From Ignavibacteriales bacterium (GTDB taxonomy: Bacteria > Bacteroidota > Ignavibacteria > UBA10030): a stretch of 64,000 nt of DNA. Of this stretch, positions 1 to 64,000 are shown one piece after another; within the stretch, counting starts at the first letter, position 1; every line of letters starts with the position of its first letter. The notes below the pieces were generated by a model. The model saw only the letters and a list, made by a program, of their open reading frames with translations. It did not search any database and was not told the origin of the DNA. A program made the translations under genes and the position numbers. The stretch lies in NCBI GenBank assembly GCA_026390575.1, contig JAPLFR010000008.1, positions 372,001-436,000 on the forward strand. Direction: 5' to 3'.

Positions 1-424
1 TTATAACGATCGCTTCGCCGTTTGTTTGACCTACGAGTCCGATAACTTCTGCATGTTCTATCTTGCCGAAAATAACGACTTGATACCCATCATCATAGAA
101 CCGGCGAATTCGCTCCTGCACTTTGGCAACCACCGGACACGTCGCATCGATCAATGTAATGCCAAGTTCTTGAGCGCGTGTATATGTCTCCGGCGGCTCA
201 CCATGCGCACGAATCAGAATTTTTGCGCCCCGGAGCTTCGATAAATCATCATGTGTCACTGTTTCAAGCCCCTCAGATCTAAGCCGTTCAATCTCCACAG
301 GATTGTGAATGATATCGCCTAGGGAATATAGTTTTTCACCGGCGGCAAGTTCCTTCTCTGCAATATCCACAGTCCGAACAACTCCCCAACAGAATCCGGA
401 AGATTTATCGACTGTCACTCGCAT
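1..424 (-). CDS. ispH: 4-hydroxy-3-methylbut-2-enyl diphosphate reductase, C-terminus cut by window edge
   Basis: IspH (LytB) makes IPP and DMAPP from HMBPP in the last step of the MEP isoprenoid pathway, using a [4Fe-4S] cluster in the cytoplasm. About 141 N-terminal residues are present. The start MRVTVDKSSGFCWGV is typical, with the first cluster cysteine in FCWG. Also visible are IHN, the substrate-binding RAHGEP and the second cysteine in DATCP. The family is about 290-310 residues long, so roughly half lies outside the window. The ATG at 422-424 overlaps the cmk stop by 10 bases, which implies cotranscription. The usual GDxxHPEV segment reads GKIEHAEV here. Confidence 0.95.
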   Translation of the reverse strand, partial: MRVTVDKSSGFCWGVVRTVDIAEKELAAGEKLYSLGDIIHNPVEIERLRSEGLETVTHDDLSKLRGAKILIRAHGEPPETYTRAQELGITLIDATCPVVAKVQERIRRFYDDGYQVVIFGKIEHAEVIGLVGQTNGEAIVI

Positions 425-1107
425 GATGTTTCTTTTTCCTTAATAATTTCATTTGCACGTTCCAAAATGAAATTGACTTGTTCCTCAATAGTTAAATTGG
501 AAGTGTCTAATTCAATTGCATCCGCAGCTTTTCGCAACGGGCTAGCTTCACGGGTTGAATCTTTCTGATCACGTGCATCAATTTCTTGTATCAAATCATC
601 CTGATTTGCCTCAATTCCAACCAGAGCAAGATCTTTTTTCCGTCGCCGGGCTCGTTCTTCAACACTTGCGACCATAAATATTTTTAACTCTGCTTTTGGA
701 AGAACAACCGTCCCGATATCGCGTCCTTCCAAAACAACACCACCGCTTGACGCCATCTTTTGCTGCGCATGTACCATCACTTCGCGGACGCCTTTAAAAC
801 TGCTTACAGTACTGACAGAACAACTCACCAATTGTGTTCTGATTCGTTTCGTTACTTCTATGCCGTCCAAGAAGACCTTCGTGGTACTATCCTTCACTTC
901 CAAACGGATAGCACTCGTCTGCGCTAGACGGACAATTTCTTTTTTATCGTTTAAATCTATTTTTTCGTCAAGCGCTTTCAGAGTAATAGCACGATACATT
1001 GCGCCTGTATCAATATGAAGATAACCCAATTTATGAGCCACCAACTTTGCTGTCGTGCTCTTACCTGATGCGGCTGGCCCATCTATCGCTATGGTTATCT
1101 TCTTCAA
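415..1107 (-). CDS. cmk: Cytidylate kinase
   Basis: Phosphorylates CMP/dCMP with ATP in the cytoplasm for pyrimidine nucleotide supply. The P-loop DGPAASGKST, the CMP-binding DTGAMYRAIT and EGRDIGTVV are all visible. The length from the chosen start is about 230 residues, normal for the family. The start is uncertain. No ATG precedes the conserved KKITIAIDGP; a TTG at 1105-1107 follows TAAGGA with a short spacer, and a GTG at 1120-1122 and a TTG at 1162-1164 are also in frame. The TTG giving a Met-Lys-Lys-Ile start fits homologues best. It lies directly upstream of ispH with a 10-base overlap, and a 234-base gap separates it from radC. Confidence 0.93.
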   Translation of the reverse strand: MKKITIAIDGPAASGKSTTAKLVAHKLGYLHIDTGAMYRAITLKALDEKIDLNDKKEIVRLAQTSAIRLEVKDSTTKVFLDGIEVTKRIRTQLVSCSVSTVSSFKGVREVMVHAQQKMASSGGVVLEGRDIGTVVLPKAELKIFMVASVEERARRRKKDLALVGIEANQDDLIQEIDARDQKDSTREASPLRKAADAIELDTSNLTIEEQVNFILERANEIIKEKETSCE

Positions 1108-1263
1108 CTCGTCCTTATGCACCTTTTGGATTAATAATATACAGAATAAAACATTGGAGAGCAATTAAGAATTCCCAACGCTTTTATGGATTTTCTGGTA
1201 TAATGGATGGTGAAGTGGTAAGCAAAGATATTGCTTTAAAAGCCACTATATAGGAAGGGATGT

Positions 1264-1322
1264 GAAACAGAGGTCAGTAATCAATATTCAATAATCCGTT
1301 TCTCCTTCTGTCTTTTGACTTT
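1264..1322. repeat. Degenerate intergenic CAGTAATCA-type repeat
   Basis: The spacer between radC and cmk holds a TCAGTAATCAATATTCAATAATC-like stretch followed by a pyrimidine-rich CTTTTGACTTTTAC run. Similar text recurs at 6557-6633, 53106-53145 and 54247-54327. It looks like a dispersed spacer repeat in decay. The function is unknown. Confidence 0.35.
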
Positions 1323-1341
1323 TACAATTTTTCTATACATT

Positions 1342-2067
1342 TCACACCATCAGTCTGCGATCTGCGAGACTGACGAAACGGTCTGCCGCAATGATAATAT
1401 GGTCATGCACCGCAATACCGATTATCTTCCCTGCTTCCACAAGCTGTTTAGTAATGGCGATATCATCCTGGCTTGGTTCCGGATTTCCACTGGGATGGTT
1501 GTGAACAAAAATAACTGCCGCTGCCGATTGGGTAATCGCCTCGCGAAAACATTCCCGGGGATGAGCAAGTGATGAACTCAATATTCCTTTGGTTATTTGT
1601 TTTGGTTCAAGGAGCCGGTTAATGGAGTTTAATGGAAATACCCAAAATTCTTCTTGTACTAAATCTTTGAACTTTGCCCCAAATCGTTGAACAATATCTT
1701 CAGGTGATTGGATTGTGAGCCGATCTTTTCTTTTCGTTTCCGGCAGCCGTTTCGCAAGTTCAAACGCTGCCACTAGAGCGATAGCTCGGCTTTCACCAAT
1801 TCCACATTTTTTAATTTCTTCAACAGACAACAAAGATATTTCGTGCAGCGTTCTTTCGTCAGCGAAAAGACGCCGCGCGAGATCAACAGCCGTGACACCT
1901 TTACTCCCCATTCTAATAAGAATGGCAAGCAGTTCAGCATCGCTTAAATTGCCCACTCCGCGATGCAGAAGTTTTTCTCTTGGGCGTTCATCAGCAGGCC
2001 ACGATGTGATCGGAATATGGTATAATCTCAGCTCAGATACTTGTACTGTGTCATGAGGTCGTTTCAA
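1342..2067 (-). CDS. radC: RadC family JAB/MPN-domain protein
   Basis: About 241 residues. The N-terminal half carries a helix-hairpin-helix region (GVGNLSDAELLAILIRMG, KKCGIGESRA). The C-terminal half is the RadC MPN/JAB domain with the metalloprotease-like motif HNHPSGNPEPS followed by DD. Despite the name the DNA-repair role is not established; the fold suggests a zinc hydrolase. The only plausible start is TTG at 2065-2067, preceded by AGGGA about nine bases upstream. The gene begins 3 bases after the stop of the upstream periplasmic protein gene, so it is probably cotranscribed with the ABC exporter genes. Confidence 0.93.
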   Translation of the reverse strand: MKRPHDTVQVSELRLYHIPITSWPADERPREKLLHRGVGNLSDAELLAILIRMGSKGVTAVDLARRLFADERTLHEISLLSVEEIKKCGIGESRAIALVAAFELAKRLPETKRKDRLTIQSPEDIVQRFGAKFKDLVQEEFWVFPLNSINRLLEPKQITKGILSSSLAHPRECFREAITQSAAAVIFVHNHPSGNPEPSQDDIAITKQLVEAGKIIGIAVHDHIIIAADRFVSLADRRLMV

Positions 2068-2070
2068 TAG

Positions 2071-4077
2071 TTACTTCCCTACAGTAGCAAGATCAATTTT
2101 TCCGATATGATAAATTTGGCGCCCTTTGTACTGCAGCACGCTCAAGCAACTATTCACGCGGTTCTTCGAAAGTGATATGTGAGAATGCAATCCTTCAAAT
2201 CCTTCCACCTTCGCAAGTTCTCTGGCAATATCCTGCCGTCTTGTTTTCCCCTGTGATACAATCTGAAGGATCATCTTTGCTACATCATAACCGAACACTG
2301 AATTCGTGCCTGGAGTTTTATTGTTGTTTGCTAATCGGTATTTTGCTTCAAACGTCCGGTATATTTCGCTTGATACATCAGGATACGAATCTGCAAAGAA
2401 CATCACTCCATCGGTGTACTGGCGATTCTGATCAAGCGCCGATAGATCATTCCAATCTCCTGTACCAAGAATCTGTGTTTGAATATTGAAGTATTGTATT
2501 TGCGAACTCACAACTGGAATTTCTTCCGAACTCGCAATCGGCACAAAGAGAGCATCGATTGTCCTCACCGGCAATCCGAGACTATCATATTTTATGTGTT
2601 CAAGATGCGTCGGGATTTTTAGTGAGTCTGCAATCAGTTTTCCTCTGTCTCCAAATAACAAAGTGACAGGGGCGGTCAACTCACGTTCCATAAGCGAATC
2701 CAAGACGCGTTGATTAACGCCCCACTTTATAAATTTATTCAACTCAGACTGTCGCATCTTCGCACTAAAATCAATTGTCGGCACTTCCAGTCTCGATAAC
2801 GCTATTCGCCTCATGTTCGTCAATTCGGTTCGTAAATCCATCGAGCCAGCAGCGTACCATTGCGCATCAATCATCTCGCCGCCTAGCGAATGAACTTCTG
2901 CAATGAACGATTCAGCGAGTTGCTTCCCTACAACATCTGTCGGTGCAAGCACAGCAAACGTACGAGCACCGAGTGTGTTGTACGCATAGAGCGCAGCATC
3001 GCGCCCTCGAGTGTCATAATCTGGATTTGCTTGGAAAATGTACAACCCGATGGCAGCAATTCCGCTCGCAGTTGCAGTCGGTGAGATCAGCGGGACACCA
3101 CGTTCATTTGCAATGCCAGCACTCGCAAAAACTTCATTACTCGAAATCGGCCCGATGATGGCAGAGACTTTTTCGCCAGTGCACAAATCGGCTACCACCC
3201 GCGCAGCTATACTTGGATCTCTTTCAGTGTCGCGAACGTCAAGAATAATTTTTAAAGGAACTTTTTGATTGTACTCTTCAACGGCAAGCTGAATGCCTTC
3301 CAGAAATTCTACGCCCAACGCTCGTGTCGATGGACTTTCCGCTTTCAGCATCAATGGCAGAACTACGCCGATCTTCATTCCACGGTTTTCCAATTGTTCT
3401 AACATCGCAAGAGCTTCACTCACATATTTTATTTTTGATGGCAGCAATGCTGTTGTGTGCAGCATCTCTTCTGCTGTTGCAATATCTCCGGTATGTAAAA
3501 GTTTTTCAGCAATCCGTATAGTGATGAGTGATTTCATCTCATCGCTTTTAGCATCCGATTGAAGCCGTTGCAATTCCGGAAGTGTGAGGTACGATGATGT
3601 TAGCATTTCTATTAACTTCTCTGAACGTGTTATCAATTGTTTCTCGTGCGATGTCTGAAGTGTAATGAGACATTCCGATGCGGCATCTTCGTATCGTCCC
3701 GTGCGACAGTAATCAAGTGCAAGCGTGTAATGCGCGTCATCTCTATAGGTTGACTGAGGGTACAGGTCAAGCATATTTTTCAGAAGGCGAATGGATTCTC
3801 GATAATCCTTCAATTCATAAAACGCTTTCGCTCCCATAATAAGCGCACCGGTCGCCCGATGACTTCGCGGATAACTTTTAATCACGCGAGTGAATAAAAC
3901 AGATGCAGTATCGAAACGGCCGGCTTGGAATGATCTCATTGCATCGACAAACTCGCGCTCCGCTTCTGGCTTGAACACAAGACTATCCTGCAGAGCTTGA
4001 GACTGTGCGCTGGTTGGCAATACAAACAGTAGAAAAAGAATTGCCGTAAATATAATTGATTTCATTGAAACTTTCAT
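2071..4077 (-). CDS. TPR protein fused to type I periplasmic-binding (LivJ/LpoA-like) domain
   Basis: A secreted protein of about 665 residues. The signal peptide begins at the second Met (MKSIIFTAILF, cleavage near TSAQS). Residues about 30-220 are TPR-like helices (AFYELKDYRESIRLLKNML and similar). From GMKIGVVLPL to the end is a Leu/Ile/Val-binding-protein-type domain (Peripla_BP_6) with SAIIGPISSNEV and LISPTATASG. The TPR plus PBP1 order is that of the outer-membrane penicillin-binding-protein activator LpoA. No lipobox is visible, so that is only an analogy. Starts at 4077 or 4065 are both possible. It is downstream of an ABC-2 permease and ATPase and just upstream of radC. An alternative role is ligand sensing for that exporter. 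Confidence 0.8.
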   Translation of the reverse strand: MKVSMKSIIFTAILFLLFVLPTSAQSQALQDSLVFKPEAEREFVDAMRSFQAGRFDTASVLFTRVIKSYPRSHRATGALIMGAKAFYELKDYRESIRLLKNMLDLYPQSTYRDDAHYTLALDYCRTGRYEDAASECLITLQTSHEKQLITRSEKLIEMLTSSYLTLPELQRLQSDAKSDEMKSLITIRIAEKLLHTGDIATAEEMLHTTALLPSKIKYVSEALAMLEQLENRGMKIGVVLPLMLKAESPSTRALGVEFLEGIQLAVEEYNQKVPLKIILDVRDTERDPSIAARVVADLCTGEKVSAIIGPISSNEVFASAGIANERGVPLISPTATASGIAAIGLYIFQANPDYDTRGRDAALYAYNTLGARTFAVLAPTDVVGKQLAESFIAEVHSLGGEMIDAQWYAAGSMDLRTELTNMRRIALSRLEVPTIDFSAKMRQSELNKFIKWGVNQRVLDSLMERELTAPVTLLFGDRGKLIADSLKIPTHLEHIKYDSLGLPVRTIDALFVPIASSEEIPVVSSQIQYFNIQTQILGTGDWNDLSALDQNRQYTDGVMFFADSYPDVSSEIYRTFEAKYRLANNNKTPGTNSVFGYDVAKMILQIVSQGKTRRQDIARELAKVEGFEGLHSHISLSKNRVNSCLSVLQYKGRQIYHIGKIDLATVGK

Positions 4078-4130
4078 AAGGAGCTGCACATAGGGTTTGT
4101 TAAAGTACCATATCACAACGTAAGTTGCAA

Positions 4131-5828
4131 TTAAAAATCACGACCCATCGACCGTCGTCCGATAAAATATCCGAGCAAAGAAAGAAGCGACGAAACAACA
4201 GCGAGGAGTATTCCCGCTATCAGAAGCAGTTTCGCGTGGAATATTTTAAACTGAAATAACGCTGCAAAATACGCAGACACGGGAACAAGAATAATAACCA
4301 CAACAACAATAAGATACAGAAGCGTTGCGAGAAAGGTCAATGTGGCACCTTGCGTGGATGCTGCACGAATTGGATTTCGTTCAAGATAATTCGCAAAGAA
4401 GCCGCCAAACCCAAGATTCAATGAAACCATTGTGAGTGAAATCCAAAATGCATCGAACATGCCGAACCACAGCAACATCGAGCGCAATTCTGTTTTGCTC
4501 ACAAAAGGAATATTGCTGGCAATGGCGATGTACTCTGCAATCGGTACTACCAGCACAAATCCTAAAATGAATTTAATCATAAATATTTTACTCCCCTTCA
4601 TCGGACTACTTCGGAGCGCCCAAAATGTTTGCCCCTCCAATCCAATCATCGGGAATACAAATCGAAGCGCGAGCGAACTCACCATAAATCCGCCGAAAGT
4701 AAACATCACTAAATATGTCAATAATTGCACATCCATGATATGCAAATTAAGATCGATGTGGCTGACGCTCATTGCGAACAAGCCGGTCAAGATGACCATC
4801 ACGACAAAATGAATCCATTGACTGGCTTCTCTGATAAATACAAAGAATTCCTTCTTCACCAACACTTCTATTTGTGAAGGAAAGAAACTGCGAGATCGAA
4901 AATCCATGAAGTGTCTATGAGCCGGATCATAAACCTTTTGCGATAGAGATTGTACATCCAGCGACACTAACCAGCTTCGATAATAGAATCGATGCGCAAC
5001 AAAGAGGCAGACACCAAATGCCGCAAGGGTGACAGAGCAAAGAATACCGGCGTACGGTAATGCGTTCATCACCTCGCCCCGGGCAACATAAAAGAGAAAT
5101 TGTGCTACCCATTGATTCGGCAGGTACTGAAGATAGCCTGGTGCTGCATGCGATAAATACGCATCAACATGGGGATAATACCGATTGACCTGTTCTACCA
5201 AGGTAATTGGATTGGAGGAATCGAAAAACAAGTAAATAAAAAAAAAGTAGAGTGCAAAAAGTCCAGCCATAACTTTTCGGAATCCAATTCTGCCAGCAAG
5301 CTTCATAATTCCCATCAGAATAAGGACGGCAAGACATGCAGAAAGAAACATAAATGGAATCAAGACGAAGAACATAACTCCGAGTAAAGAATACCATGGA
5401 TATCCAAAATAACTGCCGTACCCAAACAGCGCCATAAACGCTATGACGAAGAGCGTTGTTGAGCTATAAAAGAAGTTGTCAAAAAATTTCAAAATGAAGA
5501 TCGTGGTAAACGAGACCGGTTTTGTGAGAAGAAAACTAACTTCGGAAGAACGATAGAGCGTTGAGTACGAAACGATGATATTGCCAAGATTGACTGCAAT
5601 AAAAAGCACAAACAACAGCATCGAGATAAATGTATGGTACAGATATAAACCGATGCGTGTGTGCTCCAGCATAAAGCGCGTTGCTGTAAAAGCGAATGTG
5701 TATGCACCATAGGCAAATCCACAAAAGACAAGAGAGGACGCGACACCACGCACCATGGAAACAGCGCGTTTATCAAATGCAGTTTTAAAGAACGAGAGAA
5801 GTTTGTAATGGAAGATGTGAAGAAACAT
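4131..5828 (-). CDS. ABC-2 type exporter permease, large
   Basis: 565 residues with at least ten strongly hydrophobic segments and an FxYG-rich membrane core. It is an integral inner-membrane protein. There is a large soluble loop near the middle (residues about 295-330, containing DFRSRSFFPSQ). It resembles the putative ABC exporter permeases that pair with a separate ATPase rather than sugar or amino-acid importers. The ATG at 5826-5828 lies 5 bases after the ATPase stop and there is no good Shine-Dalgarno, so translational coupling is likely. The substrate cannot be told from sequence. Confidence 0.85.
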   Translation of the reverse strand: MFLHIFHYKLLSFFKTAFDKRAVSMVRGVASSLVFCGFAYGAYTFAFTATRFMLEHTRIGLYLYHTFISMLLFVLFIAVNLGNIIVSYSTLYRSSEVSFLLTKPVSFTTIFILKFFDNFFYSSTTLFVIAFMALFGYGSYFGYPWYSLLGVMFFVLIPFMFLSACLAVLILMGIMKLAGRIGFRKVMAGLFALYFFFIYLFFDSSNPITLVEQVNRYYPHVDAYLSHAAPGYLQYLPNQWVAQFLFYVARGEVMNALPYAGILCSVTLAAFGVCLFVAHRFYYRSWLVSLDVQSLSQKVYDPAHRHFMDFRSRSFFPSQIEVLVKKEFFVFIREASQWIHFVVMVILTGLFAMSVSHIDLNLHIMDVQLLTYLVMFTFGGFMVSSLALRFVFPMIGLEGQTFWALRSSPMKGSKIFMIKFILGFVLVVPIAEYIAIASNIPFVSKTELRSMLLWFGMFDAFWISLTMVSLNLGFGGFFANYLERNPIRAASTQGATLTFLATLLYLIVVVVIILVPVSAYFAALFQFKIFHAKLLLIAGILLAVVSSLLSLLGYFIGRRSMGRDF

Positions 5829-5833
5829 ACGCG

Positions 5834-6556
5834 CTATTGTTTTGTCACTTCCAGGAAAACGGATTCGAACTTCCCGTCGTACCGCGCTTTGTCTAATTGT
5901 AACTGCTCACGCGTATCGCAGAATACCAACTTTCCATTATTGATAATACCAATCCGATCGCAGAGTTCTTCAGCAACAGGCAGACTGTGCGTGGACATAA
6001 GAATAGAGACACCGTTCCGTGATTGCATGTGCAGCGTATCCCGCACTATTTTCGCGCTGCGTGGATCCAACCCTATCATCGGTTCATCGATGATGATTGT
6101 TTTCGGATGATGAAGAAGCGCAACGGCAATTGTTATTCGTTGTTTCATTCCCTGCGAATAATCTTCCGTTCGTTTATCTATCCAATTGCCTATTTCAAAA
6201 TGATCAATAAGTTCAGCGACGCGATTATGCAATGCTGGTTTGGGAATCTTGAACAATCCACCGATGAAGTATAGAAATTCCCGGCCTGTGAGTTTTTCAT
6301 ACAAGAATGGAATATCCGGTACATAGGCAATGGACTGTTTAGCTTCCAGCGGCTGTTTGACAATATCGTACCCGTTCACGAGGATGCTGCCCGATGTCGG
6401 AGTAAACAGGCCGACAATCATTTTGATCGTCGTAGTTTTACCCGCACCATTGGGTCCGAGGAATCCAAAGAACTCACCTTTCGGAACAGTCAACGAAAGA
6501 GCATCAACCGCCGTGAAGCCGCCAAATTTTTTTGTAACATTCTGGAGTTGAATCAT
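5834..6556 (-). CDS. ABC transporter ATP-binding protein
   Basis: 240-residue ABC ATPase with Walker A GPNGAGKTT, Q-loop region, signature YSQGMKQR (a variant of LSGGQ), Walker B TIIIDEP and a switch His in STHSLP. It is the CcmA/NatA-like exporter type that energises ABC-2 permeases. The partner permease begins 5 bases downstream. This is the first gene of the exporter, periplasmic protein and radC run. The ATG is at 6554-6556. Confidence 0.93.
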   Translation of the reverse strand: MIQLQNVTKKFGGFTAVDALSLTVPKGEFFGFLGPNGAGKTTTIKMIVGLFTPTSGSILVNGYDIVKQPLEAKQSIAYVPDIPFLYEKLTGREFLYFIGGLFKIPKPALHNRVAELIDHFEIGNWIDKRTEDYSQGMKQRITIAVALLHHPKTIIIDEPMIGLDPRSAKIVRDTLHMQSRNGVSILMSTHSLPVAEELCDRIGIINNGKLVFCDTREQLQLDKARYDGKFESVFLEVTKQ

Positions 6557-6633
6557 AAAAGCTGTCAGTGTTCAATAATCAGTAGCTTTAATCATCCACT
6601 TTTTACCCTCTACCTTTTACTTTTTACTTAAAC
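6557..6633. repeat. Degenerate CAGTAATCA-type spacer repeat with pyrimidine tract
   Basis: The short guaA/ATPase spacer holds GTCAGTGTTCAATAATCAG and then a tract of repeated CTTTTTAC/CTCTACC units. It resembles the spacers at 1264-1322 and 53106-53145. Low-complexity, no coding sign. Confidence 0.35.
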
Positions 6634-8178
6634 TCACTCCCACTCTATTGTTGCCGGTGGTTTGGAGCTAATGTCATAGACCACCCGGTTGATACCGCGC
6701 AATTCATTCGTAATTCTGTTTGAAATATGAGCAAGCACATCGTTCGGAATTTTCGCCCAATCGGCTGTCATTCCATCCACGCTCGTTACTGCACGCAATG
6801 CGACGGCATTTTCGTATGTGCGCCCGTCGCCCATCACGCCAACGGAACGAATAGGGAGCAGAACCACAAATGCCTGCCAGATTTTATCGTAGAGATTTGA
6901 ACGTTTAAGTTCCTGAATAAAAATATCATCTGCTTCACGAAGCAGTGCAAGTTTTTCTTTTGTGATATCGCCAAGCACGCGTACAGCAAGCCCAGGACCA
7001 GGAAATGGATGCCTCCCAATAAGATCTACCGGTACACCAAGCAGCCTTCCAATTTCACGCACTTCATCTTTGAAGAGCTCGCGAAACGGCTCGATGAGTT
7101 TGAAATTCATCTTCTCCGGTAATCCGCCGACATTATGGTGGGATTTAATCGTAACCGACGGGCCTTTGAACGATACCGACTCAATCACATCCGGATAGAG
7201 CGTGCCCTGTGCAAGATATTCGACGGAACCGCTTAACTTTTTTGCTTCCTCTTCAAACACTTCGATAAATGTCTTGCCAATTATTTTTCTTTTCTTTTCC
7301 GGATCATCCACACCTGCAAGACGGGATAGAAAAATATCAGTCGCATCGATGTAAGAGAGATTGATATGAAATGTATCGCGGAACGTTTTCACCACCTGTT
7401 CGCTTTCATTCTTTCGCATCAATCCATTATTGATGTGAACGCAATGTAGTTGATCTCCGATAGCGCGATGCAGTAAAACAGCCAGCACCGATGAATCAAC
7501 GCCGCCGCTTAATGCGCATAACACTTTTGCCGATCCAATGTTTGCACGAATTCCTTTTTCCGCTTGCTCTACAAACGAAGCTGGTGTCCAATTGCCTTGC
7601 GCTTCGCAGACTTTGAAGAGAAAATTGGAAAGAATTTTCTTTCCATCCGGTGTGTGCACTACTTCCGGATGGAATTGTACGCCGAACATTTTTTTCTTCT
7701 GATTGCGGATAGCACAAATAGGCGCATTGTGAGAATGCGCTATCGGTTCAAATCCATCCGGCAATTGACTCAGAGCATCGCCGTGACTCATCCACACCGA
7801 CGTAGCTGCATCAAGCCCGACGAAGAGATCGCTATGGTTGTCTATCTGCAAATCTGCTTTCCCGTATTCGCGACGGGCGGCAGAATTCACTTTACCTCCA
7901 AATCTATCCGCAAAAAGCTGGAGTCCGTAACAGATTCCGAGAATGGGAATTCCGAGATCGAAAATACGCGGATCGGGTTTCGGCGCTTCTTTTTCATAAA
8001 CACTCATCGGACCACCCGACAAGATAATACCGACCGGTTGGAATTGCTTTATGTTTTCGATAGAATAATGAAACGGGTGGATTTCTGAATAAACTCCTAG
8101 CTCACGTACCCGCCGGGCAATGAGCTGTGTATATTGAGATCCAAAGTCGAGGACAAGAAGAGATTGTGTGTGTTCCAT
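6634..8178 (-). CDS. guaA: GMP synthase (glutamine-hydrolysing)
   Basis: 514 residues. Converts XMP to GMP with glutamine and ATP in the cytoplasm. The N-terminal class I glutamine amidotransferase has the nucleophile in GICYGLQ and catalytic HPEVVHT. The ATP-pyrophosphatase domain has the PP-loop SGGVDSSV. The C-terminal dimerisation domain ends in the characteristic PPATIEWE. The length is typical. It starts at an ATG (8176-8178) and is divergent from yebC across a 118-base spacer that must hold both promoters. Confidence 0.97.
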
Positions 8179-8296
8179 AAATTAATATAGGAAAAAGTCA
8201 GGTGCCGTTCAAAATCACAACTCTTCCAAATGTGACAGAAGATTCGTATCTTATTCACATAAATTATTTTCAAATCAATGAAGTAACGGAAAATTT

Positions 8297-9007
8297 ATGG
8301 GCAGAATATACGAAACAAGAAAGTATGTGATGTTCGCGCGTTTTGCACGGATGTCGAAAGCATTTAATAGAATCGGACGCGAAATAAACGTTGCAGTCAA
8401 AATGGGTGGCCCTGATCCTAAGGGAAATCCACGGCTCCGTATCGCTATTCAAAATGCAAAAAGCGTCAACATGCCGAAAGATCGCGTGGAAGCCGCTATT
8501 AAGCGTGCATCAGATAAAGACACAACCGGTTATGAAGAAGTTATTTATGAAGGGTATGCTCCGCATGGCATTGGTGTCATTGTCGAATGCACAACCGATA
8601 ACCCAACACGCACCGTTGCCAATGTCCGGCATTACTTAACCAAAGGCGGCGGATCACTTGGTTCATCAGGTTCGCTTATGTTTATGTTCGAACGCAAAGG
8701 ATTGATTCGCATTGCGGCATCAGCGATTCCTCATATTGATGAATTCGAATTAGAACTCATCGACCACGGCCTTGATGATCTTTCTCAACATGAGCAAGAA
8801 CTGCTTATTTACACTTCCTTTCAAGATTACGGCAAAATGTTAAAATACCTTGAAGAGAAAAAAATTGATGTCAAAAACTCTGAACTTCAGTACCTTCCCA
8901 CAACAACAAAAGAATTATTGGAAGAACAAGCAAAAGAAGTAAAGGAATTGATTGACAAAATAGAAGAAGACGACGACGTGCAGTCGGTCTTTCACAATAT
9001 GGCTTAG
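8297..9007 (+). CDS. yebC: YebC/TACO1 family protein
   Basis: 236 residues. YebC/TACO1 proteins act as translation factors that ease ribosome stalling at proline stretches, and some also bind DNA as regulators. Conserved pieces are GGPDPKGNPRLR, NMPKDRVEAAIKRA, EEVIYEGYAPHG, TDNPTRTVANVR and GGSLGSSGSL. The N-terminus MGRIYETRKYVMFARFARMS is the group-specific longer form; others begin MAGHSKW. Here the third conserved block follows at once with no insert. One of only two plus-strand genes in the window. Confidence 0.93.
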   Translation: MGRIYETRKYVMFARFARMSKAFNRIGREINVAVKMGGPDPKGNPRLRIAIQNAKSVNMPKDRVEAAIKRASDKDTTGYEEVIYEGYAPHGIGVIVECTTDNPTRTVANVRHYLTKGGGSLGSSGSLMFMFERKGLIRIAASAIPHIDEFELELIDHGLDDLSQHEQELLIYTSFQDYGKMLKYLEEKKIDVKNSELQYLPTTTKELLEEQAKEVKELIDKIEEDDDVQSVFHNMA

Positions 9008-9192
9008 CTGAGGAATTCTTCGGAAAGATATCCATTTCCACTGCGCTCATATTTCAAAGAAATCCTGTTTTTGTCAAAGATGTGGCAAATACAAATCCGA
9101 CTACCGTGTACTAAAAAACAAACAGAATGAATCAGGAAATAGACAATTCATTCCATTTTTCGCCATAATACCTCAAGAATTATTGAATTTCG

Positions 9193-9207
9193 TGGCACAT
9201 TGCTTGC
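9193..9207 (+). promoter_or_regulatory. Candidate sigma-54 (RpoN) promoter
   Basis: TGGCAC (9193-9198), five bases, then TTGC (9204-9207). The GG and GC elements are 10 bases apart, as required for the -24/-12 promoter read by sigma-54. It points at the DUF6600 gene and would place transcription start near 9218-9220, about 30 bases before the ATG. No enhancer-binding site was identified in the 180 bases upstream. A chance match is possible, but the spacing and position are right. Confidence 0.6.
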
Positions 9208-9250
9208 GATACTATGCATAGCAAATGTAAATCAATGTGCGAGGTACAGT

Positions 9251-10459
9251 ATGAAACGATTACTTTTTATTCTATCAATTTTCAGTATTGCTTTTGTACT
9301 GAGTCCGAAATCTTCAGCAACGCCCACTCCAGTTCTGTCTGATGTTGGAATGCAATTCGGTTTCTTCTATTCATCGCTTGCACCTCATGGCGAATGGATT
9401 GAAGTAGAATCCGGAACACGCGTCTGGCATCCGTTTCACATACCTCATCGCTGGCGTCCGTACCTTGTAGGCCGGTGGGTATGGACTGAGGAGTATGGAT
9501 GGTATTGGATGTCCAACGAACCATTTGGTTGGATCACGTACCACTATGGACGCTGGTATTATGATAATTACTACGGTTGGGTCTGGATGCCGGATGACGT
9601 ATGGGCGCCGGCATGGGTAGAGTGGCGCTATGACAATGATTATATTGGCTGGGCTCCGTTGCCGCCTTATGCAACATTTCATATGACATTGGGAATTCGA
9701 TTCACGACTCATTGGATGGCGCCGGCGCATTATTGGAACTTTGTTCGTTACAATCGTTTCGGTTCCGTCATTCGCTATCGCGACACGGCGCCTGAAGAAT
9801 ATGCACGGCGTCTCATTCGCACTGGCCGTACCGGTCAGCAGTACGGAATTGACCACGAACGTATAATAAACCGTGGAGTTGATAGAACCGTTATTGAACA
9901 TCGAGGCAACGTGCGATTCACAAAAACAGAAGTAAGGGAAATCCGTGGACAATCCGGCGAAAGAATGACACGATCAAACGACAACCAGCGCATGGAACGC
10001 ATAGAAGTGTATCGTCCTACACGTGATGAGATGCAGCGCAGTACGGACCGCATAGAAACACGGCGGGGTGAGCGAAATCTTTCAATCGATATGAATAAAG
10101 TCGAACGATCGCGTGTCGAATCTCGTACATCGTCCGATGAACGTCTCCCCCGCAGTGAGACAAGAACAGATAAACCTGGACGTGAATCTGGACTGCAGAG
10201 AGATATTCTTCAAAATGAACAGATCCATGAACGTACACCGCAAGTGCAAGAGCAACAATCGCAACGTGATACACAGGAAAAACGCCGAGAGTTGATTCAA
10301 CGATACGAACGTAAACAGAAACCTTCGCCACCTGCTGATCGTGAAGCTCAGCGACAGCGGATAGAACAAAGAAGGGAGAATTCGCGGATCACACAACCTC
10401 GTAAGCCAATTCAGGAACGACGATCAGAAAATAAAACCGAACGGCGAAGAAGCGATTAA
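9251..10459 (+). CDS. Secreted Trp/Tyr-rich DUF6600 protein with Arg/Glu-rich tail
   Basis: About 402 residues. The ATG at 9251 has GAGG six bases upstream and begins a signal peptide (MKRLLFILSIFSIAF, cleavage near KSSA). Residues about 30-135 hold four to five aromatic repeats of the pattern GxWxWxxxYGWYW/WxP, as in DUF6600 (YXWGXW) proteins of the periplasm or outer membrane. From about residue 175 the protein becomes very rich in Arg, Glu and Gln, with almost no hydrophobic residues. It is likely disordered or coiled and highly charged. Function unknown. It stands alone between yebC and the accessory island, and the upstream sigma-54-like promoter suggests stress or envelope regulation. 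Confidence 0.8.
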   Translation: MKRLLFILSIFSIAFVLSPKSSATPTPVLSDVGMQFGFFYSSLAPHGEWIEVESGTRVWHPFHIPHRWRPYLVGRWVWTEEYGWYWMSNEPFGWITYHYGRWYYDNYYGWVWMPDDVWAPAWVEWRYDNDYIGWAPLPPYATFHMTLGIRFTTHWMAPAHYWNFVRYNRFGSVIRYRDTAPEEYARRLIRTGRTGQQYGIDHERIINRGVDRTVIEHRGNVRFTKTEVREIRGQSGERMTRSNDNQRMERIEVYRPTRDEMQRSTDRIETRRGERNLSIDMNKVERSRVESRTSSDERLPRSETRTDKPGRESGLQRDILQNEQIHERTPQVQEQQSQRDTQEKRRELIQRYERKQKPSPPADREAQRQRIEQRRENSRITQPRKPIQERRSENKTERRRSD

Positions 10460-10545
10460 ATTTACTCAAGATGATCTCTTCAAAAACAACGAGGTACAGA
10501 GTGAACCATTGTTTCTCAATCTTGATTCATCAAGGAACGACTGAT

Positions 10546-11106
10546 TTAGACATTTTTCAACAGTGCAGACCAACTCAATGGTAATTTGGGACCTTGATAT
10601 ATTTTGAATCCATTATTTTCGGCAAGCTTGATCGTTAATTCAAATTCTTTTTGAGAGACATGAAACAATTTGGGTTCTACAATAAGAAATTGTCCCTTTT
10701 CGTTTAAGATATTTTTCAATTGTTTAAAAAACGAATTTTTATCCGGGACTTCATGAACCATATAAAAGGTTAAAATAAAATCGACTTTTTCTGATATATT
10801 GATTTTATCTTTATCACATTTTACGAGCTTAATCCTTTCTTCCAACTCTGTTCCCTTAATTTTATTGCCAAGTTTTTGCAGCATTCCATCCTGTAGATCA
10901 GCTGAAATTACTTTTCCACTCTTGCCGATCATCTTAGCCATTTCTATAGAGAAAAATCCAGGACCGCATCCAATATCGAGGACGGTCATTCCTTCTTTCA
11001 TGTAGGGAGCAAGTATTTTTCGCGGATTTTGCAGCCATCCTCTTATTTTATTATCGAGTGAATTTGCAAGTTCAACAGGACAAACCCGATTTCTTTCACT
11101 ATCCAT
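10546..11106 (-). CDS. Class I SAM-dependent methyltransferase
   Basis: 186 residues with motif I LDIGCGPGFFS, motif II ISADLQDGML (acidic residue for the ribose) and a post-motif EVPDKNSF. This is the Methyltransf_11/25 type, UbiE-like in layout. The substrate is not predictable. A strong GGAGG sits 4-5 bases before the ATG (11104-11106). The gene is visibly more A+T-rich than the flanking housekeeping genes. It lies at the left edge of the accessory island and 53 bases downstream of a SpoIIAA-like gene. Confidence 0.85.
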   Translation of the reverse strand: MDSERNRVCPVELANSLDNKIRGWLQNPRKILAPYMKEGMTVLDIGCGPGFFSIEMAKMIGKSGKVISADLQDGMLQKLGNKIKGTELEERIKLVKCDKDKINISEKVDFILTFYMVHEVPDKNSFFKQLKNILNEKGQFLIVEPKLFHVSQKEFELTIKLAENNGFKIYQGPKLPLSWSALLKNV

Positions 11107-11130
11107 AGTTCCTCCAATTAAAAATGACTT

Positions 11131-11137
11131 GTTGGAC
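11131..11137 (-). repeat. Integron-core-like heptamer (RYYYAAC on minus strand)
   Basis: On the plus strand this is GTTGGAC inside TGACTTGTTGGACGG. The same context recurs at 13657-13663 (CGACTTGTTAGACCG). It lies 23 bases after the stop of the gene at 11160, where an attC would start in a minus-strand cassette. No full palindrome follows, so at best it is a truncated site. Confidence 0.3.
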
Positions 11138-11159
11138 GGTAAACATCTTATTATTTCAT

Positions 11160-11534
11160 TTATTCTTTCGCTAAAAGCCAGTTATATGCTTCTTCTTCAT
11201 TAGAAAATATTTTTATTTCCATCTGTTGATGCTCAAGGATTGATTGGAACATCCGTGCAATACCATATTGAAGCGAATTACCCGTTAATATTGCAGTTTT
11301 CACTATCTGCGGCAATTGAATAGTACGGAGGTTCTCTGCAAAATCCATAAGTTCATCGAATCCTATCTTAATCCCATGAAGTTCCCTCATGTCTTCTATA
11401 CGATTGATTAAATTCAATTCATTCCTACCTACTATGAGTGAATCTTTTAACACTCCCTGGATATCATTATTGTCTAACGTTCCACTATATGTAACTCTGA
11501 TGAACTTCGTGCTTGCGTCTATAGAATATGACAT
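11160..11534 (-). CDS. SpoIIAA/STAS-like small protein
   Basis: 124 residues, ATG at 11532-11534. The pattern (YSIDASTKFIRVTYSG, then two alternating strand/helix units and a C-terminal EEAYNWL) matches the SpoIIAA-like/STAS fold family, whose members are stand-alone cytosolic proteins with no fixed role. The neighbouring genes are unrelated, which fits a cassette island. Function not assigned. Confidence 0.6.
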   Translation of the reverse strand: MSYSIDASTKFIRVTYSGTLDNNDIQGVLKDSLIVGRNELNLINRIEDMRELHGIKIGFDELMDFAENLRTIQLPQIVKTAILTGNSLQYGIARMFQSILEHQQMEIKIFSNEEEAYNWLLAKE

Positions 11535-11725
11535 CGGAATATTCCTTTCGTTTACTGCTTAACTGATTGGGAAGCGATCGGTTAACATATCCACCACACC
11601 ACGATTGATCGGTTATCACGGTACATATTTTGTTAGTGGCGCAATCACGTTAAAAAGTAATTCAAGTTCTATGTTTTTGCAAATTCCATTTATGTCTTTC
11701 AAGTGAGCTGTTAGAATGCGGCGTT

Positions 11726-12343
11726 TTAATAAAATACATAAATCAAATTTAATTGCAGCTCATCGACAGTTTTGATATCCGCAAACGGCAATTCGATATC
11801 TGTTGCATAATGGCCGCTGGAAAGATTTTTCATTTTGAAAAGGAGTTCCAATTTTATTGGCTGCCACAAAATATGTTCCCGCGAAATCGAGGCGGCAAAA
11901 AAAGGTCCGCTTTTCGTTTCATCTTCAAATGTCATTGTTTTACCTGACGTAATTCCTTTTCGAGTTGCAGTAAATCTGTCGAATGTGAATCCCAGACCGA
12001 ACGTAAGACAATATCCATCATATACTGCTTGAGGTATGTTGATGCTGAACTCATAAGCAGTGAACGACGATGTGCTGTTGATATGTTCTAGACTGTTAGG
12101 CGAAGGAGGCATCATGAAACCATACGTCAAATAACCATCATAGGATCTTTCATGCGTGGCATAAATATATTCGACTTACAGGTTTACCTTCCAGATATGC
12201 TTGCTGAGAGATCCCCCCACACCAATCGGATTTTGTATTTCATAATTATGAGTCCAGATTATCACAGGAGAAATTCCGATCTCCTGTGCATTGATATTCG
12301 TAGAAAGAAATATCGAAAAGAATAAAATAAGTGATTTATTCAT
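11726..12343 (-). pseudogene. Outer-membrane beta-barrel-like protein interrupted by one in-frame TAA
   Basis: An ATG at 12341-12343 opens a signal peptide (MNKSLILFFSIFLSTNINAQ) and a 55-residue segment ending KHIWKVNL. A TAA at 12176-12178 stops it. The same frame then continues with VEYIYATHERSYDG and runs to a normal stop at 11726, with alternating polar/hydrophobic strands and a C-terminal aromatic (YVFY) typical of outer-membrane barrels. The whole reading frame is 205 codons plus the stop. One substitution (CAA, AAA or GAA to TAA) would explain it. It may be a recent pseudogene, a sequencing error or programmed readthrough. Family not identified. Confidence 0.65.
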
Positions 12344-12436
12344 ATCGATTGCGACTCAAGGACTGTAATACCATCAATCACAAAGTTAAAAAATATATCT
12401 TATATTGATCGATTAATTAGACCCACTTTCGATTAT

Positions 12437-13015
12437 TCAGTTGTTGATCCCTTTGATGAGTTGCATACCCCAATGATAGGGCTCAAAAAACCTGCTATTT
12501 CCATGGAAGTGCAGATCGAGACCGCCGATCGAACCAAGAATCGTCTCTTGGTCGGGTCGCAAATGAACAATTGGGCCGCGCGGTGTTTTTATGTCTTTTC
12601 GCCAATGAAGGATAGCTGCTACACCAGATTGTTTGAGAATTCGAGAAGCCTCTTCAAGCAACAGTCTTCGTTCGTTGAAGTGCAGGATATTAAAAAGTAA
12701 TATCATTCCGACGCTCTCTGAGTCTAATCCTGTTCCCATTTCAAGAACATCGCGAAGAGAGAATTGAACGTTGAAAAGACCGGATTGTTGAACATTGTGC
12801 CTCGCCGTCTCAAGCATATTCGGCTCGATGTCAAACGCAATAACTTGAGCATGTGTTTTCTTGGCAACGGGAACAGTGAAAGTACCATAGCCACAACCAA
12901 TCTCGACAATGGGTCCAGTTATATTTTCAAGATCTAACCAATGTACGATATGAGAAATATTAAACAAACTATTCCAATAAATCTCATCCGGCATCCCGCT
13001 GTCAATTACCTTCAT
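12437..13015 (-). CDS. Class I SAM-dependent methyltransferase
   Basis: 192 residues, ATG at 13013-13015. Motif I is VEIGCGYGTFTVP, motif II IAFDIEPNML and motif III/IV LLFNILHF. Hence a Rossmann-fold methyltransferase of unknown substrate, unrelated in detail to the one at 10546. The C-terminus ends in a short EPYHWGMQLIKG segment. It follows the DUF1579-like gene at 13061 by 45 bases and may share its transcript. Confidence 0.85.
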   Translation of the reverse strand: MKVIDSGMPDEIYWNSLFNISHIVHWLDLENITGPIVEIGCGYGTFTVPVAKKTHAQVIAFDIEPNMLETARHNVQQSGLFNVQFSLRDVLEMGTGLDSESVGMILLFNILHFNERRLLLEEASRILKQSGVAAILHWRKDIKTPRGPIVHLRPDQETILGSIGGLDLHFHGNSRFFEPYHWGMQLIKGINN

Positions 13016-13060
13016 TGTTTCACCAATATACGCTGAACGTTGGTAAGCTTGACCTTATCA

Positions 13061-13576
13061 CTATTTCCTGTTGAGCTTCACACGAGCAAAGGGCTGAAGT
13101 CTCCCATTCTCTTCCCCATCCATCAGCCAACGCCAAGTGTCAGTATCTCTGTTATACACGAACGTTGTGTGGAAAATGCTGCCGTCACTGCCTTTAAACA
13201 AGAACGCAATTTCATCGCCGTTCCGCTTTCCGTGGCCAATGGCCTGATCCGAGAGGCCGCCTCCGCCGGTTACGTCGAGCCAAAGACATGCATACTGGCT
13301 CGATGGTTTGTCCCAGCCAATGAAGACGATCGCTTCATAAGCTGCTTCGCCGTCGGGATTCTTTTCGTGCGATATTTCGTGAAGCCGCACATACTGATGG
13401 CCCAGGACCCACTCTGTAACAATATCATGTGTCGTCTCTTTTCCAGCAATCGTGCCTTGAAGGATCCATTTTCCAATCATGTGATCAAGTAAGGAATCCT
13501 GAAATATTGGTTGTTGAGCCGAAACAGTGCAAAATATCAAAATAACAAATAAAGAAATTTTTAAGGTTAGTTTCAT
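13061..13576 (-). CDS. Secreted DUF1579-like protein
   Basis: About 171 residues from the ATG at 13574-13576, chosen because AAGGA lies 7 bases upstream and a signal peptide starts there (MKLTLKISLFVILIF, cleavage near VSAQQ). The mature part has HMIGKWILQGTIAG, EWVLGHQYVRLHE and WRWLMDGEENG, the lipocalin-like pattern of DUF1579/heme-binding-like domains that begin with a GxW. Likely periplasmic. No enzyme motif seen. It sits in the accessory island. Confidence 0.65.
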   Translation of the reverse strand: MKLTLKISLFVILIFCTVSAQQPIFQDSLLDHMIGKWILQGTIAGKETTHDIVTEWVLGHQYVRLHEISHEKNPDGEAAYEAIVFIGWDKPSSQYACLWLDVTGGGGLSDQAIGHGKRNGDEIAFLFKGSDGSIFHTTFVYNRDTDTWRWLMDGEENGRLQPFARVKLNRK

Positions 13577-13656
13577 CAAATGTTCCTTCAAATAAATGGC
13601 ACATAGCAGCTGAAATTGAACTTACAGTTCCGATTTATTTTATCTGAGAACGACTT

Positions 13657-13663
13657 GTTAGAC
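13657..13663 (-). repeat. Integron-core-like heptamer GTCTAAC (minus strand)
   Basis: On the minus strand, GTCTAAC fits RYYYAAC and lies 43 bases downstream of the stop of the 89-residue gene, where R'' of an attC would be. The expected GTTRRRY partner before the next gene is not clear (TGTAAGT is the nearest). It shares context with 11131-11137. Confidence 0.35.
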
Positions 13664-13706
13664 CGCCGCTATACTTATAATGAATATTGCTGAATAAAAC
13701 ACCCCA

Positions 13707-13976
13707 TCACTTCGTTTTATTTTGTAGCGAATCTTTTTCTTTCATAAGCAAGGGCTGGTCATTTTTCATAATTTCATGTTTAAGCAACTTTAACTCATGG
13801 CTCTCAATCTTCTTTGTCTGTTCATTGTGTTTGTGAATCTGCTTCTGTGGAACTTTTAATTTAAGATGGGTAGTGTCAGCTGGAGATTCTTTGATCGAGC
13901 TGTGTTGTGCAGAAATACACTCCGAAGCACAGAGAATAAAATCAACGCATAATAATATCGCTAATACTTTTTTCAT
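13707..13976 (-). CDS. Small secreted Lys/His-rich protein, unknown
   Basis: 89 residues. A strong AGGAGG lies upstream of the ATG at 13974-13976. The signal peptide MKKVLAILLCVDFILC is followed by a probable cleavage at ISAQH. The mature part is short, hydrophilic and rich in Lys, His, Glu and Gln, with no domain that I recognise. Likely periplasmic. It occupies its own cassette-like unit: a GTCTAAT-type heptamer lies 22 bases upstream of the start (13998-14004) and GTCTAAC lies downstream. Confidence 0.6.
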   Translation of the reverse strand: MKKVLAILLCVDFILCASECISAQHSSIKESPADTTHLKLKVPQKQIHKHNEQTKKIESHELKLLKHEIMKNDQPLLMKEKDSLQNKTK

Positions 13977-14087
13977 GTTTGATCCTCCTATGTGATTGTC
14001 TAATTGTGCGGGCTGAAACTATCTCTTTTCTTCGTATCGCGGAACGAATGGTTATTCGGTTTTACGTGCGAGTTTTATAATTCTTTT

Positions 14088-14310
14088 TTAATGTGTGGTG
14101 AAAAGTATATTTATTCCTAATGCAATAAATAAAGTACCACATGCTTTATTGAGTACAAAAGCTATTTTTTATCTTTTCTAAGAATTTTTGTCATAGAGGA
14201 TGAAAATATTGCAACCATTAAGCACCATACTGAACCAGTAAAAATGAAAGTGAAACCCAAGAATAAAAATAATTTTGAGTACCAAACATATTCTATCCTG
14301 AAACATAGTG
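14088..14310 (-). pseudogene. LysE/RhtB exporter C-terminal remnant with frameshift
   Basis: Translated on the minus strand, about 14310-14160 gives LFLFLGFTFIFTGS then VWCLMVAIFSS and KILRKDKK. After a one-base shift in an A-run it continues KIAFVLNKACGTLFIALG to a TAA at 14088-14090. This is the last third of a LysE/RhtB amino-acid exporter; the GLGxxL end and GxxWCL helix are typical. The upstream two thirds are missing. An intact LysE homologue lies at 14819. The rest of this 416-base gap holds nothing else that I recognise. Confidence 0.6.
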
Positions 14311-14392
14311 AGCACTTTGGGCGAATTCTCCGTGTTTTTTTACGGTGATTACCTGGCTACGAAACGCCAAATATTTTTTCTGGCTAACCTAC

Positions 14393-14773
14393 TTATTCTA
14401 CCAACGGTTTTCGAAATTCTATAAGTTCAATAGGTCCACCATTATCAATAAGCATAGCGACTCTTACTCCGTCTGAAGGTGAACTAATTTCACCTAACAA
14501 AGTTTGGCCCACGATTGCGGCATCAAGATCGTCGACTTCGAATGCGATGTGTGGTACTGTTCTGATAAGTTCAGATATCTGACACTCTGGCTCGAATCGC
14601 ATCCACTCAACACCATAAGGACTGGTATCAAAGCCAGACACATATATTTTTAGGTGTGGTATATAACGCTCATTTGGACGAGGAGTCGAAGTTGGAATTC
14701 CCATGTGATGATACCGCCAACCCTCTTTGGCAATTGCAGATGGTGGCTCGTGATCTTGACGTTTTTGTTGCAT
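14393..14773 (-). CDS. VOC (glyoxalase/dioxygenase) superfamily protein
   Basis: 126 residues, ATG at 14771-14773. Features of one VOC module: GWRYHHMGIPT near the N-terminus (metal His), HIAFEVDDLDAAI in the middle (second His) and PIELIEF at the end (metal Glu). Hence probably a metal-dependent enzyme or binding protein of unknown substrate. The intact LysE gene ends 45 bases upstream (in the minus direction), with no attC between, so the two may form one cassette. Confidence 0.8.
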   Translation of the reverse strand: MQQKRQDHEPPSAIAKEGWRYHHMGIPTSTPRPNERYIPHLKIYVSGFDTSPYGVEWMRFEPECQISELIRTVPHIAFEVDDLDAAIVGQTLLGEISSPSDGVRVAMLIDNGGPIELIEFRKPLVE

Positions 14774-14818
14774 ATTGTTTCCTACAAATTGGTTTATCGG
14801 TCATATAATGAATGGCGT

Positions 14819-15439
14819 CTATGTGGCCGATGATCTGAAAATAATTATTAACATCTGATATACACCCATGAGTGCAAGTATTACTGACGAAATTAAAATT
14901 AGCGCATGCTTTCCCTTTATTGATAAAAACCGTGAAGTTCCAAAAAGAATAATGGTACTTGCCAGGGTGGATACCATTGTTATATAGAATGCGAAAACAA
15001 GTACTACAGCATGTAATGGACTTTTATTCCATGCTGATAAAACGGCAGGACCGAGTACTAAACTCCAGCCGAGATATGGATTAGGATTGAGAATATTTAC
15101 TGTCGCTGCTTGAATGAGAGTACGTGGTGCTGAATCTTTGATATTGTCTTGCGGTTCTGTCTTTTTTTTCCATTGACGATAACTTGCCCAAGCGAAATAG
15201 AGAAGAAGAATGCCGCCTGCACATTGAAGCACTCCACGCATTGAAGCAGGAATATTATTGAGCAGTAACAGTACGAGCAAAGCAATCGGCCCGTCACTGA
15301 GCAGTGGTGAAAATGAAGCTGGAAGCGTTCGTTTCCAACCTTTCCGAGCAACGCTGGAAAAAAGAAATGCCTGTAAGGGCCCCGGTTGTACGGCTGCAGC
15401 AAATGCAAATCCACAACCTATAAAAATCGATTCTAACAT
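14819..15439 (-). CDS. LysE/RhtB family amino-acid exporter
   Basis: About 206 residues with six hydrophobic segments, ATG at 15437-15439. The signature FAAAVQPGPLQAFL matches the family's GxxxxPGPxxxxV near the first helix. NILNPNPYLGWSLVLGP matches the NPKxxLF segment of helix 4. An inner-membrane exporter of amino acids or small metabolites by proton exchange in known relatives. The coding start is 27 bases downstream of the attC end GTTAGGC at 15467-15473, as expected for the first gene of a cassette. Confidence 0.85.
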   Translation of the reverse strand: MLESIFIGCGFAFAAAVQPGPLQAFLFSSVARKGWKRTLPASFSPLLSDGPIALLVLLLLNNIPASMRGVLQCAGGILLLYFAWASYRQWKKKTEPQDNIKDSAPRTLIQAATVNILNPNPYLGWSLVLGPAVLSAWNKSPLHAVVLVFAFYITMVSTLASTIILFGTSRFLSIKGKHALILISSVILALMGVYQMLIIIFRSSAT

Positions 15440-15466
15440 TTCAGTTTTCTTTGTTTTCCTTAAGCG

Positions 15467-15756
15467 GCCTAACAATTCATCACAAAGATGCTATGCTCGC
15501 AACTTTTGCACATGAACCGCATGAGCCATAAGGACATACCGTAACTTTCTATGCTGTACGACGCCTCTGCGTGCCTTGCCGATGTATCATAGACACTTCC
15601 TTGTGCACTTCATCTCAGCGGACAAGCCGGCATGCAGGCGCATTCATCTTTAGTATCTTTGTATAATACAGTATTGCGCTCTGCGCACCGTCATTCTCAC
15701 GCCGCCTGCCGCGATTCATGTATCGAGACAAGCCGAGCTTGAATTGCTGGCTAAGT
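15467..15756 (-). repeat. attC-like recombination site (long)
   Basis: On the minus strand it starts ACTTAGC (15750-15756, imperfect R''), continues CAGCAATTCAAGCTCGGC and ends GAATTGTTAGGC, with a perfect GTTRRRY at 15467-15473. The plus-strand end GCCTAACAATTC equals the classic start of class 1 integron attC sites. The right-hand CAGCAATTCAAGCT matches CAGCAACTCAAGCT of the site at 22659-22816. At about 290 bases it is long and may be two sites or one with an insert. It lies between the T9SS cargo stop and the LysE start. Confidence 0.5.
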
Positions 15757-15765
15757 GCAATTGCC

Positions 15766-18495
15766 TTATCGCAACAAAATAAGTTTCTTGGTCTCTGTAA
15801 ATGAACCTGCTTGGAGATGATAGAAGTATACTCCACTTGGCATGTTTGCCGCATTCCATTGGTATGAGTGATTTCCTGCTGGCAAATCTTCGAAAATAGT
15901 TGTTGCCACTTCTCTTCCAAGTACGTCAAACATCTTTAACGACACAAATGATTTTGATGCGAGACTAAATGATATCGTTGTGCTCGGGTTGAAGGGATTG
16001 GGATAATTTTGCTCAAGGGAAAATGTGAAAATAGATGCCTTCTGATTTGAAACATCCGTTACTTTAAAGTTGAGTTGATTACTTAAAGCACTCATATTCC
16101 CATGGATGTCTTCCGCGCGAATAACATAAAATAGTTCCGAACTGGAAGAAATTTCAGTATCACAATAACTCGTATCGGTTGTATAGGCGTACCGAGAAAG
16201 AGTATCTGCATTGAGTATTGGCATTTTACTTCGATAGATTGCATAGCCACTCAAATCGTTCTCTGTATTTCTATTCCAAGAAAGAAATATCGAAGTTGGT
16301 GTCTGGTGACCCGAAAGGTACTGAGGTGCAACGGGAGGAATATTATCGACTGAATTGGCACTATCAATATTGGAATCGTAAAATATATTAGGATCTGATG
16401 TTTGGGCGGATATCATAAAATAGTGCCTCCCATTTGTGAAAGCCGTTGAATCATAAAGAGTCTTTGCAGTAAATGAATAACCTTGCGCACAATGGGACGG
16501 TTGATTCGCTATCCACTCCCAATAAATCATATTCGAGGGAGTTGAAGAGGAATTCATAATCCTTAAGGCGTTATAAGAGAGTGGTTGAGATACTGCTGAT
16601 TTATTTAATAGAACTTTATTCATTGAAAGAGGTATCGCACGCCATATACTGTAATATGGAAGAAGATTGACATTCGTGTCAAGAATAGAAGAATTCCATT
16701 TTAATACTACGTTGCCTCCTTGGTCATTCGGAACATCACGACAGGATACGAGCAACGGCTTTTTAGGAAACTCATTGCACCATATCCCGCTATTATACAC
16801 TCCTGCGTAAAGATCACCTTTAAGAATCGTAAGTGATTGGACATTGAGCGATTGGTTATTCATGATACTCCAGGTGCTTCCGCCATTTGTTGAGAAAGCC
16901 ACTCCCAGAGGTGTTCCTGAATACATTGATGAGTTATTTACAAGAAAAGTACCTTGATTGAATGCAGGAACTCCTTTATTGTATCTCCAGGTATTTCCAA
17001 AATCGTTTGAGGAGAAAACCGAATCATTCAACGATGCATATATCGTATTGTCTTTGGAACCAAGAGATCCAAAATTAGTACTGGTAAAAGAAACATAAAT
17101 AATATCAGGTTTAGAAATACTCCAGCTTGTTCCGCCATTTGATGAAACAAAAACGCCGCTCGTTGTGCCTGCAAAGATATAATTCTCGTCAAGTCTCTCA
17201 AGCGCAAATACCCGAGTGTCTGTTAATCCAGTATTGACGGATGTAAATGTTGTCCCGTTATCTGATGAATAAAAAATACCATTATCTGTTCCGGCCATGA
17301 TCGTAAAGCCACTGACCGATATTGTGTATATTGTTGCAGATAAAACTGAACTCCATGAATTCCCATTATCAGAAGACCGAACAAGTGCAGTTGATGTACC
17401 GGCAAATATTGTGGATGAATTGTTTGCCAAAATGTTTACTGGCCCTATGGGGGCAAGCAATGACCACGATAAGCCACGATCAGATGACTTAAATACTCCT
17501 CCAGCCCAACTATAGTTGGTTCCGGCATATAAATTGTTGTTAAATGATATCACCGAACTGGGATTGGTTAATCGCATCCCATCTGATGAAAAGTTCCAGG
17601 ATAATCCATTATCCGACGAGAGATATGTTCCGCCATATGTCCCTGCAAGAACTGTTTGATTATGTGTATAAACGGAAAATACATTGTTCCCCATAAATGT
17701 AAATGTTGATTTTGTCCATGTCGAACCGCTATCGATGGATGTATGTACACCAGATTGAGAACCTGCGTAAAGATAGTTTCCACTCGAAGCTATCGAATTA
17801 ACTAGATCATTGTCAATATCAATGATCTTTTTAGTCCACGTTAAGCCTGAATCTGGAGAACTGAACAAACCTCCTCCCGTCCCTGCAAAAATATATCTAC
17901 CGTAAACAAGAAATGACGTAATACTTGTATACGTCAGTCCTGAGTTGCTTATTGTCCAACTATCACCGCCATCGGAACTAATAAATACTCCACCGGCAGT
18001 GCCTGCAAATATTTTTACACCTTGTAGTGTTACAGCCTTGACTATCCCTTCACTCATACCTGAATTAGATAACGCCCACGTATTTCCATTATCTGTTGAT
18101 CGATAAAAGCCAAGATGACTGCCGGCGTATATATTTGAACCCGATTGAGCTAATGCATAAAATGCTGTTATTTCAATAATTCTTTTCCAGTTAGAACCAT
18201 TGTCATAGGAAACATAAAGACCGTGTTGTCCACCAGCATACAGAGTCTTACCTGAAGAGAGCAATGAATATATTTGATCTAAAGGACTATGAGGACAAAA
18301 TGCCCAGCTTTTTCCATTGTCGATGGAGCTATAAATTCCATAATACGTTCCTGCAAAAATATTTGAACCACAGAGAGTATAGCACTGGATAGTTCCACCT
18401 GCTGGACCATTTGTCTGGGTCCATTGAGCCGCTGATTGACTCATAACAATGAAATAAGAAATCAATATCAGCAAAACGCGGAAAATAGTTTTCAT
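15766..18495 (-). CDS. Large secreted BNR/sortilin-type beta-propeller protein with FN3 and T9SS sorting domain
   Basis: About 909 residues. The ATG at 18493-18495 has AGGAG at eight bases; an ATG six bases earlier is also possible. Signal peptide KTIFRVLLILISYFIV. About 13 repeats of 40-45 residues with the pattern IFAGTxxGVFxSxDNGxSW build one or two propellers of the sortilin/photosynthesis-stability (BNR) type. Near residue 740 is a fibronectin III-like unit (SIFLSWNRNTENDLSGYAIYRS). The last 80 residues are a type A type IX sorting domain (LEQNYPNPFNPSTTI ... SGVYFYHLQAG ... KKLILLR). So it is exported through T9SS and anchored or released at the surface. It is flanked by attC-like sites and very large for a cassette gene. 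Confidence 0.85.
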   Translation of the reverse strand: MKTIFRVLLILISYFIVMSQSAAQWTQTNGPAGGTIQCYTLCGSNIFAGTYYGIYSSIDNGKSWAFCPHSPLDQIYSLLSSGKTLYAGGQHGLYVSYDNGSNWKRIIEITAFYALAQSGSNIYAGSHLGFYRSTDNGNTWALSNSGMSEGIVKAVTLQGVKIFAGTAGGVFISSDGGDSWTISNSGLTYTSITSFLVYGRYIFAGTGGGLFSSPDSGLTWTKKIIDIDNDLVNSIASSGNYLYAGSQSGVHTSIDSGSTWTKSTFTFMGNNVFSVYTHNQTVLAGTYGGTYLSSDNGLSWNFSSDGMRLTNPSSVISFNNNLYAGTNYSWAGGVFKSSDRGLSWSLLAPIGPVNILANNSSTIFAGTSTALVRSSDNGNSWSSVLSATIYTISVSGFTIMAGTDNGIFYSSDNGTTFTSVNTGLTDTRVFALERLDENYIFAGTTSGVFVSSNGGTSWSISKPDIIYVSFTSTNFGSLGSKDNTIYASLNDSVFSSNDFGNTWRYNKGVPAFNQGTFLVNNSSMYSGTPLGVAFSTNGGSTWSIMNNQSLNVQSLTILKGDLYAGVYNSGIWCNEFPKKPLLVSCRDVPNDQGGNVVLKWNSSILDTNVNLLPYYSIWRAIPLSMNKVLLNKSAVSQPLSYNALRIMNSSSTPSNMIYWEWIANQPSHCAQGYSFTAKTLYDSTAFTNGRHYFMISAQTSDPNIFYDSNIDSANSVDNIPPVAPQYLSGHQTPTSIFLSWNRNTENDLSGYAIYRSKMPILNADTLSRYAYTTDTSYCDTEISSSSELFYVIRAEDIHGNMSALSNQLNFKVTDVSNQKASIFTFSLEQNYPNPFNPSTTISFSLASKSFVSLKMFDVLGREVATTIFEDLPAGNHSYQWNAANMPSGVYFYHLQAGSFTETKKLILLR

Positions 18496-18537
18496 TTTCA
18501 TTTCTCCTTTTATGAATACATGCTAAATGTTAATCAC

Positions 18538-18836
18538 GCCCTCACGGATGGCGTCTCCACCAAAAAGACGGTGGACAAGTAAGTCCCGATTCGATCTTCG
18601 ATTGAATCGAGGATCCCGCACATCGTGACTCCCGCACTGCATATTTTCACACTGTACTAAATCTGTACTAATAGTAAATTTATATCTTTTTAATTTGTAT
18701 TGCTAAATAAGAAATTGTTTCGTGTTTCGTGCGATACATTCTCACGCCTCCGGCAATCAGCGAGTGCCAAATGCGCTGTCGTTTGCAGCCCTATCTTCGA
18801 TATCCTGCTCATATTGCGGGGAGTTCCAGATTGGCC
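18538..18836 (-). repeat. attC-like recombination site (degenerate, long)
   Basis: On the minus strand it begins near GGTTGGCCAATCTGGAACTC (18826-18840). It ends GACGCCATCCGTGAGGGC, close to GCCGCCATCCGTTAGGC of the site at 22659. Both also share a CGCACTG ... TGTACTAAA stretch on the plus strand (18632-18663 against 22686-22713). It sits between the DinB stop and the start of the T9SS cargo gene. The core heptamers are imperfect, so it may be inactive. Inside is a hairpin TCGATTCAATCGAAGATCGA. Confidence 0.42.
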
Positions 18837-18878
18837 AACCACTTCAATTCTTCAAGCGGAATCGTCTCAGCGAAAGCT

Positions 18879-19367
18879 TCAAAGAGATGTCGATTCCTTC
18901 GCTTGGTGCTGTAAGATCCGTTTGAGCAGCAACATCTGTCCAGCATGGTACGCGTGGTGCTGAGTCAACCCATGCAAAAGATGTGCGCAGTCGTAGTCCC
19001 GATTCGGCACCGGAGCATTTAGATCGACATCGCTCAAAGTTTTGAGGGTTGCGATCAATCCCGATTGTGAACGGCGGAGATTCTCGAATGCAGCAGCCCA
19101 AGCATTTTCGCTCATATCGCGGACCGGTGGCCAATCAGCTTCACCGTCAAGCTCCGAAACTTTCCCCAGCACTCGCAAATGAACGGCGTTCACCCACGCG
19201 GTGAGATGGTACACAAGTTCCCAAATTGAATGCCCGCCGGGTACCGGATGCACAGCGGCCTCCTTGGCGGTTATGCCTTCGAGTATCTCGCGGATCGACG
19301 CTCCCTGCCATGAATCACCTTCCAGTGAGCGGTGGAGTTGGTCGACAATCCCTTCAATTCCTCTCAT
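18879..19367 (-). CDS. DinB/YfiT family four-helix metal-binding protein
   Basis: About 162 residues from the ATG at 19365-19367 (MRGIEGIVDQLHRSL). DinB-like fold: GGHSIWELVYHLTAW gives the first metal His in helix 2, and LTQHHAYHAGQMLLLKR the HxxxH in the last helix. Members are thiol-S-transferases (bacillithiol, mycothiol) or unassigned. An upstream TTG at 19442 would add an atypical stretch and is not preferred. It is more G+C-rich than its neighbours. It belongs to a cassette block with the GNAT and membrane genes. Confidence 0.82.
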   Translation of the reverse strand: MRGIEGIVDQLHRSLEGDSWQGASIREILEGITAKEAAVHPVPGGHSIWELVYHLTAWVNAVHLRVLGKVSELDGEADWPPVRDMSENAWAAAFENLRRSQSGLIATLKTLSDVDLNAPVPNRDYDCAHLLHGLTQHHAYHAGQMLLLKRILQHQAKESTSL

Positions 19368-19515
19368 GTCTCGATTTCTCTTCCGATACTCACGATGCTC
19401 GAAAACCGAATAGCCACTTTCTGCACCAGCGAAAAGATCCAACTCTTCATTGCATGCTGGTGATTGATTTATCGGCCAGTATCTTTTACGGGCCGCGGAT
19501 CAGGAAACATTACTA

Positions 19516-19950
19516 CTAATTTCGTAATACCTTAATTTTATCAGCGAATGACTTTAAAGTTGATATTGTATATTGTTCCTCGCATTTTTTCCATTCTTCG
19601 TTTCCTGCGAATGCTACAACTCCAAACAATGGTATAACAGTACAAATAATTAACAATCCTATTGTTACCTTTATGGAAAGAATTAGAATTAATAGAGTTG
19701 ATGTAATTCCACCTCGTAAAAGGACATATTCGTAGAGAATAAATCGCGTTTTCCCCTTCTTACGTATCTTCTCCCAATTTGATACACGTCTTTTACGCGC
19801 CATAATTTCTGAATAAAGAATCAATGCAATTAAAATAAATCCAATTATATTAAATCTCAGGGTAGAATAATTTAATCCCTGTTTCCAATTTAGTATTGAA
19901 AAGAAAACAATTGCAACAATAACTTGGATGATGAACGACGCTCTTTTCAT
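19516..19950 (-). CDS. Small integral membrane protein, unknown
   Basis: 144 residues, ATG at 19948-19950. Four hydrophobic segments (about residues 6-22, 32-50, 78-94, 96-115) are split by a basic loop (ARKRRVSNWEKIRKKGKTR) that should be cytoplasmic. The C-terminal 30 residues are hydrophilic. No family recognised. A+T-rich like the GNAT gene 24 bases upstream, with which it is probably cotranscribed. Confidence 0.6.
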   Translation of the reverse strand: MKRASFIIQVIVAIVFFSILNWKQGLNYSTLRFNIIGFILIALILYSEIMARKRRVSNWEKIRKKGKTRFILYEYVLLRGGITSTLLILILSIKVTIGLLIICTVIPLFGVVAFAGNEEWKKCEEQYTISTLKSFADKIKVLRN

Positions 19951-19973
19951 ATAACATGCCTAAAAGTAATATT

Positions 19974-20468
19974 TTACAGTATCAGTTCCCAATAGCCAAC
20001 ATCGACCCATTGACCTAATTTATAACCTACTTCTTTTAAATGAGCAACCTTTTGAAATCCAAAATTTTCACACAATGCAATACTTGCTTGATTTGGTAAT
20101 GCGATTCCGCATATCACACTATGAATTGATCTTTCTCTCAGAACCTTCAATAACTCCTCTTTCAAGATCGTACCTATTCCTTTCCTGACATAATCAGAAT
20201 CGATATATGTACCAGTTTCAACTGAATAGCGATATGCCGATCTTTCCTTCCATTTACTCGCATAGGTGTAGCCAATCACTCTTCCGTTTTCTTCATACAC
20301 CAACCATGGATAATTCTGTGTGATATTTTTTATACGGGACACCATTTCGTCTTCTTCTAACGGCGTCTCCTCAAAAGTAATTCTGGTACCTGCAATATAT
20401 TTATTGTAGATACGACATATATCACCAGTATCAGATTCTTTCACTTGTCTTATCATAATTTTCCTCAT
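19974..20468 (-). CDS. GNAT N-acetyltransferase, phosphinothricin acetyltransferase-like
   Basis: 164 residues. GNAT fold with acetyl-CoA loop VRKGIGTILKEELL (Q/RxxGxG/A), the EETP strand pair typical of PAT/MnaT, YRYSVETGTYID, and the tail EVGYKLGQWVDVGYWEL. Relatives acetylate phosphinothricin or methionine sulfone; the true substrate is unknown. ATG at 20466-20468 or the internal Met at 20456. Acetyltransferases are common cassette cargo. The attC-like site at 20513 ends about 45 bases upstream. Confidence 0.87.
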   Translation of the reverse strand: MRKIMIRQVKESDTGDICRIYNKYIAGTRITFEETPLEEDEMVSRIKNITQNYPWLVYEENGRVIGYTYASKWKERSAYRYSVETGTYIDSDYVRKGIGTILKEELLKVLRERSIHSVICGIALPNQASIALCENFGFQKVAHLKEVGYKLGQWVDVGYWELIL

Positions 20469-20512
20469 AACATAATTTATACATGAGTTTGTGCTCTATT
20501 GGATCTCCGCTC

Positions 20513-20586
20513 CGCCAAAGAATTGTTCATCAGACTGCAATGGACTTATCAAGCGGACAAGCCGGCAGGAGAGTTGCTGGTGAGAC
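20513..20586 (-). repeat. attC-like recombination site (short)
   Basis: On the minus strand GTCTCAC (20580-20586; RYYYAAC with one mismatch) is followed by CAGCAACTC. The right end reads TTTGGCGGAGCG, matching GTTGGCGGAGCG of the site at 21051. It lies 10 bases after the SnoaL stop and before the GNAT start, where an attC is expected. The total of 74 bases is near the common attC size. The arms include CCTGCCGGCTTGTCCGCTTG, also found inside the site at 15467. Confidence 0.5.
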
Positions 20587-20595
20587 GACTCGTTA

Positions 20596-21000
20596 TTATT
20601 TACGATTCTCTCTTACTTCTTCTAACTCCATCATTGTTCGCCACACTGCAACCCACTTATCAGAAATGCATTGAAACACCCAAAGGTCTCTACCCTTTGA
20701 TCGTTCCTGATACTTCGCTCGTTCATATAGCATCTCGAATTGGAAACTCACAACAGCACAATCTCCAATTACGTTTATTTGTTCATTGCTCTCCCTATAT
20801 TCAAGAACTCGCGCATTTGTACAGAATTCGACAAAACTTGCGAGAAGTGCATCGCGTCCTGTTACCTCGCCTGAAAATCCAGGAAAATTCATGACAATAT
20901 CGGAATGTAAGTATTGCGACATTTCAAGAGGAGCATTGGATCGCCATGCTTGGTTTATTGCAGAAATCACTTTATGCGCTTTGAGTTTTGAGTCTTCCAT
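20596..21000 (-). CDS. SnoaL-like / NTF2-fold protein
   Basis: 134 residues. GGAGG lies a few bases before the ATG at 20998-21000. The pattern (helix AINQAWRSN, DIVMNFPGFSGEVTGRDALLASFVEF, then strands INVIGDCAVVSFQFEM and DLWVFQCISDKWVAVWRTM) is that of SnoaL/DUF4440 NTF2-like domains, some of which are isomerases or immunity proteins. Function not predictable. Single-gene cassette between attC-like sites at 20513 and 21051. Confidence 0.72.
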   Translation of the reverse strand: MEDSKLKAHKVISAINQAWRSNAPLEMSQYLHSDIVMNFPGFSGEVTGRDALLASFVEFCTNARVLEYRESNEQINVIGDCAVVSFQFEMLYERAKYQERSKGRDLWVFQCISDKWVAVWRTMMELEEVRENRK

Positions 21001-21050
21001 TTTACCTCCATCGTGATATGTTCTTTACACTACTAAACAGATGATCGCTC

Positions 21051-21128
21051 CGCCAACCTGCCCGCCATGCGTTCCCGCCCGAACGACTGTTCAGTCGTGC
21101 GGGCTGGCGGGAGAGCCGCTGGTTAGGT
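21051..21128 (-). repeat. attC-like recombination site
   Basis: On the minus strand the site runs from ACCTAAC (21122-21128, a perfect RYYYAAC) through CAGCGGCTCTCCCGCC to GGCAGGTTGGCG (R' with one mismatch). The inside is an almost complete palindrome, with a central perfect stem CCGCACGACTG/CAGTCGTTCGG. Its 78 bases fold into one hairpin, as attC bottom strands do. It is located between the 68-residue gene and the SnoaL gene. Confidence 0.6.
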
Positions 21129-21215
21129 TGCACATTAAAACAATATTCTTTGATGTATGTTAGAAGATGGAAATTGTATGAGAAATGTATTAAGCGTAAC
21201 GGGTGATGAGTAGGT

Positions 21216-21422
21216 TCACTCCTTGATAAGATTGTCTTTCTTAACACCATCTTCGCTTGGCAGCATATTTCGTGTTTCAGCTGATTTCGTCTTCAGTCTG
21301 GGTCCTTCTTGCATAAGATTGGGTAGTGTAACAAAATTGCTTTGTTCTATCTGAAAAGTTGAAAACACAACATTATTGTTGCTAAAACCGATTTGGGACT
21401 CAAGTTTGAAAGAGATTGACAT
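21216..21422 (-). CDS. Small 68-residue protein paired with ClpP-like protease
   Basis: ATG at 21420-21422, three bases after the protease stop. AAGGAG overlaps the end of the protease gene at good spacing, so translation is well supported despite the size. Soluble, no signal peptide and no domain recognised. The N-terminal half is Asn/Ser/Phe-rich (FSNNNVVFSTFQIEQSNF), resembling a beta-strand-rich accessory or substrate peptide. It is likely a functional partner of the upstream protease. Confidence 0.6.
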   Translation of the reverse strand: MSISFKLESQIGFSNNNVVFSTFQIEQSNFVTLPNLMQEGPRLKTKSAETRNMLPSEDGVKKDNLIKE

Positions 21423-21425
21423 AGC

Positions 21426-22574
21426 TTAAACTCCTTTTAAATTAGTGCGCCATCCTTCAAAGAGCACATCCATATAAAATTGTGTTGGCAATCCTGCAAT
21501 GTATAGCGGGAGACCTGGAACTATTGGCTGAATATTATTTAATCCCGTCTGAACATTAGGATTAACTACTCCTGGATAAGTCTGAGTAATCATTGAAATA
21601 CGCAAATCCGATTCGTATGTCCATGATTTTTGAGTTGTCTCAACATATCCACGAATATATGACTTCTGCAATTGTTGTTGCTGTCCTAAATCACTTAACA
21701 AATTTTGTGGTGTTCTTAGTTCCAAAGCGTCACTGTACTTCTGAAAAATATTCCAAATGAGATCGTGCTCAACTTTTTCTGGAAATTTTACTCCTTTTCC
21801 AAAAATCTTTTGTGCATCACGTCTGTTAACCGCGTGTGTATGTGAGTATAATTTCTCAGTCAACGTCGATACAATGGTCGATATTTTTTTCTTATCCTCG
21901 TTCTTGAGATGAAGTCTAAGTAGTTTTTCTGCTATCATGCGAATTTGCGTGTGTACTCTTTGCACATGACCAAGTGAAAGCGGATGAATCTGCGAAGTTA
22001 ATTGTTTGAAAACCTCCAATATATGGTCAGGTGAAGTAAGCTTGACTTTTTCATTTTCCTTTGCAAAACTGAAATATGAGGTAACGTCTTCTACACTGAT
22101 ACCTTTTCTCTTATCCTTGACAAGTTCATCCACAGGATTAAATGGGTTACCTGTGGTGGGATCGACCGAAGTTAGCTCTGCAGCTTCACACATTACTATT
22201 TCATGGGCTCCCATTGCTATGAGTGTACCAGCGCTATGCGCACGAAAAGGTACAAGTACACAAAACTTGGATTTTGCAAACTCTCTGATCAGAGATACGA
22301 TAGGATAAACGACATCAACTGCACCACCTCTTGTGTATAAAAACAAGTCAATATTTTCTGTTGGTCCAATAGTCTGTAGTGCCTCATAAATTACGGGCAC
22401 TACATTTGGCTCAACACTATGAGCAAGCTCCAAACCAGGTCCTCCCGTTGGCCGATCTCCAGTTATGTATGTAAGAATACGAGAAGAACGTTTTTGTTCC
22501 AATTCTTGTATAGCAGCCTTACGTACATCAAATGGCGTCATTGCCTGCTGACCGGGATTTTGTGTAGTTGTCAT
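21426..22574 (-). CDS. ClpP/SppA-class serine protease, SDH-protease (PF01972) type
   Basis: 382 residues. The first 180 form a crotonase/ClpP fold: LFLYTRGGAVDVVYPI (oxyanion loop) and AHSAGTLIAMGA with the predicted nucleophile Ser in SAG. This is the serine dehydrogenase proteinase family, like SppA without a membrane anchor. The middle is helical and charged. The last 90 residues (LRTPQNLLSDLGQQQQ ... FYMDVLFEGWR) match nothing I know. The cytoplasmic location is inferred from the lack of a signal. ATG at 22572-22574. It precedes the 68-residue gene and lies in a cassette. Confidence 0.78.
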   Translation of the reverse strand: MTTTQNPGQQAMTPFDVRKAAIQELEQKRSSRILTYITGDRPTGGPGLELAHSVEPNVVPVIYEALQTIGPTENIDLFLYTRGGAVDVVYPIVSLIREFAKSKFCVLVPFRAHSAGTLIAMGAHEIVMCEAAELTSVDPTTGNPFNPVDELVKDKRKGISVEDVTSYFSFAKENEKVKLTSPDHILEVFKQLTSQIHPLSLGHVQRVHTQIRMIAEKLLRLHLKNEDKKKISTIVSTLTEKLYSHTHAVNRRDAQKIFGKGVKFPEKVEHDLIWNIFQKYSDALELRTPQNLLSDLGQQQQLQKSYIRGYVETTQKSWTYESDLRISMITQTYPGVVNPNVQTGLNNIQPIVPGLPLYIAGLPTQFYMDVLFEGWRTNLKGV

Positions 22575-22658
22575 GGCATTAAAACTTTACCAAAAAATAG
22601 GGACAATGTCAATGTCCCCCAATAACCATCAATATTAAGCATTTTTATGCTATGTGCC

Positions 22659-22816
22659 GCCTAACGGATGGCGGCTAAGCTGCCGCACTGATAACTTTCA
22701 TAATGTACTAAACGAAACAAGTTCATGCTAAAAATTTTATTATTAAGAACCGAAACCTATGCAAGCCATGCTTAACGTACCACGCTCATCCGGTCAGCTT
22801 GAGTTGCTGGTTGGGC
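22659..22816 (-). repeat. attC site, best-formed copy
   Basis: On the minus strand it starts GCCCAAC (22810-22816, RYYYAAC) and ends GTTAGGC (22659-22665, GTTRRRY). The inner arms CAACTCAAGCTGACCG and CGGCAGCTTAGCCGCC pair as L''/L' around AAGCTG/CAGCTT. Total 158 bases. It begins 10 bases after the stop of the gene at 22827. Its ends match the sites at 15467 and 18538. All hallmarks of an integron attC (orientation, ends, dyad, position) are present. Confidence 0.7.
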
Positions 22817-22826
22817 AACATACCAT

Positions 22827-23438
22827 CTATTGAATTGCAGAAATAATTGTTCCCAAAACAACTATCAAAAATCCAGTTATTTGTCCTCTAATTCCGCCAA
22901 CAGCCACATCTGTTATGAGTGTCTTTAACTCAGAACTCGTGGTATTTATGGAAGCTATTTTTTCTTGGAAGTCCACTTTTTGTTCATTCATTTTTTTGTG
23001 AAAATCGTTTATGCAATTATCTAGCGCATTCTCCAGATAGCTTAATTGTCTTTCTAGGAATGCAACCTTATCGGACAATTCGGTATAATTGTGACTAACT
23101 GTAGCATTAGCTTGCATACCTGCCGATGTCATCTCAACTGTCCCAGTTATTGCTACAATGTTCTTTTTGGACCAGAAAGGAAATGATTTAAATAATTCGA
23201 TTGTTTCTCTCTTAATTGCTTGTACAATTGTCTGACCCTTGAATCCTCGAAGGTTCGTATCTATCGACCAGACAAGTTGGAAGCCACCAATTATTTGAAG
23301 GGCTACACCATACCAATTGTTGAAGGACGATTCTTGCGCAGCTAAATAGGATCGCAGAATAAAATACATTATCAATACTGACGGTAAAGGTAGTAATGGC
23401 AATATACGTTTTCGAAACCAATCAAAGTATTTTTTCAT
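22827..23438 (-). CDS. Membrane protein with coiled coil, unknown
   Basis: 203 residues. Hydrophobic segments at about 13-33 and 40-58, a coiled-coil stretch at about 115-165 (NYTELSDKVAFLERQLSYLENAL, shortened here) and a C-terminal membrane helix (ITGFLIVVLGTIISAI). It is probably an inner-membrane protein with the coil on one side. No family recognised. First cassette gene of the array in reading direction, flanked by GTTAGAC (23458) upstream and the attC at 22659 downstream. Confidence 0.6.
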   Translation of the reverse strand: MKKYFDWFRKRILPLLPLPSVLIMYFILRSYLAAQESSFNNWYGVALQIIGGFQLVWSIDTNLRGFKGQTIVQAIKRETIELFKSFPFWSKKNIVAITGTVEMTSAGMQANATVSHNYTELSDKVAFLERQLSYLENALDNCINDFHKKMNEQKVDFQEKIASINTTSSELKTLITDVAVGGIRGQITGFLIVVLGTIISAIQ

Positions 23439-23457
23439 TTTCTTCCCGTGGTATGTT

Positions 23458-23464
23458 GTCTAAC
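23458..23464 (-). repeat. Core-site heptamer GTTAGAC at upstream edge of cassette array
   Basis: On the minus strand GTTAGAC fits GTTRRRY and lies 19 bases before the ATG of the first cassette gene. It would be the recombination point joining the array to an attI or an earlier attC. The sequence to its right shows no clear attI or complementary arm. Confidence 0.4.
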
Positions 23465-23776
23465 ATCTAATTAGATAGATTTTGTCTATCTTTTGTTCTT
23501 ATAAGCGTTCAACAAAGACTCTAACCTTTCGGTCTATTAACATCATCGTATGTTTGGAAAAACACTTAATTAGGTAAATCTGCACACGCTGCTCCCGGTG
23601 TGCACATTATATCGGAGAACTGGTTTTAATCTACAAACGTGAGGTGAGAAATGCAAACTGGAACATTGAGGTGCTGAAACAATCCCTCTCGCGTAACCTT
23701 CCCTTTATAACCTTCCGAAGGTTCTCAAGGTTTATGTATAGGAAACCTTCGGAAGGTTGCTTCTCACGGAAGGCTT
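23465..23776. other. Non-coding gap between cassette array and mqnC
   Basis: No convincing gene. It contains an A+T-rich stretch, a perfect stem TGCACAC/GTGTGCA at about 23582-23605 without a T-run on either strand, and the AACCTTCCGAAGGTT palindrome pair listed separately. It may hold the old insertion edge and the 3' end of the mqn transcript. Confidence 0.5.
23709..23758. repeat. Paired 15-base palindromes AACCTTCCGAAGGTT / AACCTTCGGAAGGTT
   Basis: Two 15-base palindromes at 23709-23723 and 23744-23758, 20 bases apart. They are self-complementary and nearly identical to each other, so the unit can form a cruciform or a long hairpin. A related repeat with AACCTTGTCAAAG arms lies at 63791-63824. 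It lies 19 bases beyond the mqnC stop and could act as a transcript end. Likely a dispersed hairpin repeat of this genome. Confidence 0.55.
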
Positions 23777-24880
23777 CTATGCGGCTTCTTCTATTTTATC
23801 CACCTTCAGGATCTCATAAAGTGTGGTTCGTTGCGCGGGAATAAATCCAGCATCCCTAATCATGTTCTTGCACTCTTCAACGCTGGTCGTATTCACAAAC
23901 TTTGCGGCAGCGTGAACATTTTCTTCCAACAATATACCGCCAAAATCATCGCCGCCAAAGTGGAGTGCAATCTGTCCGATCTTCTTCCCTTCTGAAAACC
24001 ATGATGCCTGAATGTGCTGAAAATTATCCAGATAGATTCGCGAAAAGGCAATCATCTGTAAGTAACGTGTAGGTGTGGCATAATGCGGAATGATTTTTTC
24101 CAACGGCGTATTGCCCGGCTTAAACGACCATGGTACGAATGCAGTGAATCCATCTGTCTCTTCCTGCAGTTGGCGTATAGCTTCAAGGTGTTCAACAATA
24201 TCCTCTTCCGTTTCAAGGTGACCGTACATCATTGTTGCTGTCGTCTTGTAGCCTATCCGATGGGCGATGCGCATTACATTCAGCCAGTCGGCAGATGTGC
24301 CTTTACGGCTGCTTATTTTTTTCTTCACACGATCGGAGAGAATTTCTGCACCTCCGCCGGGAAGAGAGCGCAATCCTTTTTCCCATAATTTTTCAAGCAC
24401 TTGCTCTATGGACAAGCCGGAGACGTGCGACATTCCGATAATTTCAGACGTTGAAAAGAAATGCGGATAAATCTCCGGAACTTCCTTCACTGTACGTTCA
24501 ACAAGTTCAAGATAATAATCGAATGGAATCGTTGGATCCACGCCTCCCTGCAAAAGTACTGTCGTAATTCCGCCTGCTGCCGCTTCCTTAAATTTCTGTA
24601 TCAATTGATCGATCGATAATCTATATGCCCCTTCTTCGCCGGGATGGCGGTAGAATGCGCAGAAAATACAATCGATATCACAAACATTTGAATAGTTCGG
24701 ATTCGTATCCAAAAGGTATGTCACCCACTGGTTTGGATTTTTGCGAAACCGAATCTCACTTGCCAGGTCGCCTAAATCCAGCAGCTCTGCATTCCGCAGA
24801 AGGAACAATCCTTCTTCAGAAGAGATGCGATTGCCGTCCCGGACTTTGTGATATACCTGTTCTAACGTCATTGATACCAT
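23777..24880 (-). CDS. mqnC: Cyclic dehypoxanthinyl futalosine synthase
   Basis: 367 residues. Radical SAM enzyme of the futalosine menaquinone route; closes the ring of dehypoxanthinyl futalosine. The CxxxCxxC cluster motif is C67, C71 and C74 (CDIDCIFC). GGVDPTIPFDYY, LPGGGAEIL, YGHLETEEDI and FGGDDFGGILLEENV identify MqnC rather than MqnE. ATG at 24878-24880, two bases after the stop of the TIR-like gene, so both are cotranscribed. MqnB and MqnD, which act around this step, are not in the window. Confidence 0.94.
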   Translation of the reverse strand: MVSMTLEQVYHKVRDGNRISSEEGLFLLRNAELLDLGDLASEIRFRKNPNQWVTYLLDTNPNYSNVCDIDCIFCAFYRHPGEEGAYRLSIDQLIQKFKEAAAGGITTVLLQGGVDPTIPFDYYLELVERTVKEVPEIYPHFFSTSEIIGMSHVSGLSIEQVLEKLWEKGLRSLPGGGAEILSDRVKKKISSRKGTSADWLNVMRIAHRIGYKTTATMMYGHLETEEDIVEHLEAIRQLQEETDGFTAFVPWSFKPGNTPLEKIIPHYATPTRYLQMIAFSRIYLDNFQHIQASWFSEGKKIGQIALHFGGDDFGGILLEENVHAAAKFVNTTSVEECKNMIRDAGFIPAQRTTLYEILKVDKIEEAA

Positions 24881-24882
24881 TT

Positions 24883-25734
24883 CTAAAAATTAAATTGATA
24901 TCCGGCTGATTTAAGATCTTTCAGCAAGCCAAAGCTCGCTTCTTCCAACTTCACAGTAATTAATTTCACTAAGACGCCCGGCATGGTATTCGGAAAGCTG
25001 ACGTCTGATGAGTGAAGTACACAGACTCGATTTTTGCCAAGTTTGCCGACAAAATGTCCAATCTCGAACATAGCATAGGCAAGATCGTCTGGTGTGATAA
25101 CAAAAAAAACAAATTTTATCTCCGCTTCCATTTGAAGCGAATCTAGTGAAATCATATGTCCATGCATACGTTCTATAACAACTTCTTCTAATCCAATTTC
25201 ATGAAGGAATTGCAGCAGTTGAACATGCAATGGATCATCTAATTCTCCAATGACATACACTTTCTTGGTCTGCGAGCTCGATGGCGCTTGTGTAATTGGC
25301 TGCATTGGTGATTCAGCAGGTTTTTTGGGGGGCGGCTTTAAGATGCGCTTTCCACTCGACGAGTCCGTCGCAGTCTGACTACCGGCTTCTGAGGATGTCA
25401 CTGTTGAAGATTCAGCAGCAGCGGTTGGAACTGGGACAGATACAAGATCTGGTGATGCTTTCAGCTTTTCGTATAATTCATTCAGACATGATAGAATTAA
25501 CTGTACAGACGATTGATAAAACAATCCGCCGTGCGAATCGCCAAGAATTTTCTGTTTGTATGGAAATCCAATGGGTCCTGACAATTCGAGGATTTCCAGA
25601 CACGCCTTTCGCCACTCAAGATATTTATTTTGCAGGCGTGCGTTGTACCCAGAATAATCAAAACCACCAATCGGCGCTAACCGTGTTCCAGTTTCGATTA
25701 ATTCCCTAAATTTATTAACAATCTGTTCTGACAT
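24883..25734 (-). CDS. TIR-like domain protein (PF10137 type) within the menaquinone cluster
   Basis: 283 residues. Residues 1-95 form a helical N-terminal domain (SGYNARLQNKYLEWRKACLE, GDSHGGLFYQ). 96-157 is a Ser/Thr/Pro linker. 158-283 is a TIR-like nucleotide-binding domain: VYVIGELDD (first strand), FFVITPDD, FEIGHFVGKLGKNRVCVL and a final LLKDLKSAGY. These match the predicted nucleotide-binding TIR family used as NADase effectors in some anti-phage systems. Glu224 in FEIG is the candidate catalytic Glu; the usual RARxN stretch before it is replaced by LAYAM. No CD-NTase or cyclase gene is adjacent. It abuts mqnC. A regulatory role tied to NAD or redox state is an alternative. Confidence 0.72.
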   Translation of the reverse strand: MSEQIVNKFRELIETGTRLAPIGGFDYSGYNARLQNKYLEWRKACLEILELSGPIGFPYKQKILGDSHGGLFYQSSVQLILSCLNELYEKLKASPDLVSVPVPTAAAESSTVTSSEAGSQTATDSSSGKRILKPPPKKPAESPMQPITQAPSSSQTKKVYVIGELDDPLHVQLLQFLHEIGLEEVVIERMHGHMISLDSLQMEAEIKFVFFVITPDDLAYAMFEIGHFVGKLGKNRVCVLHSSDVSFPNTMPGVLVKLITVKLEEASFGLLKDLKSAGYQFNF

Positions 25735-25821
25735 ATTCTGCCTATAACCAATTTCCCTGTAATTAAATGATGTTGCACACTAAACAATCTCAATAAAAGA
25801 ATTAATAGTTTTTATAGAGTT

Positions 25822-25909
25822 GTCCACCTCCCCATCCCGTCCCGATTGATTTTATCAAGCGGGACGGGATTTCCCCTCCTCAAACGAGGAGGGGATTAAG
25901 GGGTGGTGT
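25822..25909. repeat. Compound palindromic element (GGGACGGGAT and CCCCTCCTC hairpins)
   Basis: Nested inverted repeats in the only sizeable gap of the mqn cluster. ATCCCGTCCCG (25834-25844) pairs with CGGGACGGGAT (25860-25870). CCCCTCCTC pairs with GAGGAGGGG around AAAC. Outer CCACCTCCCC pairs imperfectly with GGGGTGG. It looks like a non-autonomous mobile or REP-like element. It may also end the ubiD-mqnE/A transcript before the TIR-mqnC pair. Confidence 0.7.
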
Positions 25910-25977
25910 ACTTTTTCTTATAACATTTCATGTTGATCAGCATAGAAGATGGTTTTACGTAAAATCCTTATTTAATT

Positions 25978-27846
25978 CTACGCGTGTTCAATACTTTCGA
26001 GTTCATGGAGAAGTCCGTGAAACAAATCAATTGAAACTCGTTCCCTTTCACCAACTCTAAAGTTAAAACCTTCAAGATATTCTACCGATTCATCACTCGT
26101 GAGATTAATGCGTTTTGAATGCGATTGTCCAACGATCGCATAATTTTCTTCCGCGCTTTCAAGTGATTGCTGAATGATCCCGCATAATTCATCTTTCCGT
26201 TGTGCAGGCATGGATTTCTGTACAGCCCAGAGCGCAAAGACAAACGGCAATTTCTTCCATTCATACCATTCTGTTGCAAGATCATACACAATTTCAAATC
26301 CTGCAAGTCCGCACTTTCGCGATCGTAATGCTTCATCGCCAATAAGGAGAACAGCATCGAATTCTGTGTAATCATTTACTCCGGAATTCATCCGTTTGAA
26401 GAGAGCTTTTACTCCGTACCGTTTCTCCAGCAGCACTTTCAAGAGCATCACCGATGTCGCCGTGTCGTCGATAATGCCGATCGTTTTTCCCGTCAGATCC
26501 TGCCAGCCATGATTTGAAAACAGAAGTACGCTTTTTACTTGATCGCGTGTGGCAATACAATAATCAAGCGGCTCTAACAGATCTTTTTGTTGAAAATAAT
26601 TTACCAAGGAAAATAATCCGGCATCGAGCATACCTTTGGAAGAGAGCACTCCCATCCGTCTCGGTGTCACCGGAAGAATTTTGAACTGACGCCTTTCGAT
26701 ATTCTCGTAGAACGGAACCGAATTGAGATACGGTATTTTTCCGATAACATTCTCTGTATAGAGTTTTATCGGATTGTAATATATATCCCGTTCAACAGGA
26801 ATTTTTCCCGCATCGCGAATAATTTTAATGAGCTGATCTTTTGCCATTGACGATGGACTAATAGCGCCGGCATCATGCGCAATGCGTTCGCCGCCGACAG
26901 TACCATCCATATCGTCTGCGCCGAAGTTCAGCGCCACAGAAGCAACTTCTTCCGTCAACATGACCCAATACGCTTTGATATGGGGAAAATTATCCAGCAT
27001 CAAGCGTGAAACTGCAATCATTTTCAAATCATCGATAGCGGATGTAAATTGACCACGCGGCTTGATTCCGGTATCGCCCGGCTGGAATGCCAGAGGTATG
27101 AATGATAAAAAACCATTTGTCTCATCCTGCAGCTCGCGTAATTTTATAAAGTGCTCCAATCGTTCTTCGATCGTTTCAATATGACCGTAAAGAATTGTCG
27201 CATTGGAAGCAATGCCCAACCTGTGAGCCATCCGATGAATATCCAGCCAGCGTTGAGCACCAATCTTCTGATGAAAAAGTTCTTTTCGAACACGTTCCGA
27301 AAACACTTCTGCACCGCCGCCTGGCATGGTGCGCATACCAGCTTCTTTTAATTGGCGAAGCACGTCTTCAATTGTGAGTTTAAACTTCTTGTGAAAGAAA
27401 TCAATCTCTACAGCTGTGAACGCTTTGATGTCAAGATGCGGAAAGTTCGTGCGCATCTGCCGCATCATATCTAAATAATATTCCCACTTCCATTCAGGAT
27501 GCAAACCGCCGGTCATATGCACTTCTTGAATTTCAGGCGTCAGTTTTGCGAGCATCTCGGCAATAGTCATCTCGTATGCGCCGGGTTCGCCCTGCTTCAC
27601 GGCGAAGTTACAAAATTTACACGAGAGCACACAGACGTTGGTCGGTTCGATTTTTTGATTCAAAACAAAATAGACCGCGTCGCCGCTTCGGTTCTTCTGA
27701 ACGAAATAAGCCATCTTCCCGAGCGACAATACATCGTTTGTTTGGAACAATACCTTGCCATCGTCAAGCGTTAAGCGTTCACCGGCTTGCACCTTCTTCC
27801 AAATCGGCTGAAGCCGCACATCTCTAAAATGAAGTTCACTATTCAA
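25978..27846 (-). CDS. mqnE/mqnA: Fused aminofutalosine synthase - chorismate dehydratase (MqnE-MqnA)
   Basis: 622 residues. Residues 1-360 are MqnE, a radical SAM enzyme joining 3-[(1-carboxyvinyl)oxy]benzoate to SAM: CxxxCxxC at C72, C76 and C79 (CVLSCKFC), MTGGLHPEWKWEYY, MPGGGAEVF, YGHIETIEERL, FGADDMDGTVGGE. Residues about 368-622 are MqnA, chorismate dehydratase: IGKIPYLNSVPFY, a central binding-protein-like segment and a long helical tail. The two enzymes catalyse successive steps (MqnA then MqnE), so fusion could channel the intermediate. Start TTG at 27844-27846 with AGGAG nine bases upstream. Separate genes are usual in known pathways. The frame is continuous with no sign of a sequencing join. 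Confidence 0.9.
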   Translation of the reverse strand: MNSELHFRDVRLQPIWKKVQAGERLTLDDGKVLFQTNDVLSLGKMAYFVQKNRSGDAVYFVLNQKIEPTNVCVLSCKFCNFAVKQGEPGAYEMTIAEMLAKLTPEIQEVHMTGGLHPEWKWEYYLDMMRQMRTNFPHLDIKAFTAVEIDFFHKKFKLTIEDVLRQLKEAGMRTMPGGGAEVFSERVRKELFHQKIGAQRWLDIHRMAHRLGIASNATILYGHIETIEERLEHFIKLRELQDETNGFLSFIPLAFQPGDTGIKPRGQFTSAIDDLKMIAVSRLMLDNFPHIKAYWVMLTEEVASVALNFGADDMDGTVGGERIAHDAGAISPSSMAKDQLIKIIRDAGKIPVERDIYYNPIKLYTENVIGKIPYLNSVPFYENIERRQFKILPVTPRRMGVLSSKGMLDAGLFSLVNYFQQKDLLEPLDYCIATRDQVKSVLLFSNHGWQDLTGKTIGIIDDTATSVMLLKVLLEKRYGVKALFKRMNSGVNDYTEFDAVLLIGDEALRSRKCGLAGFEIVYDLATEWYEWKKLPFVFALWAVQKSMPAQRKDELCGIIQQSLESAEENYAIVGQSHSKRINLTSDESVEYLEGFNFRVGERERVSIDLFHGLLHELESIEHA

Positions 27847-27860
27847 TTCCTAATGCTCCT

Positions 27861-29654
27861 TTATTTCCAATAACTCTCCCAGCGCTCATCAACACGTTTG
27901 ACGATAGCTGGATCCATTTTCAAAGCTTCCGGATATCCTTTTTTCCAGGTTGCATCGATTCCCATAACGCCTTTATAGATTGGCGAAATGCCGATGAGAT
28001 TCTGTTCGCTAAAGATGATATCACGTTCACAATCGAATCGAGTAAAAATACCCCAGATGTAACTTTCTTGATTTCTTATATCCACATCTTCGCTGACTGC
28101 CGCGATCATCTTTAAGTTTTGCAATGCTTTTTGTTTCACCAATTTCTCAATCACTGCACGACCTTGATTTCGCACTTTCACAATCAGCAATGATTCTTCT
28201 ATCATCGTGCTGTCGATAATTCGTCTGTCTATGGATTTAAGATTCGCAATTTGAGATTCTAATTTTGTAAACAACGATTCCCTTTTTAATGATTGAATTG
28301 TTACCGTTTCTGATCGTTGCTTCTTCGTAGCATCGATAATCATTTTGCTGCCGAGTTCCATCTTGAAGCTGGTAAAGTCTAACGTATCGAGCGGTACTTT
28401 CGGCAATAAGACGAAATCGAAATGCGGATCAAAGTAATCACGAATTTCTCGTATAACCAGTGACCAATTTCGCGGATTCACATCTTGCGAGACGAGCACA
28501 AGACACTTCGTCAACGCTAATTGCCCAGTGCCAAGCAAACCCAGCGCTGTTTTCATCGCTTCTTTTTTATAACGCTCTTCAACTGACACAACGAGTAAAT
28601 TGTGAAATCCCGCTTCAGAGTATGCCCAGATATCCCGCACTTCCTTGTGAATTAATTTCACCAGAGGACCAAGAATTTGCTGAGTCGCCTCTCCTAAATA
28701 TTTATCTTCCATCGGCGGAATGCCGACTACGGTTGCCGGATAGATAGGTTTTGTTCGATGCGTGATTGTCCGCAAATAAAAAACCGGAAATGGCGCTGCA
28801 TTTGAATAATGGCCAAAGTGATCGCCAAATGGTCCTTCCATTCTCCGTTCGTTTGGAGGTACGATACCTTCTAAAATAAACTCAGCATTTGCAGGAACAT
28901 GAATGCTAATGTTCTTTCCACGCGTCATTGGAATCCTGTCCCCACGCAGGAACGATGCGAACATGACCTCATCAAATCCTTCAGGCAGGGCAGATATTGA
29001 AGCAAACAATAATGCAGGATCTGTTCCGAGCGCAACGGCCACTTCGATATCTTTTCCCAACTGTTCTGCATGATGATAATGAAATCCGCCCCCTTTTTGA
29101 ATTTGCCAATGCATGCCGGTTATTGCATCATCATAGACATGCATTCTATAGAGACCGACGTTGCGTTTTCGCTCGACAGGATCGTATGTGAATACTTGGC
29201 CTTGTGTAACAAATCTGCCTCCATCGCCAGGCCAGCAAGTTTGGATAGGAAGTTCGTTAAGATGTGGCGTCTCGCTCACTTGTTGTGAATTTCCCGATGA
29301 AACGGTCCGCATTTTTGCTTTCAGCACTCGTCTGACGAATGTACGGTTCTCCCAAAGTGCCGATGGCTTTGGCGGTAGTATTTGATCAAAGAATGAAATC
29401 AACTCATCACCAATTTGCTGCGGATGCCTGCCAAGCGCCAATTCAATTCTTCGTTCTGACGCATAGATATTAATAGCAAGCGGATACTTCGAACCTTTTA
29501 CATTCTCAAAAAGTAAAGCCGGTTTATTTTCGCGCAGTGCGTGCATCGCAATTTCTGTTACTTCGAGATATGGGTCCACTTCGACGCTTATGCGCTTCAA
29601 TTCACCTATAGATTCAAGGTATTGAACAAATTCTCTGAGTGCGGGAAATTTCAT
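27861..29654 (-). CDS. ubiD: UbiD-family decarboxylase, menaquinone type (MqnL-like)
   Basis: 597 residues. prFMN-dependent decarboxylase. In futalosine organisms this form removes the carboxyl of the naphthoate intermediate. Family blocks: VGLYRMHVYD, GKDIEVAVALGTDP, NAEFILEGIVPPNERR and MEGPFGDHFGHYS. The last has Asp where E. coli UbiD has its second Glu; menaquinone-type homologues share this. A C-terminal extension beyond the E. coli length is also typical. It sits between ubiX, which makes its cofactor (18-base gap), and mqnE/A (14-base gap). Confidence 0.92.
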   Translation of the reverse strand: MKFPALREFVQYLESIGELKRISVEVDPYLEVTEIAMHALRENKPALLFENVKGSKYPLAINIYASERRIELALGRHPQQIGDELISFFDQILPPKPSALWENRTFVRRVLKAKMRTVSSGNSQQVSETPHLNELPIQTCWPGDGGRFVTQGQVFTYDPVERKRNVGLYRMHVYDDAITGMHWQIQKGGGFHYHHAEQLGKDIEVAVALGTDPALLFASISALPEGFDEVMFASFLRGDRIPMTRGKNISIHVPANAEFILEGIVPPNERRMEGPFGDHFGHYSNAAPFPVFYLRTITHRTKPIYPATVVGIPPMEDKYLGEATQQILGPLVKLIHKEVRDIWAYSEAGFHNLLVVSVEERYKKEAMKTALGLLGTGQLALTKCLVLVSQDVNPRNWSLVIREIRDYFDPHFDFVLLPKVPLDTLDFTSFKMELGSKMIIDATKKQRSETVTIQSLKRESLFTKLESQIANLKSIDRRIIDSTMIEESLLIVKVRNQGRAVIEKLVKQKALQNLKMIAAVSEDVDIRNQESYIWGIFTRFDCERDIIFSEQNLIGISPIYKGVMGIDATWKKGYPEALKMDPAIVKRVDERWESYWK

Positions 29655-29672
29655 GAAACATTCACTAATATA

Positions 29673-30224
29673 TTATTCCAGTTCTTCACTCCGCCAACCC
29701 TTTGGTGTGCGCATTCCAATGACTCCAAGTAATTTATCAACAAAAGCGCCGATGTATTCATCCACTGTTTTCGGAACATAGTACATGGGCGGTGAAATCG
29801 GCATAATAATAACACCATCGCGCGAGAGTTTCGCACATTGTTCAAGCGTTATTGTAGAAAGCGGCGTTTCTCGTACACACAGAATAAGTTTATATCGTTC
29901 TTTCATTGCAACGTGTGCAGTCCGTGTGATAAGTGTATCGCTTATACCGGAAGCTATTTTTCCAAGCGTCGATGTTGAACACGGTAGAATAACACACGCA
30001 TCGAACCGATTAGTTCCGGATGCCATCGGCGCCGCCAGATCATCATCAGAAAACTGCCGCTTGACGAACGGCGCTAAATCATGATCGCTGATGCCAAGTT
30101 CATCTTGCAAAAGCACTTTTCCCCATTTACTCACGATGAGATATTTATCTGCGCTGCATTGCTTTAAAAATTCTTTTGCATACACAGCACCTGAGGAACC
30201 TGTAATTCCTATGATAATTCTCAT
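29673..30224 (-). CDS. ubiX: Flavin prenyltransferase (UbiX/MqnM)
   Basis: 183 residues. Makes prenylated FMN for UbiD from FMN and dimethylallyl phosphate. GITGSSGAVYAKEF at the N-terminus binds flavin; LPCSTSTLGKIASGISDTLITR and PMSPPMYYVPKT are diagnostic. Its length is normal. The ATG at 30222-30224 overlaps the ubiA stop by four bases (ATGA), so translation is coupled. Confidence 0.95.
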   Translation of the reverse strand: MRIIIGITGSSGAVYAKEFLKQCSADKYLIVSKWGKVLLQDELGISDHDLAPFVKRQFSDDDLAAPMASGTNRFDACVILPCSTSTLGKIASGISDTLITRTAHVAMKERYKLILCVRETPLSTITLEQCAKLSRDGVIIMPISPPMYYVPKTVDEYIGAFVDKLLGVIGMRTPKGWRSEELE

Positions 30225-31069
30225 GGGAAATAGACTCCAACGAGAACCATTGCGAGGACAGCAAATCCGAGAACAGCATTAATCTTGAAAAAAGCCATTT
30301 CGACATTGTTAGCTTTTTTTTGTTCGAGATATAATAAATATCCTGATACGAGGAGAAATGGTAACGCGGCAAGCGCACGAATTTGCATAAAAAATAATAT
30401 TGTGAGAACCACAAAAGCGACAAGATGAAGCGTGGCAGAAATGCGCAGCGCTTTTATTTTTCCAAACCGTGAACTAAATGAGTGCAGATTCTCGCCACGA
30501 TCAAAAGCTTCGTCTAAAGTTGAATAAATAATGTCAAATCCCGTCACCCAACAAAGTGTAAAGAGCGCAAGAAGCAATCCCGGTCCAATATTCGATAGAG
30601 AATTCTTTACGGCGAACCAACCACCAAGCGGCGCCATTGAAAGACCAAGGCCGACACCAAAATGCGCGTATGATGTGAAGCGTTTCATATAGGGATAGAA
30701 CGTGAAAATGACAAGCGGAAGTGGCGAGAGCATCAAACAGAATGTCGAAATACTTGCAGCACACAGGAAATAGACGGCGAGACCGATGACGAGAATGACT
30801 GTGGCATCTCCAGACGACATTCTGCCGCTGGGCAATTCACGGCTGACTGTACGCGGATTACGTTTATCTATTTTTCGATCGATGATACGATTCAGTGCGA
30901 GTGCAACAGTGCGCGCTCCTGTTGCACCAAGAAGAATGAGTAACATAAGCTGTATCGTCGGAGGATTCTTTGACGCGATGAATACTCCGCTAAAAATAAG
31001 CGGCAAAGAAAATAACGTATGTTCAATTTTTACGAATCGTGCAATACTTTTAATTTTTTGTATCGCCAT
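30221..31069 (-). CDS. ubiA: UbiA-family prenyltransferase (MqnP-like)
   Basis: 282 residues from the ATG at 31067-31069, which has AAGGA five bases upstream. Eight to nine membrane segments. Two Asp-rich sites NRIIDRKIDKRNP and DIIYSTLDEAFDRGEN bind polyprenyl diphosphate and Mg. In this operon it probably attaches the isoprenoid tail to 1,4-dihydroxy-6-naphthoate rather than 4-hydroxybenzoate. This is inferred from context. Next gene upstream is metG, 55 bases away. Confidence 0.9.
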   Translation of the reverse strand: MAIQKIKSIARFVKIEHTLFSLPLIFSGVFIASKNPPTIQLMLLILLGATGARTVALALNRIIDRKIDKRNPRTVSRELPSGRMSSGDATVILVIGLAVYFLCAASISTFCLMLSPLPLVIFTFYPYMKRFTSYAHFGVGLGLSMAPLGGWFAVKNSLSNIGPGLLLALFTLCWVTGFDIIYSTLDEAFDRGENLHSFSSRFGKIKALRISATLHLVAFVVLTILFFMQIRALAALPFLLVSGYLLYLEQKKANNVEMAFFKINAVLGFAVLAMVLVGVYFP

Positions 31070-31124
31070 AGTATTCCTTACAACTCTCGCATAATGCTGA
31101 AACATCATGTTCAGGCACAATGTT

Positions 31125-33197
31125 TTACTTCACAGTTGCTCCCGTGGAAATTTCTGACTGCACGCCAACCAGTGTCAGACCGCCGGATTCATCGCTGGCA
31201 GCGAGTATCATTCCCTGCGAATCCTGGCCCATGAGTTTTGCAGGTTGAAGATTCGCTACAACAACTATCAACTTCCCTATCAAATCTTCCGGTGTATAAT
31301 GCTTTGCAATTCCTGCGACAACCTGCCGGCGTTCGTTTCCAATCTCAACCTGCAGTTTTAATAGTTTCTCTGATTTTGGCACTTTCACTGCCTCGATGAC
31401 ACGCGCCACGCGAAGATCAATCTTTTTGAAATCATCAAGTGTAATAGTTGGCTTGAGCGGAATAATAGACAAAGAAGCTGGTGGTGTCTCCTCCCCTTCA
31501 AGAAATTTCATTATTTCATCAATCTGTGTATCGGTTATTTTATTGATAAGAATTTCTGGTTTATGAAGTTGATGGCCATCCTTTAATTGAAAACTCGAAG
31601 CAGAATCCCATCCATCTTCCTTCGATGTTGTATCAAGATTCAAGAGTTTCCATATTTTCGCGGACGTAGCTGGAATCACCGGTTCCAGCAGGATTGCAAG
31701 CGAACGAACAATTTGAATTGCGATGTGCAGCGTTGTGGCACATCGTTCCGGATTCGACTTGAGTGTTTTCCACGGTTCATTATCATTGAAATATTTATTT
31801 GCTGCACGCGCGAGGTTCATCACTTCCATCAATCCCTCACGGAATCGATACCGCTCAAACAATTCTCCGGCTTGTAGAGGCGTGTGTTTTAAAGTGTCAA
31901 TCATTTCTTCATCACGTGCATTGAATTTGCCAAGCACTGGAACTTTACCGTCGAAATTTTTATCTGTAAAAGCCACCGTTCGATTAACAAAGTTACCGAC
32001 GATATCAGCAAGTTCGTTATTAACGCGTGCTTGAAAATCCTTGAGATAGAAGTCGCTGTCGCGTGTTTCCGGTAAATTCACTGCCAGAGCATAACGCAGC
32101 ATGTCTGCCGGAAAGAATTTTAGAAAATCTTGAACGTCAATTCCCCAGCCCCGGCTCTTGGAAAATTTCTGTCCTTCGAAGTTTAAAAATTCGTTTGCTG
32201 GAACATTTTCGGGCAGAACATAGTGATCGGTGTGCGCGTCGTTCCATGCCATCAGCATTGCCGGGAAGACAATGCAATGGAATACAACATTGTCTTTGCC
32301 GATGAATGCAACATATTTTGTATCTTCCTTCTGCCAAAACTCTTTCCATATATCAGGTTTGTTATTGAGAGCCGCCCATTCTTTTGCAGAGGAAATGTAG
32401 CCGAGCACTGCATCAAACCATACATAAATAACTTTGTCTTCGTATCCTGCAACTGGAACTTGGACACCCCAATTGAGGTCGCGCGTCACGGCACGATCCT
32501 GCAAACCGTCCTTAAACCAGCTCTCGCAATAGCGGAGAACGTTATCTTTCCACCCATCACGCTTATTGCGTTCATCGATGTATGCCACCAATCGCTTCTG
32601 ATAGTTGCCAAGTGGAAAATACCAATGCGTCGTTTCGCGCATGACCGGCGTTGTTCCGCACAATTTGCACTTTGGATCGATGAGTTCTGACTGATTCAGC
32701 CATGTTCCGCAATTTTCACACTGATCGCCGCGGGCCTGTGTTGACTTACATTTTGGACACGTGCCTTCCACGTACCGGTCGGCAAGGAACATTTTGTCTT
32801 TTTCGCAGTAGAGCTGTAATTCTTTTTTTGCGACAACAATCTCACGGTTATGAAATTCCCGGAAGAATTCTTTTGTCGTCTCATGGTGTAATGGAAGTGA
32901 CGTGCGCGAGTAGTTGTCAAAACTCATCTCGAACGCTTCAAATGCCGATTGGTTTGCCGGATGATACCGGTCAATTATTGCTTTAGGTGTTGTTTTTTCT
33001 TTTTCTGCTGAAACGGTAATCGCAACGCCGTGCTCATCTGAGCCGCAAATAAACAGAACATTGCGTTTCTTGAGACGTTGATACCTTGCATAGATATCTG
33101 CCGGGAGGTATGCACCGGCAAGATGGCCAAGATGCAGATACCCGTTGGCATATGGCAATGCTGCCGTAATGAGAATTCGTTCAAATGGCTGCTTCAT
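31125..33197 (-). CDS. metG: Methionyl-tRNA synthetase
   Basis: 690 residues. Class I synthetase with ALPYANGYLHLGH (HIGH motif) and KFSKSRG (KMSKS variant). A double zinc-knuckle insertion has CPKC, CENC, CKLC (the MetG1 type with four Cys pairs). The C-terminal tRNA-binding (EMAP/OB) domain has DLRVARVIEAVKVPKSEKLL. ATG at 33195-33197 overlaps the holB stop by four bases. Confidence 0.97.
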   Translation of the reverse strand: MKQPFERILITAALPYANGYLHLGHLAGAYLPADIYARYQRLKKRNVLFICGSDEHGVAITVSAEKEKTTPKAIIDRYHPANQSAFEAFEMSFDNYSRTSLPLHHETTKEFFREFHNREIVVAKKELQLYCEKDKMFLADRYVEGTCPKCKSTQARGDQCENCGTWLNQSELIDPKCKLCGTTPVMRETTHWYFPLGNYQKRLVAYIDERNKRDGWKDNVLRYCESWFKDGLQDRAVTRDLNWGVQVPVAGYEDKVIYVWFDAVLGYISSAKEWAALNNKPDIWKEFWQKEDTKYVAFIGKDNVVFHCIVFPAMLMAWNDAHTDHYVLPENVPANEFLNFEGQKFSKSRGWGIDVQDFLKFFPADMLRYALAVNLPETRDSDFYLKDFQARVNNELADIVGNFVNRTVAFTDKNFDGKVPVLGKFNARDEEMIDTLKHTPLQAGELFERYRFREGLMEVMNLARAANKYFNDNEPWKTLKSNPERCATTLHIAIQIVRSLAILLEPVIPATSAKIWKLLNLDTTSKEDGWDSASSFQLKDGHQLHKPEILINKITDTQIDEIMKFLEGEETPPASLSIIPLKPTITLDDFKKIDLRVARVIEAVKVPKSEKLLKLQVEIGNERRQVVAGIAKHYTPEDLIGKLIVVVANLQPAKLMGQDSQGMILAASDESGGLTLVGVQSEISTGATVK

Positions 33198-34321
33198 ACG
33201 TATGATGCTTCCGTAATATTTTTCCGTAAGTCAATTGCTAACATTGTGAGAATAAGATGAATGTAGACATTTTTGTCTAGATGAGCAATCGCCTTCTCGA
33301 CGGACTGATTCGCTGCAACGAGATTCGCTTGCTGAAAATTCCTGACGAAGTTTTCCATGCTCTGTTTTTCATCTTCCATAAGAGGAGCGTGAGCTTTTTG
33401 CTGAATGAGTAAGGCATCACGCAGCCATGACTGCAGGAGCTTCAGCCATCGTTCCATGCCTGGTCGATCAGTCGATGAAGCAATTTCATCAATCGCATCG
33501 ATGAGCGCTGTTTTACGTTTACCAAGAACCAAGCGCATAAATTCAACGACATCCTTCCGTTCTTCTGCCATATTCTGCACACTCAGTCGCCGTGCATTAC
33601 TGTAGCTTCCATTAGCGAGCTGCGCGACGAGACGTGCAATACTCTCATCGACGCCATCGTGGGCAACAAGCGCTGTTTCAATTTCACCATCCGATACTAA
33701 GTCGCATTGTATTAATTGGCAGCGAGAGACGATCGTCGGTAAGAGCTGATCTTTTGCAGATGTCGTTAAAAGAAGAATCGTACCGGGCAACGGTTCTTCC
33801 AGTGTTTTCAAGAGAGAATTGCTTGCCTCATTATTCATCATATCGGCATTCAAGATAATAAAGACCTTTTTTCCATCTTCACTCCGGCTCATCGCCGCTT
33901 CGCGCTTGATATCCCGCACACTGTTAATTTTAACGAAGTTGGCCTTCGTCATTTCAATCCGTTGGTATGGATCTTTTGCTTTTGCCTGAATCTGTTCACG
34001 CACTTCCGCTACCTGCGCCTCCGTCAGCACGTTGATTGGATCGTCCCCATTCTTTTCATTTTTCCCCACCGGAAGCGCGAAAACCAATTTTATATTGGGA
34101 TGTTGAAACGAATCCATCCGCTGGCAATTAGAGCATACACCGCACGCTTCTATCCCGCCTTGTGTGCAGATTAATGCTTTAGTGAATTCAATTGCGAGAG
34201 CATCCTTGCCGATTCCCTCCGGTCCGTAGAAAAGGTATGCGTGGGCTATCTGATCGCTCTGCAGTGTGCGTTGGAGAAGCGATTTAACACGTTCCTGTCC
34301 AACAATGGATGACCAGCTCAT
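33194..34321 (-). CDS. holB: DNA polymerase III delta' subunit
   Basis: 375 residues. Clamp-loader AAA+ subunit. N-terminal WSSIVGQERVKSLL, Walker A-like GPEGIGKDALA, a zinc module CTQGGIEACGVCSNC, and LKTLEEPLPGTILLL with a sensor-1-type Thr-Thr-Ser. The lack of a tau extension argues for HolB over DnaX. The C-terminal domain is diverged. 12 bases downstream of the Omp85 gene stop and overlapping metG. Confidence 0.9.
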   Translation of the reverse strand: MSWSSIVGQERVKSLLQRTLQSDQIAHAYLFYGPEGIGKDALAIEFTKALICTQGGIEACGVCSNCQRMDSFQHPNIKLVFALPVGKNEKNGDDPINVLTEAQVAEVREQIQAKAKDPYQRIEMTKANFVKINSVRDIKREAAMSRSEDGKKVFIILNADMMNNEASNSLLKTLEEPLPGTILLLTTSAKDQLLPTIVSRCQLIQCDLVSDGEIETALVAHDGVDESIARLVAQLANGSYSNARRLSVQNMAEERKDVVEFMRLVLGKRKTALIDAIDEIASSTDRPGMERWLKLLQSWLRDALLIQQKAHAPLMEDEKQSMENFVRNFQQANLVAANQSVEKAIAHLDKNVYIHLILTMLAIDLRKNITEASYV

Positions 34322-34333
34322 ATCAGTATCGCC

Positions 34334-36388
34334 TTAGAACGTATGACCTACACCAAGATGGATGATACCTTGGTTAAAGGTTTCCGGGAAGAATCTTTTA
34401 CTTGAAACCCAACCTTCATTAGGATCTGGATTATACATTTTCATACCAAAATCGATGCGAATTGGTCCTGCAATAGTGTTATAGCGCAGTCCAAATCCAA
34501 ATGCCATCGCAATTTCATTCAAACGCATTAATTGAGGTGCAGACCAAAGATTACCGAAATCATAGAATAACACAAACGAAATTTTTTGAAGATCAATAAA
34601 TCCTATTGATCCTGTACTCCAAGGATTTATTCGAGCTTCAATGTTACCTTCAACTAACGCATTGCTCCCTTGCTCCCTCTCTGTTGTAGTCATTGACGGT
34701 GCACCAAGAGCTCTCGCCTGCCAGCCACGTACACTTCCACTTCCTCCTGAATAAAATCGTTGAGTGAGTGGTATAACATTCAACGGTGCAACACCATAGA
34801 GGAGTGCGGCTCCAGTTCTTAAACGAACTGCCCAAATAAGATCCTGCTTCTTGTCCGGATTCCAATACCATTGTCCGGTGAGCAATGCCTTGACATACTG
34901 TGCATAGGGAAGAGTTACTTCTAATACTCTCGGGACAAAGCCGCCTTCTTCAAGTGAGATAGATTGAACGATTCCTTCTGAAGGATAAAAAATATCATTA
35001 CGCTTATCACGCTGGAGCGTGACTGTGACAAAGGAATTGAATTGTTTTTCAAATCCTTTATCTCTAAAAAAGGTGGAAGTGTACTGCAGGGGTGCTTCAG
35101 TCTTCGGATCGCTCAATTGAAGACTCCAATCAATAAAGAGTCTTGTATACGTCGCTGTTTGTGATTGGGTCCCGAGGCGAAAGCTGAGACTTGGAATATA
35201 GTATGTTGACTGTTTATCGAGGATGGCTGAAACTGCTGCACTGATACTCGTTTTGTTGTTGATGAAATACGGTTGAGTGATCTGTGTCGTCCATTCTATT
35301 TTTGATACAAGAGAACTATCTTTTAAAGCATTGCCTTTAAAGATTGTTCCGAATTGAAGTGACTGGACATTCAGCCGAAGATTTGTAGAAAAATTCCTTG
35401 CACCGCCGAAAAAGTTGCGATGATTATAGCCAATACCAAAAAGGACATTAAAAGCGTTGTTCTCGTCATTAATACCTACTTCTGGCGTGAATTCCTGGAA
35501 CGGCCGAGTCCGCACATGGATTCGAATTGGAATTTGAGAAATCTCTGAAGAATTGTTCGGAATGGCATTTTCAATTTTTGCTGCTTCAAAAACGCCCAAC
35601 CTATTAAGGTTTCTTTCGCTTTCTATTTTCTTTTCTTCGCCATAGAATTCCCCTGTAGAAAAATCGAGATGCTCGAACACAACAGTAGTATCAATATACT
35701 GCTGGGATGTAGTATCTTGTTCAACAGAGATATTCCCAAACGTAAAACGTTTCCCCGTATCGAAGACGAAAACAAGGGAAATATTATCTGTAGATGCGTA
35801 ACGTTGAGCCCCTACAGTTACTAACTTCACATTGACGTACCCGTTATTGGCACAGAGTCCTACAATGCGCTTGTATTCTGCCTCCACCTTTGTTTGAATA
35901 TACGGCATTCCTACGATAATCTGTTTATTCGATGAAAGTTCTTCCTGGATATCAGACGAAAGATTCTCGAGACCAAGAAACAAGATAGTGTCAATCAGTG
36001 AGCGCCGCCCCTCGACAATGGAAAATGTTAGAAAAACTTTGTTTTTATCCGGATGAACAACAATGCTCGTGTCCACCTTTGCATGGAAAAATCCATTATC
36101 TTCATAATATTTTTTTATCTGCTGATAGTCTGAAACAAAGGTAATAGGATCGAAGTATTCTGGTTTTTTTCCAAAAAGAATTTCTTTGTCAAACCTGTTG
36201 TAGATCCATTTCTGCACTGCCCACGGAGTTTCACGTGTACGAATCACAGCGAGAAATTGGTCAGTATTGAGCTCTTCGTTTCCTTCGAAGCGTATTGCGC
36301 CCACCTCAAATCCATGATCTCCAACCTGTGCAGAAGATAAAGAAATGCAGAAAGAAATACACAATATGATTGTCGTTAATTTGCACAT
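34334..36388 (-). CDS. Omp85/BamA-family outer membrane protein (TamA-like)
   Basis: 684 residues. Signal peptide (IILCISFCISLSSAQ). Residues about 30-300 hold three POTRA-like units (EVGAIRFEGNEELN, KYYEDNGFFHAKVD, LCANNGYVNVKL). The C-terminal beta-barrel has the Omp85 RGW motif in GSGSVRGWQARAL and closes with a terminal Phe (LGVGHTF). Fewer POTRAs than BamA (five) and a gene context without lpxD, skp or similar suggest a TamA-like assembly or translocation protein. This is not certain. Confidence 0.88.
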   Translation of the reverse strand: MCKLTTIILCISFCISLSSAQVGDHGFEVGAIRFEGNEELNTDQFLAVIRTRETPWAVQKWIYNRFDKEILFGKKPEYFDPITFVSDYQQIKKYYEDNGFFHAKVDTSIVVHPDKNKVFLTFSIVEGRRSLIDTILFLGLENLSSDIQEELSSNKQIIVGMPYIQTKVEAEYKRIVGLCANNGYVNVKLVTVGAQRYASTDNISLVFVFDTGKRFTFGNISVEQDTTSQQYIDTTVVFEHLDFSTGEFYGEEKKIESERNLNRLGVFEAAKIENAIPNNSSEISQIPIRIHVRTRPFQEFTPEVGINDENNAFNVLFGIGYNHRNFFGGARNFSTNLRLNVQSLQFGTIFKGNALKDSSLVSKIEWTTQITQPYFINNKTSISAAVSAILDKQSTYYIPSLSFRLGTQSQTATYTRLFIDWSLQLSDPKTEAPLQYTSTFFRDKGFEKQFNSFVTVTLQRDKRNDIFYPSEGIVQSISLEEGGFVPRVLEVTLPYAQYVKALLTGQWYWNPDKKQDLIWAVRLRTGAALLYGVAPLNVIPLTQRFYSGGSGSVRGWQARALGAPSMTTTEREQGSNALVEGNIEARINPWSTGSIGFIDLQKISFVLFYDFGNLWSAPQLMRLNEIAMAFGFGLRYNTIAGPIRIDFGMKMYNPDPNEGWVSSKRFFPETFNQGIIHLGVGHTF

Positions 36389-36400
36389 AGAACATCAAAA

Positions 36401-36430
36401 ATAAAAAACCCAGCAGGTAAGTGCTGGGCT
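36401..36430 (-). terminator. Rho-independent terminator after DUF2795 gene
   Basis: On the minus strand AGCCCAGCA, a six-base loop, TGCTGGGT and then TTTTTTAT. It lies 57 bases past the stop of the 36487 gene and just before the Omp85 start, so the Omp85-holB-metG run needs its own promoter in a very short space. Confidence 0.8.
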
Positions 36431-36486
36431 CCATTCTATACTCATAATCCCGAAGTACCCTAATGTTTTATTCACATGTTACGTTT

Positions 36487-36711
36487 TTAATACTCTTTCT
36501 CATCCTCGAAGAAGAAATCCTCATCGGTGGGATAATCCGGCCAGATTTCTTCAATACTTTCGTATGGTTCATCGGAATCATCAAGCTCTTCTAAATTTTG
36601 GATGGCTTGTGTTGGGGCTCCAGTCCGGACAGCGTAATCGATCAGCTCATCTTTTGTCGCAGGCCAAGGAGCATCATCTAAATATGTCGCTAGCTCGATG
36701 GTCCAAATCAT
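36487..36711 (-). CDS. Small acidic DUF2795-like protein
   Basis: 74 residues, ATG at 36709-36711. Pattern LATYLDDAPWPATKDELIDYAVRTGAP (shortened) followed by a very acidic tail (EDFFFEDEKEY). DUF2795 proteins in this lineage share the PWPATK-ELIDYA core. Function unknown; probably cytoplasmic. It follows the M23 gene by 41 bases and is followed by a terminator. Confidence 0.72.
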   Translation of the reverse strand: MIWTIELATYLDDAPWPATKDELIDYAVRTGAPTQAIQNLEELDDSDEPYESIEEIWPDYPTDEDFFFEDEKEY

Positions 36712-36752
36712 TGTTGTTCCATTTCTCTAAATAAATAGTATGAATCATTTAA

Positions 36753-37682
36753 CTAATTTTGAAAATCGCTGGCACTCACATCATCGAAAAAATAATATGC
36801 AGGATTTTGCGCCACACCATTCACCCGCACTTCATAGTGAAGATGCGGTCCATTGGAAAGCCCGGTATTGCCGCTGCGGGCAATAAGTTCACCGCGTTTC
36901 ACTTTTTGTCCTTCATGCACTAAAACTTTTGACAGATGTCCGTACAGTGACATCAACGAGTACCCATGGTTAATCTCGAGAGCCAATCCATAGTCGCCTT
37001 TACGCCCTGTGAATTCTACCGTTCCCTCTGCTGATGCATACACTGGAGTACCAACTTCATTGATAATATCAATCCCCTCATGTTTGCGAACAAAGTTCAA
37101 AATTGGATGAAGGCGCATACCAAAACCATGTGGATTGTAAAATCCATCCATCGGCTTGATGGCGGGGAGATGCGCAAAGCGGACTTTATTCTGATCGTAC
37201 GCAGTTCCGATAGCTTCATAACTTGTTGTTTGGAGACGCAACTCGTGTTCCGCTTGATTTGCAGTTGCACGCAAGTTGTTCAGCAATGTGTTCACATTGG
37301 ATGATGATGTAAAATCGACACGTTCATCTGTTCCGCCAATGCCTGCCTTCTGCAGATCTTCATCAAGTTTTGGCAAATCAGCAAGCATGCGTAATTCATT
37401 TCCTTTATTGCCGAGTAACTGGAGTTGCTTCTGAATAGCATCAAGCCGCTGTGTAAGATATTGCAGCTGATTTTGCAGAACTCTGTTTTCATTTACTAAA
37501 GAATTATTTTGAATGAATCCGATTCCAAAAGCATCATTATAGTACTGATTGACGGCAAAAAGAGAACAGAAAATAATTATTCCGAGAAAAACCCCGAATA
37601 TCATAAGGCGGGTTCGTGTCCAACGCGCCTCATGAAAAGTAAGCGATTCAAATGAAAAGCGATAGAGTCTTGTTTTTCTCAT
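36753..37682 (-). CDS. M23 family membrane-anchored metallopeptidase (LytM-like)
   Basis: About 309 residues from the ATG at 37680-37682 (MRKTRLYRFSFES). One N-terminal membrane helix (LMIFGVFLGIIIFCSLF), then a coiled coil (residues about 65-105), then the LytM domain: first His/Asp in HEGIDI, GNTGLSNGPHLHYEVR with the HLH pair. A periplasmic peptidoglycan endopeptidase or an activator of amidases. A GTG at 37707-37709 is a less likely start. The ligand set looks complete, so it is probably active. Confidence 0.9.
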   Translation of the reverse strand: MRKTRLYRFSFESLTFHEARWTRTRLMIFGVFLGIIIFCSLFAVNQYYNDAFGIGFIQNNSLVNENRVLQNQLQYLTQRLDAIQKQLQLLGNKGNELRMLADLPKLDEDLQKAGIGGTDERVDFTSSSNVNTLLNNLRATANQAEHELRLQTTSYEAIGTAYDQNKVRFAHLPAIKPMDGFYNPHGFGMRLHPILNFVRKHEGIDIINEVGTPVYASAEGTVEFTGRKGDYGLALEINHGYSLMSLYGHLSKVLVHEGQKVKRGELIARSGNTGLSNGPHLHYEVRVNGVAQNPAYYFFDDVSASDFQN

Positions 37683-37780
37683 ATCCTCAATCAATCTGTG
37701 AACGAACACACACGAAGCATCAGGGAAACTGCTCGCTGAAAATAGGAAATTATCAATTCTTTGTCAAGAATTGTCATCAC

Positions 37781-38788
37781 TTATTCAAAGTCGTGGTCAA
37801 AATAATTAATAACTCGTTTTCCCTTTGATTTTTCAGCAATTGCAGCATCAAGCCGTTTTGCAAATTCTTTGGCGGAGTCGTAGCCATAGTGTTTCAGTTG
37901 ATAATCCATAGCGATTACTTCAACGATGACGGTTATATTTTTTCCCGGGACTATGGGCAGTTTAATGTGGGGCAAACTGACGCCAAGGATGGAGATGTTC
38001 TCATGGTCAAGTCCTGTTCGTGTATATTCGAGATCGTTCCGCCATTCTTGTAATTCAACAATAATCTCAACTCTCTTCTGAAAACGGATAGATCGAATAC
38101 CAAATATTGAACGAACATCAATGAGACCAAGGCCCCGGATTTCCATATAATGTTTAACGACATCCGAACCAGCGCCCATGAGAATTCCTTCGCCTTTTCG
38201 TGTGACCATCACAACATCATCCGCCACGAGGCGATGTCCGCGCTCGACAAGGTCTAACGCAATTTCACTTTTTCCTATTCCGGAACGCCCGGTGATTAAA
38301 ACACCGATGCCATCGACGTCTACAAAAGAACCATGCAAAACGGTTTGCGGAGCGAAATGATCATCGAGAAAATCGCTCATGAAATAAACAAATTTCGTTG
38401 TCTCTAACGGTGTAAGAATCACTGACACATGGTGTTCTGTGGCAATGGCCACCAGTTCATCATCGAGTTTATTTTCGCCTGTAACAAAGATACATGGCAA
38501 ATCAAATTTAAAAATTGTTTTAAATGCATTGATACGTTCAGTAAAGGTCAGGTGGTTGAGATATCGAATTTCTGTATTACCAAAAATCTGGACACGGTCG
38601 TAGGTGAACAACTCAACATATCCTGCAAGCGCCAGGCCGGGCCGATGGATGTTCTTGTCTGTAATCTCCCGCTCAAACCCAACGTCGCCATTGACGCTCT
38701 CTAACTTTAAGCGCTGTTTATTGACATCAAACAAGAAACCCACTGTCATACTATTTTTCTTTGTTTCTTTAATATCACTCAGTGCCAT
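37781..38788 (-). CDS. hprK: HPr kinase/phosphorylase
   Basis: 335 residues. Bifunctional enzyme acting on Ser46 of HPr-like proteins. The catalytic His152 lies in LHGSFVDVDG, Walker A is GRSGIGKSE (167-174), paired acids VADD at about 189-191, and the HprK signature IRGLGLIDVRSIFG follows. No ptsH or ptsI is nearby in the window. In Gram-negatives hprK often sits beside rpoN and hpf; here hpf is the next gene upstream, 19 bases away. Confidence 0.95.
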   Translation of the reverse strand: MALSDIKETKKNSMTVGFLFDVNKQRLKLESVNGDVGFEREITDKNIHRPGLALAGYVELFTYDRVQIFGNTEIRYLNHLTFTERINAFKTIFKFDLPCIFVTGENKLDDELVAIATEHHVSVILTPLETTKFVYFMSDFLDDHFAPQTVLHGSFVDVDGIGVLITGRSGIGKSEIALDLVERGHRLVADDVVMVTRKGEGILMGAGSDVVKHYMEIRGLGLIDVRSIFGIRSIRFQKRVEIIVELQEWRNDLEYTRTGLDHENISILGVSLPHIKLPIVPGKNITVIVEVIAMDYQLKHYGYDSAKEFAKRLDAAIAEKSKGKRVINYFDHDFE

Positions 38789-38807
38789 TGCCCGTCTCCC
38801 GGGTTAT

Positions 38808-39140
38808 TTATTCTTTCTCTCGTATCTTTCTTACACCCTTGCGATCTTTTTCGTGAAGTTTCTCTTTGTACTTTTTCAGGCGAGTTTTTATTTTGGCGAT
38901 TGCTATATCAATAGACTTTTCATACGCTTCACTTGAACCAATACCTGTCAGAACAGTACCATACACCGTCAATGATATTTCTGCGTTCTTCACACTGTCA
39001 TGCGACTTTTCATAAGAAAAGATTACTTCGGCCTTAATGATACCATCATAGAAATGCGACAAGTCTTCAATTGCTCTTTCCGCATATTCTGTCAGCGTGG
39101 CATGAGGTTTGAAGTGACGTGATGTAATTTTTATATTCAT
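38808..39140 (-). CDS. hpf: Ribosome hibernation promoting factor (short HPF/YfiA type)
   Basis: About 110 residues from the ATG at 39138-39140, with AAGGAG eight bases upstream. IKITSRHFKPHATLTEYAERAI and the basic C-terminal helices (IKTRLKKYKEKLHEK) match the S30AE ribosome-binding domain. It lacks the long C-terminal dimerisation domain. A signal TGGCAC-type sigma-54 site, usual for some hpf genes, was not seen upstream. Confidence 0.92.
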   Translation of the reverse strand: MNIKITSRHFKPHATLTEYAERAIEDLSHFYDGIIKAEVIFSYEKSHDSVKNAEISLTVYGTVLTGIGSSEAYEKSIDIAIAKIKTRLKKYKEKLHEKDRKGVRKIREKE

Positions 39141-39194
39141 GGTACGTTCTCCTTCCACCGAATGATGATGAGATGCAAAACATTATTTTTGAAT

Positions 39195-40115
39195 CTATGC
39201 CTTGGGATGAGCGTCTTCGTAAACTTTTTTCATCCGCGCTGATGACACATGCGTATAGACTTGTGTGGTGGATAAACTTTCATGACCAAGCAATTCTTTC
39301 ACAGCACGCAAATCGGCTCCATGATTTAACATATGTGTCGCAAACGAATGCCGCAAAACGTGAGGGCTTCTCTTTTCTATCTCTGAAACTGCTCCGATAT
39401 ATTTCCGTACCATTCTTCCAACTGCCTGGGGATACATACGGCGTCCTTCTTTGATTATAAATAACGGACGTTCGTCCGCCTTAGCAGGCGTTTTCGGTGA
39501 CAGTTCTTTTTTTTCATGAAGATATTCGTCTATTGCAGACAATGCTTTTCTGCCTACAGGCACGATGCGTTCTTTGCGCCCTTTCCCTCTTACTTTGATG
39601 AGACCTTCTTCTTGCTTCAGATCGCCGATATTCAGACCTATCAATTCGCTCAATCTCATGCCAGTGCTATAGAATAATTCTAAAATTGCAGTGTCTCTTT
39701 TTCCATTCGGTGTGGATCGATCGGGTGATGAAAGAAGCCGCTGCACTGATTCTTCATCTAAGAAGGACGGCAACCGCTTCCCAACTTTTGGTGTGATCAG
39801 CACCAAAGCAGGATTTCCATCAATTATTTTCTGCCGCCGAAGATATTTGAAGAACGAACGCATCGATGCAATTTTTCGTGCAGTGCTTCGCTGGCTGAAT
39901 CCTTCATCAAGCAATGAACCAATAAACGCTCTGAGCGCTTCTTTATGCACATGATCAAACGAATGAATTCCTTCCTGGCGAAGAAATTGAACCAACCTCA
40001 ACAAATCTGTCTCGTAGGAAAGAATGGTATGGGCAGAATAATTCCGTTCGATTTCCAAATATTCAAGGTAACTTCTGACTATTTTTTCCATAGCCTGTTT
40101 CGTTCCCTTGCCCAT
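39195..40115 (-). CDS. xerC: Tyrosine recombinase XerC/XerD
   Basis: 306 residues. N-terminal SAM-like core-binding domain (SYLEYLEIERNYSAHT). Catalytic set: Arg in STGMRLSEL, Lys in RGKGRKERIVP, HxxR in HVLRHSFATH, His in LLGHESL and the nucleophile Tyr in TTQVYTHVS. Chromosome dimer resolution at dif is expected; C or D cannot be told apart. It lacks the extra helix insert before HxxR that marks integron integrases. 7 bases downstream of topA. Confidence 0.93.
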   Translation of the reverse strand: MGKGTKQAMEKIVRSYLEYLEIERNYSAHTILSYETDLLRLVQFLRQEGIHSFDHVHKEALRAFIGSLLDEGFSQRSTARKIASMRSFFKYLRRQKIIDGNPALVLITPKVGKRLPSFLDEESVQRLLSSPDRSTPNGKRDTAILELFYSTGMRLSELIGLNIGDLKQEEGLIKVRGKGRKERIVPVGRKALSAIDEYLHEKKELSPKTPAKADERPLFIIKEGRRMYPQAVGRMVRKYIGAVSEIEKRSPHVLRHSFATHMLNHGADLRAVKELLGHESLSTTQVYTHVSSARMKKVYEDAHPKA

Positions 40116-40122
40116 GCCTTCG

Positions 40123-42381
40123 TTACGCAGAAGCGACAGCTTCTGCTTGATTGACTTCCTGCTTACACGATGGACACACTATATACTCGCCTTTTGCCTG
40201 AGAATATTTTGCAACGACATATTCATTTCCACAATACGTACATGCCTGCGCTACCGGTTTATCCCAAGATGCGAAATCACAATTCGGATATTTTGAACAC
40301 CCATAAAATGTCCGTTTGCCTTTTTTCGTCTTTCGTTCAATGAGTTCACCTTCTTTGCACTTTGGACATTTGATGCCCATGGAGATCGGTTTTGTATTTT
40401 TGCATGTTGGATAGTTAGAGCATCCTAAAAATGTTCCAAATCGTCCACCCTTCACAAGCATATCTCCGCCGCACAGTTCACACTTGCCTCCAATAACGTG
40501 TTGTGTTTTTTCTGCATCTCCTGGAAGGGGCTTTGTACTCTTGCATCCCGGGTAACCTGTACAAGCCATAAATCTTCCATTACGGCCCCACTTGATCACC
40601 ATAGGTTTGCCGCACAACTCGCATATATCTTCAGTTTTTTCCTGCAATGACTTTTTGATTGCAGTTGCTAACCCTGAAGCTTTTTCCACCGCCTGGTGAA
40701 ATGGTCCATAAAAATCTTTCATAACATCAAGATATTCTTGCTTGCCGGAAGCGATCGTATCTAATTCTTCTTCCATCTTTGCAGTGAACTTTACATTAAA
40801 GATTTCAGGAAAATGACTTACCAACAATGTGTTCACTTGCATGCCCAGATCTGATGCGTAGAGCTTTCGTTCTTTTTGTTCGACGTACTTTCGATCAATA
40901 ACTGTTGTCACAATCATCGCATACGTGCTCGGACGGCCAATACCCAGCGACTCTAACTCTTTTACCAATGTAGCTTCCGAGTACCGGCCCGGCGGTTTTG
41001 TAAAATGTTGCAGTGGAAGAAGATCTGTAAGCTGTGCCGCTTGACTTTTTGCCAGATTCACTGGGAGCTTAGACGTAGGATCAGTATCTCCTTGTTCCCC
41101 CGCATTTTCTTCTTCGATATCGTCATACACTTGTAGAAAACCACGAAATGTTGGAAGTTGATCGCTTGCTCTAAACAGGTACTCTCCGCCTGTCACTTCA
41201 ACTGTCACCTGTTCGAACTCTGCAACCGCCATCTGGCAAGCGATGAACCGATTCCAAATAAGTTCGTACAACGCAAACATATCTTTATCCAGATATTTCT
41301 TCACGACCTTCGGTGTCAGCTTTATAGAAGTTGGTCGGATAGCTTCGTGTGCGTCCTGTGATGCTTTGCCTTTCTTGAAGAGACGAGGCTCTTTCGGCAA
41401 GTACTCCTTGCCATAATTGTTATAGATATACTCGCGGACATGCGATACTGCTTCCCCGCTTAACCGCGTCGAGTCTGTACGCATATACGTAATAAGACCT
41501 GTCAATCCTTCTTCGCCTATTTCCTGGCCTTCGTACAATTTCTGCGCCAGCATCATCGTCCGCTTAGCGGACATGCGAAGGCGCTTTGCAGCTTCTTGCT
41601 GCAACGTACTTGTAATAAATGGTGCAGGCGGATTCCGTTTTACTGGTTTTCGAGTAACATTGCTGATTTCGTACTTCTGTTTCCGAACGTCAGCCATGTA
41701 GCCGTTCGATGTTGTTTCATCTGGTATACGCGGATCGTCACCTGCAACTTTTACAAGTTTGGCAAGAAATTTGTCATCATGCTGTGTTGTGAATTCAGCT
41801 GTCAACGACCAATATTCTTGAGGTAAAAATTTTTGAATCGCCGCTTCGCGCTCGCAGATCAACCGCAATGCTACCGACTGCACTCGTCCTGCAGAGAGTC
41901 CGTAATACATTGTCTTCCAAATAAATGGCGTCACTTTGTAGCCCACAATTCTGTCCATCGCGCGTCGTGCTTGCTGCGACATCACCATATGCATATCGAC
42001 TTTTTTGGGATGCGCCATACCATCTCTGACGCCTGCCTCGGTAATTTCGTGAAAGAGCACGCGTTTAATATGTTTATTGTCATCTTTCACTTCTTCGGCA
42101 ATATGCGCCGCAATTGCTTCACCTTCACGATCAGGGTCAGTTGCGATGAAGACAGCTTTCGCCTTCGCGGCTTTTTCTTTGATACGCCCAACAACATCTT
42201 CTTTCCCTGCGATCGTTTCATACACGACAGAAAAATCATTGTCGATGTCTACGCTCAATTTACTTTTAGGAAGATTCTTGATGTGTCCAACCGATGCCTC
42301 AACAAAATATTCTTTCCCTAAATATTTGTTAATCGTTTTTGCTTTTGCAGGTGATTCAACGATAATAAGAGATTTTTCCAT
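40123..42381 (-). CDS. topA: DNA topoisomerase I
   Basis: 752 residues. Type IA enzyme relaxing negative supercoils. TOPRIM domain IVESPAKAKTINKYLG and ATDPDREGEAIA; active-site Tyr in LITYMRTDSTRLS. The C-terminus has four zinc-ribbon modules (CELCGKPM, CELCGGDM, CPKCKEGE, CTYCGNEY), the last with CPSC. ATG at 42379-42381. Coupled with xerC downstream and the DUF494 gene upstream (12 bases). Confidence 0.97.
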   Translation of the reverse strand: MEKSLIIVESPAKAKTINKYLGKEYFVEASVGHIKNLPKSKLSVDIDNDFSVVYETIAGKEDVVGRIKEKAAKAKAVFIATDPDREGEAIAAHIAEEVKDDNKHIKRVLFHEITEAGVRDGMAHPKKVDMHMVMSQQARRAMDRIVGYKVTPFIWKTMYYGLSAGRVQSVALRLICEREAAIQKFLPQEYWSLTAEFTTQHDDKFLAKLVKVAGDDPRIPDETTSNGYMADVRKQKYEISNVTRKPVKRNPPAPFITSTLQQEAAKRLRMSAKRTMMLAQKLYEGQEIGEEGLTGLITYMRTDSTRLSGEAVSHVREYIYNNYGKEYLPKEPRLFKKGKASQDAHEAIRPTSIKLTPKVVKKYLDKDMFALYELIWNRFIACQMAVAEFEQVTVEVTGGEYLFRASDQLPTFRGFLQVYDDIEEENAGEQGDTDPTSKLPVNLAKSQAAQLTDLLPLQHFTKPPGRYSEATLVKELESLGIGRPSTYAMIVTTVIDRKYVEQKERKLYASDLGMQVNTLLVSHFPEIFNVKFTAKMEEELDTIASGKQEYLDVMKDFYGPFHQAVEKASGLATAIKKSLQEKTEDICELCGKPMVIKWGRNGRFMACTGYPGCKSTKPLPGDAEKTQHVIGGKCELCGGDMLVKGGRFGTFLGCSNYPTCKNTKPISMGIKCPKCKEGELIERKTKKGKRTFYGCSKYPNCDFASWDKPVAQACTYCGNEYVVAKYSQAKGEYIVCPSCKQEVNQAEAVASA

Positions 42382-42393
42382 GCGACCTATTCT

Positions 42394-42840
42394 TCAGTGA
42401 ATTGTATCATTCGTACCAAGTGAAATTTGTCCATTGCTGCTTTCCATATCAAAGAGATATCCGGCAACAAAAGATTTCATTTCCGGTAAACCGACAGCTG
42501 CGAATCCTGCCATCATAATACGTTCGATGATAGTCTCAACATCTACATTGTTGAGAAGTCCCAGCTGTTGACATTGTATCAAATATCCATACGCCTGCAA
42601 CCCAACGACCATTTTCTCGGCATCATTTAATATGCGATGAGATGTGCTGGATCCGCTGGTTACATCCGTGATTGACTTCCCTACGGAAAGCCGTTCAAAC
42701 AGCCATGAGAATGCAGACGATATTTCACTTTGTGTATACCCATCGCGCGTCAGAGATGATACATCCACATCATTGAGACGCTTATTAGAACGCAGTTCAT
42801 TGACTAAAAAAAGAATTATTTCCACAACTCGTTCTTGCAT
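42394..42840 (-). CDS. DUF494 (Smg-like) protein
   Basis: 148 residues. The opening RVVEIILFLVNELRSN, then SLTRDGYTQSEISSAFSWL, matches DUF494/Smg, helical cytoplasmic proteins often found by topA and dprA. Molecular role not known. Starts 5 bases after ybeY stop in the same run. Confidence 0.8.
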   Translation of the reverse strand: MQERVVEIILFLVNELRSNKRLNDVDVSSLTRDGYTQSEISSAFSWLFERLSVGKSITDVTSGSSTSHRILNDAEKMVVGLQAYGYLIQCQQLGLLNNVDVETIIERIMMAGFAAVGLPEMKSFVAGYLFDMESSNGQISLGTNDTIH

Positions 42841-42845
42841 GAGTA

Positions 42846-43283
42846 TTACAACCGTGCCTTTCGACTCATCAATCCTAAGTAAAATTCTTCTCTCGCATTC
42901 ATCATATTTTTTTTGCCTTGAGTTTTATCATCATACCCAAGCAAATGCAGTGCACCATGAATCAACAGCCGACGCGCTTCTTGCGTGTATGTAACATTAT
43001 ATTTCTTTGCTTGGTTTCTCGCCGCATCAAGATTGACATAAATTTCTGCTTCAACACCGCCATCGTTGCCCAGTGGAAACGCAATAACGTCTGTGATGTA
43101 ATCGTGCTCAAGAAATTCCTTGTTCATCTTACGGATAAAACGATTGTGCGTACAAACTACAGCAAGTGCCGGAATTTCTTTTCCTTCTTCTTTATAAACA
43201 ATCTTTAATGCGCGGAAAACTTCCTTGCTGGGGAACCGCAAACGAGGATGGTTAGTTGAAAGAAGTATCATTCGTGTTGTCAT
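42846..43283 (-). CDS. ybeY: Endoribonuclease YbeY (16S rRNA maturation)
   Basis: 145 residues. Zinc-dependent enzyme for 16S rRNA 3' end processing and ribosome quality control. The motif reads HGALHLLGYDDKTQG: two metal His are present and the third is Asp (GYDD in place of GYDH), a substitution also known to me in Bacteroidota homologues. The MTTRMILLSTNHP start is followed by HNRFIRKMNKEFL. The ATG overlaps the previous gene's stop by four bases. Confidence 0.93.
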   Translation of the reverse strand: MTTRMILLSTNHPRLRFPSKEVFRALKIVYKEEGKEIPALAVVCTHNRFIRKMNKEFLEHDYITDVIAFPLGNDGGVEAEIYVNLDAARNQAKKYNVTYTQEARRLLIHGALHLLGYDDKTQGKKNMMNAREEFYLGLMSRKARL

Positions 43284-43768
43284 CTCCGCTTCAGACTCCT
43301 TCCCCGCACCGGTACTGCAATTACCTTTTGAGTGGTGGGCGGAAGAATCGATTCGGTTAATGACAATGCAATACCAGAAAGCATTACTTCGGGACCTAAT
43401 TTTGTGAAATCACCAGAGAGAATATTCCGATCAACGTTTGCATACAGCGAGCATCCACCTTCGCGTTCAATTGTTAATCCAGAAAGCTTGCCATCCGATT
43501 CACCGACGAATGTAATCTCTCCTAACATCTTGCTGATAACATATCCTGTGCAAAAATGCAGCTGGAGATGCGCGGTGCGTGTATACACGGAGACAAGATT
43601 TCCTTTTCGGTTGCCAATATCGATATTGGAATATATCTCAACAGCTAACTTGCGCTGTTGTTCTTTGTTTTCAATTTCGAAACGAACACTTGTGCCTATT
43701 CTCTTCGGCTTCACTTCCAGCACTTGCGCCAGCTTAGCAATATCCTTTTTTTTGAATTCGAATTTCAT
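43280..43768 (-). CDS. Conserved-looking protein of unknown function
   Basis: 162 residues from the ATG at 43766-43768 (MKFEFKKKDIAKLAQ). Soluble, no signal peptide. About 70 residues of mixed strands (SVRFEIENKEQQRKLAVEI), then a beta-rich half (LQLHFCTGYVISKM, GEITFVGESDGKLSG) and a basic tail ending RGRSLKRR. I recognise no family. Its stop overlaps the ybeY ATG (ATGA), pointing to translational coupling with ribosome maturation. Confidence 0.72.
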   Translation of the reverse strand: MKFEFKKKDIAKLAQVLEVKPKRIGTSVRFEIENKEQQRKLAVEIYSNIDIGNRKGNLVSVYTRTAHLQLHFCTGYVISKMLGEITFVGESDGKLSGLTIEREGGCSLYANVDRNILSGDFTKLGPEVMLSGIALSLTESILPPTTQKVIAVPVRGRSLKRR

Positions 43769-43878
43769 TCCCGCCCTGCTCAAATAATTATTCACCACGC
43801 ATTATTTATTCACCGTAAAACATATCCATCCAAAATCAACTCACGCCAATATACATTCCACATGAGTGAATGTCAAGT

Positions 43879-44778
43879 TTAGATGACAATCGTTGTGTTT
43901 TCGACAGCAGCTTCACACTCGAATTTGTATCCCCTGCTTCGAATTTCTTTCTTGCACTTTTTTAAAATATCGTCAACTTTTTCATCACTGTGATTCTGTT
44001 CATGGTGGAAAAGATATAAGCGCCGCACGTTCGCTTCAGCTGCTAGCCGTAGCGCAAATAAATAATCCGAATGTCCCCAGCCAACTCGATCAATATACTC
44101 TTCAGGTGTATACGTCGTGTCATGAATGAGCACATCAGCACCGCGGCAAAAATCGAAGATCCTTTGATTCGGATCGCCACTCGCCGTCATGAATTTTTCT
44201 TTGACCTTTGACTCAAAATTGCTCATGGATCCGGCAAATGCTTTATCGAAGGGTTCATTGTCACTAATATATATTAATGACTTTCCCTTATAATCAACGC
44301 GGTACCCAAGTGCAAATCCGGGATGATTCACATAAATCATCTTCACGAGAGCATCATACACTTTCATTTCTCCCTCTTCCGTAATAGGGACGAATTTTAT
44401 CTTTGCTTTAAGATCATGAAGCTGGACAGGAAAATAAATACGGTTCATTTGCTCTGAAATAATCTCACTTAACGGTTTCTCCGGGCGGTCTGTTCCAACA
44501 ATAGTAAGTTCATTTCCGGGGCTGAATGCCGGTTTGAAAAAAGGAAATCCCTGAATATGATCCCAATGAGGATGCGAAATGAAAAGATGTGCCTTGACCG
44601 ATTCTCCGTTATTAATCAGATAGTCACCGAAACTTCGGATGCCAGTACCTGCGTCAAAAATAATGAGCCGGTCATCGTCAAGACGAAGTTCCAAGCATGG
44701 TGTGTTCCCGCCATAGCGAACCGTTTGTTTGCCTGGAGTTGGAATTGAACCACGAACGCCCCAAAATGTGAGTTTCAT
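43879..44778 (-). CDS. MBL-fold metal-dependent hydrolase
   Basis: 299 residues from the ATG at 44776-44778 (MKLTFWGVRGSIPTPG). Metallo-beta-lactamase motif SHPHWDHIQG gives HxHxDH; DAGTGIRSFG precedes it and DTTYTPEEYI, GHSDYLFALRLA and LFHHEQNHSD supply further ligands. Related to RNase Z-like and phosphodiesterase (PDEase III-like) hydrolases; substrate unknown. Not part of an obvious operon with ybeY (110-base gap). Confidence 0.87.
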   Translation of the reverse strand: MKLTFWGVRGSIPTPGKQTVRYGGNTPCLELRLDDDRLIIFDAGTGIRSFGDYLINNGESVKAHLFISHPHWDHIQGFPFFKPAFSPGNELTIVGTDRPEKPLSEIISEQMNRIYFPVQLHDLKAKIKFVPITEEGEMKVYDALVKMIYVNHPGFALGYRVDYKGKSLIYISDNEPFDKAFAGSMSNFESKVKEKFMTASGDPNQRIFDFCRGADVLIHDTTYTPEEYIDRVGWGHSDYLFALRLAAEANVRRLYLFHHEQNHSDEKVDDILKKCKKEIRSRGYKFECEAAVENTTIVI

Positions 44779-44797
44779 ATCATCTCTCTTCGATTGT

Positions 44798-45310
44798 TCA
44801 TGATTGGTATGCCTGCACATAACCGACGTAGTTTGCTGCTGACTGACGTATGAATTGTTTTTCTTCTTCTGTTAATGCACGTTTTACTTTAGCCGGAATC
44901 CCTGCTACAAGCATTCCTTCCGGAACATCAAATCCTTCAAGCACTATCGCTCCAGCCGCTACCATAGAGTTTTGATGAATATGCGCTCTGTCCAATACAA
45001 TAGCACCCATTCCGATCAAGCAATTATCGTCAATGGTACATCCATGCAGAACAGCGCTATGACCGATCGTGACATTCGAACCGATATTCAAAGGAGCCGT
45101 TTTCGTTGTAACATGTAATACAGAATTGTCTTGAATATTTGTGCGTGAACCAATGCGAATGAAATTCACATCACCGCGAATGACAACATTAAACCAGATG
45201 CCGCTGTGTTCTCCAATTTCCACATCGCCAATGATCTTTGCACCATCCGCAACAAATACCGATGCATGCAACTTCGGTATTCGATCCTTATAAGGGATTA
45301 TTCCCTTCAT
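44798..45310 (-). CDS. Gamma carbonic anhydrase family protein
   Basis: 170 residues from the ATG at 45308-45310, chosen because it overlaps the DUF3108 stop (ATGA). Left-handed beta-helix hexapeptides: KIIGDVEIGEHSGIWFNVVIRGDV, IRIGSRTNIQDNSVLH, VTIGHSAVLHGC. Three His ligands are in DNSVLHV, GHSAVLH and the latter's last His, as in YrdA/PaaY. May hydrate CO2 or act as an acetyltransferase-like scaffold. Confidence 0.9.
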   Translation of the reverse strand: MKGIIPYKDRIPKLHASVFVADGAKIIGDVEIGEHSGIWFNVVIRGDVNFIRIGSRTNIQDNSVLHVTTKTAPLNIGSNVTIGHSAVLHGCTIDDNCLIGMGAIVLDRAHIHQNSMVAAGAIVLEGFDVPEGMLVAGIPAKVKRALTEEEKQFIRQSAANYVGYVQAYQS

Positions 45311-46191
45311 TTTTCGTTCGCTGTTCTGGGCGGTATCCAATTATCTCGTTTCCAATTCTTCAGTTCCACCTTTATGCTTCCCAGAATAACTTTCATTCGT
45401 GCTGTCATGGGAATGCCCGCAGCATCATTACTAAACACTCCTTCGAATCCGCCTGTCAACCCAAAGACACCAACAAAGTCTGCGCGTCCATCTAATTTCA
45501 TTACATCTATGGGATAATCGACTGCATCAATATCTTCCTCTAAATGTTCGATACCAAAATTGATATGTGTGGTTACTTCATTCGTATCAATGAATGTCGG
45601 AATTTTTGTCTGGTTCTTTTCACGTACATGTGCACGCGCGTAATAGAAAAGCGATAATCCATCCTGACAGTTATTTGTTATAGTAACTATACGTTCGCCT
45701 TCTTTTTTGTATTCGTTCGTTTTGAGTTTATTTCCCCATTCGAAGTACATTTTGTGTGCCTCATAATCGAAACGCATTTTTCGATACGTCGTTTTTTTAC
45801 TAGTGCTGTCTTCGCTCAGCCATTGGTAGGTGAACGCATCCTGATCCATCTCACTGTAAAACCTGATATGCAAATCAACGAGCCAGCTCAGCGACGGATT
45901 GGAATCCATGATTGCACAAGCGTGATAAATCACTTTTCCATTTCTTTCTTCTTTATTCGTCACTTTAAAACGAATCGTCCCAATGTGGAAGAAAGAATAG
46001 TGGACGCTATATTCCAACTCTTCTCCAGCCTGCAGCATTCTTTCACTCTGCCTCACCGGTTCTGAATTCTGATTGAAAGATCGAATGGAGAGCTTTTCAT
46101 TCTGCAGAGGCAAGCCCGCAGCTGTCCGTAAAAAAAGCATAAACCAGATGACTATGGGAATAAAGAACCGCACGTATACCCTGCTCCTCAT
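45307..46191 (-). CDS. Secreted DUF3108 protein
   Basis: 294 residues. N-terminal signal (FFIPIVIWFMLFLRTAAG). Mature start QAGEELEYSVHYSFFHIGTI matches DUF3108 domains, periplasmic proteins of unknown role thought to have lipocalin-like barrels. DSNPSLSWLVDLHIRFYS and NCQDGLSLFYYAR are family hallmarks. ATG at 46189-46191, 7 bases after the ctpA stop, so it belongs to the protease operon. Confidence 0.83.
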   Translation of the reverse strand: MRSRVYVRFFIPIVIWFMLFLRTAAGLPLQNEKLSIRSFNQNSEPVRQSERMLQAGEELEYSVHYSFFHIGTIRFKVTNKEERNGKVIYHACAIMDSNPSLSWLVDLHIRFYSEMDQDAFTYQWLSEDSTSKKTTYRKMRFDYEAHKMYFEWGNKLKTNEYKKEGERIVTITNNCQDGLSLFYYARAHVREKNQTKIPTFIDTNEVTTHINFGIEHLEEDIDAVDYPIDVMKLDGRADFVGVFGLTGGFEGVFSNDAAGIPMTARMKVILGSIKVELKNWKRDNWIPPRTANEK

Positions 46192-46198
46192 TGAGTGC

Positions 46199-47884
46199 TT
46201 ATTTCAGTTTGGCAATTTTTTCTGCTTCTGGAAAAAGAGTCAACGCTTTCTGAATTTGATTATCAACACCTACCATCACACCGATATATCCTTCTAAACC
46301 GAAAATCATCTGTGCAATTTGTGCCTTCAGACGAGCTTTCAGGAAATCGAGATCCTTTGCGTATTCTTTTTCATCAATTTTGACTTCTTTCGTTTCGATG
46401 AACTTTCGAAATTCTGTCATGAGTTCGTTCGAGATAGTGTATTTCAATTTATAATCTTCATAATTCTTGGCGTATTTTGCCCGAAGAACAAATCCGGTAC
46501 CTTCCATATAGTTTTTACAGAAATCATAGAAAAGATTTCGCCGCCAAACAGTCTGTATGAGCCCCGTAACCTTTTCCGACTTGACAACATAGTCCGGAGT
46601 GATGCCGCCGCCGCCAAGCACTGTGCGACCATCAGCAGTTTTAAAGATTGGGATAGTTGAATCCGGCTTAACCTCATGCTTTTGTTCAAGACTGTCATTC
46701 TTTTGTCGAGATTCCTTTGCTGATTCTGCATCATGCTTGTGTTCTAGATTATCGCCTTCTTGTTCATCGCGCTGAAACGCTTCCAGTTGATATTCGTCTT
46801 TGTCTTTCCCCTGATACGATCGTTGAATCAACCGCCCGCTTGGTGTATAATACCGAGCAACAGTTAACCGAAATGCCGAACCATCCCGCAGCGGCCACTG
46901 ACGCTGTACTAATCCTTTTCCAAACGATGTTTCACCAACGATCAAACCGCGGTCCCAATCCTGGAGAGCGCCTGCCACGATTTCACTTGCGCTTGCAGAT
47001 GCGTTATTGATAAGAACAATAAGTGGAAGTTTTTCATACGCTTCTCCGCTTTTTGCAGAGTACGATTCTTCAAATTCTGGTTTTCGTGCTTTTGTGTAAA
47101 CGATTCTATGCGGATTGTCGACAGGCCCACCATCAAGGAATTGATCTGCCATTCGGACTGCCTCTTCTAAATATCCTCCGCCATTATCACGTAAATCTAA
47201 GATGAGCTTGCGCATTCCTTCCGTCTTAAGCTTTTGCAGCGCCTTCTCCATTTCAATATGTGTCGTTTCCTTAAACTGATTCACACGGATGTAGCCAACA
47301 TCTCTGGTAATCATCAGCGCAGCATCAACGCTCGTGAGGGCAATTTCATCGCGAATAATGACAAACTCAAGAATTTCTTTTACACTTGGGCGAACTATGG
47401 AGATTTTTACTTTGGTTCCTTTCGGTCCGCGAAGGGTACGCATCACTTGCTGATCTGTCCATTTAACGGAAGACGTATCGTTAATTTTAACAATTCGGTC
47501 ATTAGAAAGCACACCCATTCTTGCTGATGGACCGCCAGCGACCGGTTCGACCACTGTAATGCTGTCATTCAAAATACGGAACGAAATACCAACTCCTTCA
47601 AATTTGCCTTTGAATTCCTCCTGTACCTTTTCAAATTGTTTAGGCGGAATATAGACTGAATGAGGGTCAAGCGTGTTGAGCATTCCAACGATCGCCGCAT
47701 CCGTCAGCTTCCCGGTATCGACATCATCAACATATGATTTCTCCGCAGCACTGAGAACATCACCAAATTTTTTAATTTGTTCGTAAATGTTGTCAGCTGA
47801 AATGAGTTTATTGATTTCCATACCGGCAAAAATGCTCACAACGACCAGAGCCACCGCTGTGGCTAACGAAAACCTCTTTTTCAT
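46199..47884 (-). CDS. ctpA: Carboxyl-terminal processing protease (S41)
   Basis: 561 residues. The ATG at 47882-47884 has AAGGA eight bases upstream. One N-terminal membrane helix, an N-terminal helical part (LTDAAIVGMLNTLDPHS), PDZ domain at about 90-175 (GVGISFRILNDSITV), then the tail-specific protease fold with Ser298 in NASASASEI and Lys323 in TSFGKGLVQ. These form the Ser/Lys dyad at the usual 25-residue distance. Residues about 355-400 are an inserted hydrophilic stretch (HKHDAESAKES, EQKHEVKPD). Periplasmic processing protease. Confidence 0.94.
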   Translation of the reverse strand: MKKRFSLATAVALVVVSIFAGMEINKLISADNIYEQIKKFGDVLSAAEKSYVDDVDTGKLTDAAIVGMLNTLDPHSVYIPPKQFEKVQEEFKGKFEGVGISFRILNDSITVVEPVAGGPSARMGVLSNDRIVKINDTSSVKWTDQQVMRTLRGPKGTKVKISIVRPSVKEILEFVIIRDEIALTSVDAALMITRDVGYIRVNQFKETTHIEMEKALQKLKTEGMRKLILDLRDNGGGYLEEAVRMADQFLDGGPVDNPHRIVYTKARKPEFEESYSAKSGEAYEKLPLIVLINNASASASEIVAGALQDWDRGLIVGETSFGKGLVQRQWPLRDGSAFRLTVARYYTPSGRLIQRSYQGKDKDEYQLEAFQRDEQEGDNLEHKHDAESAKESRQKNDSLEQKHEVKPDSTIPIFKTADGRTVLGGGGITPDYVVKSEKVTGLIQTVWRRNLFYDFCKNYMEGTGFVLRAKYAKNYEDYKLKYTISNELMTEFRKFIETKEVKIDEKEYAKDLDFLKARLKAQIAQMIFGLEGYIGVMVGVDNQIQKALTLFPEAEKIAKLK

Positions 47885-48170
47885 TACACTCTTCCTTAAA
47901 AATTGCAACATTGCATGTTGAATATATTATTTTTGACTTGATATTTTGTATGCATCATCACTTATCATAATAATATACGTGAAATCAGCCGAAAATCAAA
48001 GACGGATTGAACCGTAATTCTCTCTCAAATACGCATACGTTTCCTTCAAGTTGCTGGAATGTTAATAATTCTTTCAGATGGAAGTTGAGAAGAAACTGAA
48101 TGAGTTCGATTACCATGTGAACATAGTAAGTCTTTCTCGTCATTCTTCGTTCGTCCTGTTCGTACAGACG
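47885..48170. other. Non-coding spacer between lysS and ctpA
   Basis: 286 bases without a convincing gene. A+T-rich near ctpA, so it should hold the ctpA promoter on the minus strand; no clear -35/-10 pair is defensible. Nothing resembling a terminator with a T-run was found for lysS. Confidence 0.4.
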
Positions 48171-49700
48171 CTATTCTGGCTTCATTTGCGGGAAGAATAT
48201 AACATCTCTGATTGAGTCTTGATTTGTCAATAACATAGTCAACCGATCAATACCGATACCCAGACCTGTTGTTGGCGGCATACCATATTCAAGAGCGCGG
48301 AGAAAATCTTCATCCAGTACTTGTGCTTCTTCGTCTCCGCGCGCACGAAGTTTCATCTGTTCTTCAAATCGAGCGCGCTGGTCAATCGGATCATTGAGCT
48401 CAGAAAACGCATTGCATAACTCCTTCCCATTGACAATTGCTTCAAAGCGCTCAACTAATCCAGGTTCTGACCTGTGTTTCTTCGCGAGCGGAGACATCTC
48501 AAGAGGATAATCTGTAATGAATGTCGGTTGAATTAAATATGGCTCAACCTTCTCGCCAAATATTTCATCAATAATACCGCCAGCGCCTATGCTTGGTTCT
48601 ACCACGATGTGCAGCTCGTTTGCAATTGCCCGGAGCTCCTCCTCGTTCTTTCCTCGTAGATCTTTACCGGTGTGTTCTTTAATAGCATCAAACATAGTAA
48701 TTCGCTTCCAAGGCGGAGTAAAATTAATTTCGTGATTTCCTAATTTCGCAACAGAGACTCCGTTCAGTGCAATCGCTATACTTGACACAAGTTCTTCCAC
48801 TAAATTCATCATCCATCGATAGTCGTGGTACGCAACATAGAGTTCCATCATCGTGAACTCCGGATTGTGCGTTTTATCCATCCCTTCATTGCGGAAGTCT
48901 TTAGATATTTCATACACGCCATCGTACCCGCCGACAATCAACCGTTTCAGATAGAGTTCATCTGCGATCCGCATATACAGTTTCATATCCAACGCATTAT
49001 GGTGCGTCATAAACGGTCTCGCAGATGCACCGCCATACATCGGCTGTAGAACGGGTGTTTCCACTTCCAAATACCCACGCTCATCTAAAAATTTCCGAAT
49101 GGTGCTTATCAGCTTCGATCGCTTTATAAATACTTGTCTTACATCCCGATTAACGGCAAGATCAAGGTATCTCTGACGATAGCGTAATTCTTTGTCGGAA
49201 AAGGGATCATAGATCGTCTTGTTTCCTTGTTCATCCACTTTTTCTTTTGCAATGGGCAGCGGTCTTAATGATTTTGAAAGAAGAGTAAGTTCTGATCCGT
49301 GAACAGAAACTTCTCCCATCTTCGTGCGAAAAACAAAGCCTTGAACACCAATGATATCACCGATGTCCATAAGCTTAAAGGCATCATACGATGTACCTAT
49401 ATCATCACGTCGTAAATAAACCTGGATGCGTCCTTGCGAATCTTGAATATGGCAAAACGACGCTTTACCCATCCGGCGGATGGACATAATTCTGCCGGCA
49501 ATTGAAACCGTACGCCGCGGTGCATCGTCTAAAAATTGATGAATGATTTCCTTGGAATAGGCATCACGCGTAAATTCATACGGATATGGATTTATACCAA
49601 GCTTCGTGAGTTGTTCTAATTCTTCCTGCCGGCGCAGCATCAGGACATTAATATCTTCATGTTCCGGTTCAGATGATTGAGTTTTCTTGTCTTCAGCCAT
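48171..49700 (-). CDS. lysS: Lysyl-tRNA synthetase, class II
   Basis: About 509 residues from the ATG at 49698-49700 (MAEDKKTQS). OB-fold anticodon domain ([18 protein letters not shown]), class II motif 2 [18 protein letters not shown] and motif 3 [12 protein letters not shown]. Catalyses Lys-tRNA formation. Length is typical. It stands between ctpA and the malQ remnant, with no close operon partner. Confidence 0.97.
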
Positions 49701-49859
49701 TGTCAATTCCGATAATCAAAAGTGTTCAGTGTCATTTTCTTTATGTTTCATAAAAAATTAAGTCGATCAAGAGTACCTCGTCTATTTAATACAATCCATT
49801 CAAATAACGGATCTACCGGTTCAGATCTAACTTTCTCTCTCCCTGAAGAATCGTATCCA

Positions 49860-50463
49860 TTTCTTGCATTGACGATCAAAGCATCATTGTGTGAATTTGT
49901 GAAAGTCTACGTGCTCCCTCAGATCTTCTGTCACTGTCTGTAATACATATGAATCCCCTTCGGTTATGTTATGGTCCCAAATAGACCATTCTACACCATC
50001 GTATTTATGCTTCACTGCTTGAAACAGTGTATAATCATCCAAACATGTTTTTTCACATTCACACAACGTATAATATTGATTTTGACATTCTAAATTTATT
50101 ATTAAAAAATCTTTTCGATACTTTCTTAAGTATGTTTATTCAAAACGACATAACCTCCTAACAATTAAGGCGATTAGGAGATTTACATTGAGTATCATCA
50201 AGCTCGTTTTGTATCAACCAGCCAATATTAACCACCTCATATAAATCAAGAAGTAATGGATTCCCGGCAAACGCAGAGAGAGACATATAAAGTGAATTTG
50301 CATGACCAACCAGACCCAATGGGAGCATCTGCCAAAGTGAATGAACTGTTTTTAATAACCAATCAATAAAACGAGAAGAAGATGCTCCAAGATCTCCAGA
50401 ACCAAATGGCCCTGGCAATAGTGTGGGATGCAGAAGAATTCCGCTGCTACGAGTAAATCTCAT
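49860..50463 (-). pseudogene. malQ: 4-alpha-glucanotransferase (malQ) remnant
   Basis: The ATG at 50461-50463 opens the MalQ N-terminus: RSSGILLHPTLLPGPFGSGDLG, SLWQMLPLG and LSAFAGNPLLLDL (shortened). It stops at 50158. Further pieces follow: TYLRKYRKDFLIINLE and CLDDYTLFQAVKHK to VDFHKFTQ (49884), which are the MalQ segment before the catalytic domain. Then a TGA stands where TGG (Trp) is expected, followed by CFDRQ. Stops, a frameshift and a deletion separate the parts, and the catalytic two thirds are gone. Of about 500 residues only some 170 remain. The 49701-49860 stretch holds nothing I recognise. Confidence 0.75.
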
Positions 50464-51226
50464 CAATTTCTTTTCTGCTAGTAGAGCCGGCAAGTTTTTT
50501 TAAGTAGTTGATTTCGCTTCTGTTGAGAAATCTCCAATTTCCACGAGGAATCCCGAGCGGCGTAAGTCCAGCAAATGAGACGCGGTCAAGTTGCCGAACA
50601 TCATACCCGATAACTTCGAACATTCTTCGAATCTCACGGTTCCTTCCTTCACGGAGAGTAAGAAGCACCTTCTTTCGTTTAGAACCATCGATAAGTTCAG
50701 CAGACTGTGCCTTTGCTAGACCATCTTCAAGCCGGACACCTTTGCGCAGTTTCTTCAAATCTTCATCACTTACTTGACGATCAAGCGTCACGCGATATAA
50801 TTTTTCAATTTCGAATTTCGGGTGGATTAATGCATTTGCCAAATCGCCATCATTTGTAAAGAGCAGCACACCTGTTGTATTTCTATCTAATCTCCCAACT
50901 GGATAAATGCGTTGTTTGACATGGACATATTTCATAACTGTGGTGCGTCCCTTTTCATCACTCATCGTCGTAATAGTATCTTTTGGTTTGTTGAAGATAA
51001 TATAGACGAGCTTCTCTTCGAGGTTCACCAATTCGTCTTGAACAGAAACTTTATCCTTCCCTACGCGCACCTGAACGCCTAATTCTTTTACTAATTTGTT
51101 ATTGACTTTCACCGCGCCTGAAAGAATTAATTCATCATTCTTTCTGCGAGAGCCAATTCCAGCCATTGCAAGATATCGATTCAAGCGAACAGTTTCTTGA
51201 TGTACCTCTGTATCTTTTCTTTCCAT
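50447..51226 (-). CDS. rluB: 23S/16S rRNA pseudouridine synthase, RluB/RsuA family
   Basis: 259 residues. S4 RNA-binding domain (RLNRYLAMAGIGSRR) then the RsuA catalytic core with the nucleophile Asp in PVGRLDRNTTG and LTLREGRNREIRRMFE. RluB/RluE/RsuA subclass is not resolved, though position after scpAB favours RluB. The ATG at 51224-51226 overlaps scpB by 46 bases. A TTG at 51182-51184, which overlaps the scpB stop as TTGA, is an alternative. Confidence 0.9.
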   Translation of the reverse strand: MERKDTEVHQETVRLNRYLAMAGIGSRRKNDELILSGAVKVNNKLVKELGVQVRVGKDKVSVQDELVNLEEKLVYIIFNKPKDTITTMSDEKGRTTVMKYVHVKQRIYPVGRLDRNTTGVLLFTNDGDLANALIHPKFEIEKLYRVTLDRQVSDEDLKKLRKGVRLEDGLAKAQSAELIDGSKRKKVLLTLREGRNREIRRMFEVIGYDVRQLDRVSFAGLTPLGIPRGNWRFLNRSEINYLKKLAGSTSRKEIDEIYS

Positions 51227-52392
51227 ACCTTCCAACGTTTTTGCGTCTGCCCCTTTGGGGTTTGAGGCTTTCCTGCTTCCAAAGTGCTTTGGCCGTCGTC
51301 TTGATTTAATTCTTCTGTCGTTGATGAGATTTCTCCATTTTGTATTTCTATCTCCGATGTTCTTTCTGATTCAATACTGATGTTTGTTGTCTCAGATGCT
51401 AATTCGATTTTTTCATTTTCTCCTATTTGAATGACCGATTGATTCTCTGTAGCTCCATTCGGAAGATCTTCTTGTAATGAATCGATCGATACTTCTTGCA
51501 TTTTTTCATCTGCGACGTCGTCATCCGTTACCTTCTTTTCTAGTGGAGAATTTTCCGGGATAAACTCAATCTTTTCTTGTCCCGCTTCTTCCAATATTTT
51601 TCGTTCTTCAAGAGGCATGATCCTGATTTCGCGTGTTCTCTTGTGTGGAACGATTTCAACACCTTTTTCGTCAAGTTCTGGTTTCTTTTTGGGAATGTGC
51701 GGTAAGCGTGATTTAAAGTCCTCTTGATCCTTTCGCGCCTGTTCAGCTCCAGCTTGGGCTTCCAACATTCTGCGTTCTGTCTCAAATTGACTTTCCCCAA
51801 GAATTTCTTCAATCTCTCTTGGCCGAGGCAAATCCGTGATGTCGTTCAATCCAAAATGTTTTAGAAATTCTCTTGTTGTTCCGTATAAAAGCGGACGTCC
51901 GACACTTTCAGCCCGTCCTGTTACGGCCAGCAATTCCTTTTCCAGCAAAGTTTTAAGGACATAATCGCAATTCACACCACGAATTCTTTCAACCTCTGCT
52001 TTTGTAATCGGCTGTTTATAGGCAATGATTGCCAACGTTTCAACACCGGATTGTGAAAGCTTCCTGCGTCCTTGTTCCTTGTAAAGCTTGCCAAGCCATT
52101 CAGCATATTCTGTCGATGTTGCGAATTGATATCCACCGGCAATCTGCACGATACGATACGGCCGATCTTGCTTCGAATATTCTTTATTCAGATCAGCTAT
52201 GATTTGTCGTATGGTTTCCGGTTCTACGTGCTTGGATTCATCATTCCGTACGTTCTCACCTTGATAGATAGAACGTATCTGGTTAACAGAAAGCGGTTCC
52301 TGCGCGGCAAAAATGAGTGCCTCAACCAATGCTTTGAACGTCGTCGGAATTTTCAGCTCAGTTTTTTCTATGGTTGTCTGTTCTTCTGTCAC
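51181..52392 (-). CDS. scpB: Segregation and condensation protein B with long acidic C-terminal extension
   Basis: 403 residues, about twice the usual 180-200. The first 190 are ScpB winged helices: ALIFAAQEPLSVNQI, GYQFATSTEYAEWL, LSQSGVETLAIIAYKQPITKAE and LYGTTREFLKHFGL. From about 200 to 370 the chain is rich in Glu, Lys, Ser and Thr (low complexity). It ends with a basic tail (KRWKVWKEKIQRYIKKL). Partner of ScpA and Smc in chromosome condensation. GTG start at 52390-52392 overlaps the scpA stop (GTGA). Confidence 0.93.
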   Translation of the reverse strand: MTEEQTTIEKTELKIPTTFKALVEALIFAAQEPLSVNQIRSIYQGENVRNDESKHVEPETIRQIIADLNKEYSKQDRPYRIVQIAGGYQFATSTEYAEWLGKLYKEQGRRKLSQSGVETLAIIAYKQPITKAEVERIRGVNCDYVLKTLLEKELLAVTGRAESVGRPLLYGTTREFLKHFGLNDITDLPRPREIEEILGESQFETERRMLEAQAGAEQARKDQEDFKSRLPHIPKKKPELDEKGVEIVPHKRTREIRIMPLEERKILEEAGQEKIEFIPENSPLEKKVTDDDVADEKMQEVSIDSLQEDLPNGATENQSVIQIGENEKIELASETTNISIESERTSEIEIQNGEISSTTEELNQDDGQSTLEAGKPQTPKGQTQKRWKVWKEKIQRYIKKLFA

Positions 52393-53105
52393 ATCACGTT
52401 TCTCATAATCGAAAGATCACCGAATGGCTGTAATTGTCTGATAATGATTTTCTTTGTCCGTATAACCTCTAACAAGGCAAGAAATGTTACGACAATACGA
52501 ATGCGTTCTGTAAAGTCTTTGACTAAATCGTAGAAAGTCGCTTCAGAACGACGGGAAAAATATTCTTCAATATAAGCAATCTGTTCTTCGACAGTCACAT
52601 TGATTTTTTCAATTTCATGGACGAATGTTTTCGGCATTCGGTCAATTGCAAATTTGAATGATGCAATCAAATCGAAGAATGTCACATCACGGATCATATC
52701 TTCGCCTGTCTCTTCTTCTACGACATGTTCATCGGCAGAATGATATCCACGATAGTTCACTTTCATTTGTTCTTCTTCGCGATTCTTCATCTGTAAAGAC
52801 ATTTCCTTGAAGCGCTTATATTCCACCAAACGTTGCACTAAGTTTGCACGCGGATCAAGTTCTTCTTCTTCACCTTGCTCCGGCGGTAAAAGCATTTTTA
52901 CTTTTATCTGCATCAACTCAGCAGCCATGACTAAAAATTCACCGGCGATTTCGAGGTCAAACTGCTGCAAGAAATGCATGTAATCTAAAAATTCCTTCGT
53001 GATGCTCGCAATCGGAATGTCATAGATATCCAGCTCATCGCGCTTGATGAAGAACAATAGAAGATCCAGGGGACCTTCAAAATCATTGAGTTTTATTGTG
53101 TACAA
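52389..53105 (-). CDS. scpA: Segregation and condensation protein A
   Basis: 238 residues. Kleisin of the Smc-ScpAB complex. FEGPLDLLLFFIKRDELDIYDIPIASI is the conserved N-terminal Smc-binding helix region (shortened in family logos to FEGPLDLLL). EFLVMAAELMQIKVKMLLP follows. The C-terminal winged helix is VTFLALLEVIRTKKI. The only start at this position is TTG (53103-53105), with no Shine-Dalgarno. It abuts a dispersed repeat. Confidence 0.93.
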   Translation of the reverse strand: MYTIKLNDFEGPLDLLLFFIKRDELDIYDIPIASITKEFLDYMHFLQQFDLEIAGEFLVMAAELMQIKVKMLLPPEQGEEEELDPRANLVQRLVEYKRFKEMSLQMKNREEEQMKVNYRGYHSADEHVVEEETGEDMIRDVTFFDLIASFKFAIDRMPKTFVHEIEKINVTVEEQIAYIEEYFSRRSEATFYDLVKDFTERIRIVVTFLALLEVIRTKKIIIRQLQPFGDLSIMRNVM

Positions 53106-53145
53106 ATAGGTATCAGCTATCAGTTGTCAGTAATCAGTTTATTTA
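53106..53145. repeat. TATCAGCTATCAGTTGTCAG dispersed repeat
   Basis: Starts right at the scpA TTG start. It contains AGCTATCAG/TCAGTTGTCAG/TCAGTAATCAG and matches the arms of the inverted repeat at 54247-54327. It may have displaced the native scpA start and ribosome site. Confidence 0.5.
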
Positions 53146-53221
53146 TGCCAATACTTTTTTTCTCGCATCAGTAATAAATTGTTTGAATCTATTATCATTC
53201 TGCCTTTTACTTTCTACTTGT

Positions 53222-54235
53222 TTACCCCAGGTTCATCGCTTCATGAACTTCAGCCATCGTCTGCTTGGCAACCGATTTCGCACGCTGTTCGCCATCGGCA
53301 AGAATATTCTTGACGTCATCCATATGTGCTTCAAAATATGATCTCTTTTCAAAACTTGGTGCAAGCGTTTCTATAATTTTTTTGGCACAGTTCATTTTGC
53401 AGTCAAAACATCCGAGCTTTCCACTTTCACAACCGGCACGAATCTCCGGCACTTCTGCGGGATTAAATTTATTGTGATAGGCAAAAACCAAACATATATC
53501 GGGATGCCCAGGATCACCTTTACGGACTTTTTGTGTATCAGTGACAGCTGTCTTTAACTTTTTCATTATAGCTTCGGGTGAATCTGAAAGAAGAATTGTA
53601 TTGCCAACTGACTTGCTCATTCTTTTTCCATCGAGACCCGGCAAACGAGCGAACTTTGTAATTTTTCCTTCCGGTTCAGGGAAAACCGCGGCATATTGTG
53701 TATTGAACCGTCTTGCAAGCTCACGGGTAATTTCAATGTGAGGCAATTGGTCTTCACCGACAGGTACTACTTCGCCTTTGTAAAGCAAAATATCTGCAGC
53801 TTGCAGAACGGGATAGCCGAGATGACCATAGACGATGCTGTCTATTTCAAGATCGCGAACTTGTTCCTTCAACGTTGGATTTCGTTCAAGACGTGACGTC
53901 GTAATAAGCATGGAAAATAGGAGATGCAGTTCAGAGTGCTCTTTGATTTGCGATTGACGAAACATTGGGCTTTGCACTGGATCAAGTCCGGCAGCAAGCC
54001 AATCTATCAGCATATTGATAGAGTTATCATAAATATCCGATGTATCCGGATTTGTTGTCAATGCGTGATAATCGGCAATGAGATGGAAATTCTGATATTC
54101 ACCTTGCATGGCTACCCAATTTTCCAACGCACCTGTAAGATGGCCCAGGTGCAATTTCCCTGTGGGACGCATACCGCTGAGAATTATTTTTTTCTTTTGA
54201 CTCAAGAGAATACGTGACCCCTTTCGGTGGAACAT
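53222..54235 (-). CDS. trpS: Tryptophanyl-tRNA synthetase
   Basis: 337 residues. Class I synthetase: SGMRPTGKLHLGHLTGAL (HIGH motif form HLGH), GEDQLPHIEITRELA and the KMSKS motif in GKRMSKSVGNT. A Cys-rich tail element (CESGKLGCFDCKMNC) is seen in many homologues. ATG at 54233-54235 would give an N-terminus about 12 residues longer than usual; an internal TTG is possible. No operon partner is closer than 85 bases. Confidence 0.96.
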   Translation of the reverse strand: MFHRKGSRILLSQKKKIILSGMRPTGKLHLGHLTGALENWVAMQGEYQNFHLIADYHALTTNPDTSDIYDNSINMLIDWLAAGLDPVQSPMFRQSQIKEHSELHLLFSMLITTSRLERNPTLKEQVRDLEIDSIVYGHLGYPVLQAADILLYKGEVVPVGEDQLPHIEITRELARRFNTQYAAVFPEPEGKITKFARLPGLDGKRMSKSVGNTILLSDSPEAIMKKLKTAVTDTQKVRKGDPGHPDICLVFAYHNKFNPAEVPEIRAGCESGKLGCFDCKMNCAKKIIETLAPSFEKRSYFEAHMDDVKNILADGEQRAKSVAKQTMAEVHEAMNLG

Positions 54236-54246
54236 TCATAGTATTC

Positions 54247-54327
54247 AGTTATCAGATATCAGTAGTCAGGAATATGTAAAACTATTCTCGCTGGAAGCTG
54301 AAAACTGATAGCTGACTACTGATAACT
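54247..54327. repeat. Inverted repeat between trpS and HNH gene
   Basis: AGTTATCAGATATCAGTAGTCAG (54247-54269, shown here for location only in part: AGTTATCAG...GTAGTCAG) pairs with CTGACTAC...TGATAACT (54313-54327). The middle holds TGGAAGCTGAAAACTGATAGC. It overlaps the last two bases of the HNH stop. Same family as 53106-53145. Confidence 0.6.
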
Positions 54328-54829
54328 AGTTCATAAACAAATACGGTTTCCAATGGTCATCCACCGTGCCAACAAAATGCCGAATAAACATTACGTGATT
54401 GGGACGAATCGGTTTGCGTAGGAGTTTCATGTCTGCTTCATGCAACGTTCGGTCACCTTTCTTGTTATTGCATGAAACGCATGCCGCAACAAGATTTTCC
54501 CAAGTATCTGGACCGCCCTTTGCTTTCGGAATAATATGATCTACAGTAAGCATTGATTCAGTTTTCCCGCAATATTGACATAAATGTCCATCACGGCGTA
54601 ATATGTTTTTGTGGGAGAGGACTATTTTCTTATAGGGTAGACGAATATAGACGGAGAGGCGAACGATGCTTGGAAAAGGCATCGACGTATAGACAGAACG
54701 CAATTTTCTACCATCGCACGCTGCAATCAATTCTGCTTTGCCTAAATACAGAAGAATGATCGCTTTCTTTACGTTACAAATGCTTAACGGCTCATAGTCA
54801 TGGTTGAGTACAAGCACTTTTCGGCTCAA
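54326..54829 (-). CDS. HNH endonuclease family protein
   Basis: 167 residues. The HNH core has CQYCGKTESMLTVDHIIPKAKGG (two Cys, then DHI) and ENLVAACVSCNNKKGDRT with the second Cys pair and Asn/His. The N-terminus VLVLNHDYEPLSICNVKKAI is typical of a widespread chromosomal HNH family that is not tied to restriction. TTG start at 54827-54829; no ATG or GTG lies between an in-frame stop and it. Cellular role unknown. Confidence 0.88.
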   Translation of the reverse strand: MSRKVLVLNHDYEPLSICNVKKAIILLYLGKAELIAACDGRKLRSVYTSMPFPSIVRLSVYIRLPYKKIVLSHKNILRRDGHLCQYCGKTESMLTVDHIIPKAKGGPDTWENLVAACVSCNNKKGDRTLHEADMKLLRKPIRPNHVMFIRHFVGTVDDHWKPYLFMN

Positions 54830-55184
54830 TTTTCCGTCTGCGCCGACGGTTCGTTCAAAGACACTGAAGACCTATGCACCTCCTTTTATACAATTAAGTT
54901 TTTAACTTAAAAATTTCTTGCCGGATACCATTGAGTCCATTGAAAATATACCATAATCCATAGCCAGAGTCAAGATTTGAAAAGAAATGAGACTGTACGT
55001 GTTGTTATGCAGTAAGAATATTCTATTAAGAAATTCCAAGCAATCCCAATAACCAATTCCTATTACTTGTTGAAATCCTAAGAAACCTTAGAATTTGTAT
55101 CAGCAGTATGGAAAAAACAAAGCTGCCCGATAATATAAAACATCGGACAGCTTTTTAAGTAATTGCAAAGAGCTTTTTTAGTTT
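54830..55184. other. Gap upstream of HNH gene with leader and terminator
   Basis: 355 bases, no full gene. On the minus strand AAAAGGAGG (around 54883-54892) is 55-60 bases before the HNH TTG and precedes a 12-17 codon frame (GTG start, stop TGA overlapping the TTG as TTGA) that could couple translation. A dyad TTAAGTT/AACTTAA lies at 54894-54910. The terminator of the lipoprotein gene is listed separately. Confidence 0.35.
55111..55153 (-). terminator. Rho-independent terminator after lipoprotein gene
   Basis: Stem AAAGCTG-CCGAT / ATCGG-CAGCTT with a ten-base A+T-rich loop, followed on the minus strand by TTTGTTTTTTCC. It lies about 32 bases beyond the stop of the gene at 55185. Confidence 0.78.
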
Positions 55185-56327
55185 TTACTGAACGTTCGCA
55201 TGAGTAGCCGAAAGCCAACCGACGAAGTGGTTTTGACTGCAATTTTCAGGTCTGTTTTGAGTTAACACATAGGTTCGTGTTTGTGGGGCAGCCATTCCTA
55301 AATCACTATAACGAGTTAATATTATTTCGTATGGAGCGCTGTGCCTTTGTGAACCAGAACTAGATTGGTAGTTAGGTGTTCCTGTCCCCATTAAACATTT
55401 CACATAACTCTCCGAACACAAAAGCAAGCGAGGGCTTGAAGTTCCATTTGTTCTGGTCCAAAGACCGTCATCACCTTGCTGATGGGCTATCTCTGCACCT
55501 TGTGCCATTCCAATAAGACAATATTGTGAATGTTCAAAATCACGGGTAAGCTCAGGCACATCACCGTTTGCGCTGATCTCATCAATTTGATTTTGCATCC
55601 TGGTATAACCCGTATTATAAATTGCTACACTATCAAAAAAAACCCCCGTAGCCATAATTGATAAGGCTTGTGAAATATGCCAGTTTGGTGCACTGGCTGA
55701 AGGACCTAAAACAGTATGATATTGCTTGTCCACAAAGGAAAGAAATTGCCCAACGTCATCGGCCGACCATCCTGCTGCGCCATTATTATAGAATCTGATA
55801 ATTTCGGCACCCGCTATCCATATAGGCAATGCCCATGAAGATTCTAATGTTTGTTGATTATTCGAATACACGACCAAACCTGTAAATGTATATGACCAAG
55901 CGTTGTATATCTGTATTGCCTTATCTTTATAAGCAGGATTTCCGGTGACGACCCACTTAATGGTATGGATATATGCTGCATGTGCATCATCCCGATATGC
56001 ATCTTCCGAGGGACTAGAGCCCGATGGAACGCCATCTACTATTGCAAATGGGGTTGGTGTAAAACTTAAACTACCACGGCCATCGTTCGCTAATATCTGA
56101 TACCCGGCTACCAAAGGATGACTGCCTCCAGCATTCACTGTTGATTTAATGAAATCAAGATCAGCCTGGCTATTAAAAATTCCCGGATGCCTCAGATTGT
56201 AAGTTGGTGGTACGGTTTTATTAGTATCTGTGTTTGTCGAACTCGTAGAAGCACTTTTTTTACATCCGAAGATCACTAACGCTGCAAAGGCTGTGATTGA
56301 TATTACTTTCCAAAAAGAGTTTATCAT
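55185..56327 (-). CDS. Alginate-lyase-like lipoprotein
   Basis: 380 residues. Lipobox LVIFGC at about residues 17-22 (Cys lipid anchor), then a Ser/Thr linker, then LRHPGIFNSQADLDFIK, DAHAAYIHTIKWVVTGNPAYKDKAI and WALPIWIAGAEIIRFY, as in the alpha/alpha-toroid alginate lyase family (PF05426). NWHISQALSIMATGVFFD includes the conserved N-H pair and HSQY a second His. Probably a secreted polysaccharide lyase; substrate not determined. Single gene with its own terminator. Confidence 0.78.
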   Translation of the reverse strand: MINSFWKVISITAFAALVIFGCKKSASTSSTNTDTNKTVPPTYNLRHPGIFNSQADLDFIKSTVNAGGSHPLVAGYQILANDGRGSLSFTPTPFAIVDGVPSGSSPSEDAYRDDAHAAYIHTIKWVVTGNPAYKDKAIQIYNAWSYTFTGLVVYSNNQQTLESSWALPIWIAGAEIIRFYNNGAAGWSADDVGQFLSFVDKQYHTVLGPSASAPNWHISQALSIMATGVFFDSVAIYNTGYTRMQNQIDEISANGDVPELTRDFEHSQYCLIGMAQGAEIAHQQGDDGLWTRTNGTSSPRLLLCSESYVKCLMGTGTPNYQSSSGSQRHSAPYEIILTRYSDLGMAAPQTRTYVLTQNRPENCSQNHFVGWLSATHANVQ

Positions 56328-56431
56328 TTTTCTTCTTTGTTCCTAATTTTAGTCTATGAGTTCTTCGACTCATATTAAAATATTATGAGTGTATTGTATC
56401 CCTTTTCAAAAAAGAATGCAAATGAATTGAG

Positions 56432-56544
56432 GTTGACCAAAAAGTATCGAAAACATGGTAGTCGAAGACTTTAGTCTTCGTTTATTATCTGAAAACGAAA
56501 CCTGATGGTTTCGACTACCGTTAATTTTACACTTTTTGGTCAGC
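56432..56544. repeat. Palindromic element with two internal hairpins
   Basis: Outer arms TTGACCAAAAAGT (56433-56445) and ACTTTTTGGTCAG (56531-56543). Next GGTAGTCGAA pairs with TTCGACTACC. Inside are two perfect small stems, CGAAGAC-TTTA-GTCTTCG and CGAAACC-TGAT-GGTTTCG. No ORF. It looks like a MITE-like or cruciform repeat. The rest of the 366-base gap (56328-56693) shows nothing that I recognise. Confidence 0.7.
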
Positions 56545-56693
56545 CACATCACTGTGAAAAACATTTCATCTTAATGAATCAAGATTCGGGGTATTTAAAC
56601 CGAATTGAAATTTTGTACTCAATAGGGTAGATTGGATTAAGCATTCCAAAGGTTTCCAGCGATTAACCAAAGTGAATCTTCGGAAGTTCGTAC

Positions 56694-57869
56694 TTAATTA
56701 CATTTGTGTCTTTTACTTATCTCTTTCATTGAATCGCCGCCAAACTTTTCTAAGAATGCATTTGCCAAAACTGGAGCGATCACTGCTTCGCCAATGACCG
56801 ATGCAGCCGGCACAGCACATACATCGGAGCGCTCATATCTAGATTCAACTAATTTATTCGTTGCTAGATCAACAGCTTTCAATGGTTTAGCAAGCGTGGC
56901 AATCGGTTTCATTGCAGCACGGAGAACGATCCTCTCTCCATTCGTTACACTTCCCTCAAGTCCGCCGGCGCGATTAGTTGTACGTACAATTTTATCGCCT
57001 TTCAATGTGAACTCATCATGGACCTGAGAACCAAATCTTGTAGCATTTGCAAATCCATCTCCAATCTCAACACCTTTAACCGCTTGAATCGACATCAGAA
57101 CTTGAGCAAGTTGAGCATCCAGCTTTCTATCATAATGCACATAACTTCCTAATCCTATTGGAACGCCCGTAACGATAATTTCGAATATTCCGCCAAGCGT
57201 ATCACCTGCTTTCTTTACTTTCTTGATCAGTGATATTGCTTTCGTTCCTAACGATGTGTCAAGCATACGCACCTCGGATTTATCCGCTTCTTCCGCCAAT
57301 TTATATGCCGCTCGCGGTGCAAGGCTGATGAGCTTCGTAATCGTATGATCGATTTTTATTCTATTCTTCACCATTGCTGAACCAATACTCAAGACATGAC
57401 TGCCGATGAAAATGCCATTGTCTTCCAAAAATTTCCTGATGATGGTACAAAGTGCCACGCGCATCGCTGTTTCTCGCGCGCTTGCTCGATCGATCACATT
57501 ACGTAGATCATCAAATCCGTATTTCACTGCACCGGCATAATCAGCATGACCGGGACGAGGAATTGTAATCTTCTCGATTCCTGCTCCATTACTATCGACG
57601 GACATCCTCTCTGTCCAATTCTGCCAGTCTTTATTCTGAATAATTAAAGCAATCGGAGAACCGATCGTTTTGCCAAAGCGTACGCCGGAGAGAATCTCAA
57701 CATGATCCGTCTCTATTTTCATCCTGCCGCCGCGGCCGTATCCTTGCTGCCGCCGCTTCAATTGGTGGTTAATGTATTCAACAGAAATCTCGACACCTGC
57801 CGGCATTCCTTCCAAAATACCAACGAGCACTTTGCCATGCGATTCTCCTGCAGTTAGATAGCGGATCAT
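56694..57869 (-). CDS. aroC: Chorismate synthase
   Basis: 391 residues. Makes chorismate from EPSP with reduced FMN. Chorismate is the entry point of the futalosine route coded at 23.8-31 kb. TAGESHGKVLVGILEGMPAG, RRQQGYGRGGRM, RPGHADYAGAVKYG and NRAGGLEGSVTNGE are the family blocks. ATG at 57867-57869. Single gene, separated from degP by a terminator. Confidence 0.96.
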   Translation of the reverse strand: MIRYLTAGESHGKVLVGILEGMPAGVEISVEYINHQLKRRQQGYGRGGRMKIETDHVEILSGVRFGKTIGSPIALIIQNKDWQNWTERMSVDSNGAGIEKITIPRPGHADYAGAVKYGFDDLRNVIDRASARETAMRVALCTIIRKFLEDNGIFIGSHVLSIGSAMVKNRIKIDHTITKLISLAPRAAYKLAEEADKSEVRMLDTSLGTKAISLIKKVKKAGDTLGGIFEIIVTGVPIGLGSYVHYDRKLDAQLAQVLMSIQAVKGVEIGDGFANATRFGSQVHDEFTLKGDKIVRTTNRAGGLEGSVTNGERIVLRAAMKPIATLAKPLKAVDLATNKLVESRYERSDVCAVPAASVIGEAVIAPVLANAFLEKFGGDSMKEISKRHKCN

Positions 57870-57976
57870 AGGTTTACTCTCATGTTAAATAATATTGATG
57901 GAAAGACGAACTGGATTTCGCTTTTTCACGTATTCAATAAAACAAAATTTCGAGGGAGATTCAATCGACCGGCAAA

Positions 57977-58013
57977 CAAAAAGCGCGACCAATATGCTCA
58001 GCCGCGCTCTTTG
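57977..58013. terminator. Bidirectional-type terminator hairpin between degP and aroC
   Basis: CAAAAAGCGCG / CGCGCTCTTTG stem with an 11-base middle. On the minus strand CGCGCTTTTTGTTTG gives a T-run 29 bases past the degP stop. Confidence 0.75.
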
Positions 58014-58041
58014 TTTATAGTTGTGAATTGCTCTTTGACGT

Positions 58042-59583
58042 TTATTTGGGCATTTCAATAGGGACAAAGCGCATTTTCTTGTCTTCGCCCTTTACCCGCA
58101 GCATCACAGCATCGCCCGCCTTCAGTTTCTTAATCGATTTTTCAAATTGGTCAGGTGTTGAGATTTTTTGATCTCCAATATCCGTTACGATATCACCCTT
58201 CCGCAATCCGCGTTCTTGTGCAGGGCTAAGATCTTCGATATCAGAAACCAATACGCCCTTCTCCACCTCATAGCGCTTTTTTATTTTTGTATCGATTGCT
58301 TTTACAGTGACACCAATTTCCTTCACATCAATAGATTTTTCTAGCTCGACGTCAGACTCAACTTCGTCTTTTTCACTATTTGCATTCTCTGCCACTGCTT
58401 CATCTTTTTCATCGCGTGAACCAAGCGTAACTTTTTTCGTAATTTGCTTTTTATTCCGCCAGATCTGAAGTGTCACATCTTCTCCCGGGTGCTTTGTCGC
58501 GATAGCTGTTTGCAGAGTTTGCACTGAATTCACTTCTTTTCCATCGACTGAAAGAATAATATCTCCGTCTTCAAGGCCTGCTTTATCGCCTGCAGCGTCT
58601 TTTGTGACTGATTCAACCCAGACTCCTTTTTTCTTATCAAGTCCTGCTGCTTTCGCATAGACTGCATCGACATCTTTAATTTGTACGCCAAGAAATCCAC
58701 GACGAAATTTTCCAAATTTGATAATGTCGGTGGCAACCCGTTTAGCAAGATTCAAGGGAATTGCAAAACTGTATCCTTGGTACCGCGCGTTTGTTGTCGC
58801 GATCGCCGTATTAATACCAACAACTTCTCCATTGATGTTCACAAGAGGCCCGCCGCTGTTGCCAGGATTAACAGCCGCATCTGTCTGAATAAAATTCTCT
58901 ATCCCATACCCATCTTGTTGGTTGATACCAATGGTTCTTCCGAGAGCGCTGACAATTCCCTGTGTCATTGTCGATTTCAATCCTAAGGGTGCGCCAATTG
59001 CGAAAACGATGTGTCCAACCTCAACATCATCTGAATTTCCAAGGGCCGCAGCCGGCAGATTGTCTGCTTCAATCTTGATCACGGCAAGATCTGTATACTT
59101 GTCTGTCCCAATGAGTTTTGCTTTGAATTCTCTCGTATCAGAAAGCTGAACTTTTATTCCGTTCTTCTTTGCATTTGCAACAACATGATTGTTGGTAAGA
59201 ATATATCCGTTTGATGTGATAATCACACCCGATCCTGCACCGACTTCCGGTCCGCGTTTCGGCATTTCAAATTTAAAATCAGGGCCAAAGAATCGATGGA
59301 AAAATTGACCTGGATCTTGCTGAGAATCTGGCTCTGATTCTCCGCTCATTTCAACTTGCACATACACGACTGAAGGCGTCATCGTTTTACCGACATCGTG
59401 AAATGCATCATTTAATGCCTGCAATGTTGAATTCGGTTTGATGGGAGCCTGCTGAGCGCCAAGTTTGACGTCTTCCCCTGCAAACGAGAAATCGACGCCT
59501 TTGAAACTTGATACCAACACTACTCCAAAAATAATTCCCAAACTAATAAGAAAGACAGCCGCTAGTACTGATTTGGTTGACAT
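58042..59583 (-). CDS. degP: DegP/HtrA periplasmic serine protease
   Basis: 513 residues. N-terminal membrane anchor (VLAAVFLISLGIIFGVVLV). Trypsin-fold triad His133 (LTNNHVV), Asp165 (YTDLAVI), Ser243 (GNSGGPLV). Two PDZ domains follow (about 285-375 and 415-505). An acidic stretch at about 390-410 (NSEKDEVESDVELEKS) links them. Quality-control protease/chaperone of the envelope, usually sigmaE-like or CpxR-induced; no such site is claimed here. 14 bases before it is the recO stop. Confidence 0.95.
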   Translation of the reverse strand: MSTKSVLAAVFLISLGIIFGVVLVSSFKGVDFSFAGEDVKLGAQQAPIKPNSTLQALNDAFHDVGKTMTPSVVYVQVEMSGESEPDSQQDPGQFFHRFFGPDFKFEMPKRGPEVGAGSGVIITSNGYILTNNHVVANAKKNGIKVQLSDTREFKAKLIGTDKYTDLAVIKIEADNLPAAALGNSDDVEVGHIVFAIGAPLGLKSTMTQGIVSALGRTIGINQQDGYGIENFIQTDAAVNPGNSGGPLVNINGEVVGINTAIATTNARYQGYSFAIPLNLAKRVATDIIKFGKFRRGFLGVQIKDVDAVYAKAAGLDKKKGVWVESVTKDAAGDKAGLEDGDIILSVDGKEVNSVQTLQTAIATKHPGEDVTLQIWRNKKQITKKVTLGSRDEKDEAVAENANSEKDEVESDVELEKSIDVKEIGVTVKAIDTKIKKRYEVEKGVLVSDIEDLSPAQERGLRKGDIVTDIGDQKISTPDQFEKSIKKLKAGDAVMLRVKGEDKKMRFVPIEMPK

Positions 59584-59597
59584 ACTACTTCCTCCAA

Positions 59598-60407
59598 TTA
59601 AATTACAGCTTTATTATATTGATGAAATAATTCAGTCGATTTCAAAGGCTTTAGTCCTTCAAAGTGATATCGTAAATATAGACGTAATAACTCATCGATT
59701 TGGTTCCCGACCTGCATATCAAACTCGAGGTTGCCGAGACTGCTCATCTGTGCATTCAATAATCGGCGCACAATCTGCAACCCCTGTGCTGAAATAGAAA
59801 CAAATGCGACACTCTCATTACGCATGCTCATGAAAGAATCGTTTGGCATACAGCATCTATTACAAAATACTGCACCGCGAGCCACTTGAAATGCGAACTG
59901 CTTTTCACCATTGCCCATGATAAGAGAATTCCCACATTCATTGCAAACTTCAAAGTTCGGTGCATATCCGAACAATGAGGCCAGACGTAATCGGAATGCA
60001 TGTAAATATGACGAGTAATTTTTAGAACTGGAATTTAGTGCGCTCAATGTTTCAACGAGCAATGCAAAGAGCGCAGGATTGCGTTCTTCTTCATGTGTCA
60101 CTTGATTCATGAGTTCAATCACTGATAACGCTGTGGTCATTCGATCTAAATCTTCTGTGAGATTTTTAAACGAATCGATGGCATCACATTGTGAAATCAG
60201 GTGAAGATCGCGATGTTCCTTTTTATAAATAACAAGCATCGAACGTGACATTGGTTCCAATGACGAACCGAATTTATTCTTAGCAGTTCGTGCCCCCTTG
60301 GCAATCCCTTTCAGTTTTCCGTACTCCTGTGAATAGAACGTGACAATCTTGCTCGTGTCACGGTATTTCATGGATTTCAGGACTATGGCTTCGGTCTTAA
60401 TCAGCAT
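59598..60407 (-). CDS. recO: DNA repair protein RecO
   Basis: 269 residues. OB domain (IKTEAIVLKSMKYRDTSKIV), LKGIAKGARTAKNKFG, and a zinc knuckle CNECG ... CNRCC in the C-terminal helical part. RecO loads RecA with RecR onto SSB-coated gaps. ATG at 60405-60407 overlaps the mtnA stop by 11 bases. Confidence 0.92.
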   Translation of the reverse strand: MLIKTEAIVLKSMKYRDTSKIVTFYSQEYGKLKGIAKGARTAKNKFGSSLEPMSRSMLVIYKKEHRDLHLISQCDAIDSFKNLTEDLDRMTTALSVIELMNQVTHEEERNPALFALLVETLSALNSSSKNYSSYLHAFRLRLASLFGYAPNFEVCNECGNSLIMGNGEKQFAFQVARGAVFCNRCCMPNDSFMSMRNESVAFVSISAQGLQIVRRLLNAQMSSLGNLEFDMQVGNQIDELLRLYLRYHFEGLKPLKSTELFHQYNKAVI

Positions 60408-61467
60408 GCATGGTTGATGATGAGGGATCTGGCATAAGGGATTGGAGTTTATGAATCGAATCGGAATATGGCGGATAGAGAATTCCTTGATCTGTAACGA
60501 TCGCCATTAGTAATTCATTCGGTGTGACATCAAATGCTGGAGAATAAACTGCTACACCTTCCGGTGCTATTCGTTTACCGAATATTTCCGTGACTTCTCT
60601 TCCATCGCGTTCTTCAATAGGAATATCGTCACCGGTCTTCATCGTGAAATCAATTGACGAAATTGGTGCGGCAACATAAAATGGTATTCCGTGATGTTTC
60701 GCCGCCACCGCAATAGTATACGTTCCTACCTTATTCGCAACGTCACCATTCATTGCTATGCGATCTGCACCAACAATAACCACATCAATGATTCCTTGCT
60801 TCATGAGAACCGCTGCGGTATTATCAACAATTAATGTTGCAGGAATGTTTGCTAGTTTCATTTCCCATGCCGTGAGCCGTGCACCTTGCAAAAGCGGCCG
60901 TGTTTCATCCATATAGACGCACTTGAGTTTCCCATCTTCCCATGCCTTTGTAATAATACCAACCGCGGTCCCGCGTCCTCCGGTGGCAAGAGCACCTGCA
61001 TTACAATGAGTAAGAATGGAGCAGGATTGCGGAAGAAGTCCAACACCAAAGGAACTAATGCGCTCGCACATTTCAAAATCTTCATGATGGATGAAAAGCG
61101 CTTCATCGAGTAGGTGTTTTTGTAAGTCAGCGACGGAATTTGTCCGCCATGCGTCCAGTACACGGCGCTGTCGTTTCAAAGCCCAGAAGAGATTAACCGC
61201 AGTTGGACGCGTAGAAGCAAGGAGATCTATTGTAGATTGAAGATACGTTCGTATTTCGTCGGCGTCGTATTTTTCTAATCGAAGACTTGCAAGAGCGACA
61301 CCATATGCCGCGGCAATACCAATCAGCGGTGCACCGCGGATTGCAAGATGCCTCATCGCTTCGGCTATGACGGCAACATCATCCGTTTTAATAAAAACTT
61401 CCTCAAGAGGAAGTTTTGTTTGGTCAAGAAACCGGATATTGCCGTTTACCCATTCTAACGGCTTCAT
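60397..61467 (-). CDS. mtnA: Methylthioribose-1-phosphate isomerase
   Basis: 356 residues from the ATG at 61465-61467; a GTG at 61474-61476 that overlaps the PfkB stop (GTGA) is an alternative. Methionine salvage: aldose-ketose isomerisation of MTR-1-P. GAPLIGIAAAYG binds phosphate; the active-site Cys is in HCNAGALATGG and Asp in GADRIAMNGDVANK. No mtnK or mtnC follows; the adjacent PfkB kinase could fill part of a salvage route, which is an inference. Confidence 0.92.
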   Translation of the reverse strand: MKPLEWVNGNIRFLDQTKLPLEEVFIKTDDVAVIAEAMRHLAIRGAPLIGIAAAYGVALASLRLEKYDADEIRTYLQSTIDLLASTRPTAVNLFWALKRQRRVLDAWRTNSVADLQKHLLDEALFIHHEDFEMCERISSFGVGLLPQSCSILTHCNAGALATGGRGTAVGIITKAWEDGKLKCVYMDETRPLLQGARLTAWEMKLANIPATLIVDNTAAVLMKQGIIDVVIVGADRIAMNGDVANKVGTYTIAVAAKHHGIPFYVAAPISSIDFTMKTGDDIPIEERDGREVTEIFGKRIAPEGVAVYSPAFDVTPNELLMAIVTDQGILYPPYSDSIHKLQSLMPDPSSSTMHAD

Positions 61468-61472
61468 CGCAA

Positions 61473-62387
61473 TCACTTCTCATCAAATCGTGATAAATCC
61501 ATAAAAGAATGGAATCGGTCATGAATTTTGAGATAACTCAAGTCACGCAGACTATCCAGACTAAATTTTTCTACGCAGAATGAAGCTAATGCACTGCCAT
61601 AGACTATGGCGCGTTTGAGGTTTTCAGAAGACATATCGTCAGTACGAGCAAGCCAGCCAATGAAACCACCGGCAAAGGCATCTCCCGCTCCCGTCGGATC
61701 GAAAATAGTTTCCAGCGGATATGCCGGCGCTGAGAAGATTGTCTCCTCCGTGACAAGCATTGCACCGTGTTCGCCTTTTTTGATTATAATGATTCGCGGT
61801 CCCATCTTGATGATTTTTTTTGCCGCTTTTATAAGATTCGGTTCTTGTGTCAGTAAGCGTGCTTCAGAATCATTGACAATGATGACATCCATAAATTTCA
61901 TTGTTTCTATTAATTCTTTTAATTTCGTATTAATCCAATAATTCATGGTATCACCGACAACGAGACGCGGTTTCTTGATTTGATTCAATACCTGCAATTG
62001 AAGCACTGGATCAATATTGCCTAGACAGACGTACGAAGAAGATTTGAATCTTTCAGGAATTTTCGGATCGAATTTTTTAAACACATTAAGATCCGTAAAA
62101 AGTGTATCACGAACATTGAGGTCGTAATGGTACTTTCCGCCCCATTGAAAGGTTTTCCCATGTTCGATGATTTGCAATCCATCCAAATCTATTTGCCGCG
62201 ACTCCATGAATTTGATATGCTCCTTTGGAAAGTCTCCGCCGACCACACCAACCAGGCGTATCGGCACAGTGAAGTAGCTTGCCGCAACAGAAATGTACAC
62301 TGCTGATCCGCCCAGCGCTTTTTTTACACTTCCAAAAGGTGTCTCGACAGTATCAAGTGCAACAGAGCCGACAACTAATAAACTCAC
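61473..62387 (-). CDS. PfkB-family carbohydrate/nucleoside kinase
   Basis: 304 residues. GTG start at 62385-62387 with AAGGA eight bases upstream. Ribokinase fold: LVVGSVALDTVETPFG and LGGSAVYISVAASYF near the N-terminus; catalytic DPTGAGDAFAGGF near the C-terminus, with the Asp base. The usual substrate loop does not identify the sugar. Sits between NUDIX and mtnA, so 5-methylthioribose or a related salvage sugar are possibilities but unproven. Confidence 0.87.
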   Translation of the reverse strand: MSLLVVGSVALDTVETPFGSVKKALGGSAVYISVAASYFTVPIRLVGVVGGDFPKEHIKFMESRQIDLDGLQIIEHGKTFQWGGKYHYDLNVRDTLFTDLNVFKKFDPKIPERFKSSSYVCLGNIDPVLQLQVLNQIKKPRLVVGDTMNYWINTKLKELIETMKFMDVIIVNDSEARLLTQEPNLIKAAKKIIKMGPRIIIIKKGEHGAMLVTEETIFSAPAYPLETIFDPTGAGDAFAGGFIGWLARTDDMSSENLKRAIVYGSALASFCVEKFSLDSLRDLSYLKIHDRFHSFMDLSRFDEK

Positions 62388-62405
62388 GATTGTATCCTTT
62401 CGATG

Positions 62406-62852
62406 TTAGAATGGTGTAATTTCTACTAATTGGGCGGTTTCTTTATTCCCGATTATAAATTCATTTACAATATCCATAGAACGTCTTTGGCCAGGCCACA
62501 CGAGTCTTTTTCTTGCATCTTCAAATCGCAACCATTCGAAGCGTTGATGTTCTGAGGATAAGTGCAGTGCTGAAGACGAATTGAACTCAACGGCAAACAC
62601 TGGGACCAATTGAATCGTATCCTTTGCACGATCAAAATATGTATCTACATAAGGGATGGTCCAACAACGCTTAGGATGTACCCCTGTTTCTTCCTTCAGC
62701 TCGCGTATCGCTGCTTTTAATGCACTTTCATTCTTTTTCATCGTTCCGGTTACAATCTGCCAGAGTCCGGGGTAAAGCTTTTCTTCTTGAGCACGCTGGA
62801 GAACAAGAAAATGCGTTTCTGTCTTATGCACTCTAAAAACGCACACTTCCAC
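62406..62852 (-). CDS. NUDIX hydrolase
   Basis: 148 residues. Nudix box GTMKKNESALKAAIRELKEETGV fits Gx5Ex7REUxEExGU (given here only as a pattern; see 62670-62750). It begins GTG at 62850-62852 (MEVCVFRVHKTE). GLWQIVTG before the box and TIPYVDTYFD after suggest an (di)nucleoside or NudB-like pyrophosphohydrolase. 19 bases before the PfkB start. Confidence 0.9.
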   Translation of the reverse strand: MEVCVFRVHKTETHFLVLQRAQEEKLYPGLWQIVTGTMKKNESALKAAIRELKEETGVHPKRCWTIPYVDTYFDRAKDTIQLVPVFAVEFNSSSALHLSSEHQRFEWLRFEDARKRLVWPGQRRSMDIVNEFIIGNKETAQLVEITPF

Positions 62853-62954
62853 AATTTGATTTACAATGCTTGCCAGATAAACTCTTTCTTCTATTGCAAA
62901 AAAGATAAATCAATTTTAGTTGAATTCAAATTGCAGGATTTGTTGGATGTACAA

Positions 62955-63743
62955 TTAATCTCGTACTGACTGATTTCTCCAATTTGCCAGAAATATACCG
63001 CAAGCGATTCCGACATTGAGCGATTCTGCTTTACCGAAACGCGGAATACTTAAGACTTCATCAACTTGCTGAAGAATATCCGGGTTTACACCATGCGCCT
63101 CACTTCCTAGAATAAGAACTGATTTCTTCTGTGGTGAAGTAAAATTGAACGGTTTGCCATCAAGAGCAGTTGCAATGAGTTTGAAACTTTCGGATTTAAG
63201 ATGAGAGAGCGTTGTTTGTAAATCAATTTTCTCGAACACGTTCAAATGAAAAATAGAACCTGCAGTTGCACGGACTACTTTCTCATTGTAGAGTGAAACA
63301 CTTCCTTCGCCTAAAAGAACCGCATCAACACCGAACCAATCGCACGTGCGAAGTATGGTTCCCAAATTTCCCGGATCACTTACATTGTCGCACGCAACAA
63401 TATATTTTGCAAAACGAAGACATTGTATATCGAATGTCTCAGTGTGTTGGTGTACAAGAGCAACAATTCCTTGAGAATGTACTTCATCAGAAATTTGCTT
63501 TAGCTGCACTTCCTTCAATTCTTTTATCGGAATACTGCGGTTTTTTGCAAGTGCAAGTACTGATTGGTGCTCGGAATTTTGACCTGCTTCGGGCTTCACG
63601 GCAATCAGTTCAATGGAGAAATTTGACTCCAATGCATCTCGGAGCGGACGCCAGCCCTCAAGAAGAAATTTACGTTCGGTATCCCGATACTTCTTTTGCT
63701 GAAGTGAACGAAGATATTTTACTTCGGCTTGAGTTATATTCAT
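62955..63743 (-). CDS. TrmH/SpoU-family RNA 2'-O-ribose methyltransferase
   Basis: 262 residues. SPOUT knot motifs: DNVSDPGNLGTILRTCDWFG (motif 1), LILGSEAHGVN (motif 2), IPRFGKAESLNVGIACGI (motif 3). N-terminal substrate-binding domain KYRDTERKFLLEGWRPL. Probably methylates 23S rRNA or tRNA guanosine; not resolved. ATG at 63741-63743. Confidence 0.92.
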   Translation of the reverse strand: MNITQAEVKYLRSLQQKKYRDTERKFLLEGWRPLRDALESNFSIELIAVKPEAGQNSEHQSVLALAKNRSIPIKELKEVQLKQISDEVHSQGIVALVHQHTETFDIQCLRFAKYIVACDNVSDPGNLGTILRTCDWFGVDAVLLGEGSVSLYNEKVVRATAGSIFHLNVFEKIDLQTTLSHLKSESFKLIATALDGKPFNFTSPQKKSVLILGSEAHGVNPDILQQVDEVLSIPRFGKAESLNVGIACGIFLANWRNQSVRD

Positions 63744-63790
63744 AATTGGAATATAGAGAAAAAGGCAAGGAGAAACAAAATATGATACGT

Positions 63791-63824
63791 AACCTTGTCA
63801 AAGTTCCAAACCTTTGACAAGGTT
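63791..63824. repeat. AACCTTGTCAAAG inverted repeat
   Basis: AACCTTGTCAAAG (63791-63803) pairs with CTTTGACAAGGTT (63812-63824), eight-base loop. It is 13 bases past the comEC stop and could end that transcript. Related to the AACCTT palindromes at 23709-23758. Confidence 0.65.
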
Positions 63825-63836
63825 AAATTAGACCTT

Positions 63837-64000
63837 TTACCTCCATTCTTTTTTCGTCCATTTCATACCATCACTTTCTAATATGATTGCTCCTAATTTA
63901 TCAGTTCGCTGTATATCAATTAAATTCGCTTTCATCCGCCAAAGAGTGAATGGTGATGGATGGCGGAATTTATTATGATTTCCGACGGAGATCAGAACTG
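63837..64000 (-). CDS. comEC: ComEC/Rec2-like competence protein, C-terminal end only
   Basis: A frame without a start in the window ends at TAA 63837-63839. The last 54 residues read ISVGNHNKFRHPSPF ... DIQRTDKLGAIILESDG, the final metallo-beta-lactamase segment of ComEC (GxxNxxxHP and RTDxxGAI). ComEC forms the inner-membrane DNA uptake channel. The bulk lies beyond the right edge, so the assignment rests on this tail. Confidence 0.7.
   Translation of the reverse strand, partial: VLISVGNHNKFRHPSPFTLWRMKANLIDIQRTDKLGAIILESDGMKWTKKEWR

Follow-up and report, generated by a model that had tools for sequence, protein, structure and literature searches.

The propeller gene studied here is best explained as an old integron cassette that has become a relic, a reading to which we assign a probability of about 0.78, and this copy probably no longer moves. 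It lies in a window of 64,000 nucleotides (the whole stretch of DNA that was analyzed, bases 372001-436000 of contig C8) in a genome of 3.82 Mb and 16 contigs. Integron integrases recombine the folded bottom strand of attC sites and thereby insert cassettes. The case for a former cassette is built on the two spacers that flank the gene, on the gene island in which it is found, and on paralogous genes that occupy recognizable cassettes in the same genome and genus.

Table 1. Features of the window, of the rest of the genome (contigs C1, C7 and C8) and of related genomes (G001, G003 and G004); positions without a contig name are those of the window.
Feature	Position	Strand	Details
Island of minus-strand genes	10546..23438	minus	attC traces confined to 15467-22821
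Putative decayed attC 3' of propeller	15467..15756	minus	R' GTTAGGC intact at downstream end; R'' = ACTTAGC, one mismatch
Propeller ORF	15766-18501	minus	911 aa; 909 aa if started at third residue, also Met
Putative decayed attC 5' of propeller, 3' of DinB gene	18539..18836	minus	R' mutated to GTGAGGG; R'' unrecognizable, outer limit by eye
DinB_2 family gene (Pfam), putative cassette upstream of propeller	18879..19442	minus	
Exact 18-nt remnant of attC insert (ii), 3' of DUF4440 gene	20552..20569	minus	E 0.002-0.003
attC remnant 3' of SDH-protease gene	21026..21128	minus	left arm ACCTAACCAGCGGCTC within 21105-21128; weak R1 match 21026-21100, 9.9 bits
Intact-looking native attC, 3' of 203-aa gene (22827-23438)	22653..22821	minus	R1 150 bits
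Integron integrase	C7:21893-22834		442.3 bits, cut-off 265; only one in genome above family cut-off
709-aa propeller cassette, integrase-linked array	C7:14257-16386		Sortilin-Vps10 2.8e-24, Por_Secre_tail 4.2e-7; between attC of 147.6 and 150.9 bits
248-aa gene	C7:4074-4820		borderline tail
765-aa propeller cassette	C8:83869-86166 (L160:1869-4166)		flanked by attC of 89.1 and 86.3 bits; T9SS tail at 38.8 bits (cut-off 23)
314-aa cassette gene	C1:244-1188		tail above cut-off; attC on both sides
G001 propeller, 697 aa			3' attC 23.9 bits; interval shared with, or adjoining, another gene at 5' side
G003 propeller, 693 aa			two-sided single-gene cassette; weak 3' attC, 34.7 bits
G004 propeller, 700 aa			3' attC 94.4 bits; interval shared with, or adjoining, another gene at 5' side

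The propeller gene and its flanking spacers

The open reading frame is the single gene in the interval between its two flanking spacers, of 290 bp on the 3' side (15476-15765) and 377 bp on the 5' side (18502-18878). Pfam detects Sortilin-Vps10 (PF15902) in three stretches of the 911-aa protein (E 7.2e-13, 48.6 bits against a cut-off of 33) as well as Por_Secre_tail (PF18962; E 2.7e-10, 40.8 bits, cut-off 27), and the NCBIfam T9SS type A sorting domain TIGR04183 scores 40.9 bits (cut-off 23); the sorting tail occupies residues about 833-908. By these profiles the product is a predicted BNR/Asp-box (Sortilin/Vps10-type) propeller protein with a T9SS type A tail, and the N-terminus is signal-peptide-like by eye. 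Among PDB sequences, a xyloglucan hydrolase and also a BNR protein gave weak matches. The NCBIfam glycosylhydrolase profile F510_1955 reached 160.8 bits, below its cut-off of 175, and is used as a label only, and structure prediction of the propeller from the single sequence was unusable (mean pLDDT 30.7). The first-pass annotation of this DNA had described a single T9SS propeller gene of 2.7 kb in the position of a cassette, and these data bear it out.

The spacers themselves had been called attC-like on both sides. R1, a model of the genome's own attC, rates both as background: run unfiltered over positions 10400-24000, it gives the propeller flanks at most 3.0 bits on the strand of the gene, and on the other strand 4.4 bits, or 9.2 bits for an A+T-rich match to the middle of the model. 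A single site in the window passes R1 (22653-22821), the rest of 10400-24000 scores 9.9 bits or less, and the four other stretches that appear to be attC-derived are remnants that do not pass. Taken alone, the negative R1 result would have led to the verdict that the flanks are not attC, which comparison with swollen attC and with sister species overturned.

In a blastn search of the window with 84 attC of its own genome (62 model-type, 17 from swollen arrays and 5 degenerate), clear matches occurred on the minus strand only, at 15593-15737 (E 1.7e-14) and 18675-18768 (6e-19) beside the propeller gene and at 20552-20569 (0.003), 21031-21078 (0.004) and 22660-22812 (1.7e-60) further upstream. 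One more match below 0.01 falls on the plus strand in the GuaA coding sequence (7495-7518, 0.006), and the best control values were 0.09 for the reversed window and 0.037 for 37 kb of array-free sequence. As the 5 degenerate attC had been found via the window spacers themselves, a better test is the blastn comparison of the spacers with 29 loci (329 kb in all, taken from this genome and from sister species), in which R1 sites served as the reference and the strand-specific background was 0.129. These loci had been selected as rich in attC, two of them on account of their matches to the spacers, and the matches are not independent; among them, 11 of 15 matches of the 3' spacer and 8 of 12 of the 5' spacer fall no more than 200 bp from a same-strand R1 attC, and 0 of the 27 near one on the opposite strand. 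Ten of 13 control spacers of the window had no match in these loci, and the matches of the other three were not close to attC.

Individual matches reach attC that the model detects. The 5' spacer aligns with two such sites of the sister genome G001 (L050:3052-3121, 81% over 70 nt, E 3.9e-13; L054:3104-3173, 79% over 70 nt, E 2e-10), and the left arm of the 3' spacer aligns over 29 nt (86%, E 0.002) with the attC that belongs to the propeller cassette on C8. In the 3' relic, position 15467, where the first-pass annotation began its feature, is the end of the R' core, the mismatch in R'' is a substitution in AAC, and a diverged copy of palindromic insert (ii) is present. Position 18836 of the 5' relic, at which that feature ended, is the by-eye site of the lost R'', where the arm matrix gives no recognition.

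Permissive alignment gave z 6.2 for the 3' spacer and, for the 5' spacer, 2.5 on the right strand and 3.9 on the wrong one, with three control spacers also at z 3.7-3.8. The arm weight matrices alone were not significant, the reversed window scoring higher. Folded as single strands, the flanks showed no advantage over shuffled sequences (z -0.69 and -1.53), and folding was rejected as an attC test since one native attC also folded no better than shuffled (z -0.42); one swollen attC did fold better (z -4.05).

From the sequence matches we conclude that both propeller flanks descend from attC sites that have since decayed. The earlier description of the spacers therefore holds as far as their derivation is concerned, but not in the sense of intact attC. 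As neither flank is intact, one R' is mutated and the window contains no integron integrase, present mobility of this copy is unlikely.

The surrounding island

The genes of the island encode methyltransferases, glyoxalase-like, LysE, propeller, DinB, GNAT, DUF4440, SDH protease and 203-aa proteins, among others. In the comparison with the 29 loci, two further spacers matched at same-strand attC, in four of five cases for 20469-20595 and two of three for 21001-21425, with none at attC of the opposite strand. No attC trace was seen in two spacers that are each 3' of an island gene, 19443-19515, within the supposed array, and 14774-14818, downstream of LysE. Relatives keep, in part or whole, a GuaA-YebC-DUF6600 block that borders the island on the left and an MqnC block on the right. 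When 15 island genes were compared with nine such loci of G001-G005 and G009, the one match was that of the propeller, to the sorting tail alone, and R1 found one attC in these loci, in G003. Read from their coordinates, six of the nine cover about 6 to 15 kb on the side of the island, and three, including both G005 loci, end at or near a contig end on that side. Apart from that tail, none of these island genes was seen in relatives at the corresponding loci, six of which extend into the island side. No fetched stretch has both blocks, and an empty site on one stretch was not found among the relatives.

The spacers of the genes from 10546 to about 15440 also lack attC traces in the 29-locus comparison, and this part of the island may therefore have another origin. 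It is on this point that an alternative, unlikely in our estimate, draws its support: the island, or part of it, would have arrived by a phage, a conjugative element or a transposon together with cassette debris, a route that is compatible with a cassette past of the propeller gene. However, when 15 island genes were scanned with Pfam, five gave no informative match and none was named as a phage, transposase or conjugation gene, and the type of the attC traces is that of the host itself.

Integron arrays, propeller cassettes and swollen attC sites

The array facing the integrase (C7:1-20050) consists mostly of single minus-strand genes, with 24 attC pairs. In an alignment of 21 of its attC, 96.9% of the cells are paired, covariation is 0.152 (0.036 when shuffled) and 20 cells are changed on both sides, versus 5.3 in shuffles; these compensatory changes give a clear attC anatomy. 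Regular-expression searches for attC missed some sites and were replaced by the search that gave the 24 pairs. With 150 of 1237 first-look candidates scored, R1 yields at least 81 attC matches genome-wide, at least 77 of them at E <= 0.001, with clusters on C7, C1, C15, C16, C8, C6 and C9. As the arrays of C7, C1, C15 and C16 run to contig ends, some may be one array split by the assembly. Integrase fragments far under the cut-off lie close to the C15 array (C15:5084-5314, with a stop) and the C8 array (C8:65686-65883), suggesting that both were once complete integrons. Among 98 genomes of the order, 22 have integron integrases.

T9SS propeller cargo recurs in integron cassettes (Table 1); we claim this recurrence, and not an enrichment of such cargo. 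Por_Secre_tail is the commonest Pfam family among the cassette ORFs. It is present in 3 of 55 ORFs from the genome's own arrays at E <= 0.001, plus the 765-aa C8 gene, and in 8 of 80 from relatives, a figure biased upwards since these loci were chosen partly for a tail near attC. Intervals between attC that were below 150 bp or above 4 kb were dropped, among them one of 5.1 kb on C8 that contains two more large T9SS genes. By hand count, a model attC (E <= 0.001) lies no more than 300 bp away, on the 3' side and the same strand, for four of the 99 tails listed in the genome, and many other propeller or tail genes of the genome are outside attC arrays. In relatives, further genes located between attC encode YCF48/BNR-type proteins (two in G004, 420 and 430 aa) and an FG-GAP protein (854 aa, in G001).

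The best four matches of the window propeller in the genus share 37-39% identity with it, which makes them paralogues rather than orthologues. Three of these were examined for attC, the homologues in G001, G003 and G004, and all three have a 3' attC and are found at other loci; the fourth is on G003 C116 in a 2193-aa frame. The first-pass annotation had looked to orthologues for attC and variable positions, and had named a fixed position without attC in relatives as contrary to a cassette. The first pattern was found in paralogues rather than orthologues, and the second was not seen in these three. That cassettes usually carry one gene below 1 kb, as it also remarked, is no obstacle here, the integrase-linked C7 array containing cassettes that measure, together with their attC, about 2.1 and 2.4 kb. 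Since this genome and related species have genes of the same kind in recognizable cassettes, integrons of this group appear to be shuffling surface proteins; the idea of a surface cargo moving as a cassette finds support in the genome and genus, but not for the present mobility of the window copy.

Some attC are swollen, with the usual outer cores and near-identical palindromic inserts in L'', the terminal structure and L', and such sites are found in arrays that are distal or poor in integrase. Measured from R'' to R', the 15 measurable sites of swollen arrays extend over 195-377 nt, and C7 attC over 155-234 nt, mostly about 158 nt. One of the inserts sought is present in 1 of 24 sites of the C7 array, where two further sites (7704 and 9541) have a different palindrome by eye, and in 11 of 12 sites of the C8 array; in the C1 array the inserts are confined to the part that starts at 11.5 kb and runs outwards.

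In at least one place insert (ii) is present where there is no attC (C16:226856), and at C9:101765 it lacks clear attC arms. This would fit a second, rather improbable alternative in which the flanks are genome-wide palindromic intergenic repeats that also invaded attC, and the propeller is an ordinary chromosomal gene; the failure of R1 to detect the flanks would fit it as well, and so would the location of many paralogous propeller and tail genes away from attC arrays. However, the same-strand matches of the flanks cover attC parts beyond insert (ii), namely the left arm (86% over 29 nt) and the G001 site (81% over 70 nt). Moreover, both spacers are located 3' of genes in attC orientation, near true attC and further same-strand remnants, and the 709-aa and 765-aa paralogues sit in recognizable cassettes. 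That the flanks are divergent but working attC, for this integrase or another, and the propeller a still mobile 2.7-kb cassette is very unlikely: although the R' core GTTAGGC of the 3' site is intact and some of the genome's arrays commonly contain swollen attC whose arms are intact, GTTRRRY is replaced by GTGAGGG at the 5' site, which also lacks a recognizable R'', the 3' site has a substitution in AAC of R'', and the sole integrase over the family cut-off is the one on C7.

For the origin of the propeller gene as a cassette we propose that the integron integrase of the host, whose gene is located elsewhere in the genome, or a related enzyme since lost, placed cassettes with host-type attC on the minus strand between two conserved blocks, GuaA-YebC-DUF6600 and MqnC, each inserted gene carrying its own attC at the 3' end. 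The propeller array would be a secondary array, or a piece split off the main one. The attC sites of the island may then have been enlarged by palindromic inserts and subsequently mutated, leaving only the site at 22653 looking whole, and the propeller gene is now probably fixed. Its product would be exported by Sec, cross the outer membrane through the type IX system via the C-terminal tail, and be displayed as a putative ligand-binding propeller.

Long terminal structures are reported to cut attC recombination in replicating DNA by up to four logs (PMC8946536), and swelling could therefore freeze cassettes. We infer that attC swelling goes with age and lowers excision, with decay afterwards, as at the propeller locus; the window copy could be the end stage of such freezing. 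A broader scheme is tentative, and we hold it to be possible though doubtful: the integrons of the genus would rotate type IX-exported propellers, and orientation-locked palindromic inserts would swell attC (to 377 nt) distally and in integrase-lost arrays until they no longer recombine, retiring the cassettes, of which the window propeller would represent the end stage.

Relation to known systems and significance

Sedentary chromosomal integrons of the Vibrio type contain large cassette arrays. The integron described here resembles them by its intI, its one-gene cassettes in one orientation and its homogeneous attC with covarying arms, and differs from them by having T9SS-sorted propeller genes of 2.1-2.3 kb as cassettes. 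Its attC are typically 158 and up to 377 nt long, in contrast to the range of 57-141 bp given in PMC5371416, where length showed no correlation to predicted folding. Recombination of folded bottom-strand attC and the insertion of cassettes by the integrase are described in the same paper and in PMC8946536.

Clusters of attC lacking an integrase (CALIN) have been proposed to be degraded integrons (PMC9024848). Similar to CALIN, the propeller locus has attC-type sites and cassette-like genes with no integrase nearby; CALIN comprise at least two model-recognized attC, and here decay has left one such site besides four remnants. Cassettes with signal peptides amount to 10-30% (PMC8618304) or 11-14% (PMC10963911) in two studies. 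The predicted products here are likewise directed to export, but by a named outer-membrane sorting route, the type IX tail, and they are large BNR/Vps10 or FG-GAP propellers. Like known T9SS type A cargo (TIGR04183/PF18962), they have the C-terminal sorting domain above curated cut-offs; unlike it, some of the genes sit in integron cassettes. Among the open-licence papers listed, titles and the beginnings of abstracts did not link type IX cargo to integron cassettes, and those on integrons in Bacteroidetes/Bacteroidota/Ignavibacteria, or with signal peptides, showed no such link. PMC10013915 reports no integrons in its genome.

If true, the cassette origin of such genes would give integrons a concrete cell-surface role beyond drug resistance, the swapping of whole outer-membrane-sorted proteins, in a lineage that is rich in type IX sorting tails and in which cassettes of more than 2 kb occur more than once. 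Swollen or decayed attC, which are missed by a model of intact sites, can hide former cassettes, and the swelling of attC by palindromes would offer a testable path from mobile cassette to permanent gene.

The backbone right of the window island

The CAP12/Pycsar TIR-like gene is backbone and not part of the variable island, since it is kept next to MqnC, the conserved block right of the island, in three relatives' genomes (G002, G003 and G005; 59-71% identity). The MqnC-like gene itself is open in the window genome, whereas it carries in-frame stops in G003; no match to it was found at E <= 1e-60 in G001 or G004.

Features in the window, the source genome (contigs C) and relatives (G); L numbers denote loci
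Feature	Location	Remark
CAP12/Pycsar TIR-like gene	window 24883-25734	adjoins MqnC
MqnC-like gene	L158:9450-10530 (G003 C70)	several in-frame stops
Lone intact attC + 203-aa gene	window 22653-23776	
Dispersed palindromic element	window 56328-56693	
Swollen attC sites	L016:11500-18000, L018:3800-19800, L022:5660-6000	source genome C1, C8, C9
UvrD-type helicase, 621 aa	L009:18008-19873	cassette, integrase-linked array
Integron-integrase fragment	C15:5084-5314 (L005)	below cut-off; near C15 attC array
Integron-integrase fragment	C8:65686-65883 (L007)	below cut-off; near C8 attC array

Repeats and attC sites

Among the compared loci of the source genome and its sister species, the 203-aa protein has no match; the segment 5' of its gene is 71% identical over 221 nt to C9:17439-17654 and also resembles stretches in C15 and G004 C39. 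Within the dispersed element, which has no attC nearby in the same loci, lie an inverted repeat (56428-56548) and a 133-nt stretch that recurs, 95% identical, at C7:34502-34634.

Three palindromic inserts, nearly identical and fixed in position (L'', the terminal structure and L'), enlarge the swollen attC sites. The inserts stand almost throughout in attC orientation, and the R''-to-R' span reaches up to 377 nt. Most of these sites are distal or belong to arrays that lack a complete integrase.

Cassettes and integrase fragments

In the integrase-linked array, the helicase cassette has a good attC on both sides. One of the two integrase fragments contains a stop. Both lie near attC arrays, in the divergent layout expected for intI, and the C15 and C8 arrays were therefore probably once complete integrons.
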